This document shows positions 1 through 32,955 of a stretch of DNA of 32,955 nucleotides, piece by piece. Location of the stretch: assembly GCA_938003685.1 (NCBI GenBank), contig CALKXT010000198.1:1-32955 (forward strand), given 5' to 3'. A program made the position numbers and the translations under genes. The notes under the pieces were generated by a model. It did not search any database. It was not told the DNA's origin and was given only the letters and a program-made list of their open reading frames with translations. The stretch comes from an uncultured Sulfitobacter sp. (GTDB taxonomy: Bacteria; Pseudomonadota; Alphaproteobacteria; Rhodobacterales; Rhodobacteraceae). Each line of letters begins with the position of its first letter. Position 1 is the stretch's first letter.

Positions 1-1139
1 TTATGACCCTCGGCGTACATATCAATGTCGTGACGCTTGCCGGGGTCTGCTTTTGAGCGGATGCCAGACAGACCCGCTGCGATGATGATCGCCTGCAACA
101 GATATGGATTCACCGCACCGTCTGGCAGACGTAGTTCAAAACGACCGGGGCCGGGGACGCGCACCATGTGTGTGCGGTTGTTGCCCGTCCAGGTCACCGT
201 GTTTGGTGCCCAGGTTGCCCCTGACATCGTGCGCGGTGCGTTGATACGCTTGTAGCTGTTCACCGTTGGGTTGGTGATTGCGGCCAAAGCAGAGGCATGT
301 TTCATGATGCCGCCAAGGAAATGCTTGCCGCGCTCTGACAGGCCAACTTCGCCAGTTTGTCCTTCGCCTTCACCAGCAAATACGTTGACTTTGGACTCTG
401 CACCGGGTGCATCCCAAACTGAAACGTGGGCGTGGCAACCGTTGCCTGTTAGCCCTTCGATTGGCTTGGGCATAAAGGTAACGCGGTAGCCGTGCTTTTC
501 AGCAACCGAACGTGCCATGAACTTGAAGAACGAATGTTTGTCAGCGGTCTTGAGCGCATCATCGTAGTCCCAGTTCATTTCCCACTGGCCATTCGCGTCT
601 TCGTGGTCGTTCTGATACGCGCCCCAGCCCATTTCCAGCATATAGTCGCTGATTTCACGGATCACATCGAGGCGGCGCATGAACGCCTGCTGATCATAAC
701 ATGGCTTGGCCGCGGTATCGTATTCATCACTGATCTGATCACCGGCAGGGGTCAGCAGGAAAAACTCTGCCTCGATGCCCGTTTTAACGTGCATGCCTTC
801 TTCGGCAGCTTCCGCAATCAGTTTGCGCAACACGTTACGTGGTGCTTGGGCTAGGTCTTTGCCTTCCATCACGCAGTTGCCCGGCACCCATGCGATTTCT
901 TTGTTCCATGGCAGGATGATCACGGCTTCTGGGTCCGGCACGGCCAGCATATCGGGGTGTGCTGGCGTCAGGTCGAGCCAAGTAGCAAATCCTGCAAACC
1001 CTGCGCCGTCTTCTTGCATGTCTGCAATCGCGCGGGCCGGAACCAGTTTAGCGCGTTGACCGCCGAACAGATCAGTAAAGGAGATCATGAAATATTTGAC
1101 GCCGTTTTCTTCGGCGAATTTTGCGAGGTCAGTTGCCAT
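1..1139 (-). CDS. gmaS: Gamma-glutamylmethylamide synthetase (glutamine synthetase family), 3' end cut by window
   Basis: Joins methylamine to glutamate using ATP, giving gamma-glutamylmethylamide, the entry step of the N-methylglutamate pathway in the cytoplasm. About 379 codons are visible; the family is usually near 440, so roughly the last 60 residues lie outside the window. The reading frame is open throughout and starts at ATG 1139 with an AGGGAA ribosome site about 9 bases upstream. Glutamine-synthetase signatures are visible: NDHEDANGQWEMNW in the first half, GNGCHAHVSVW near residue 230 (ATP/glutamate site), and NRTHMVRVPGPGRFELRLPD near residue 325. It is last in a minus-strand run after mgsA-mgsB-mgsC, and this neighbourhood separates GmaS from ordinary GlnA-like or GlnT proteins. 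Sequence alone would allow another glutamine-synthetase-like ligase. Confidence 0.88.
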   Translation of the reverse strand, partial: MATDLAKFAEENGVKYFMISFTDLFGGQRAKLVPARAIADMQEDGAGFAGFATWLDLTPAHPDMLAVPDPEAVIILPWNKEIAWVPGNCVMEGKDLAQAPRNVLRKLIAEAAEEGMHVKTGIEAEFFLLTPAGDQISDEYDTAAKPCYDQQAFMRRLDVIREISDYMLEMGWGAYQNDHEDANGQWEMNWDYDDALKTADKHSFFKFMARSVAEKHGYRVTFMPKPIEGLTGNGCHAHVSVWDAPGAESKVNVFAGEGEGQTGEVGLSERGKHFLGGIMKHASALAAITNPTVNSYKRINAPRTMSGATWAPNTVTWTGNNRTHMVRVPGPGRFELRLPDGAVNPYLLQAIIIAAGLSGIRSKADPGKRHDIDMYAEGH

Positions 1140-1214
1140 CGTATTTTTCCCTGTCGTCATATTATTTTATATAGATAAAGGGCGCGTACCAATTACGGCC
1201 GCGCCCAAAAAACT

Positions 1215-2561
1215 TTAGAATCCAGTGCCCGGCTTGCCGGGATACCAATCTGTCCCCGCCAGCGGAACTTTAGCCATTGCAGCGGCTTCCATTGTCAGTG
1301 CGACCAGATCCTCAGGTTCAAGATTGTGCAGGTGGTTTTTACCACAAGCGCGTGCGATCGTTTGCGCCTCAAGCGTCATCACTTTGAGGTAATTGCGCAG
1401 GCGACGACCGCCTTCAATCGGATCAAAGCGTTTCATCAATTCTGGGTCTTGAGTGGTGATGCCTGCCGGGTCTTTGCCTTCGTGCCAATCGTCATAGGCA
1501 CCCGCAGTTGTACCAAGAGCATTATACTCAGCTTCCCATTTAGGATCGTTGTCACCAAGCGCGATCAAGGCGGCCGTACCGATTGCAACCGCGTCTGCAC
1601 CAAGGGCCATCGCCTTGGCCACATCGGCACCTGTGCGAATACCACCGGACAAGATCAGTTGCACTTTGCGGTGCATGCCTAAGTCCTGAAGCGCTTGAAC
1701 AGCGGGGCGAATGATCGCAAGCGTCGGTTGGCCTACATGTTCGATGAACACGTCTTGGGTTGCCGCAGTCCCGCCTTGCATGCCGTCCAGAACAACTGCG
1801 TCTGCGCCTGCTTTGATCGCAAGCGTCGTGTCATAGTAGGGGCGTGCGCCCGCAACTTTGACGTAGATTGGCACTTTCCAACCTGTAATCTCGCGCAGCT
1901 CAAGGATCTTGATTTCAAGATCATCTGGACCTGTCCAATCCGGGTGGCGACAGGCAGAACGCTGGTCAATGCCTTTGGGCAGGTTGCGCATGTGCGCGAC
2001 GCGGTCAGAAATCTTTTGACCCAACAACATGCCACCACCACCAGGTTTGGCACCTTGGCCAACCACGATTTCGATGGCATCCGCTTTGCGCAGATCATCA
2101 GGGTTCATGCCATAGCGTGACGGCAGATATTGATAGACCAGCTTGTTGGAGTGACCGCGTTCTTCGGGGGTCATGCCGCCGTCACCTGTGGTGGTTGACG
2201 TTCCAGCCGCAGATGCGCCGCGACCCAAGGCTTCTTTGGCAGGACCAGAAAGCGCGCCAAATGACATGCCCGCGATGGTGATCGGGATATCCAGCTCAAT
2301 TGGGTTTTCCGCATGCAATCCGCCGATGGTCACAGAGGTTTCACATTTCTCGCGATACCCTTCCAAGGGATAGCGAGAGATGGAGGCACCCATAAACAGC
2401 AGATCATCAAAAGACGGTACTTTGCGTTTAGCACCGCCGCCACGAATGTCATAAATACCGGTCGCCGCCGCACGGCGGATGTCAGAATTCACATCTTGCG
2501 TGAACGTAGCCGACTGGCGTGGAGTCGTGTGGGGGATACCCTTTTCGTCGTGTTTGTTCAT
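1215..2561 (-). CDS. mgsC: N-methylglutamate synthase subunit C (GltB-like FMN domain protein)
   Basis: Catalytic FMN subunit of N-methylglutamate synthase, which makes N-methylglutamate from gamma-glutamylmethylamide or methylamine plus glutamate. The 448 residues match the FMN-binding synthase domain of glutamate synthase: GMSFGALSGPAKEALGRGA near residue 98, a KPGGGG motif, then a barrel with KVAGARPYYDTTLAIKAGAD and LSGGIRTGADVAKAMALGAD. Where GltB has the cysteine-rich stretch before GITTQDPEL, this protein reads AYDDWHEGKDPAGITTQDPEL, so the [3Fe-4S] ligands are missing. The ATG at 2561 has AAGGAT upstream, and mgsB ends 11 bases before it. It is the third mgs gene in the minus-strand operon. 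GlxD-type proteins of rhizobia are the closest alternative name. Confidence 0.87.
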   Translation of the reverse strand: MNKHDEKGIPHTTPRQSATFTQDVNSDIRRAAATGIYDIRGGGAKRKVPSFDDLLFMGASISRYPLEGYREKCETSVTIGGLHAENPIELDIPITIAGMSFGALSGPAKEALGRGASAAGTSTTTGDGGMTPEERGHSNKLVYQYLPSRYGMNPDDLRKADAIEIVVGQGAKPGGGGMLLGQKISDRVAHMRNLPKGIDQRSACRHPDWTGPDDLEIKILELREITGWKVPIYVKVAGARPYYDTTLAIKAGADAVVLDGMQGGTAATQDVFIEHVGQPTLAIIRPAVQALQDLGMHRKVQLILSGGIRTGADVAKAMALGADAVAIGTAALIALGDNDPKWEAEYNALGTTAGAYDDWHEGKDPAGITTQDPELMKRFDPIEGGRRLRNYLKVMTLEAQTIARACGKNHLHNLEPEDLVALTMEAAAMAKVPLAGTDWYPGKPGTGF

Positions 2562-2572
2562 GTTAGGTATCC

Positions 2573-3256
2573 TTAATACGCCGCAGCGTTATCAACATCA
2601 AAGTTGTAGAGATTGCGGGCAGAGCCGTAGCGGGTGAATTCGGATGGGTCAGCGTCAAAGCCTGCCTCATCCAACAGACCTTTGAGAATTTCCAGATGCT
2701 CTGGACGCATCTCTTTTTTCTCACAATCCGCACCCAGTGATTTGACCGTACCGCGCACAAAGAACCGCGCTTCATAGCAGCTGTCACCCAATGCATCGCC
2801 TGCGTCACCGCAGACCACAAGGTTGCCAGATTGGCCCATGAACGCAGACATGTGGCCGATGTTTCCCTGCACGACGATGTTGACGCCCTTCATGGAAATA
2901 CCGCAGCGTGATGATGCGTTGCCTTTAACAACGATCAAACCGCCGTGACCTGTGGCACCAAGATATTGGCTGGCGTCACCTTCAATGACGATCTTGCCGG
3001 ACATGATGTTTTCACCAGTGCCGGGGCCAGCTGATCCGTGAATGTTCACGGTCGCCTGTTGGTTCATACCGCCGCAATAATACCCAGTAGATCCTTTGAC
3101 TGTCACCTCGATAGGCGCGTCTAGACCACAGGCAATGGCGTGCGATCCGCGTGGGTTTACGATTTCCCATGCAGTTTGGTTGGTATCAGCAGACTGTGCA
3201 TGAAGCGTTTTGTTCGTTTCACGCAAGCCAACTTCGGTTAGGTCGATTGTTTGCAT
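2573..3256 (-). CDS. mgsB: N-methylglutamate synthase subunit B (GltB C-terminal GXGXG domain)
   Basis: A 227-residue protein equal to the C-terminal GXGXG beta-helix domain of glutamate synthase as a separate subunit, the structural partner of MgsA and MgsC. Repeated glycine-rich turns are visible (YYCGGMNQQATVNIHGSAG, MSGKIVIEGDASQYLGATGH, GGLIVVKGNASSRCGISMKG, IVVQGNIGHMSAFMGQSGN). A longer in-frame reading back to 3394 exists, but it would overlap the end of mgsA and its extra residues are unlike the family, so I place the start at ATG 3256 (MQTIDLTEVGL). That leaves one base between the mgsA stop and this start, implying translational coupling. GlxC is the equivalent rhizobial name. Confidence 0.86.
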   Translation of the reverse strand: MQTIDLTEVGLRETNKTLHAQSADTNQTAWEIVNPRGSHAIACGLDAPIEVTVKGSTGYYCGGMNQQATVNIHGSAGPGTGENIMSGKIVIEGDASQYLGATGHGGLIVVKGNASSRCGISMKGVNIVVQGNIGHMSAFMGQSGNLVVCGDAGDALGDSCYEARFFVRGTVKSLGADCEKKEMRPEHLEILKGLLDEAGFDADPSEFTRYGSARNLYNFDVDNAAAY

Positions 3257-3257
3257 A

Positions 3258-4187
3258 TTAAGCGGCCTTTTCGGTGGAGGTTGGGGCCGCATTGTGGCTC
3301 CAGAAATAGACGGTTGATGGCTCTGGTTCCCAAACGCGGGCGTTCTCGATACCCGGCAGGTCGACCAGCGCGCGATACTCTGATCCAAATGCAACGTATT
3401 GATCGGTCTCTGCCATCACAGCAGGTTTGCATGCGATCGGGTCACGGACCACGCCAAAGCCATCTTTGGTACCCACCAAAAAGGTAAAGAATCCATCAAG
3501 GTCATCAAGGCTGCTTTCCAGCGCTTCACCCAAGGTAGCGCCGTTCTGCATTTGCCATGTGAGGTAAGCGGCACCAACTTCAGTGTCGTTCTCGGTTTCA
3601 ATGTGGATGCCTTCGCGGCGCAGTTTGCGGCGCAGTGAATTGTGGTTGGACAGGGAACCATTGTGTACGAGGCACTGATCATCACCTGTGTTGAACGGAT
3701 GCGCGCCCATCGTTGTAACCGCAGATTCGGTTGCCATCCGCGTATGTCCAATGCCATGCGTGCCTGACATCTTTGAGATATCAAATTGGGCGGCGACGTC
3801 TTTTGGGAGGCCCACTTCTTTGTATATCTCAAGGCTGTCACCGCGGCTCATCACGCGGATACCCTTGTTTAAACCATTAATAACGGCACGTGCTTGGGTG
3901 GTAGTACCCGCTGGTATTTCAAGGATGGCATGGGTACTTTTGACTGCCATGGTGACATCGCCATCAAGCGCCTTAGAAAGCGTCTTGTCGAGATCAGCAA
4001 ATGCTGTGTCCGGCTCATCAGATTGCACAGTCATTTTGGTGCGACCCTTTGTTTCACCACCATAAATTGCGATCCCGGCACTATCAGGACCACGGTCCGT
4101 CATGGTGATCAACATCGATGTCAGCATCTCGCCTAACTTAGGCTCAAGCGACTTGTCCTTTAGGAACAATCCTACAATTCCACACAT
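3258..4187 (-). CDS. mgsA: N-methylglutamate synthase subunit A (class II glutamine amidotransferase domain)
   Basis: A 309-residue class II (Ntn-type) amidotransferase, the GltB N-terminal domain as a separate subunit. In N-methylglutamate synthase it would release methylamine or ammonia from the gamma-amide and channel it to MgsC. The start is set at ATG 4187 so the protein begins MCGIVGLF and Cys2 becomes the catalytic N-terminal nucleophile; an in-frame ATG two codons earlier (4193) would bury it. Other family motifs are MTDRGPDSAG, GTHGIGHTRMATES, HPFNTGDDQCLVHNGSLSNH and ENDTEVGAAYLTWQM. It is the first mgs gene. An upstream leader of about 150 bases with a dyad and a hairpin separates it from the membrane-protein genes. 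GlxB is the rhizobial counterpart. Confidence 0.87.
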   Translation of the reverse strand: MCGIVGLFLKDKSLEPKLGEMLTSMLITMTDRGPDSAGIAIYGGETKGRTKMTVQSDEPDTAFADLDKTLSKALDGDVTMAVKSTHAILEIPAGTTTQARAVINGLNKGIRVMSRGDSLEIYKEVGLPKDVAAQFDISKMSGTHGIGHTRMATESAVTTMGAHPFNTGDDQCLVHNGSLSNHNSLRRKLRREGIHIETENDTEVGAAYLTWQMQNGATLGEALESSLDDLDGFFTFLVGTKDGFGVVRDPIACKPAVMAETDQYVAFGSEYRALVDLPGIENARVWEPEPSTVYFWSHNAAPTSTEKAA

Positions 4188-4242
4188 GTTCATAATCCCG
4201 ACTCAGGATGCGGCAACAGCACCACATCAATTATTCAATACG

Positions 4243-4294
4243 CTAACAGCAAAAAATGAAAACTCAACCACGAGGAAATTTTTTTTCCTGTTAG
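4243..4294. promoter_or_regulatory. Long inverted repeat in the mgsA leader
   Basis: Two 14-base arms, CTAACAGCAAAAAA (4243-4256) and TTTTTTCCTGTTAG (4281-4294), are inverted copies with one mismatch, separated by 24 bases. The dyad sits 56-107 bases upstream of the mgsA start, where a promoter or operator for mgsABC-gmaS is expected. A related sequence, CTGACAGGAAAAAAA, lies at 7631-7645 between amt2 and dmmD. It may be a protein-binding site or an RNA hairpin. The A/T runs make part of the match cheap, so confidence is moderate. Confidence 0.4.
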
Positions 4295-4302
4295 TATCTA
4301 TT

Positions 4303-4334
4303 TTTGCTGGGCGACACACAGGTCGCCCAGCAAA
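4303..4334. repeat. 13-bp perfect intercistronic hairpin between the small membrane protein gene and mgsA
   Basis: TTTGCTGGGCGAC (4303-4315) pairs perfectly with GTCGCCCAGCAAA (4322-4334) around a 6-base loop. It begins 8 bases past the stop of the 71-residue membrane protein gene. On the minus strand it is followed by A residues, not a T run, so it does not look like a classical Rho-independent terminator. It could stabilise the 3' end of the amt message, reduce read-through into mgsA, or mark a processing site. Confidence 0.55.
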
Positions 4335-4341
4335 GCTTTGA

Positions 4342-4557
4342 TCAATATCGTTCGAGTGTCTGGTGAACCTTGTCGTGATCCCCAAGCTGCTTGGCCTTTT
4401 CAAGGTGCGCACTTTCGCGTTTTACCTGAAAGATGTGCCAACCCAACCAAAAGATGACGCCGACGATGGTCATTGCCACTTCCCACCCTTGAAAGGGATA
4501 GATCGCGCCTACGTCAGCCAGATCCACGTTCCAGTCTTTATATCCGATTGTCGACAT
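4342..4557 (-). CDS. Small single-span membrane protein next to Amt transporters
   Basis: A 71-residue protein I do not recognise by name. One hydrophobic segment at about residues 26-45 (QGWEVAMTIVGVIFWLGWHI) is followed by a charged, probably helical tail rich in Lys, Glu, His and Gln, likely cytoplasmic. ATG 4557 has a strong AGGAG ribosome site at the right distance, and the gene begins 14 bases after the end of amt1, so it is co-transcribed with it. That and the clear ribosome site argue for a real gene. A small accessory or regulatory subunit of the neighbouring Amt protein is the simplest guess, but nothing in the sequence proves it. It is not GlnK/PII-like. Confidence 0.72.
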   Translation of the reverse strand: MSTIGYKDWNVDLADVGAIYPFQGWEVAMTIVGVIFWLGWHIFQVKRESAHLEKAKQLGDHDKVHQTLERY

Positions 4558-4571
4558 GGTTTTCTCCTTTT

Positions 4572-5936
4572 TCAGGTTGCGCGAGCGGCAAGGTGTGCCT
4601 TGTCTGCTTCAATGATTTCAGCTTTGGCATCTTCGTATGCGTGGTGCTCTGCGTAATCGAGACCTTGCAATTCGACCTCTTCTGGAATGCGCAAGACGCC
4701 CAACTTTGACTGAAGCTTGGAAACGCCCCAACCCGGCAAGAAACCCAACACAAAGAACATGATCACTGCGCCTACGGCCTGACCCCAAGGCGTGATTGTT
4801 GCATAGCCTTCAAAGGGTGAAGACGGTGCGCCCCAAAGCAGGAAGCCTGCAATGATCAATCCAACAACACCAGAATAACCATGTACCGCAACCGCGCCTA
4901 CCGCATCATCAAGTTTGAACTTTTTCTCAACCCAGAAGTGCAGTTTGTACACGATCACAACACCGACGGCGCCAACCAGCATCGCCTGAATGGGGTGATA
5001 CAAATCGTTACCTGCAGAGGCTGTAATGATCCCGGCAAGACCGCCAGAGAATGTCCAGAACGCATCGCCCTTGGACACCAGATAAGCCGCCATCAAACCA
5101 CCCGAAAGTGACATCAAGAAGTTAAACGTGATCGCAGATAGTGTTGTAGGTGCCAGATAGATGTTTGTGGCAGTCCATGTGATGCCTGTAATCTGACCGC
5201 CAATGACTTCAGGTGCGATGATTGGCACGTTACACGCCGCATAAAAGCCCCAGAAACCTGTGTAGATCAAAAAGATACCAATCGCCAAAAGCCATGGGTT
5301 ATGTGGTGGTATGTCGCGCGGTGTGCCATCAGGGGCGAATTTGCCGATCCGTGGCCCGAGTACCATAATCACACCCAACGCATAGCCACCGGCAATCGCG
5401 TGGATAACACCAGATGCATAGGCATCGTGATAACCAAGATATTTGACCATCCAGCCACCATAGTGCCAGCCCCATGCTGCATCGATAATCCAAAACACGG
5501 AACCGATGAGAACGGCGTGGACCCAAAGGGCCGAAGATCGAATGCGTTCGATGACAGCACCGGACACGATTGAGGCCGCTGTCCATGAGAACAACAAGAA
5601 GGCCGCCCAGAAAACGCCAGTAATTCTGTCGCTGGAATTTGTGCCCATCGTTTCAGCCCACGGCAGGTTCGCTGCACCAGCTTCTAGATCGAGGCCACCA
5701 AAGAATGGGAACATCGGGAAGGCCCAATAAATCCACCACCCAAAGAAGAAGAACGTGACTGTGACCAATGGGATGATCATTACGTTTTTCATCAATGTGT
5801 GCATGTGGTTACGGCTGCGGCTTGCCGCAACTTCGTACATACAAAATCCAACATGGATTAAGAACATGAAGACCACGGTGACCCAATAATAAAATTCGGT
5901 AAACACGGTCGTCAGTGCGTTTAGATTACCTTCCAC
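4572..5936 (-). CDS. amt: Amt-family ammonium/methylammonium transporter (canonical pore)
   Basis: A polytopic inner-membrane channel/transporter of 454 residues with about eleven hydrophobic segments. Amt features are present: the acidic residue and first pore histidine in YHDAYASGVIHAIAGG, and the second pore histidine in VGAVAVHGYSGVVG. The PPHNPWLLAIGIFLIYTGFW segment matches the family's mid-protein helix. The start is GTG at 5936 with AAGGGAG about 8 bases upstream. It would move ammonium or methylammonium for GmaS/Mgs or recapture ammonium released from amines. The gene is followed closely by the 71-residue membrane protein. A terminator-like hairpin lies between it and amt2, so it may have its own promoter (candidate at about 5999-6027). 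Whether methylammonium is the true substrate cannot be read from sequence. Confidence 0.88.
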   Translation of the reverse strand: MEGNLNALTTVFTEFYYWVTVVFMFLIHVGFCMYEVAASRSRNHMHTLMKNVMIIPLVTVTFFFFGWWIYWAFPMFPFFGGLDLEAGAANLPWAETMGTNSSDRITGVFWAAFLLFSWTAASIVSGAVIERIRSSALWVHAVLIGSVFWIIDAAWGWHYGGWMVKYLGYHDAYASGVIHAIAGGYALGVIMVLGPRIGKFAPDGTPRDIPPHNPWLLAIGIFLIYTGFWGFYAACNVPIIAPEVIGGQITGITWTATNIYLAPTTLSAITFNFLMSLSGGLMAAYLVSKGDAFWTFSGGLAGIITASAGNDLYHPIQAMLVGAVGVVIVYKLHFWVEKKFKLDDAVGAVAVHGYSGVVGLIIAGFLLWGAPSSPFEGYATITPWGQAVGAVIMFFVLGFLPGWGVSKLQSKLGVLRIPEEVELQGLDYAEHHAYEDAKAEIIEADKAHLAARAT

Positions 5937-5998
5937 TGTCCAACTCCCTTGACATTTTGGCAGGTCTTTTTGCCTGCTGGTGAAAAAATATTCTTAAG

Positions 5999-6027
5999 CT
6001 TAAATGTTAGAAATAAGATTCTGTCAA
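5999..6027 (-). promoter_or_regulatory. Possible sigma70-type promoter for amt1
   Basis: On the minus strand TTGACA (6027-6022) is followed after 17 bases by TTTAAG, a poor -10, in an AT-rich stretch 63-91 bases upstream of the amt1 GTG and downstream of the amt2 terminator-like hairpin. The -35 is perfect and the -10 weak, so this is only a candidate. Confidence 0.3.
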
Positions 6028-6074
6028 TAATTGTATGCAATGGGACACATTGTTTCGCGTCCGGCTGAATGCAA

Positions 6075-6097
6075 AAGGCCCCGGAAACCGGGGCCTT
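6075..6097 (-). terminator. Rho-independent-type terminator after amt2
   Basis: AAGGCCCCGG and CCGGGGCCTT form a perfect 10-bp stem around a 3-base loop, 24 bases past the amt2 stop. In the minus (amt2) direction the stem runs into four T residues. The stem is very stable but the T tract short, so partial read-through into amt1 is plausible. Confidence 0.6.
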
Positions 6098-6120
6098 GCT
6101 AGAATTTTGGTGATCTAAGA

Positions 6121-7485
6121 TCAGTTGTTGTCGGCGTGGGTCACAACATCAGGCTTAAGGCCCCAAATTTTCTCGTCTAGGCCATTGATCTGATCTTCTT
6201 CGCTGTTTTCCAAGCCAATCGTGGCCTTGAAGATCGTTGCCAAGATCAGGGCGGTGACAACACCAACGCCAACACACAAGGCAACACCCGCCACCTGCAT
6301 GACCAACGAAATCTCACCATGCTGGAATGCATATGGACCTTCTTCGATGCCCAGATAGCCACCGCGCGGTGTTCCTGCTTTGAAGATTCCCAAGAACAAC
6401 ATGCCAAAGGTGCCAGCCCCCAAGAACAATGGGAACAGTTTGTGTTCGTCGATACCGCGCTTGAGGGTGAATTCGTAAATGACGAAGGATACCAGCGGGG
6501 CCAACAGTCCAAGAACGAACGACTGCCAAGGTAGATAGACATCAAGCCCGGATGCGCCAGCAACATAACCTGCAAGCGGCCCAAGCAGCGTGTAAGCGTA
6601 GTTGCCAGATTTATATGCCAGCAACATGCCAGAAATCGCACCACCAGCCCAGACCAACGCATAGTTGTTCAATGAGATACCAACGCTGGTGTTCGCCATG
6701 GTTACACTTACGGCCAGCGCTTCGGGATCAAAGTAGAACAGGCACGACAGGATCACCATTGGCAAACCTGCAAAGATCAAAAGCAGGCCAGGCGCGCACA
6801 GGCCGATGCTGGGGGCGAGGTACGCAGATACGCGCGGGTGTTCGGTCATCATACCAGGGCGTGGTTTCATCATAAGGGTGAAAACCAATGCCATGCCGGC
6901 AGGGAATAGATAAACAAAACCGACACCAAAGAAGTCATGAAAACCTGCATTGGTCAAAGGCCCGACTGAGCCCCAAGTGGCATAGCTGAGTACAGAAGAC
7001 ACAACCGCGGCAACAACACAGGTGATGTAATAAGCAGATGCTTTCATGCGTTCAGAAACTGAGAAGTGGAGCAGTATGTTGATGATCCCTGCAAACACGG
7101 CAAGGAAGAAAACAAATATCTGAAAGGTGTTCAAACCGGGGAACACAGCTGGATCAGTCTCGTGTGCCAATGCATTGGTCAGACCGCCGCCCAGCCACCA
7201 ATCGTTGATCGCACCCATCATGGTGCCACCTTCCATGATATAATACTGCGCAGCCCAGATGCCAAACCCGACCATAAAATATGTTGCAAAGCCGATGAAG
7301 AAGCCAAGTGTTTTCTCAATCGTTGAGTTGAACAGGTTTTTACGGCGCGCTGTTCCCGCGTCGATCAGAAGCAGACCGACCACAACCAGAATTGCCCCAA
7401 CCGTACCTGAGGCATACACAAGGTTTTGTGTAAGCGAGTTTAGTGTAACTTGTGAGGCGTACACAGCGCCTAGATCTAGTGACAT
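6121..7485 (-). CDS. Divergent Amt-fold membrane protein lacking both pore histidines
   Basis: A 454-residue polytopic membrane protein that aligns along its length with Amt transporters: DAGTARRKN matches the family's GLVRRKN stretch, and SERMKASAYYITCVV matches FAERMKFSAY. The region of the first pore histidine reads FHDFFGVGFVYLFPAG, so VVH has become FVY while the preceding Asp is kept. The region of the second reads GIDEHKLFPLFLGAGTFG, with Leu where His is expected. The start at ATG 7485 has AGGAG upstream. It is first in the amt2-amt1-small-protein-mgs-gmaS direction and divergent from dmmD. It may be a transporter for methylated amines, a sensor, or a partner of the canonical Amt. The fold assignment is firm; the substrate is unknown. 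Confidence 0.8.
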   Translation of the reverse strand: MSLDLGAVYASQVTLNSLTQNLVYASGTVGAILVVVGLLLIDAGTARRKNLFNSTIEKTLGFFIGFATYFMVGFGIWAAQYYIMEGGTMMGAINDWWLGGGLTNALAHETDPAVFPGLNTFQIFVFFLAVFAGIINILLHFSVSERMKASAYYITCVVAAVVSSVLSYATWGSVGPLTNAGFHDFFGVGFVYLFPAGMALVFTLMMKPRPGMMTEHPRVSAYLAPSIGLCAPGLLLIFAGLPMVILSCLFYFDPEALAVSVTMANTSVGISLNNYALVWAGGAISGMLLAYKSGNYAYTLLGPLAGYVAGASGLDVYLPWQSFVLGLLAPLVSFVIYEFTLKRGIDEHKLFPLFLGAGTFGMLFLGIFKAGTPRGGYLGIEEGPYAFQHGEISLVMQVAGVALCVGVGVVTALILATIFKATIGLENSEEDQINGLDEKIWGLKPDVVTHADNN

Positions 7486-7624
7486 GAGTTTCTCCTGTTG
7501 GGTTTATTATTCTTTGCCTGCGCCAAATCAGTATGCGCGCGTGGCATCATGGAATCAGATAACGGTCAAAATACTTGCCTAGCAAGAAATATTTATTACT
7601 CTGAGTGCATAGCATGAGATGGTA

Positions 7625-7643
7625 TTTTACCTGACAGGAAAAA
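7625..7643. promoter_or_regulatory. Palindrome in the divergent amt2/dmmD promoter region
   Basis: The 243-base gap between amt2 and dmmD holds no gene. It contains a symmetrical site: TTTT, one base, CCTG, one base, CAGG, one base, AAAA (7625-7643). Its right half continues as CTGACAGGAAAAAAA, close to both arms of the mgsA leader dyad. It is a candidate operator for a regulator controlling both the dmm and the amt/mgs operons, such as the XRE-cupin or GlxA-type protein encoded nearby. No direct evidence of binding. Confidence 0.42.
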
Positions 7644-7728
7644 AAGTTGCTTCTTATTCTTGCTTTTTGATGTGGGCTGGGGCTGAATGTCGCGGAACAT
7701 AAAAGAGTCGAAAAACAGGGGAAGAGAC

Positions 7729-8877
7729 ATGGCCATACTTTGGAGACATTCCGTACTAGGGCAACGCCACGCTGAAATCGGTGGTGAGCTGGAAGATTGG
7801 AACGGCATGGGAACCGCATGGTTCTATGACCACACACCCGAACGTGCAAAAGCAGACTACGAGGCGATCCGTACCAAGGCAGGCCTGATGGATGTATCCG
7901 GCCTTAAGAAATTGCACATTACCGGTAAAGACGCCGCATATGTGATTGACCGCTGCACCACGCGAAATGTCGAAAAGATCGCGCCGGGCCGCGCGGTCTA
8001 TGCGGCGATGTTGAATGCTGACGGTAAGTTCATTGATGATTGCGTCATCTATCACCTCGCGGTGAACACGTGGATGGTTGTCATCGGTACGGGCACAGGC
8101 ATGGAATCGCTGGTGACTGTTGCAGCAGGCAAAGATTGTGCCGTGTTGTTTGATGATGATCTGCACGATATGTCGCTGCAAGGTCCATTGTCTGTTGATT
8201 TGCTGGCCGAAGAAATCCCTGCAATCCGTGACCTTGCCTATTTCGGCATCATGCAAACACGTCTGTACGGACGCGATGTGATGATCAGCCGTACAGGTTA
8301 TACTGGTGAGCGCGGTTATGAGATTTTCTGCCGCCGCAAAGATGCGATTCATCTGTGGGACAGCATTCTAGAAGCAGGCAAAGGCATGGGCGTGCGTCCT
8401 TGCCAGTTCAGCACGCTCGATCTGCTGCGCACCGAAAGCTATCTGTTGTTCTATCCCGGCGATAACTCAGAAACCTATCCGTTTGAGGATGGCAGCCCAG
8501 CGGGTGATACCCTGTGGGAACTAGGTTTGGAATTCACTGTATCTCCCGGCAAAACTGGGTTCATTGGCTCTGAAAACCACTATGCTGCAGAAGGCAAAGA
8601 GCGCTTTAAAATCTATGGTGTGTTGCTCGAAGGTAAAACACCTGCTGATGAGGGTGCAGACCTTTTGCAGGATGGCAAAAAGGTCGGGCATGTTACATTC
8701 GGCATGTATTCAGACGTGAACAAACACAACGTCGGTATCGCGCGGATGCCTGTTGCTGCGGCCACACCGGGCACCAAGCTAACGGTGCGCAATGGTGACG
8801 GTACAGAGATTGCTGCAACGGCAGAAGAAATGCCGTTCTATGATAAAGACAAATCCATTCGCACTGCGAAGGGTTGA
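7729..8877 (+). CDS. dmmD: DmmD-like, GcvT-family folate-dependent protein of dimethylamine oxidation
   Basis: A 382-residue aminomethyltransferase (GcvT) family protein. Next to a dimethylamine monooxygenase it most likely captures the methyl-derived formaldehyde on tetrahydrofolate, making 5,10-methylene-THF. Family features are RTKAGLMDVSGLKKLHITG near residue 50, ISRTGYTGERGYEIFC near residue 190, and a C-terminal barrel with VGIARMPVAAATPGTKLTV. An upstream in-frame ATG at 7687 would add 14 basic, polar residues; I prefer ATG 7729 because AGGGGAAG lies just before it and the protein then begins MAILWRHSVLGQRH. A DMSP demethylase (DmdA) or a GcvT paralogue is the alternative, and the three following genes argue against it. 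A stable hairpin separates it from dmmA. Confidence 0.82.
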   Translation: MAILWRHSVLGQRHAEIGGELEDWNGMGTAWFYDHTPERAKADYEAIRTKAGLMDVSGLKKLHITGKDAAYVIDRCTTRNVEKIAPGRAVYAAMLNADGKFIDDCVIYHLAVNTWMVVIGTGTGMESLVTVAAGKDCAVLFDDDLHDMSLQGPLSVDLLAEEIPAIRDLAYFGIMQTRLYGRDVMISRTGYTGERGYEIFCRRKDAIHLWDSILEAGKGMGVRPCQFSTLDLLRTESYLLFYPGDNSETYPFEDGSPAGDTLWELGLEFTVSPGKTGFIGSENHYAAEGKERFKIYGVLLEGKTPADEGADLLQDGKKVGHVTFGMYSDVNKHNVGIARMPVAAATPGTKLTVRNGDGTEIAATAEEMPFYDKDKSIRTAKG

Positions 8878-8883
8878 TCAAAA

Positions 8884-8911
8884 CAGGTGCGCAGCGCAAG
8901 CTGCGCACCTG
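8884..8911 (+). repeat. 12-bp stem with GCAA tetraloop between dmmD and dmmA
   Basis: CAGGTGCGCAGC (8884-8895) pairs perfectly with GCTGCGCACCTG (8900-8911) around a GCAA (GNRA) tetraloop. It starts 7 bases past the dmmD stop and is not followed by a T run. The position and stability suggest a differential-expression element protecting the dmmD message or limiting transcription into dmmABC. Confidence 0.6.
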
Positions 8912-8961
8912 ATATCTGCAAGGTTTGACACCTGTGACGCACGACAACCCCAAGGAACGAC

Positions 8962-9564
8962 ATGTCAAAGTTCGACTTTCCCACTAGCATTTTAAGCCGT
9001 CCTGTTTACGGGACATTGGAACCGCGCCCCGGCGCTGCCCATCTATTCATAGCGGACGCCCATGGTGCCGAAGCAATTTTGGACGTTGCAGGCGTTGATA
9101 CCTCTTTGATGGCAAAAGCCCATGTGATCTACCTTCCGAATGGTGAGGGATATGGTGATGCGCTTCGGGCGCTAAAGCCCGCCAAGTATTACGAAGGTCC
9201 AAGTTATCCGGCCTCAGTCCAACGTATCCGTAAGGCGTTTGCGGATGCAAAGATGGGATTGCAGGTTTATCTGGCCGGCACCGAAGGGTTAATCGGCCAA
9301 GCCCAAAATGAGGCGATGCAAGCCGGTATTCCACACACCGCCATCCAGACCGAACATCGCGGATCAACCGCGCGACGTATGCAGTGCGTGCATTGTAAAG
9401 GCATCACTGAAAACGTGGAGACCGACCCGTTTGTGTGTGCGCACTGCGGTTTGAACTTGTTTGTACGGGATCATTATTCGCGCCGTTTGGCCGCCTATCA
9501 AGGCGTCTGTATCGATGCCGAAGACCCTGGCAATGTGCCTGCAGCGAAGGGAATTTACGAATGA
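8962..9564 (+). CDS. dmmA: Dimethylamine monooxygenase subunit DmmA
   Basis: A 200-residue small subunit of the dimethylamine monooxygenase (haem-dependent oxidative N-demethylase) complex. The first two-thirds resemble an electron-transfer or reductase-like domain (VYLAGTEGLIGQAQNEAMQ). The C-terminus has two CxxC pairs, MQCVHCKG and FVCAHCGLNLF, about 20 residues apart, as in a zinc-ribbon or rubredoxin-like metal site, followed by a conserved-looking DHYSRRLAAYQGV tail. ATG 8962 has AAGGAA upstream. The stop overlaps the dmmB start (ATGA). Assignment rests on the CxxC tail and the dmmD-A-B-C order known from roseobacters and pseudomonads. Confidence 0.82.
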   Translation: MSKFDFPTSILSRPVYGTLEPRPGAAHLFIADAHGAEAILDVAGVDTSLMAKAHVIYLPNGEGYGDALRALKPAKYYEGPSYPASVQRIRKAFADAKMGLQVYLAGTEGLIGQAQNEAMQAGIPHTAIQTEHRGSTARRMQCVHCKGITENVETDPFVCAHCGLNLFVRDHYSRRLAAYQGVCIDAEDPGNVPAAKGIYE

Positions 9565-10523
9565 GCGGTGCAGAAAAAATTGCCGTCAAAGTGACAGATG
9601 TCGTGCCGCTGAATGACCTTGTTACGCGGTTCAAGTTTGAGCGCACGGATGGCGGACTGCTGCCAACTTTTTCTGGCGGCGCACATACAGTTGTTGAAAT
9701 GAACGATGGTGGTATCACCCGTTTGAATCCCTATTCGCTGATGTCTGATCCGATGGATCAAAGCGCCTATACGATTTCTGTACGGCGTGACGACGAAGGG
9801 CGCGGCGGGTCATTGTTTATGCACAAACAGGTGAAGGTTGGGGATGAGATGGTGATCTCGTATCCCGTTAATCTGTTTTCCCTAGACCTGCGGGCCAGAA
9901 AGCATCTGTTTATCGCGGGCGGCATTGGCATCACGCCTTTCCTTGCTCAGGTCAAGCAGCTTGAGCGGTTCAATGGGAACTGGGAATTACATTATTCCTG
10001 CCGTTCAGAAGCGCTGGGATCGTATGTGGGTGAGTTGACGGATCATCACCCAAATGAAACCCACATCTATTATGACGATCAAAAGCAAATGATTGATCTG
10101 GCACATCTGCTAGATGGTCAACCGCTGGGCACGCATGTCTATGTCTGTGGTCCCAAGGGCATGATCGACTGGGTACGCAAGACCGCTGCTGCCGAAGGCT
10201 GGCCGCGCGAGGCTATCCATTACGAGGAATTCCTTGCACCACAGCCGGGCAAACCGTTTGAAGTGAAGCTCGCGATCAGCAACAAAATCATCCAAGTGGG
10301 TGAAAGCGAAAGCTTGCTTGAAGCGATGGAGCGTGAGGGCGTTGATGCGCCTTATCTGTGTCGCGGTGGCGCTTGCGGGCAATGCGAAACCGATGTGATC
10401 GATTATTCTGGTAACTTCATCCACCGTGATCATTGGCTGGACGATGCAGAACATAGCAGCGGCAAAAAGATCATGCCCTGCGTTTCACGATTTGAGGGTA
10501 AGACCCTTGTGTTGGACAGGTAA
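9561..10523 (+). CDS. dmmB: Dimethylamine monooxygenase reductase subunit DmmB (flavin/[2Fe-2S])
   Basis: A 320-residue phthalate-dioxygenase-reductase-type protein that passes electrons from NAD(P)H through flavin and a [2Fe-2S] cluster to the haem subunit. Domains in order: a flavin-binding barrel with RLNPYSLMSDP near residue 53, a nucleotide-binding domain with FIAGGIGITPFLAQ near residue 118 and YVCGPKGMIDWV near residue 195, and a C-terminal plant-type ferredoxin domain with CRGGACGQC and a fourth Cys in MPCVSR. A longer reading from 9435 exists, but ATG 9561 gives a proper N-terminus and a 4-base ATGA overlap with dmmA. It is translationally coupled to dmmA and followed 9 bases later by dmmC. 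Confidence 0.88.
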   Translation: MSGAEKIAVKVTDVVPLNDLVTRFKFERTDGGLLPTFSGGAHTVVEMNDGGITRLNPYSLMSDPMDQSAYTISVRRDDEGRGGSLFMHKQVKVGDEMVISYPVNLFSLDLRARKHLFIAGGIGITPFLAQVKQLERFNGNWELHYSCRSEALGSYVGELTDHHPNETHIYYDDQKQMIDLAHLLDGQPLGTHVYVCGPKGMIDWVRKTAAAEGWPREAIHYEEFLAPQPGKPFEVKLAISNKIIQVGESESLLEAMEREGVDAPYLCRGGACGQCETDVIDYSGNFIHRDHWLDDAEHSSGKKIMPCVSRFEGKTLVLDR

Positions 10524-10532
10524 GGGGCCATC

Positions 10533-11600
10533 ATGACCATTCAGTTTAACGACGAAACATTCCGCGACGATTATTCGTTCTATAATTCTGATCGCGCGAT
10601 CAAGCGCTTTCCTTTTCCGTTCCATGAAGACAGCTATATGTATTCGGTGAACATGGAACAGCACCGCGGCGGCCCGGTCGATTCCATCTATGAAAAACGC
10701 TTTGACGTTGACGAACACTATTTGTCCGAGATGCGTGACCGCGCGATGGTATTGGCGGATGATCCGCTGCGCTGTCAATCGCTGCCACACATGACTCTTG
10801 CAGGCTGGGATCTGCTGGAACTGATTATGGTGTCAAAATCTGAAGACTACCCAGATCTGTTTGAATTGCACCGTGATGGCAACAAATGGCGTTGGATCAA
10901 CAAGCCGATGGGCATTGATGACACGTTCACGTTTCTGGATGAAGCGACGCTGCCTTACGGTCCAATGGAATATATCACCCGTCAAGCACAGGGCGATTTT
11001 GCCGTGCTTGATCAACGTGACGACAACCTCTGGATGGATGCCGGGATGATCACAACACAGGCGGATTGGTCGCTTGATTTTGATCTGGGCATGAACTTCT
11101 TTGAATGGCACGCGCCTGTGCCTTTGGCGCATGAAAAGGGTATCTTTATCCGCGCCCTCAAGTTCCTTTTGAACATCCAACAAGGTGCGCCTGCGCGGCG
11201 TCTGAACTGGACAATGACGGTAAATCCTCTGCTGGATACCTCGCCCGAGAACTATCACAAATGGGGTGTCCAAAAGACTGAAATCGCGCCTGAAAACCTT
11301 GGCTCAAAACAGCATTTGCGCGTTGAGCTGCAAACCTTTTTCCGTTTGCCGCGCTCCAACGCGCTGGTGTTCCCGATCCGTTGTTATCTGTGCAGCTTTC
11401 AGGACTTGATGACTGTTCCAAAATGGGGCCGCCGTTTGCACCGTGTTATTCGGGATCTGCCCGAAGAACTGGCAACCTACAAAGGGTTTATCGACAACCG
11501 TCCGATGATGTTGGATTACCTTTCAAAGTTCGATGATGGGCAACCAACGTCGGATGGCATCTGGCCAGACCTTGAGACTGAACCGGCGCTGAAAAAGTAG
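10533..11600 (+). CDS. dmmC: Dimethylamine monooxygenase haem subunit DmmC (DUF3445 family)
   Basis: A 355-residue DUF3445 protein. This family includes the haem-binding PAS-like catalytic subunit of heme-dependent oxidative N-demethylase, which oxidises dimethylamine to methylamine. Visible features are an aromatic, acidic N-terminus (DDYSFYNSDRAIKRFPFPFH), the LPHMTLAGWDLLELIMVS region near residue 85, and long Trp/Arg-containing stretches (RALKFLLNIQQGAPARRLNW; LRVELQTFFRLPRSNALVFP). ATG 10533 has a strong GGTAAGGGG ribosome site. The haem ligand cannot be pinned down by eye. Gene order and length fit the dimethylamine monooxygenase complex well. The next gene (DUF1194) starts only 6 bases after the stop. 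Confidence 0.85.
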   Translation: MTIQFNDETFRDDYSFYNSDRAIKRFPFPFHEDSYMYSVNMEQHRGGPVDSIYEKRFDVDEHYLSEMRDRAMVLADDPLRCQSLPHMTLAGWDLLELIMVSKSEDYPDLFELHRDGNKWRWINKPMGIDDTFTFLDEATLPYGPMEYITRQAQGDFAVLDQRDDNLWMDAGMITTQADWSLDFDLGMNFFEWHAPVPLAHEKGIFIRALKFLLNIQQGAPARRLNWTMTVNPLLDTSPENYHKWGVQKTEIAPENLGSKQHLRVELQTFFRLPRSNALVFPIRCYLCSFQDLMTVPKWGRRLHRVIRDLPEELATYKGFIDNRPMMLDYLSKFDDGQPTSDGIWPDLETEPALKK

Positions 11601-11606
11601 ATTCCC

Positions 11607-12461
11607 ATGCCAGCCAGTATAACGCGCGTGACCCGATTTGCTCTGATCACGCGTGTTTTGTTTGTGTTGTTGGCTGGAATAACTGCTGGATCAGGACAGG
11701 CACGTGAGTGCAGGCAAGCTTTGGTACTAGCACTTGATGTTTCTGGTTCTGTTAATCCGCACGAATTTTCTCAACAGGTCCAAGGTCTCGCCAGTGCGCT
11801 TGATGCTCCGCAGGTGCGTGCGATGATTTTAAACGGTGGCAACGCCCCTGTTGCGCTTGCAGTGTTTGAGTGGAGTTCACGTAACCACCAACATATCATC
11901 CAACCTTGGATTTACCTCGATAGTACCGTCGCATTGGACACAGTGATCCTGCGAATCCGGTCGCACAGGAAAGTGCGCGCCGGTTTAAAAACTGCGATGG
12001 GTTCAGCCCTTAATGTTGCAGCTGGCATGTTGAAAATGCAGCCAACCTGTTGGCGCCGTACAATTGACGTTTCCGGGGATGGTAAAAACAACATCGGCGC
12101 AACGCCCGCTCAGGTATATGCGGTCGGCGGGTTTGATGAAATTACAGTTAATGCGCTCGTTGTTGGTGACCCAGCCGCGGCATCGGATGAAGGTATCGGT
12201 GTCAGCCCCGCAGAACTGCGTTCCTATTTCGAAGCTGAGGTGATCCGTGGTCCGGGGGCGTTTGCACTTGTTTCAAATGGCTACGCTGATTTTGCACGCG
12301 CAATGCAGATCAAGCTTATGCGCGAAATCTCGATTCCGATATTTGGGCAGAATGGATCAGATACCCTAACTGTTCTGCGGGTAGCTGATCACCGCAACAT
12401 AACGGGCGGGAAGTTTGACCAAAACCTCTGGTCCGTGCGGGGCATCAGCATCAAAGAATAA
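11607..12461 (+). CDS. Exported DUF1194 (von Willebrand factor A-like) protein with extended C-terminus
   Basis: A 284-residue secreted or periplasmic protein of unknown function. An N-terminal signal peptide is visible (hydrophobic core FVLLAGITAGSG, ending near QARE). A von Willebrand A-type metal site is suggested by LALDVSGSVNPHEF (DxSxS) and IDVSGDGKNN. The family's body seems to end around LMREISIPIFGQ (residue 250). The remaining 34 or so residues are encoded in the region antisense to the C-terminus of the XRE-cupin gene. No convincing ribosome site precedes ATG 11607, which lies 6 bases after dmmC, so it is probably translated by coupling within the dmm operon. A link to amine oxidation is positional only. 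Confidence 0.75.
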   Translation: MPASITRVTRFALITRVLFVLLAGITAGSGQARECRQALVLALDVSGSVNPHEFSQQVQGLASALDAPQVRAMILNGGNAPVALAVFEWSSRNHQHIIQPWIYLDSTVALDTVILRIRSHRKVRAGLKTAMGSALNVAAGMLKMQPTCWRRTIDVSGDGKNNIGATPAQVYAVGGFDEITVNALVVGDPAAASDEGIGVSPAELRSYFEAEVIRGPGAFALVSNGYADFARAMQIKLMREISIPIFGQNGSDTLTVLRVADHRNITGGKFDQNLWSVRGISIKE

Positions 12462-13007
12462 CGTGTCGCCGGGTTTTAGGGGATACACGTCTTCTCCGTG
12501 CCGATAATCAACTTCGCCCTCCAACATGTATATCGTTTCAATACCACCGTGTTGGAACGTCGGGAAAATGTCTGCTTTGTCTGACAGTGTGATCAAATAA
12601 GGCTCGACGATAACACCGCTCGAATTTGCGCCAATATGACCTAACAGCTTGTACTGATGGTTCGCGCGGGTGCCGTCACGTTCCATCTCAACGCCTTCAC
12701 CCGCTTTGGTATGAACGGCCATTCGGTCTTCTTCGAAGCCACGAAAGAAAGCTGTCATTGGAACCGACAAAGCATTGGCAAGCGTTTGCAAGGTCGTCAG
12801 CGATGGAGAGGTGTTGCCGTTCTCAATCTTGGACAACATCCCAATTGATAGACCCGTTGTCGCAGATAGATCGGAAACAGTGATTTCCTGCTTGCGGCGA
12901 AACGCGCGAACCTCGCGGCCGATCGCGACCTCTAGTACTTTTTCGCGGTGCTCTTGCACCCCATGTGGGTCTTGCTGCAAAGTTATTGCGGCCATCGTTG
13001 CATCCAT
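12366..13007 (-). CDS. XRE-family transcriptional regulator with C-terminal cupin domain
   Basis: A DNA-binding regulator of about 213 residues. The N-terminal helix-turn-helix reads REVRAFRRKQEITVSDL then TGLSIGMLSKIENGNTSPSL. The C-terminal cupin is visible as FQHGGIETIYMLEGEVDYRH and LKPGDTLFFDADAPHGPEVL and would bind a small ligand. The longest reading starts at GTG 13022 without a ribosome site; ATG 13007 (preceded by AGGTGA) and ATG 12995 are alternatives, and I list 13007. It sits between the dmm and mgd operons beside a GlxA-type regulator, so control of methylated-amine genes is likely. A dyad just upstream may allow autoregulation. Its 3' end overlaps the DUF1194 gene by 96 bases, tail to tail. 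Confidence 0.87.
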   Translation of the reverse strand: MDATMAAITLQQDPHGVQEHREKVLEVAIGREVRAFRRKQEITVSDLSATTGLSIGMLSKIENGNTSPSLTTLQTLANALSVPMTAFFRGFEEDRMAVHTKAGEGVEMERDGTRANHQYKLLGHIGANSSGVIVEPYLITLSDKADIFPTFQHGGIETIYMLEGEVDYRHGEDVYPLKPGDTLFFDADAPHGPEVLVKLPARYVAVISYPQNS

Positions 13008-13034
13008 TGCCTTGGTATTCACCTGCTCATAACG

Positions 13035-13046
13035 GTTTGCTCAAAC
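13035..13046. promoter_or_regulatory. Small dyad between the XRE-cupin and GlxA-type regulator genes
   Basis: GTTTG-CT-CAAAC (13035-13046) is a perfect inverted repeat 28 bases upstream of the XRE-cupin ATG, in a 114-base divergent promoter region shared with the GlxA-type gene. It is a candidate autoregulatory operator. The site is short, so chance is not excluded. Confidence 0.3.
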
Positions 13047-13121
13047 GTGACAAGCTTTCCGTTAGGTTTCATTGAGATACGGGTCTGGTATAGCACTAAA
13101 TTATACTGTTAGGATAAAATT

Positions 13122-14126
13122 ATGCCTACTGATAAAAATATTGACATTGGTTTCCTAATCTTCCCCGGTTTTCCGATGGCGTGTCTGACGTCGATGATAG
13201 AACCCCTGCGTGCTGCGAATGAAATTGCCGGTCAAGATTCGTTTAGCTGGAAATTGGTTTCTGAGGACGGCCAGCGTGTCGAGGCTAGTGCCCACGTTTG
13301 GTTTGAACCAGACTACGCGTTGGATGATTGTGATGACCTTGATCAGCTTTTCCTGTTGAGTGGGCCGTCATCAAGGTTTGCGAATGCTCATACATCTGAT
13401 GGCAAACTGCGCAAACTTGCGCGCCACGGTGTCACAATGGGGGCGGTTAGTGGCGGTGTATTTCCACTGGCACGTGCGGGCTTGTTGGAGGGGCACGTAA
13501 CATCGGTGCATTGGTGCTATGAGGCGGCATTTGCGGCGGAATTCCCGAAACTTGATGCGACTGAAGATGTGATTGTGTTGGATCGCCGGCGCCTTACGGC
13601 ATCTGGGGCAGCCGCTGCATTTGATCTTTCGCTACATCTAATCGAATCGTCATTGGGGGCGGATGTGGCCACAGAAGTTGCGTGTTGGTTTCAGCATCCA
13701 ATGGTGCGGGGGCAGGGGGTTAGTCAGCGCAAACCGACGTTCGCGACAGAAAGCACCAGTGACATGTTGCCCACTGCCGTGCGTAAGGCCGTCGATATCT
13801 TTGCGGACCATATGGAAGATCCAATCAATATTGCGGACGTTGCTGATGCGGTTGGCGTGTCTGCACGTCAACTTGAGCGAATGTTTCACAAGGCAACTGG
13901 CACAACGCCATTGGGCTATTACAGGTCGCTTCGTATGCACAAAGCGCGGCAATTGCTGTTGTATAGCAAAGACACAATGATCCAGATCGCAATTGCTGTT
14001 GGGTACGCGTCATCTTCCACGATGAGCAAAAACTACATCGAAGTGTTTGGAATACACCCGTCTGAGGACCGCAAAAAAATCAATATGTTCCGCGTGCGCG
14101 AAAATGCGATTGTGCCGTCTGCTTAG
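13122..14126 (+). CDS. GlxA-family transcriptional regulator (DJ-1/PfpI-like domain plus AraC-type HTH)
   Basis: A 334-residue activator-type protein. Residues 7-190 resemble a DJ-1/PfpI glutamine-amidotransferase-like ligand domain (IGFLIFPGFPMACLTSMIEP; GAVSGGVFPLARAGLLEGH; SVHWCYEAAFAAEFP). The C-terminal third is an AraC-type double helix-turn-helix (INIADVADAVGVSARQLERM and IQIAIAVGYASSSTMSKNYI). Relatives such as GbdR and CdhR sense glycine betaine or carnitine derivatives, so a methylated-amine ligand is plausible. The gene is divergent from the XRE-cupin regulator and converges on mgdD, overlapping its end by 4 bases. ATG 13122 has only a weak AGGA upstream. Confidence 0.88.
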   Translation: MPTDKNIDIGFLIFPGFPMACLTSMIEPLRAANEIAGQDSFSWKLVSEDGQRVEASAHVWFEPDYALDDCDDLDQLFLLSGPSSRFANAHTSDGKLRKLARHGVTMGAVSGGVFPLARAGLLEGHVTSVHWCYEAAFAAEFPKLDATEDVIVLDRRRLTASGAAAAFDLSLHLIESSLGADVATEVACWFQHPMVRGQGVSQRKPTFATESTSDMLPTAVRKAVDIFADHMEDPINIADVADAVGVSARQLERMFHKATGTTPLGYYRSLRMHKARQLLLYSKDTMIQIAIAVGYASSSTMSKNYIEVFGIHPSEDRKKINMFRVRENAIVPSA

Positions 14127-14686
14127 GCGACGGATTTCGCTGCTGTAATCAATGCGTGATGCAGGGTCGCTGCTGATGCACGTGGGCCAAAGACGCGGAT
14201 GTGATCATCGGCTTCGCGCCGAATGACAAAACAACCAAGCTGATGAATGACCGTGCGTTGTGCGTCCCCGGACTGCATCTGGCGAATTGGCACACCGCAC
14301 AGACGTTCGCACATCTCTGGCATTGCAGGACCCGTGATATCAAAACACACCCAAGCGCCGCTTTGTTCGGTCACAGATGCTGCGTCACCCAGCAAGTCTT
14401 TGAGCGTATCGGCTAGCAATTCGTGACTGGCCTTTGGCGCGCCGATCATCCACTGGTCTGGCCCCATCCAAAATCCTGCTTCTGGGTCATGTAATTGCGC
14501 GCGACCTGGCCCTGGAACAGCACCCAGCAGCTTTTTCAGCGCAGCATGACAGGCCTTTTCATGCCCCATGCGTGCCGCAACAGAGGCAAGTGCGACGCCA
14601 TCATTTTCAGTGATTGTCACATGAGGGAACGTGTTGATTTGTGGTTCAGTGCCACCAAGCGCAGTTGTTGAAATGAGATCATGCAC
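14123..14686 (-). CDS. mgdD: N-methylglutamate dehydrogenase gamma-type subunit (sarcosine oxidase gamma family)
   Basis: The smallest folate-side subunit of the sarcosine-oxidase-like N-methylglutamate dehydrogenase, 187 residues. Family features are DPEAGFWMGPDQWMIGAP near residue 75, GAWVCFDITGPAMPEMCERL, and a C-terminal RREADDHIRVFGPRASAATL. The longest reading begins at a TTG (14728) deep inside mgdC. I prefer GTG 14686 (giving MHDLISTTALGG) because GAGGGGG lies about 9 bases upstream and the overlap with mgdC shrinks to 8 bases. It is last in mgdA-B-C-D. A heterotetrameric sarcosine oxidase SoxG is the main alternative, and the gmaS/mgs context favours N-methylglutamate. Confidence 0.82.
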   Translation of the reverse strand: MHDLISTTALGGTEPQINTFPHVTITENDGVALASVAARMGHEKACHAALKKLLGAVPGPGRAQLHDPEAGFWMGPDQWMIGAPKASHELLADTLKDLLGDAASVTEQSGAWVCFDITGPAMPEMCERLCGVPIRQMQSGDAQRTVIHQLGCFVIRREADDHIRVFGPRASAATLHHALITAAKSVA

Positions 14687-17624
14687 GGAGCCGTTCCCCC
14701 TCTGGGTCAATAAAGTGGGCGCTGACAATTTCGACGTTCACGTCAACACCTGTCAGCGGGCTAACCAGTCGCATTTTTTCGCCCATCCGGTTTGCCCCAT
14801 CTTTCAGGAAACCGATTGCAATGGCATGACCAAGGTTAGGTGAAAAACACGCTGATGTTGCATAACCTTGATCATGGGCGGCATCCACAGGTCCATCCGC
14901 TTTCATGAGGTGTGCACCTGCAGGGACCGGATCATTTGGATCAATTGGTTTGATACCAACCTGTGCCAATGCATCCGCTGTATTCAGGCCCTCACGTTCT
15001 GACAATTTGGACCCAATGCTGTCTTTGGCTTTGCTGACCATACGACCCATGCCAAGGTTTAGCGCGGTTGTGGTCCCGTTCAATTCGTTGCCCGCCGCGT
15101 GGCCTTTTTCAATACGCATCACGCCCAACGCTTCGGTGCCATAAGGCGTCACGTCAAATTCGGCACCCGCTTCGATGATTTTACGCATCAGCGCGTCACC
15201 ATAGGCAGTCGGAACAGCAATTTCATAAGCCAGTTCACCACTGAACGAGATGCGGAACAGGCGCGCGCGCAAGCCGCCACAGACCGTTGTGTTCATACAG
15301 GCCATAAACGGAAAGGCATCGTTGCTGATGTCTTGATCGACGATCTTTTCCAACAATTTACGGCTGTTTGGCCCGGCGACGGCATATTGTGCCCATGCTT
15401 CAGTGGTTGAGATCAATTGCACGTCCATGTCCGGGAACAGACATTGGCGCACAAATTCCATGTGGCGATAGACGGGCAGGGCATTTGCGGTGGTTGTGGT
15501 AACCACAAAATGATCCTCGGCCAAACGCCCTGCGGTGCCATCATCCATGGCAATACCGTCTTCGCGCAGCATCAAACCATAGCGGGTTTTGCCGACGGCA
15601 AGTTTGGCAAAGCCGTTGCAATAGACCTTGTTCAGAAATGCAGCAGCATCCGCACCTTGCACATCAATCTTGCCCAGAGTGGTCACATCACAGACACCAA
15701 CAGATTTACGTGTTGCGAGAACTTCGCGATCAACACTTTGCCGCCATGTGGTTTCGCCCGCACGCGGGAACCACTGCGCGCGCAGCCAATTGCCAACTTC
15801 AACAAAGACAGCGCCCTGTTCTGTCGCCCATTTATGCGAGGGCGTCAGGCGTTTGGGGTGGAAATCTTGGCCTGTGTGCCGTCCGGCCAAAACACCAATT
15901 GCAGTCGGTGTGTAGGGGGGGCGGAAAATCGTGGTGCCAACTTCGGGGATCGTCTTGCCCGCAAGTTCGGCCATGATCGCAAGGCCACCCATGTTGGACG
16001 TCTTGCCTTGATCCGTCGCCATGCCCAGTGTTGTGTAGCGCTTGAGGTGTTCGACAGAACGAAAACCCTCTTGATGGCTGAGTTGCACATCTTTGACCGT
16101 GACGTCATTTTGCTGGTCCAGCCATGCACGTTTGCAGCCCTCAACATACCAATATGGCGTGAGGTTCACTGGCGCATCTTCGGTCTGTGGCAGTGTGTGC
16201 TTCTTGGTTTTGAACCCCAATTCTTTCAGCGCGGCGGTGGTCGCAGCTACACCACCAGTCAATGCGCCAGCCGTTGACAGATCACCATTCGCGGCACCAG
16301 CAACGGACATACCCGGTGGTAATTCGCCACCCGGTACAAAGGCTGCGATGTCATTGTTCCATGTCGGTCGTCCCCGTTGATGGCACGTCATATGCACATT
16401 CGGATTCCACCCACCGGACATGCCAAGTGCGCCACATTCCAGCGTGCGCGTGCTGCCATCACCAAGGCGCACTTCGGCAAACGTCAGGCCAAGGCGGCCT
16501 TTGGTGTTTACGACTTCACCGTGCAGTACTTCGTAATCTGTGCTGCGCGGCGCATCGGGACGTACATCAACAACAGCAGCAATTTTTACACCGCGTGCAT
16601 GTAGGTCGGCAGCGGTGCGGTGACCGTCGTCGTTGTTGGTAAAGATCGCAACCCGTTTGTCTGCCGCAACGGCAAAACGGTTGGCATAAGTGCGCAATGC
16701 TGAGCCCAACATGATACCGGGACGGTCATTATTTTCAAACGCGATAGGGCGCTCAATCGCACCTGCTGCCAGAACCGTGCGCTTGGTATAGATACGCCAT
16801 AAAATCTGACGTGGTTTGTTCGCCTCTGGCGTGGGGAGGTGGTCACTGACCCGCTCAACAGCGCCGTAAATGCCGTGATCAAACGCGCCAATAACAGTCG
16901 TGCGTGCCATCAATCTGACGTTTGGCAATGCGGCCAGTTCTGCCACGGTCGCGTCCGCCCAATCCGCACCTGAATGATCACCAAGCGCGAATGTTTCGCT
17001 GTTCAAACGGCCACCCATGCGGAAATCCTCGTCCGCTAGAATGACGTCAGCACCTGCACGACCCGCTGTCAGCGCCGCGGCCAAACCAGCAGGACCTGCG
17101 CCAATGATCAACAGGTCGCAGTGCAGGAACCCTTTGTCATAGACATCGGGATCGTCTTGTAACGACAGCGACCCAAGGCCAGCGGCGTTGCGGATAATTG
17201 GCTCATAGACCTTTTCCCAAAACGCAGCAGGCCACATGAAGGTTTTGTAGTAAAAGCCTGCGGACAGAAAGTTCGAGAAACGATCATTGATCGAGAGCAG
17301 ATCGAATTTGAGCGACCCTAACTTGTTCTGGCTGTTTGCCAGCAAGCCATCAAACAGCTCGGTTGTAGTGGCGCGCGTATTCGGTTCTTGGCGCGCCCCA
17401 CTGCGCAGTTCGACCAGCGCATTTGGTTCTTCTGATCCGGCAGTCAAGGCACCGCGCGGGCGGTGATATTTGAACGAACGGCCCATAAGGCGAACACCAT
17501 TAGCGAGCAAGGCAGACGCGAGCGTGTCACCGGTATGGCCTGTGAATGATTTGCCGTCGAATTTGAACTGAAGGGTCTGGCCCGTATCAATCTGGCCGCC
17601 TGATAATCTGTTTACTTGGCTCAT
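14679..17624 (-). CDS. mgdC: N-methylglutamate dehydrogenase alpha-type subunit (sarcosine oxidase alpha family)
   Basis: A large 981-residue subunit carrying the NAD and tetrahydrofolate sites of the heterotetrameric amine dehydrogenase/oxidase. Domains in order: an N-terminal ferredoxin-like fold without cluster cysteines (FKFDGKSFTGHTGDTLASAL), a dinucleotide-binding domain with IIGAGPAGLAAALTAGRAG near residue 175, a second nucleotide segment (DKRVAIFTNNDDGHRTAADL), and a C-terminal GcvT-like half with VCDVTTLGKIDVQGADAAAF and FRISFSGELAYEIAVP for folate-linked C1 transfer. Overlaps: ATGA with mgdB upstream and 8 bases with mgdD downstream. In the cell it would convert N-methylglutamate to glutamate and methylene-THF. 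SoxA of sarcosine oxidase is the alternative. Confidence 0.85.
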   Translation of the reverse strand: MSQVNRLSGGQIDTGQTLQFKFDGKSFTGHTGDTLASALLANGVRLMGRSFKYHRPRGALTAGSEEPNALVELRSGARQEPNTRATTTELFDGLLANSQNKLGSLKFDLLSINDRFSNFLSAGFYYKTFMWPAAFWEKVYEPIIRNAAGLGSLSLQDDPDVYDKGFLHCDLLIIGAGPAGLAAALTAGRAGADVILADEDFRMGGRLNSETFALGDHSGADWADATVAELAALPNVRLMARTTVIGAFDHGIYGAVERVSDHLPTPEANKPRQILWRIYTKRTVLAAGAIERPIAFENNDRPGIMLGSALRTYANRFAVAADKRVAIFTNNDDGHRTAADLHARGVKIAAVVDVRPDAPRSTDYEVLHGEVVNTKGRLGLTFAEVRLGDGSTRTLECGALGMSGGWNPNVHMTCHQRGRPTWNNDIAAFVPGGELPPGMSVAGAANGDLSTAGALTGGVAATTAALKELGFKTKKHTLPQTEDAPVNLTPYWYVEGCKRAWLDQQNDVTVKDVQLSHQEGFRSVEHLKRYTTLGMATDQGKTSNMGGLAIMAELAGKTIPEVGTTIFRPPYTPTAIGVLAGRHTGQDFHPKRLTPSHKWATEQGAVFVEVGNWLRAQWFPRAGETTWRQSVDREVLATRKSVGVCDVTTLGKIDVQGADAAAFLNKVYCNGFAKLAVGKTRYGLMLREDGIAMDDGTAGRLAEDHFVVTTTTANALPVYRHMEFVRQCLFPDMDVQLISTTEAWAQYAVAGPNSRKLLEKIVDQDISNDAFPFMACMNTTVCGGLRARLFRISFSGELAYEIAVPTAYGDALMRKIIEAGAEFDVTPYGTEALGVMRIEKGHAAGNELNGTTTALNLGMGRMVSKAKDSIGSKLSEREGLNTADALAQVGIKPIDPNDPVPAGAHLMKADGPVDAAHDQGYATSACFSPNLGHAIAIGFLKDGANRMGEKMRLVSPLTGVDVNVEIVSAHFIDPEGERLRA

Positions 17625-17908
17625 TTGCTGCGCCCCCGGCTGCGGGCCACATCGCGGGCCATTTCCACCTTGGAAATCTCATGGGTCAGGGTGTTGCGGG
17701 TCACAACCAACCATGACCGATCACCAGCCTCGTGGAACCACAATTCGTCATGCCAACCCGCAGGGTTTTCCCGCAGATAGCCGTATTCGTAAAAATCACG
17801 TGCCGCTGTCTCAGAACTCGCATCAGGACGGTCGATCAAACGCGCATCGCCCATATAGGTGAATTCAGCACTGTCACGCGGGCCAAGAAGGGGGTGTTCA
17901 ATAATCAT
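17621..17908 (-). CDS. mgdB: N-methylglutamate dehydrogenase delta-type subunit (sarcosine oxidase delta family) without the usual zinc ligands
   Basis: A 95-residue small subunit. It aligns with sarcosine oxidase delta: GPRDSAEFTYMGDARLIDRP, DFYEYGYLRENPAGWHDELW, TRNTLTHEISKVEM. In characterised sarcosine oxidase delta, zinc is held by CPxC at the N-terminus and by a His and Cys in WxHxxGC. Here the N-terminus reads MIIEHPLLGPR and the second motif WFHEAGDRSW, so three of four ligands are replaced and only the His remains (a second His sits near the first Cys position). The gene starts 34 bases after mgdA and overlaps mgdC by ATGA. Loss of the zinc site fits a functionally distinct enzyme, but I cannot say whether it is general to MgdB. 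Confidence 0.82.
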   Translation of the reverse strand: MIIEHPLLGPRDSAEFTYMGDARLIDRPDASSETAARDFYEYGYLRENPAGWHDELWFHEAGDRSWLVVTRNTLTHEISKVEMARDVARSRGRSK

Positions 17909-17942
17909 ATTTGTTCATCCGTTCGCATTCTTACCAACATGC

Positions 17943-19193
17943 TCAATGCAAGTTGGGCTGATTGCCCATCCCTTTTTCATCGATCATCAGGCCTTTTTCG
18001 AACCGGTTAAATCGATATGCGGTGGCGGTTGGGTGCGGCTCATCTTTGGCCAAGAGGTGCGCAAAACAGAAACCCGATGCGGGCGTTGCTTTGAACCCAC
18101 CATAACACCAACCACCGTTGAAATAGAGCCCGTCGATATGGGTGCGGTCGATAATAGGCGATCCGTCCATCGACATGTCCATGATCCCACCCCACATGCG
18201 CAACAGTCGGGCGCGACCAATGGCGGGTAATATCGCCATGCCGCCTTCGCAGACGTCTTCGACTACAGGCAGGTTGCCGCGTTGAGCGTAAGAGTTGTAG
18301 CCATCAAGGTCGCCACCAAAGACAAGGCCACCTTTGTCAGATTGACTGCAATAAAAGTGACCCGCGCCAAAGGTGATCACGCCGGGTAGCACAGGTTTTA
18401 AGCCCTCGGAAACAAACGCCTGCAAGACATGGCTTTCCATTGGCAGTCGCATGTCGGCCTTAGACATCAAGCGGCTGGACGACCCTGCGACGGCACAGCC
18501 GACCTTGCCTGCACCAATGAAGCCGCGTGATGTTTCCACGCCAAGGCATTTGCCATTCTCTATCCGAAATCCGGTGACTTCGCAGTTTTGAATGATATCA
18601 ACGCCCCGGCTGTCTGCGCCGCGCGCATAGCCCCATGCAACCGCATCATGGCGCACGGTGCCACCCCGATGCTGGGCAAGCCCGCCTTTGATTGGGAAAC
18701 GCGCGTCTTCGGTGTTTAGAAACGGATACCGCTTTTTGATCTGTTCCGTGGTCAGCATCTCAGCGTCTGCGCCATTCAGCATCATCGCGTTTCCGCGCCG
18801 TACAAAGGCATCGCGTTGCGCATCGCTGTGGATCAGGTTCAAAATGCCACGCTGAGAGATCATCGCGTTGTAGTTAAAGTCTTGCTCTAGCCCTTCCCAC
18901 AGCTTCAGGGAGAATTCATAAAACGGCTCATTGCCATCCAACAGGTAGTTAGAGCGAATGATTGTGGTGTTTCGGCCGACATTGCCGCCACCGATCCAGC
19001 CTTTTTCAAGGACAGCGATGCGTTTCTGTTTATACTCTTTTGCAAGGTAATACGCCGTCGCTAGGCCATGCCCGCCACCGCCAATGATGATAATATCATA
19101 ATGCGCCTGCGGTTCTGGGTCGCGCCACGCGGGTTTCCACCCTTTGTGACCCGTCAATGCCTCTTTTATAACTTTGAAACCCGAATAGCGCAT
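17943..19193 (-). CDS. mgdA: N-methylglutamate dehydrogenase beta-type subunit (sarcosine oxidase beta family)
   Basis: Substrate-oxidising flavoprotein of 416 residues. The N-terminus MRYSGFKVIKEALTGHKGW is typical of the family. The FAD motif is IIIGGGGHGLATAYYLAKEY near residue 35, and RHDAVAWGYARGAD near residue 180 holds the His that carries covalent FMN in sarcosine oxidase. The open frame continues to 19373, and ATG 19202 is also possible, but AGAGGA lies 8-9 bases before ATG 19193 and length then matches relatives. It is first in the minus-strand mgdABCD operon, divergent from tmoX across a 280-base region with two dyads. N-methylglutamate is inferred as substrate from the gmaS-mgs neighbours; sarcosine is the main alternative. 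Confidence 0.85.
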   Translation of the reverse strand: MRYSGFKVIKEALTGHKGWKPAWRDPEPQAHYDIIIIGGGGHGLATAYYLAKEYKQKRIAVLEKGWIGGGNVGRNTTIIRSNYLLDGNEPFYEFSLKLWEGLEQDFNYNAMISQRGILNLIHSDAQRDAFVRRGNAMMLNGADAEMLTTEQIKKRYPFLNTEDARFPIKGGLAQHRGGTVRHDAVAWGYARGADSRGVDIIQNCEVTGFRIENGKCLGVETSRGFIGAGKVGCAVAGSSSRLMSKADMRLPMESHVLQAFVSEGLKPVLPGVITFGAGHFYCSQSDKGGLVFGGDLDGYNSYAQRGNLPVVEDVCEGGMAILPAIGRARLLRMWGGIMDMSMDGSPIIDRTHIDGLYFNGGWCYGGFKATPASGFCFAHLLAKDEPHPTATAYRFNRFEKGLMIDEKGMGNQPNLH

Positions 19194-19238
19194 TTTCGAC
19201 ATCCTCTTTGGGATAAACATAGTCATATCATGGATAAC

Positions 19239-19256
19239 GTCCGAGCGAGTTCGGAC
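19239..19256. promoter_or_regulatory. GTCCGA-N6-TCGGAC dyad upstream of mgdA
   Basis: A perfect inverted repeat with 6-base arms (19239-19244 and 19251-19256) lies 46-63 bases upstream of the mgdA ATG, in the gene-free divergent region 19194-19473. Position and symmetry suit an operator for a dimeric regulator or, less likely, an RNA hairpin in the mgdA leader. Confidence 0.4.
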
Positions 19257-19335
19257 AAAATTCTTCGCAATTACGACATCGCCACCTGAATCTTGCAACG
19301 CAAAATCAATATTAGGAAGAAAAAAACTTGATTGA

Positions 19336-20415
<1,080 letters not shown>

Positions 20416-20443
20416 GATCTTGCTAACTGATTAATACCATTAT

Positions 20444-20468
20444 CCCCGTCCGGTTTTTCCGGGCGGGG
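20444..20468 (+). repeat. Intercistronic hairpin after tmoX
   Basis: CCCCGTCCGG (20444-20453) and CCGGGCGGGG (20459-20468) form a 10-bp stem with one U-G pair around a five-T loop, between tmoX and tmoW. No T run follows. Stem-loops after binding-protein genes commonly raise the level of that message over the downstream transporter genes. Confidence 0.6.
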
Positions 20469-20489
20469 AACTTTCTCACAAGGATCGCC

Positions 20490-21509
20490 ATGTCAACTGA
20501 TAGCCCCGTCATTTCCTGCAAGAATGTTTGGAAAGTTTTTGGTAATGATCCAAAGAAGTTCCTTGAAAATATGACCCCCGGGATGAGCTTTGATGACATC
20601 CGCGCCGCTGGTTACATTGCCGGCGTTAAAGACGTCTCTATTGATGTTCACAAGGGTGAAATGCTGGTGATCATGGGCCTCTCTGGGTCTGGTAAATCGA
20701 CACTTGTACGATGCTTTTCACGCCTACACGATATTACAGGCGGCACGATTTCTGTCGAAGGGCAGGACATCATGTCTTTGCCAGAAAAAGAACTGATTGA
20801 ATTACGTCGTTCTAAAATGGGGATGGTGTTCCAATCGTTCGGATTACTGCCGCACCGCACAGTTTTAGAAAACGTCGCCTTCCCACTCGAAATGCGGGGC
20901 CAAGACAAGCACACCCGCCGCGAGCGCGCGTTGGAAGTGGTAAAACTTGTTGGTCTTGAAGGCCGCGAAGAGTATTTCCCACGCGAATTGTCGGGTGGCC
21001 AACAACAACGTGTTGGTATTGCGCGCAGCCTAGCGATCGAACCTGACATCTGGTTTCTTGATGAACCATTCAGTGCGCTTGACCCATTGATCCGCAAAGA
21101 AATGCAGGATGAATTCCTGCGCCTACAGCAGCTGCTGAACAAAACAATTGTCTTTATTACCCACGATTTTGATGAGGCCCTGCGCCTTGCTGATCGTATC
21201 GCCATCATGAAGGATGGCGCGGTTGAACAATGTGACACGCCTGATCAAATCGTTCTGCATCCTGCTACGGAATACGTCAGGAAATTCACCGAAGACATCG
21301 ACAAGGCCCGCGTTGTCCACGCTGGCGTATTGGCAATTTCTGACGTGCAGGGCGAAGGTGACCCAGTGGACGCAGGTGCCACGATCAAACAACTCGCCAA
21401 GCAGATCGTTCAAGATACACGTGCAGTGATCCCTGTGGCAAAAGATGGTAAAATCATCGGTGGTATGAACCGTGATGACGCCCTGACAATTCTGTTGGAG
21501 AACGGCTAA
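20490..21509 (+). CDS. tmoW: ABC transporter ATPase of the TMAO-type importer (TmoW-like)
   Basis: A 339-residue ATPase of the ProV/OpuAA type powering import by TmoX/TmoV at the inner membrane. Motifs are Walker A GLSGSGKST near residue 63, signature LSGGQQQRVGIARSLA near 167, Walker B WFLDEPFSALDP near 188, and the switch His in VFITHDFDEAL. An N-terminal NDPKKFLENMTPGMSFDD stretch and a C-terminal extension (VIPVAKDGKIIGGMNRDDAL), a partial CBS-like tail, are typical of osmolyte-type systems. The stop abuts the tmoV ATG directly (TAAATG), implying translational coupling. ATG 20490 has an AAGGA site. The choice of TMAO rather than betaine rests on tmoX and on the amine genes nearby. Confidence 0.8.
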   Translation: MSTDSPVISCKNVWKVFGNDPKKFLENMTPGMSFDDIRAAGYIAGVKDVSIDVHKGEMLVIMGLSGSGKSTLVRCFSRLHDITGGTISVEGQDIMSLPEKELIELRRSKMGMVFQSFGLLPHRTVLENVAFPLEMRGQDKHTRRERALEVVKLVGLEGREEYFPRELSGGQQQRVGIARSLAIEPDIWFLDEPFSALDPLIRKEMQDEFLRLQQLLNKTIVFITHDFDEALRLADRIAIMKDGAVEQCDTPDQIVLHPATEYVRKFTEDIDKARVVHAGVLAISDVQGEGDPVDAGATIKQLAKQIVQDTRAVIPVAKDGKIIGGMNRDDALTILLENG

Positions 21510-23489
21510 ATGGCCAACGCGACTACAGATACTGTTTCCGCCGGTACGCCTATGCTGTCACGTAGCCAATGGTCTTTGGTTTTGGTGGCTGTGGCCATTG
21601 TGTTGTCGATCTTTCAGTGGTCTGGGATATTGCCCGCATGGCTGCACCGGATTCCCGAGACAGCGATCCCTAACTTTGCGGGATGGCTAGACGCAATCTT
21701 TGGTTTTATCAAAGACGATATGGGTTTGCTTACGTTGACCCGTTTCCTGACCGAAGGCTTGGAATGGCTACTGGACGCGTCGGGCAATATCTTCTTTGGC
21801 AAACGCCGTTGGCCTAACATCGGGCCAATCCCATGGACAGCTATGGCCGCCGTAGCCGCCGTCATTGGTTACTACCTTGGCGGTTGGAAACTTGCGCTTT
21901 TGGGTGGTGGCACGATGGTTTGGACCGCGCTGATCGGCCAATGGTCCATCGCCATGCAAACGATGTCTGTGCTTGCTATTGCAGCACCTTTGGCATTCGT
22001 CATTGGCCTTTCAGTGGGCATCGCCGCATGGAGATACACTTGGGTTGATTTCGTGATCAAACCTATTCTGTCCGTCCTGCAAACATTACCTTTCTTTACC
22101 TATCTTTTGCCTGCTGTGATCTTCTTCAAAGTGGGTCCAACGGCGGGTGCGGTCGCCACAACGATCTATGCGATCCCTCCGATGATTTTGATGACCTCTC
22201 TTGGCTTGCAAAAGGTATCTCCAGAAGTCATCGAAGCCGGGAAGATGAGCGGATGCAGCAAGTTTCAGATGCTGCGCCATGTCTATATCCCCTCAGCACG
22301 CACCGAAATTCTGGTGGGTGTGAACCAGGTTATCATGCTTTGTCTGGCGATGGTGGTTTTGACTGCCTTTATCGGGATGCCCGGTTTGGGTGCCAAGCTG
22401 CTGGCGATGATGGGCAGCTTTAAACTTGGCCGTTCTTTTGAGATTGGCGTCACAATCGTGCTGCTTGCTGTGATGCTCGACCGGATGTCAAAGGCTTGGG
22501 TTGTAAAACAGCCTGAACATTTTGAACGCGGTACGCCGTTTTGGAAACGTCACCAGATGTTGCTGTTTGGGGCCGCGCTTTTTGTAGGCTTTACGTTGTT
22601 GTCGCTGGTTATGCCGCTTGCGGCTGAAATCGGACGTGGACAGCACTTTAGCCAAGGCAAAGAGTTGGATAACCTGATCAAAGGGTTCTTGGACATTGAG
22701 GCAGTCAAGGCAACAACTGGGTTCTTGCGCGCGTTCTTAAACGTCCAAATTCTGATCCCATTCCGCAATTTCATGCTCTCGATCCCGACACCTGCCTTCA
22801 TCATGCTGGTTGTTGCTTTTGCGCTGGCGCTTGCTGGTCGCAAACAGGCGATTTACGCGCTGATCTTCTTTTCACTTGTGGCCTTTTCTGGATGGTGGGA
22901 TCGTTCGGTTATCACACTTTATTCAGTGATCTCAGCCGTTACATTGGCGGCGCTACTTGGTCTGCCCATCGCCGTCCTCGCAGCACGGTCTGAGAAATGG
23001 TCAGTACGCATGCTCTTGGTATGTGACACTGCGCAAACTTTCCCTAGTTTCGTATACCTGATCCCAGCAATCATGCTGTTCGGGATTACGGATATCGCGG
23101 TGATCTTTTCGATCCTGATTTTCGCCATGGTGCCGTTGATCCGTTATACGATTGAAGGCTTGCGCACGGTGCCGCCTGAAATGACTGAAGCCGCTGATAT
23201 GGCAGGTGCGACGCGCATGCAAAAGCTGGTGAATGTCCAAATTCCACTGGCGCTGCCAACGATGGCCGTTGGGTTCAACCAAGCGATCATGTTTGCGTTC
23301 TTTATGGTGATCATTGCTGCGTTCATCGGCACGCAAGACCTTGGACAAGAACTGCAAAGGACGCTGGCAGGCACGGACCTTGGTAAAAACTTTGTGCTGG
23401 GTATTTGTGTGGCGTTGATGGCTCTGACCTTTGATCTGACGATCATGAAATGGACAGCTGACAAAAAACGAGCGCTTGGGTTGCAGTAG
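21510..23489 (+). CDS. tmoV: ABC transporter permease of the TMAO-type importer, two fused permease domains (TmoV-like)
   Basis: A 659-residue inner-membrane permease with two complete binding-protein-dependent transport domains in one chain. Each has its own coupling (EAA) loop: SPEVIEAGKMSGCSKFQMLR near residue 237 with downstream VVLTAFIGMPGLG, and PPEMTEAADMAGATRMQKLV near residue 552 with downstream IIAAFIGTQDLG. An extra N-terminal membrane segment and an amphipathic linker precede domain one. Typical OpuAB/ProW permeases have one such domain and act as homodimers, so a single TmoV chain could form the whole pore. It is last in tmoXWV. A short inverted repeat (23490-23502) begins immediately after the stop and may aid termination. 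Confidence 0.82.
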   Translation: MANATTDTVSAGTPMLSRSQWSLVLVAVAIVLSIFQWSGILPAWLHRIPETAIPNFAGWLDAIFGFIKDDMGLLTLTRFLTEGLEWLLDASGNIFFGKRRWPNIGPIPWTAMAAVAAVIGYYLGGWKLALLGGGTMVWTALIGQWSIAMQTMSVLAIAAPLAFVIGLSVGIAAWRYTWVDFVIKPILSVLQTLPFFTYLLPAVIFFKVGPTAGAVATTIYAIPPMILMTSLGLQKVSPEVIEAGKMSGCSKFQMLRHVYIPSARTEILVGVNQVIMLCLAMVVLTAFIGMPGLGAKLLAMMGSFKLGRSFEIGVTIVLLAVMLDRMSKAWVVKQPEHFERGTPFWKRHQMLLFGAALFVGFTLLSLVMPLAAEIGRGQHFSQGKELDNLIKGFLDIEAVKATTGFLRAFLNVQILIPFRNFMLSIPTPAFIMLVVAFALALAGRKQAIYALIFFSLVAFSGWWDRSVITLYSVISAVTLAALLGLPIAVLAARSEKWSVRMLLVCDTAQTFPSFVYLIPAIMLFGITDIAVIFSILIFAMVPLIRYTIEGLRTVPPEMTEAADMAGATRMQKLVNVQIPLALPTMAVGFNQAIMFAFFMVIIAAFIGTQDLGQELQRTLAGTDLGKNFVLGICVALMALTFDLTIMKWTADKKRALGLQ

Positions 23490-23549
23490 AACCTTATAGG
23501 TTGGTTTGTTGGATTTCTAACGCCTGGGGACTTGCCCCTTGGGCGTTAG
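23490..23549. terminator. Possible weak bidirectional terminator between tmoV and tetR
   Basis: AACCT-TAT-AGGTT (23490-23502) lies directly after the tmoV stop. A larger stem, CTAACGCC (23517-23524) with GGCGTTAG (23542-23549) plus an inner GGGG/CCCC pair, spans the last codons of tetR. Neither is followed by a clear T run, so a terminator role is tentative. Confidence 0.25.
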
Positions 23550-24113
23550 ATGCAATTCGTCCAGCATTGCAAAAATTTCGCGAAAATCGAATTCTTGGGA
23601 AACTGGTGTGCGTCGACTTAACGCCGCATAGCCATGAATCAGTGACCATATTAGTGTTTCAGTAATTTCAGGCCCGTGTTTTGAAGGTTTGAACATCGCA
23701 CAGGTACTGCGCAGGACCTCATATGATTTTGCACTGGAAATGGTCAATTCATCGGTCCACTGAAACCGCGTTTCGTCGCTCAAGATAAGATCAAAAAGCG
23801 CAGGTTCATTACGGGCAAACATCAAATAGCCTTTACAGATAGCGCGCATTTTTTCGTGTGCGTTTTCCTCTGCACGGTCAAATTCCGATTGCATCGTCGC
23901 CGCAAAGTTTTCGTATGCGCGCGCAGCGACAGCGCCAAGCAGTCCGTCCTTTCCGCCAAAATGATGTGTCGGTGCCATCCGGGAAACACCTGCTCGGGCA
24001 GCCGTTGCACGCAGCGACAAATCCCCGACACCACTTTCATGCAGAATCTCTATTGCGGCCTCGATCAAAGCCTCTCGTAGGTTTCCGTGGTGATATGGTT
24101 TTGGATCGTCCAT
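23517..24113 (-). CDS. TetR-family transcriptional repressor with WHG-type C-terminal domain
   Basis: A 198-residue regulator. The N-terminal helix-turn-helix reads HGNLREALIEAAIEILHESG then LSLRATAARAGVSRMAPTHH with FGGKDGLLGAVAARAYENF. The C-terminal part (MFARNEPALFDLILSDE; ETLIWSLIHGYAAL with a WxxxHG pattern) matches the TetR_C WHG-type effector domain. It is divergent from the DUF2306 gene across a 91-base gap holding two copies of a CTTGAC-type palindrome, so it most likely represses itself and that gene. No link to amine metabolism is visible. Confidence 0.87.
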   Translation of the reverse strand: MDDPKPYHHGNLREALIEAAIEILHESGVGDLSLRATAARAGVSRMAPTHHFGGKDGLLGAVAARAYENFAATMQSEFDRAEENAHEKMRAICKGYLMFARNEPALFDLILSDETRFQWTDELTISSAKSYEVLRSTCAMFKPSKHGPEITETLIWSLIHGYAALSRRTPVSQEFDFREIFAMLDELHLTPKGQVPRR

Positions 24114-24134
24114 TTTGTCCTTAAATCAAATGAA

Positions 24135-24149
24135 CTTGACGGCGTCAAG
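24135..24149. promoter_or_regulatory. TetR operator copy 1
   Basis: CTTGACG-G-CGTCAAG is a perfect 7-base-arm palindrome in the tetR/DUF2306 divergent promoter region. A second copy lies 26 bases further on. The arms contain TTGAC, so it overlaps possible -35 elements, as expected of a repressor site. Confidence 0.65.
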
Positions 24150-24160
24150 ATTTTGTATAA

Positions 24161-24175
24161 CTTGACAGCGTCCAG
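24161..24175. promoter_or_regulatory. TetR operator copy 2 (imperfect)
   Basis: CTTGACAGCGTCCAG matches copy 1 at 13 of 15 positions. Centres of the two copies are 26 bases apart, on nearly the same face of the helix. It contains TTGACA, a consensus -35 hexamer on the plus strand for the DUF2306 gene. Confidence 0.6.
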
Positions 24176-24204
24176 ATTCGTTACTCTTCAAAGGAACTCG
24201 CCTC

Positions 24205-24813
24205 ATGTCCCGCGCTTCGCACAGGTTAGCTAAACTTTGGAGATACTTTGTTTGGTTCACGTCGATCGTGATCGCCATCGTTTCATTGCGTATCCTGGTG
24301 CTGGGAATGGACGTCGGCTATCCGCAATTGATGCATCATTTTCCGGATCGTGTGGTTTTGTTTTGGTCCCATGTAATTGCAGCATCAATTGCGTTGTTGT
24401 TGATGCCGTTTCAATTTTGGAAAGGCCTTCGGTCAAGACGCGCTGAAGTACACCGCTGGATGGGACGCATATATGTCGTTTGTGTTGCTGTTGGCGGTAT
24501 TTCCGGTGCCTTATTGGCACCATTCGCATCAACAGGTGCTATCGCCGCTTGGGGCTTTTTCCTACTCGCCGTATTTTGGCTGGTCATAACAACGCAAGCG
24601 GTACGCCTTGCACTCCACCGCCGCTTTGAGGGCCACCGGCGTTGGATGATACGATCTGCGGCTTTGACATTTGCAGCGGTGACGTTGCGTATCTGGTTGC
24701 CGCTTTCGATGGTTGCTGAGATTCCGTTTGGCGTCGCATACCCTATGATTGCATGGCTCTGCTGGGTGCCAAACTTCCTGCTCGCTGAACTCTATTTGGC
24801 GCGAATAAAGTAG
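24205..24813 (+). CDS. DUF2306 integral membrane protein
   Basis: A 202-residue membrane protein with about six hydrophobic segments (FTSIVIAIVSLRILVLGM; SHVIAASIALLLMPFQFW; RIYVVCVAVGGISGALLAPF; AAWGFFLLAVFWLVITTQAV). Family features are RRAEVHRWMGRIYV and HRRFEGHRRWMIRSAALTFA, with conserved His and Arg between helices as in DUF2306 proteins, whose function is unknown. ATG 24205 has AAAGGAA upstream. It is controlled most likely by the divergent TetR regulator through two operator copies at 24135-24175. It converges on tctA with a 39-base gap. Confidence 0.82.
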   Translation: MSRASHRLAKLWRYFVWFTSIVIAIVSLRILVLGMDVGYPQLMHHFPDRVVLFWSHVIAASIALLLMPFQFWKGLRSRRAEVHRWMGRIYVVCVAVGGISGALLAPFASTGAIAAWGFFLLAVFWLVITTQAVRLALHRRFEGHRRWMIRSAALTFAAVTLRIWLPLSMVAEIPFGVAYPMIAWLCWVPNFLLAELYLARIK

Positions 24814-24852
24814 TGGATCACAAGCCAGAATTGCATGAAGAGTATGGCCCTG

Positions 24853-26337
24853 TTAGATCGCAGCCTTTCTACTGATATTTCTCACAATCGCGAATATCGT
24901 GATGGATGTGAGCGCCCAGAAGAACCATGTGATCGGCCCACGCAGTAATATCATCGGATCACTGCCTGACATCAACATCGACTGACGAAAGTTATCTTCC
25001 AACAGTGGCCCAAGGATAAACGCGATTAGGAAGGGGGCAGCGGGCACTTGATAGCGTAGCATCAGGTAGCCAACCCAGCCCATGGCGAACATGACACCGA
25101 CGTCAAAGATGTTATTGTTCACCGCAAAAACACCGTAAATGCATAACACAAGTACAGCTGGCATCAGGATGCGTTTAGGCACGTCTGCGACAAAGCGAAA
25201 ACCACGGATTGCCACGCTGCCGACAAGAAACAAAAATACCGAGCTGACGATCAAACCGATAAACAGCCCATAGATGATGTCAGCATTCAGCAAGAACATC
25301 ATCGGCCCCGGTTGCAACCCGTGGACCATGAAGGCGCCGATGATGATTGCGGTGATAACATCACCCGGTACACCCAGAGCGAGTAGCGGTATTAAAGTGG
25401 CACCCGCGACACCGTTGTTGCCGGCTTCTGACGCTGCGACACCTTCGATCTCACCTTTGCCAAAGTTCTCTTTGTTGGGGGATTTACGGCGCGCTTCTGA
25501 ATAGCTGAGGAAGGCGGAAGGGGCTGCCCCGATGCCGGGGATTGATCCTAGAAAAACGCCAATAAGGCTGCCTCGGATGATTGATTTAAAGCTGCGACGG
25601 TAGTCGGCAAAGGTGACCTTTGACTGTCCCAAGGTCCGTGCCTTGCCCAAATGTGCTGTGGGGTTCCATGCCATTGCGATGACTTCGGGAATAGCGAACA
25701 ACCCGATCAATACGGCGATGAAGTTTAGCCCACCCATCATGTTGGGGTCGCCAAAGGTGAAACGGTTTGTGCCGTACACAAGGTCAAGCCCAACAGTGGC
25801 AAGTAGGAGCCCGACGATCGCGGAAAGCGCCCCGCGTAACAGGCTGTCACCGGACACACCCGCGATGATGGTTAGGGAGAACAGGATCAATGCAAAAAAT
25901 TCTGGCGGTCCAAAGCTGAGCGCAAAGGATGCAAGCCATCCTGCAAACAAGATCAGCGCTAGGTTTGATACCAAATCTGCCGTGCAAGATGCCCAAAGTG
26001 CCATACCAAGCGCACGGCCTGCTTCACCGCGTTCGGCCATTGGATGTCCATCAAGGATCGTTGCCGAGGATGCAGGGGTGCCAGGCGTTTTGATCAAGAT
26101 TGCCGGAATTGACCCGCCAAATATCCCGCCTTTGTAGACACCAAGCAATAGCAGGATACCAGTAATTGGCTGCAAGGAAAACGTAAACGGTAGCGTTAAA
26201 GCAACGGCCATGGTCGCGGAAAGTCCCGGGATCGCGCCACCAACAACACCAATGCAGATGCCAGCAAAAAGGGCAAAGAACGCCTCGAATGTGGCAACAA
26301 GGCTAAGGCCTGCCATGAGGCTGTCAGTGAAACTCAT
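24853..26337 (-). CDS. tctA: Tripartite tricarboxylate transporter large membrane subunit TctA
   Basis: A 494-residue polytopic permease subunit of the TTT family, secondary transporters that use a periplasmic binding protein to import carboxylates. Signatures are FAGICIGVVGGAIPGLSATM near residue 25, GGSIPAILIKTPGTPASSAT near residue 73, and GVFLGSIPGIGAAPSAFLSY and LGVPGDVITAIIIGAFMVHG in the second half. The TctA fold is an internal repeat, seen in the two PG-containing stretches. The start ATG at 26337 overlaps the tctB stop (ATGA). Last gene of tctC-tctB-tctA. Substrate unknown; the nearby fumarase-type genes make a C4-dicarboxylate or related hydroxy acid plausible. Confidence 0.9.
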   Translation of the reverse strand: MSFTDSLMAGLSLVATFEAFFALFAGICIGVVGGAIPGLSATMAVALTLPFTFSLQPITGILLLLGVYKGGIFGGSIPAILIKTPGTPASSATILDGHPMAERGEAGRALGMALWASCTADLVSNLALILFAGWLASFALSFGPPEFFALILFSLTIIAGVSGDSLLRGALSAIVGLLLATVGLDLVYGTNRFTFGDPNMMGGLNFIAVLIGLFAIPEVIAMAWNPTAHLGKARTLGQSKVTFADYRRSFKSIIRGSLIGVFLGSIPGIGAAPSAFLSYSEARRKSPNKENFGKGEIEGVAASEAGNNGVAGATLIPLLALGVPGDVITAIIIGAFMVHGLQPGPMMFLLNADIIYGLFIGLIVSSVFLFLVGSVAIRGFRFVADVPKRILMPAVLVLCIYGVFAVNNNIFDVGVMFAMGWVGYLMLRYQVPAAPFLIAFILGPLLEDNFRQSMLMSGSDPMILLRGPITWFFWALTSITIFAIVRNISRKAAI

Positions 26338-26822
26338 GGTAACCTCACAAAGTTACCCTGCGGGATCGCGACCCCGGCGACATGAGCGAAAAAGGCGTAA
26401 AGAACGAGCGGAATTGTGACTGCACAGACCAGCGCGGTGATGGGATGGCGGGTCCGAAGCAAAAATGCAGTCAGCACAAAAACTACCATCGTGGCCCAGA
26501 CCATGCCAACACGGGGCAGGGCGAACATTGTGACAATCATGATGACGGCAAGGGCAGCAAGGCGAAACCACGACAGATCATCTAGTTGATTACCGTCTTC
26601 AATGGCAATCTGAGTATCCGAGTGGCGCGAAGCAAACACCAACCCTAATCCGATAAGACCTGTCAGAACTGTGAGGATGTAGGGCCAAAAAGTGGGTGAG
26701 AGCACGATATTGGAAACATTGCTTGGCGAGGAAACCCACATCGGTATTGCGACAAAAGCCAGAAACAGGGCGGCTAGACAGGCACCCATGCCCAGTCGAA
26801 ATTGAATGACTTTTGGTGACAC
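26334..26822 (-). CDS. tctB: Tripartite tricarboxylate transporter small membrane subunit TctB
   Basis: A 162-residue membrane protein with four predicted hydrophobic segments (GACLAALFLAFVAIPMWV; FWPYILTVLTGLIGLGLVFA; FRLAALAVIMIVTMFALP; TALVCAVTIPLVLYAFFAHV), typical of the small TTT subunit. An ATG at 26870 would add 16 residues, but the strong AGGGAGGA ribosome site lies downstream of it and 7 bases before GTG 26820-26822, so I use the GTG (VSPKVIQFRLGMG). Overlaps tctA by ATGA and follows tctC after about 76 bases. Assembles with TctA in the inner membrane. Confidence 0.82.
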   Translation of the reverse strand: MSPKVIQFRLGMGACLAALFLAFVAIPMWVSSPSNVSNIVLSPTFWPYILTVLTGLIGLGLVFASRHSDTQIAIEDGNQLDDLSWFRLAALAVIMIVTMFALPRVGMVWATMVVFVLTAFLLRTRHPITALVCAVTIPLVLYAFFAHVAGVAIPQGNFVRLP

Positions 26823-26898
26823 GAAATGGTCCTCCCTGAACAGATGCGGCCACCAGTATGGCAGCCGCACACTTTGCTGGTCTTGATCAGGTTAGGAG

Positions 26899-27876
26899 TT
26901 AACCTTCGATGCGCATACCTAATTCGTCAACAAGATCGCGGAAGGCTTTGTATTGATCTTGAATAAATGCGTTCGCTTCAATCGGGTCCATCAGGCGAAT
27001 GACAGAACCCCGCGCCGACATTGTTTCATTGAACTTTGCGTCTTGGGTAGCGGCCGCCATCCATTCGCCCCACTTGTCCGCAACATCATCAGGCAGATCA
27101 TCTGGGCCTGCGATGCCAGTCCAGCCAACCAGTTTGTTCAACACGTCTTTGCCCAACTCATTGGCCGTTGGCGCGTCAAAGCCAACAACGGGTTCAGAGG
27201 TGGTCACCAAAAGTGGCACCATCTGTTTGTTCGCAACAAAGCTTGAGAGGGCAGAAGAATTTGTGCACAAGAATGTCGCCGTGCCGTTTAGAACCGCGGT
27301 TACAGCAGCGCCGCCGCCTTTTTGCGGGATATGTGTTGCATCTGTCAGTGGGTTTGCAACGCCGAATTCTTTTAGCACCATTGCGCTGGCGAGATGGGGC
27401 AGGGACCCAACACCAGACGAGCTGTAGCTGACGCCACCTTCAGCCACTTTGGCAATTAATCCATCCATAGATGTGATGCCGGATGCCGGAGTCACGGCAC
27501 AGGCAACGGGGTTGATTTCATAAACAGTCACAAAGCGGAAATCATCCAACGTGTAGGGTAATGTTGCCTTCATCGCAGGATTCACAGAATGGGATCCAAC
27601 ACGGGCGAATAGCATTGTGTAACCGTCGCCCTTGGCATTTTGAACCGCTACAGACCCGGTCGCGCCGCCCGCACCTGTTACGTTCGCCATGATCAGTGGT
27701 TTTCCAACGGCATCGCCAAGAGGTTCTGCGATTGTGCGCGCTGAAATATCAGTTGCACCACCCGCACCATATGGAATGACCATGTTGATTGCACGCTCTG
27801 GATACTCAGCCCATGCCGCGGTTGCGCTTAGCATGGTTCCAAGGGCAACAGCGCCTGTCAGTTTGGTGAATTTCAT
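26899..27876 (-). CDS. tctC: Tripartite tricarboxylate transporter periplasmic binding protein TctC
   Basis: A 325-residue Bug/TctC-family periplasmic binding protein. The signal peptide ends SATAAWA before EYPER. The family's carboxylate-binding loops are visible as MVIPYGAGGATDISARTIAE near residue 33 and NVTGAGGATGSVAVQNAKGD near residue 65. A strong GGGAGGAAG ribosome site precedes ATG 27876. First gene of the minus-strand tct operon and divergent from the LysR gene, with LysR-box-like sequence between them, so it is likely LysR-controlled. Two Cys residues (AVTP neighbourhood and FLCTNSS) could form a disulphide, which is only a guess. Confidence 0.9.
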   Translation of the reverse strand: MKFTKLTGAVALGTMLSATAAWAEYPERAINMVIPYGAGGATDISARTIAEPLGDAVGKPLIMANVTGAGGATGSVAVQNAKGDGYTMLFARVGSHSVNPAMKATLPYTLDDFRFVTVYEINPVACAVTPASGITSMDGLIAKVAEGGVSYSSSGVGSLPHLASAMVLKEFGVANPLTDATHIPQKGGGAAVTAVLNGTATFLCTNSSALSSFVANKQMVPLLVTTSEPVVGFDAPTANELGKDVLNKLVGWTGIAGPDDLPDDVADKWGEWMAAATQDAKFNETMSARGSVIRLMDPIEANAFIQDQYKAFRDLVDELGMRIEG

Positions 27877-27913
27877 ATCTTCCTCCCGGTTAATTCTGCC
27901 AATTGCGAATGGC

Positions 27914-27945
27914 TTAAGTTCATTATAGAGTTAAGTTCAGCTTAA
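27914..27945. promoter_or_regulatory. LysR-type binding site with direct repeat, tctC/lysR intergenic region
   Basis: TTAAG-N5-CTTAA (27931-27945) is a perfect inverted repeat with the T-N11-A shape of LysR boxes. TTAAGTTCA occurs twice, at 27914-27922 and 27931-27939, 17 bases apart. It lies 38-69 bases upstream of tctC and 60-91 bases upstream of the LysR gene, a normal place for control of both. Confidence 0.55.
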
Positions 27946-27965
27946 AAATAGCCAAATCCCCTTAC

Positions 27966-27979
27966 ACCTATTGATAGGT
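27966..27979. promoter_or_regulatory. ACCTAT-TG-ATAGGT palindrome before the LysR gene
   Basis: A perfect 6-base-arm inverted repeat ends 25 bases before the LysR-type ATG. It could be an autoregulatory site or a leader hairpin. It differs in sequence from the TTAAG box. Confidence 0.35.
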
Positions 27980-28004
27980 CAGCTTTCAGGTTGAAGACTC
28001 ATAT

Positions 28005-28907
28005 ATGACAATTCGGCTCCTTCGTACGTTAGTTGCAATTGCAGATGTCAGGACGTTCAGTGCTGCGGCAAAAGTTGTTCATGTGACTCACGCCGCTGTA
28101 AGTCAGCAAATGCAGGCGTTAGAAGCTGACCTTGGTATCGCATTGTTCAACCGCAAAACGCGTACACCCGAACTGACTCCGATTGCCCACCAAGTTGTCG
28201 AAAAGGCCCGTAAACTGATCGCAGATTATGACAATCTAGTGCCCTCAGTATTGGGAGATGGTGGGTTTAGCGGTGTGATCACGCTGGGCGTTTTACGCAC
28301 AACGCTGACAGGATTAACGCCACATGCGATGGCGACATTAAAGGCGAAATACCCTGAGATCGGGTTGCACATTCGCCCCGGTTTAACAGGCACACTGATC
28401 GCTGAAATTGAGCGCGGCAATCTGGATGCAGCGATTGTCACCAAACCACATCTTATGCCCGTCGGCGTTGTCTTTCGTGAACTGACCCGCGAACCAATGC
28501 AGTTAATCGCAGCGATTGAGGAACCCGAGGATGACCCTATTCAACTATTGAAGTCTCGGCCCTTTATCCGCTTCAATCGGAACGCTGTGGTCGGCACGTT
28601 GATCGACAATTGGATTTTATCAAAACGTATTCGAGTGTCTGAAACAATGGAGCTGGACAGCCCTGAAGCGATTGCCAGCATGGTGCATGCCAATTTGGGC
28701 GTTTCAATTGTGCCCGATCTTGCGGTCAAGCCGCAGGATGCTGTGACGGTTAAACGTATTAGCCTAGGCAAGGATGCACCATACAGGACCCTTGGTCTGG
28801 TACACCAAGAAAACCACATTAAAATGCAAGCCATTGATGAATTATATGAGGCCTTAGCCAGCGTTATTCGAACTGCTTCACCGACAGTAAAATCTATAAC
28901 ATCATGA
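28005..28907 (+). CDS. LysR-family transcriptional regulator
   Basis: A 300-residue LysR-type regulator. The N-terminal helix-turn-helix is typical (LLRTLVAIADVRTFSAAAKV, VTHAAVSQQMQALEADLGIA, LFNRKTRTPELTPIAHQVVE). The effector-binding domain follows (GVITLGVLRTTLTGLTPHAM; SMVHANLGVSIVPDLAV). It is divergent from tctCBA and overlaps the following TSUP gene by ATGA, so it likely controls both transporters and senses their substrate. No key residue appears missing. Confidence 0.9.
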   Translation: MTIRLLRTLVAIADVRTFSAAAKVVHVTHAAVSQQMQALEADLGIALFNRKTRTPELTPIAHQVVEKARKLIADYDNLVPSVLGDGGFSGVITLGVLRTTLTGLTPHAMATLKAKYPEIGLHIRPGLTGTLIAEIERGNLDAAIVTKPHLMPVGVVFRELTREPMQLIAAIEEPEDDPIQLLKSRPFIRFNRNAVVGTLIDNWILSKRIRVSETMELDSPEAIASMVHANLGVSIVPDLAVKPQDAVTVKRISLGKDAPYRTLGLVHQENHIKMQAIDELYEALASVIRTASPTVKSITS

Positions 28908-29647
28908 CTGCTGAAATTCTGACCTACCTCGTGCTTGGTGCGTTTGCTGGCGGCTTTATCAATGGGTTATCTGGTACAGGGACAGCGCTGTTTGCACTGG
29001 GTTTTTATCTTGTCGTGCTTGACCCGGTCAGGGCCGTTGCGATCGTCGCACTTATGTCGGTCTTGGCTGGGCTTCAGGGCTTATGGATTGTACGTCATCA
29101 GATATTGATGCAACCGCGACGTCTCTTGCGCTTTGTAATTCCTGGTCTCGCAGGCGTTCCTATCGGACTGATGTTGCTAGAGGTCATCGATACAACGACG
29201 CTTCGTATTGCCATCGCCAGCCTGCTGATCCTTTACGGTGGTTATTTTGGGTTTCGCACCGCACTGCCTGCATTTTCGCGCAATACACCTTTTATCGACG
29301 TAGTGGTTGGGCTTGTCGGCGGCGTTCTAGGCGGTGCGGCGGGTGTGTCGGGTGCGATCCCGTCGATGTGGATGTCGATGCGACCATGGACCAAGTTTGA
29401 AACCCGCGCCGTCCTGCAACCTTTTAATGTCGCATTACTAAGCACGACGGTGTGTTTGTTGGCGCTCAAAGGCGCGTATGATCAAACTGCCCTGAACGCC
29501 CTATTGGTCACGGTGCCTTTTGGCTTGATTGCCGCGCAGGTTGGGATCAGGGTTTTCAAAATGCTAAGCGACATAGTGTTTCGTCGGTTGCTTATCTTGC
29601 TGACGCTATTGATGGGCCTTGGCATAATGGTGTCCGAGGTTTTGTAG
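28904..29647 (+). CDS. TSUP (TauE/SafE) family membrane permease
   Basis: A 247-residue polytopic membrane protein of the TauE/SafE (TSUP) family, whose members export or import sulfite, sulfoacetate, organosulfur compounds or other anions. Two similar halves are visible: LVLGAFAGGFINGLSGTGTA near residue 9 and VVVGLVGGVLGGAAGVSGAI near residue 130, each with the glycine-rich motif of the family. It overlaps the LysR gene by ATGA, so it is co-transcribed and probably responds to the same ligand as the tct transporter. It converges on the fumarase-type operon with a 22-base gap. Substrate not readable from sequence. Confidence 0.85.
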   Translation: MTAEILTYLVLGAFAGGFINGLSGTGTALFALGFYLVVLDPVRAVAIVALMSVLAGLQGLWIVRHQILMQPRRLLRFVIPGLAGVPIGLMLLEVIDTTTLRIAIASLLILYGGYFGFRTALPAFSRNTPFIDVVVGLVGGVLGGAAGVSGAIPSMWMSMRPWTKFETRAVLQPFNVALLSTTVCLLALKGAYDQTALNALLVTVPFGLIAAQVGIRVFKMLSDIVFRRLLILLTLLMGLGIMVSEVL

Positions 29648-29669
29648 CTGCGCCCAAGCGAATGACCGT

Positions 29670-30338
29670 TCAAATCACTTCGTCGGTGCGATCATCGGTT
29701 TCGCCATAGCGTTTGAGCGTCGCGGGTTTTGTTCCTTCATAGACCCGCGCGACGTTTTCCGCGATTTTGGCGTTTTCACGTTCAAACAGACAGTCTCCAT
29801 TCATGTCAGAGGCGACGATGAACGGTCCCATTCTGTTGCACTTCAAGACCCACATGGCCTGCGCGATGCCCAGTTCCTCATTCCAATGCACGGCCTCAAC
29901 ATTTTCCACACCGCGCCCCAGCAAGGCCCCCGTGCCATAGCCGACGGTTGACAGATACACTGCGCCATTGGGTACAAAATACTCTTTGTAATCCTTTGAG
30001 GTCATGCCGCCCTTACCGACGATCAATTTGGCTCCGGTTTTGGCCATCCATTCAGGCAGCCATTTGGCAAATCGAAACGATGCCGTTGCTGTCACTGCGC
30101 CCATATCGAACGACCCATCCGGGTTGATCCGTGCGGCGGGGGAACAATGAAAATTCGCAGCTGATTGGCTGGGCAATTCCATCGGAATGTTGGCTTGCCC
30201 CTCAAGCGCTCGCATGTAGACGCCTTCGCGCGCCGTGTACATTAGGCCGCTCAGGTACACGATATCGCCCAAGCGCAAGTCGGCAATCGCCGCATCCGTG
30301 GGCGTGGTGGACAGGTCAACTTCGCGCAAACCACTCAT
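29670..30338 (-). CDS. Class I fumarase-type hydro-lyase, beta (C-terminal) subunit
   Basis: A 222-residue subunit equal to the C-terminal domain of class I fumarase / L(+)-tartrate dehydratase beta. Features are LRLGDIVYLSGLMYTAREGV near residue 22, the SAANFHCSPA segment, GAKLIVGKGGMTSKDY, and VPNGAVYLSTVGYGTGALLG. ATG 30338 overlaps the alpha stop by ATGA and has AGGAGG upstream; the longer reading from 30365 lies inside the alpha gene and is less likely. With the alpha subunit it would interconvert a 2-hydroxyacid and an enoate (fumarate/malate, tartrate/oxaloacetate or mesaconate/citramalate). The substrate is undetermined. Confidence 0.85.
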   Translation of the reverse strand: MSGLREVDLSTTPTDAAIADLRLGDIVYLSGLMYTAREGVYMRALEGQANIPMELPSQSAANFHCSPAARINPDGSFDMGAVTATASFRFAKWLPEWMAKTGAKLIVGKGGMTSKDYKEYFVPNGAVYLSTVGYGTGALLGRGVENVEAVHWNEELGIAQAMWVLKCNRMGPFIVASDMNGDCLFERENAKIAENVARVYEGTKPATLKRYGETDDRTDEVI

Positions 30339-31291
30339 TTTGCGGCCTCCTGTACGGGTTCCCAATCAACGGTATCACGGCGTTGATAGGGGGTGAACCA
30401 ATCGGGGTCTGTGCGGTATGCAACGCGCCCATCTGCATGAATGCGCGCGACGGCACGGCGTGACGACAGGCAGAACGCATGGACCGACATCGGCATCCCG
30501 CCTGTGTGGCAATACCCAACCTCAATGTTGCAATCGATCACCATGTTCTTGCCGACAAAGCCCATCGCGCCCATGCCGATGGAATTGCCTAGTTCCTTGA
30601 ACTCATCTTCCATCTCTGCGATCTTTGGATCGCTGTTGCGCGATCCCACAATGCGTAGCGTTGAGGCGCGTTTGCCCAGTGTCATGCAGATATCTTTGGA
30701 CCCACCAAGTCCGATCCCGATAATCGCAGGCTGACATGCCAACCCACGTTTGCCAAAGGCCATCAGGCTGTCGAGGTAGAAGCGCTTGATCCCTTGAATA
30801 CCATCACTAGGAAAAAGCATCCGATAGTCAGAGCCAAACAAGCCACCTTTGTGCACGGTGATAAGGTCGATCCACGCGCCTTCGGGTTCAAAGCCATATT
30901 CAATTTCAGGGGCGCCAATGCCGACATTGTTATTGTGATCCGTGCGCCATAGCGGATGCACCCGGTTGGGCCGCAGCGGTACGCCATTGGTGGCATTCGC
31001 CGTTGCACGCCGCAGTGCTGCCTCAAGTGCGATCATACCGCCCTCAACCGCTGCCTCATTGCCCATTTTGATAAACCATCGCGGCACGCCCGTATCGCCA
31101 CACATCGCGCGGCGGTCTTCCTTGGCGGCCTCGTAATTTTCAAGCATAGCCTTGAGGACAAAGGACGACAGGTCACCGTCTTCGGTCTTGGCCGCGTGTT
31201 GGAGGCCATCCAGATAGTCCTGCGGGATTTCGATGGCCGCTTTGTCCATGAGGGATTCAGCGGTGGATTGGATGAGGTTAATGGGGATCAT
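30335..31291 (-). CDS. Class I fumarase-type hydro-lyase, alpha (Fe-S) subunit
   Basis: A 318-residue iron-sulfur subunit of an oxygen-sensitive hydro-lyase (FumA N-terminal domain / TtdA). The three cysteines expected to hold the [4Fe-4S] cluster are visible in RRAMCGDTGVPRWF near residue 64, IGLGGSKDICM near residue 196, and VGYCHTGGMPMSVHAF near residue 264. ATG 31291 follows the stop of the HEPN gene with no gap (TAAATG), and the end overlaps the beta subunit by ATGA. The operon order flavoprotein-HEPN-alpha-beta suggests a short pathway linking an FrdA/SdhA-like oxidoreduction to hydration of the enoate. Fumarate is the default, tartrate or mesaconate are alternatives. Confidence 0.87.
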   Translation of the reverse strand: MIPINLIQSTAESLMDKAAIEIPQDYLDGLQHAAKTEDGDLSSFVLKAMLENYEAAKEDRRAMCGDTGVPRWFIKMGNEAAVEGGMIALEAALRRATANATNGVPLRPNRVHPLWRTDHNNNVGIGAPEIEYGFEPEGAWIDLITVHKGGLFGSDYRMLFPSDGIQGIKRFYLDSLMAFGKRGLACQPAIIGIGLGGSKDICMTLGKRASTLRIVGSRNSDPKIAEMEDEFKELGNSIGMGAMGFVGKNMVIDCNIEVGYCHTGGMPMSVHAFCLSSRRAVARIHADGRVAYRTDPDWFTPYQRRDTVDWEPVQEAAK

Positions 31292-32200
31292 TTAGAGCAG
31301 GTCCTCTATTGGTGTGGGTTCGTCGATTAGACGCTCCACTTTATCGACATAAGATTTCACCGCGTCCAAAGTTCTTCGTACATCTACGTGGGTTAGTGTA
31401 GATAGTTTTCCGTCGATACTCTTGCCATTTCGGTGAACGCAATCGTGCCGCGCGCTCTGCATCTTAGCAAACACCGCCATTTCCGGTTTTATATCAATTC
31501 CCAAAGCTTCGAACTTTTCAAATGCGATTTCTACATACCGACGAATACGTTTTGGTTCATGAAAGAGTGCGCGTTGCAGATGAGTAACCAGCATTTTTGA
31601 AGGCGCATCCGGGTCCTTAGCCAAAGCCCCCGCCGTAAAGCTTTGATCTCTTACCGCTTCCAATCCGTTGCTAAGCTTCTCAAAGATTTTTTTATTTTGC
31701 TGTGCATGTTTGGTCAGGGTGTTAGCTAGGTATGCCTCCAATACAGACCAACATTGGATAAATGCCATTCGAAGCCTAAGCGACCCTTCTGCCGAATTTT
31801 CTTGCTCACGCAAAAACTGGTCAAGTTCCGCGAGAGCATCAGAACTATCATAGTGTATTGACGTTTCGAGCAACCATTCATGTTGCTCTGTCAAAAAATC
31901 ATCACGCACCCTAATTTGACTAGGGTGGCCGCCGGAAGGTGCCCATTCATGAGTTCCTTCCGCTTCTAGATCATCCACAATCGCTGCAATCTCATCCTCG
32001 CTTATAAGGCCCTCGAAATTACCATAGATCTCTTCGCTTGCATCGTATGGTCCGCCATACGGAAAGTGATACTCGCCATCGATCCAAGGCATCTCTTGGA
32101 CGGGGTCTGCGTAGAAATGGCCGAACCAATCTTTGGCAAAATCGGACTTCTCGGTCGCACTAAGCGCTCGCACCTTTTCTCTATCAATTTTGTATCTCAT
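31292..32200 (-). CDS. HEPN-domain protein embedded in the fumarase-type operon
   Basis: A 302-residue soluble protein with no role I can assign from its neighbours. The C-terminal half is a helical HEPN domain: helices around RLRMAFIQCWSVLEAYLANT and RYVEIAFEKFEALG, then SARHDCVHRNGKS. RHDCVH (residues 251-256) fits the R-X4-6-H motif of HEPN ribonucleases. The N-terminal half is acidic and aromatic (WIDGEYHFPYGGPYDASEEI; LISEDEIAAIVDDLEAEGTH) and may be a separate binding domain. Sampled blocks are about 46% G+C against 55-58% for the flanking genes, suggesting later acquisition. It overlaps the flavoprotein stop by ATGA and abuts the alpha ATG (TAAATG). A toxin, antiphage or RNA-processing role is possible but unproved. 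Confidence 0.8.
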   Translation of the reverse strand: MRYKIDREKVRALSATEKSDFAKDWFGHFYADPVQEMPWIDGEYHFPYGGPYDASEEIYGNFEGLISEDEIAAIVDDLEAEGTHEWAPSGGHPSQIRVRDDFLTEQHEWLLETSIHYDSSDALAELDQFLREQENSAEGSLRLRMAFIQCWSVLEAYLANTLTKHAQQNKKIFEKLSNGLEAVRDQSFTAGALAKDPDAPSKMLVTHLQRALFHEPKRIRRYVEIAFEKFEALGIDIKPEMAVFAKMQSARHDCVHRNGKSIDGKLSTLTHVDVRRTLDAVKSYVDKVERLIDEPTPIEDLL

Positions 32201-32955
32201 CCTGCGACCACCAAAGTCTCTGGCGCGCCATCCGGCAAGATAGTCTCCCCCGGACGTACGATGCTAAATTTAACAGGCTCGCGGGTCACTTCAACACGAT
32301 CGCCAGACATCCGTGCCACTGTAAAATCACTATCTTCCATCGCCCCCGGATCAGGGAAATCTTCGCGGAAATGCGCGCCACGTGAGTTTTCGCGCGCAAT
32401 CCCGGCCTTGGTGATTACCTCGGACACATCACACAGCGAACGCAAGTTTAGCCAGTCGTGCCATGTGAGGTTAAACGCCAGATTGCTGTCATCGACACCC
32501 ACATCCATCAGCGCATTTGATACCTCTGCGATCCCCGTCAGCCCGCGTTTCATGCCAGCCTCGGTGCGCATCACGCCAACCTCTTCCCACATCAAATCCT
32601 GCAATTGTTTGCGCAGGGGCAAGATCAGATCAGGCTTGCGTGTCAGCGGATAGATCGCGCGTTCGAATTCGGCGGCCAGTACCGTTTCATCGGGTTCACG
32701 CAAGCAGGGCATCATCCGAATATCCGCGCCCATTGTGTCACCCGCGATGCCGCCATAAACGGTCGAATTCGCAACACCGTTGCCGCCCAAGCGGTTGGAG
32801 CCATGCGCGCCGCCTGCGTCTTCGCCCGCGACGTATAGCCCTTCCATCGCGGTGCGGGTGTCTACATCGACAACCACGCCGCCCATAAAGTAATGCGCGG
32901 TTGGCACGACTTCGACTTTGCCCGCAGCCAGATCAAAACCACTGTCAGCGCAGCG
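32197..32955 (-). CDS. FAD-binding fumarate reductase/succinate dehydrogenase-like flavoprotein, 5' part beyond window
   Basis: The C-terminal 252 residues of an FrdA/SdhA/NadB-class flavoprotein. The frame is open to the right edge, so the true start lies outside. Visible features are VPTAHYFMGGVVVD (equivalent of the PTxHYxMGG segment with the active-site His), GLYVAGEDAGGAHGSNRLGG (FAD-binding and active-site Arg region), and a C-terminal helical domain with LWEEVGVMRTEAGMKRGL-type sequence (DLMWEEVGVMRTEAGM). The first half, with the FAD Rossmann motif, cannot be seen. It overlaps the HEPN gene by ATGA. No iron-sulfur or membrane-anchor subunit follows, so it may be a soluble or separately coupled dehydrogenase/reductase rather than respiratory complex II. 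Confidence 0.82.
   Translation of the reverse strand, partial: RCADSGFDLAAGKVEVVPTAHYFMGGVVVDVDTRTAMEGLYVAGEDAGGAHGSNRLGGNGVANSTVYGGIAGDTMGADIRMMPCLREPDETVLAAEFERAIYPLTRKPDLILPLRKQLQDLMWEEVGVMRTEAGMKRGLTGIAEVSNALMDVGVDDSNLAFNLTWHDWLNLRSLCDVSEVITKAGIARENSRGAHFREDFPDPGAMEDSDFTVARMSGDRVEVTREPVKFSIVRPGETILPDGAPETLVVAG

Follow-up and report, generated by a model that had tools for sequence, protein, structure and literature searches.

P1 (P0001), a 454-residue Amt-fold protein encoded in a methylated-amine gene cluster of a marine bacterium, lacks both histidines of the ammonium pore. From its sequence and gene neighbourhoods we predict that it is a substrate-shifted Amt, a pore for methylated ammonium ions, most likely trimethylammonium, that would feed Tmm, the trimethylamine monooxygenase encoded by tmm. 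We put the probability of this reading at about one half. Methylated amines, not ammonium, probably pass through P1, given that every relative that we checked co-occurs with tmm. Its pore is presumably trimeric.

Results

P1 is an Amt-fold protein in a methylated-amine gene cluster

The window, i.e. the whole stretch of 32,955 nucleotides that was analysed, carries the following genes.

1..1139, minus strand: gmaS, cut by the window end (type III glutamate-ammonia ligase, TIGR03105 over cut-off; name from the literature order gmaS-mgs)
1215..2561, minus strand: mgsC, glutamate synthase-like (Pfam; name from gene order)
2573..3256, minus strand: mgsB, GXGXG (Pfam; name from gene order)
3258..4193, minus strand: mgsA, glutamine amidotransferase-like (Pfam; name from gene order)
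4572..5936, minus strand: P2 (P0002), an Amt with intact twin-His but with W212F and S219C (GTG start; Pfam and alignment)
6121..7485, minus strand: P1, 454 aa, ATG start
7687..8877, plus strand: dmmD, aminomethyltransferase-like (GCV_T; name from the literature order dmmDABC)
8962..9564, plus strand: dmmA (DmmA-like; NF041259 over cut-off)
9561..10523, plus strand: dmmB, ferredoxin-NAD reductase-like (Pfam; name from gene order)
10533..11600, plus strand: dmmC, haem-dependent oxidative N-demethylase alpha-like (PF11927; name from gene order)
13122..14126, plus strand: AraC-type regulator at the position of tmaR, between dmm and mgd (by position, following passages of PMC13390433 on SPO1584)
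14123..19193, minus strand: mgdDCBA, N-methylglutamate dehydrogenase (soxB and soxA models over cut-off, SoxD, last subunit weakly GCV_T; names from gene order)
19474..23489, plus strand: tmoXWV-like TMAO ABC transporter (87, 79 and 76% to the R. pomeroyi genes that adjoin tmm at L017)

The P1 ATG is preceded within a few bases by a GGAG, and the plus strand in the frame of 6121..7485 is interrupted by stops. Around P1 and P2, promoter-like sites were no more frequent than by chance (3 found vs 4.1 expected) and terminator-like sites numbered 7 (vs 3.6 expected), with none detected by the same scan between the two genes. The window has no tmoR adjacent to P1.

The Amt layout ascribed to the 454-residue product in the initial annotation was borne out. 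Its sole Pfam match, spanning residues 32-441 of 454, was PF00909 (E 1.1e-33, 117 bits, cut-off 23.2), which places it by profile in the Amt/Mep/Rh family; against TIGR00836, the NCBI ammonium-transporter model, P1 scored 119 bits, under the cut-off of 343.3. An AlphaFold2 model built from 30 aligned sequences (pLDDT 75.9, pTM 0.80) superposed on AmtB (2ns1) with Z 38.4 and an rmsd of 2.8 Å (384 residues). Solved bacterial and archaeal Amts gave Z 36-40 and RhCG gave Z 31, and the closest solved folds include the receptor Amts 8qj3, 8qj4 and 6eu6. Furthermore, the C-terminal GLD segment of Amts is kept. As modelled, P1 has the Amt fold across nearly its whole length.

Both pore histidines are replaced in every P1 sequence

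Three positions of P1 correspond to the first and second pore histidines of AmtB and to the aspartate that precedes them.

6934..6936, minus strand: Asp184 (codon GAC) at the AmtB D160 position, kept
6910..6912, minus strand: Tyr192 (codon TAT) at the AmtB H168 position
6424..6426, minus strand: Phe354 (codon TTC) at the AmtB H318 position

Phe354 was assigned to H318 by three alignments, namely MAFFT L-INS-i, hhalign profile-profile, and HMMER against chain 2npg, which itself has Phe at 318. An initial quick MAFFT alignment had placed Leu355, one residue further on, at that position; neither alternative restores a histidine. Our results thus uphold the claim that both pore histidines are gone and that the aspartate before the first one persists (Asp184, 56/56 rows). 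Of the two replacements named earlier, Tyr at the first position stands, and Leu at the second gives way to Phe354.

Tyr at H168 and Phe at H318 were found in all 56 aligned P1 rows (48 distinct). In AmtB numbering, the same rows keep F107, W148 and D160, and change W212 to Leu, S219 to Cys and F215 to Val (55 rows) or Ile (1 row); assignments between W212 and S219 follow an ungapped MAFFT placement, backed by the Cys at the S219 position common to the P2 group, and are less sure than those of the histidines since hhalign gaps this stretch. The S1/S2 site and Phe gate roles of these AmtB residues are those given in passages of PMC10433425. The aromatic residues F131, W171, Y192 and F354 of P1 are invariant in a 27-row alignment. 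A displaced pore histidine was also considered: helix 3 has an invariant histidine, His140, but in an ungapped alignment it pairs with AmtB V116, which, reasoning from helix geometry rather than from a model, lies off the pore-lining face, and this candidate was rejected.

Some genomes were reached twice, so that the 56 P1 rows and 59 P2/P2b rows hold 48 and 55 distinct sequences, respectively. Six rows shorter than 380 aa were left out of the alignment (P2 of L039, L040, L041, the first part of L043, L044, and P2b of L109), as were the duplicate P1 rows of L051 and L077 and loci L048-L050, L052, L053, L056 and L065.

P1 is conserved under strong constraint in few lineages

The dN/dS ratio was 0.04-0.07 for P1 against three orthologues, where dS approached saturation, and three closer pairs gave 0.06-0.08. 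Judged by these ratios, P1 is under strong purifying selection, and loss of the histidines is more than chance because it is fixed in 56/56 rows of a gene with dN/dS 0.04-0.08. Decay to a pseudogene was ruled out by the ratios of the six pairs. In two loci, L041 and L043, the P1 gene is split into two frames.

At E<=1e-30, P1 was present in 11 of 292 genomes of the order and in 7 of 112 genera. We found no distant relatives beyond these 11 in the 292 genomes at that threshold. No P1 beyond the window's own was detected in a class sample (289 genomes, E<=1e-25) or in a phylum sample (100 genomes, E<=1e-12). These absences are due in part to the narrowness of the profile, which was built from 27 similar rows. 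One search took in 283 genomes, not 292. A peptide-pattern scan of 84,980 species returned 45 P1 loci, a set rich in Leisingera and Mameliella that has 4 genomes in common with the order sample. Nearly all are titled with genera that we take to belong to Rhodobacterales; the exceptions are one titled Enemella and three MAGs with general names only.

The sample includes 14 further genomes from the window's genus. P1, tmm and dmmC were all absent from them, which suggests that the methylated-amine cluster was gained by transfer in the window's genome, a draft that is 84.6% complete.

The neighbouring P2 belongs to a second group of altered Amts

P2 keeps both histidines (H179 and H352), as the initial annotation stated. 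Its description there as canonical was too strong: P2 scored 189 bits against the TIGR00836 cut-off of 343 and has F228 aligned to W212 and C235 to S219. The combination of W212F and S219C with an intact twin-His was found in all 59 aligned P2/P2b rows (55 distinct). Identity to P2 was 69-100% for close relatives, 44-48% for a second set, P2b, and 34% for an Amt at locus L120. In the order sample, 56 of the 292 genomes had a member of the P2 group at E<=1e-60, and tmm or dmmC was found in 53 of these. From its sequence and occurrence, P2 is not a housekeeping Amt, and its group is tied to methylated-amine genes.

Our controls all retain both histidines, W212 and F215, and at 219 they have Ser or Thr. 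They comprise E. coli AmtB, a further two Amts encoded in the window's genome, and nine plasmid-record Amts hand-picked, not at random, from two plasmid searches. The window's genome thus encodes four Amts in total, two of them with standard residues; one of these two adjoins a PII-like gene recognised by eye. P1 is not required for ammonium since the organism has these two other Amts. On the aligned residues, the ammonium sites are altered in those Amts that are tied to methylated amines, most of all in P1.

In a tree of 35 rows, P1 formed a single clade with full support, its branch 6.1 changes per column long; with midpoint rooting and a long-branch warning from the program, it fell on the P2/P2b side and not with the three housekeeping-type Amts. 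That P1 is a recent duplicate of P2 was ruled out by their identity of about 21% and by the length of this branch, to which the same warning applies.

Other altered Amts came to light. L120, in a genome of the same family (G034), is a second Amt without both histidines (Ala and Phe), with Leu at W212; it follows two branched-chain-type ABC permease genes and was placed with P2 on a separate long branch, subject to the long-branch warning. Plasmid Amts of Methylobacterium sp. DM1 and Aminobacter niigataensis DMFA1, both annotated as hypothetical proteins, keep the histidines and carry Ala or Thr at F107, Leu at W212 and Thr or Val at 219. A dimethylformamidase-like gene is found about 1.4 kb upstream of the DM1 gene; the DMFA1 gene follows a branched-chain-type ABC transporter. 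These sequences hint at repeated remaking of Amt pores close to genes for methylated nitrogen compounds.

Among the genomes tested, P1 was seen only with tmm

We observed a strict link to TRIMETHYLAMINE. Among the 292 genomes of the order, tmm was present in 57, dmmC in 59 and both in 50. All 11 P1 genomes of this sample carry tmm and dmmC, and P1 was found in none of the 7 genomes with tmm only and none of the 9 with dmmC only (hypergeometric p of 7e-9 for P1 with tmm and 1e-8 for P1 with dmmC, with no correction for kinship). In the pattern-scan set, tmm was present in 45/45 and dmmC in 44/45 P1 genomes, the single miss being a MAG (L012). P1 was therefore seen only together with tmm, in 11/11 and 45/45 genomes, 4 of which are common to both sets. 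The co-occurrence with dmmC put forward as a check in the initial annotation proved strongly positive (11/11 and 44/45), and that with tmm was equally strong. P1 is nonetheless dispensable: of the 50 sampled genomes that carry tmm together with dmmC, 39 are without it.

The genes in the stretch around the 45 P1 loci were tmm (33 loci), tmoR (32), a binding-protein-like gene (31), mgdA (13) and tdm (12), and more rarely dmmC (9), gmaS (4) and P2 (2). tmoR lies directly downstream of P1 in 29/45 loci, and the conserved gene between tmoR and tmm has a periplasmic-binding-protein-like fold. The commonest neighbours of P1 are thus tmoR, the binding-protein-like gene and tmm, not gmaS or dmm, and the arrangement of the window is unusual. 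The 12 loci without a nearby tmm comprise 9 of Leisingera and 3 at contig ends (L002, L012 and L040); within about 10 kb on each side of P1, the 9 Leisingera loci showed no tmm, tmoR or dmmC. P1 and tmm are about 450-520 kb apart in genomes G181 and G285.

In R. pomeroyi (L017), P1, tmoR, the binding-protein-like gene, tmm and TMAO-transporter-like genes share one stretch, and P2 is found about 30 kb away from it, about 3 kb from dmmC. tmm of R. pomeroyi is over the cut-off of NF058570, and tdm of L001 is likewise over its NCBIfam cut-off. On plasmid p-SCP4 of Ponticoccus alexandrii, a 27-kb stretch holds gmaS-like, mgs, P2, dmm, tmm (passing the NF058570 cut-off), the binding-protein gene, an FCD regulator and P1; tdm and mgd are absent from it. 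Both Amts of this stretch are annotated "ammonium transporter", as are the three plasmid P1 relatives that we found.

At E<=1e-60, a P2 relative was present in 34 of the 45 P1 genomes and in 8 of the 11 of the order sample. It was not found in the other 11 of the 45, which are eight titled isolates and three MAGs that may be incomplete, nor in three P1 genomes of the sample (G092, G185 and G258). In the window, L002 and L057, P1 is flanked by P2 and dmmD, and the P2/P2b Amts lie between mgsA and dmmD in several clusters.

Discussion

A proposed pore remade for methylated amines

In AmtB, the double change H168A/H318A abolishes transport of both ammonium and methylamine, single Ala changes keep ammonium and lose methylamine in assays, and all but H168E of 14 engineered His variants failed to carry methylamine (passages of PMC3647058). 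Since H168A/H318A abolishes transport, P1, by analogy, cannot work by the histidine relay of AmtB. Either the pore is dead and P1 has some other role, or it has been remade for a different substrate. Tyr and Phe in P1 could equally mean a closed pore, given that the His variants of AmtB fail, and the residues at both His positions are bulkier in P1, so that a wider pore is not evident. We nonetheless favour the remade pore because the changes are fixed and under strong constraint, P1 is found only with tmm, and the P2 group is altered at the same ammonium sites. In AmtB, an acidic pair in place of the histidines yields a channel for the intact cation whose preference for ammonium over methylammonium is unchanged (PMC9040831, in part).

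Lacking a His relay, P1 would not carry out the AmtB-type splitting of NH4+ into NH3 and H+. Instead, F131, W171, Y192 and F354 might hold an alkylammonium ion by cation-pi contacts, comparable to the aromatic boxes between which trimethylamine moves in TmaT (passages of PMC11708041), and uptake could be driven by the membrane potential and by trapping through Tmm. TMAO would enter through its own ABC transporter, encoded in the same cluster, and P2, with its histidines kept, may serve the smaller mono- or dimethylammonium. Occurrence alone cannot separate trimethylamine from dimethylamine because the association with dmmC is as strict as that with tmm; we consider trimethylamine to be favoured on synteny, since dmm is a much less frequent neighbour of the P1 gene than tmoR and tmm are. 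Amines in their neutral form can pass through membranes without a carrier, which counts against the need for such a pore.

More tentatively, P1 may be the first recognised branch of the Amt fold with trimethylamine (or dimethylamine) as its natural substrate. It would have dropped the His proton relay and let the intact alkylammonium pass along invariant aromatics, forming a stepwise retuned series with P2/P2b and filling the missing trimethylamine uptake step in marine Rhodobacterales.

Alternative roles for P1

P1 could instead conduct dimethylamine or monomethylamine, in or out, its tmm link arising only from methylated-amine genes that travel together. This would fit the presence of dmmC in 11/11 and 44/45 P1 genomes, the place of P1 between P2 and dmmD in three loci including the window, and the regulator encoded directly after P1 in 29/45 loci: TmoR (SPO1553) is described as repressing tmm and responding to dimethylamine and TMAO, beside TmaR (SPO1584) as master activator (passages of PMC13390433). 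We regard it as unlikely, though not far-fetched, since tmm is linked to P1 in 33/45 loci and dmmC in 9/45, and since P2/P2b, by their position between mgsA and dmmD, are better candidates for the smaller amines. That P1 still moves ammonium, for instance as a valve that exports the ammonium set free when amines are broken down, is highly improbable. The Amt fold and the S1 residues F107, W148 and D160 are kept, and methylamine-degrading Rhodobacteraceae are reported to pass ammonium to diatoms (passages of PMC7574528). However, W212, F215 and S219 are also changed, the ammonium-site residues other than F107, W148 and D160 lend no support to export, standard residues are kept by two further Amts of the cell, and passages of PMC7447429 and PMC3647058 mention no natural ammonium transporter without both histidines.

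A non-conducting P1 that forms mixed trimers with an Amt, P2 or housekeeping, and tunes it as RhD/RhCE may do beside RhAG would be consistent with the abolition of AmtB transport by twin-His loss (PMC3647058, in part), the existence of mixed Rh complexes (PMC3832391, in part), the C-terminal GLD segment and the adjacency of P1 and P2 in the window, L002 and L057. Such adjacency is too rare to support a fixed P1-P2 pair, and an identity of about 21% is far from that of a recent duplicate. As 11 of the 45 P1 genomes (3 of them MAGs) and 3 of the 11 sampled ones are without a P2 relative at E<=1e-60, a fixed P1-P2 heteromer, though it may exist in the window's own cell, is unlikely as the general role of the family. 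We consider mixed trimers of any kind quite unlikely. Improbable, too, is a sensor (transceptor) that would report external methylated amines to TmoR or to the binding-protein-like neighbour. P1 directly precedes tmoR in 29/45 loci, the conserved gene between tmoR and tmm has a binding-protein fold, and receptor Amts are among the closest solved folds; yet P1, at 454 aa with one Pfam match, has no fused output domain, lies without an adjacent tmoR in the window, and TmoR is reported to recognise dimethylamine and TMAO itself (PMC13390433, in part). Of the three roles offered in the initial annotation, a pore for methylated amines is therefore best supported, through the co-occurrence with tmm and dmmC, the sensor gained no positive support for want of an output domain, and a heteromer with P2 could hardly be general.

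Prior art and significance

Among natural changes of the twin-His, replacement of the first histidine by Glu in fungal Meps is given as the only, or only common, one (passages of PMC7447429 and PMC3647058). A conserved bacterial family without both histidines and the inner gate residue contradicts that statement as it stands in those passages, and provides a natural test of what the twin histidines are for. amt and amtB of methylated-amine clusters appear as labels in cluster figures (legends of PMC5520151 and PMC7574528), and P2/P2b, which database records call "ammonium transporter", are probably these genes. An Amt without both histidines in a methylated-amine cluster was not found in our searches of open-licence PMC full text. 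MttP and TmaT are the two proteins implicated in microbial trimethylamine transport in passages of PMC11708041; if P1 carries trimethylamine, it would be a third. "Ammonium transporter" genes in marine genomes and transcriptomes would then read differently, as three plasmid P1 relatives carry that annotation.

Comparison with known systems

TmaT, a Na+/trimethylamine symporter of the BCCT family, resembles P1 in its substrate, as proposed for P1, and in the use of aromatics to hold trimethylamine, but belongs to a different family, P1 matching PF00909 only. The RhD and RhCE blood-group proteins are not known to carry the twin histidines. They share the fold family with P1, and RhCE forms part of a solved complex with RhAG, according to the title of 7uzq; unlike for RhCE, no P2 partner was found in 11/45 P1 genomes, and none of the 14 chains matched by the P1 profile at E<=0.01 was an Rh protein.

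The L120 Amt, like P1, has lost both histidines and carries Leu at the W212 position, but it sits on a separate long branch with P2 and beside branched-chain-type ABC permeases, with no methylated-amine enzyme seen next to it. Like P1, P2/P2b carry Cys at S219, are linked to methylated-amine genes and have a His before Asp160, which is also present in 2 of the 9 control Amts; in contrast to P1, they keep the twin-His and Phe215, and P1, on its very long branch, is about 21% identical to them. Finally, E. coli AmtB and P1 have in common the fold (Z 38.4), the Asp160, Phe107 and Trp148 positions and the C-terminal GLD segment. P1 differs from AmtB, with which it shares about 20% identity, in the replacement of both pore histidines, of the inner gate Phe215 and of Trp212, in Cys at Ser219, and in having been seen, among the genomes tested, only in those with tmm.

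Origin and gene content of the methylated-amine cluster

The methylated-amine cluster (window 1-23489) looks acquired in the window's lineage because none of the 14 same-genus genomes sampled carries P1 (the Amt-fold protein devoid of both pore histidines), trimethylamine monooxygenase (tmm) or dmmC. In the DmmB-like reductase (window 9561-10523), we observed that the NAD-binding half additionally scores 57 bits against the Pfam DmmA-like N-terminal domain (cut-off 33), so DmmA and DmmB seem, judging by this sequence match, to have one domain in common.

L017:12264-13598 (Ruegeria pomeroyi), minus strand, Peripla_BP_6 protein with counterparts in 30 other loci
Window 31292-32200, minus strand, 302-aa ORF between two metabolic genes

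The Peripla_BP_6 gene is conserved near tmm and its repressor gene tmoR in 31 of the 45 P1 loci. Its product, in which no obvious signal peptide was recognized by eye, is possibly a cytoplasmic ligand-binding regulator. The 302-aa ORF has a lower G+C content than the window (46.8% vs 52.4%) and no Pfam match; it is a possible insertion.

Divergent Amt proteins at other loci

L120:2510-3886 (G034:C35), minus strand, second Amt with neither pore histidine
L142:2956-4233, P2b-type Amt, Pseudomonas aeruginosa plasmid record LT969519.1
L140:5962-7356, Amt-like 'hypothetical protein', Methylobacterium sp. DM1 plasmid
L141:5959-7317, Amt-like 'hypothetical protein', Aminobacter niigataensis DMFA1 plasmid

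Alignment places Ala and Phe at the pore-histidine positions of the L120 Amt. Used as a query, it matched 24 of 283 genomes of the order (E<=1e-60), where all matches other than itself were P2-type Amts (33-35% identity). Its gene directly follows two ABC permease genes of the branched-chain type.

The L142 protein (53% to the P2b protein of L107) shows the pattern W212F and S219C (AmtB numbering), and near its gene lies one annotated as betaine aldehyde dehydrogenase.

Branched-chain-type ABC transporter genes adjoin both the L140 and L141 genes, and a short distance upstream of the L140 gene is a dimethylformamidase-like one. The twin histidines are intact in the two proteins, with F107 replaced (Ala, Thr), W212 changed to Leu and Thr or Val at position 219.
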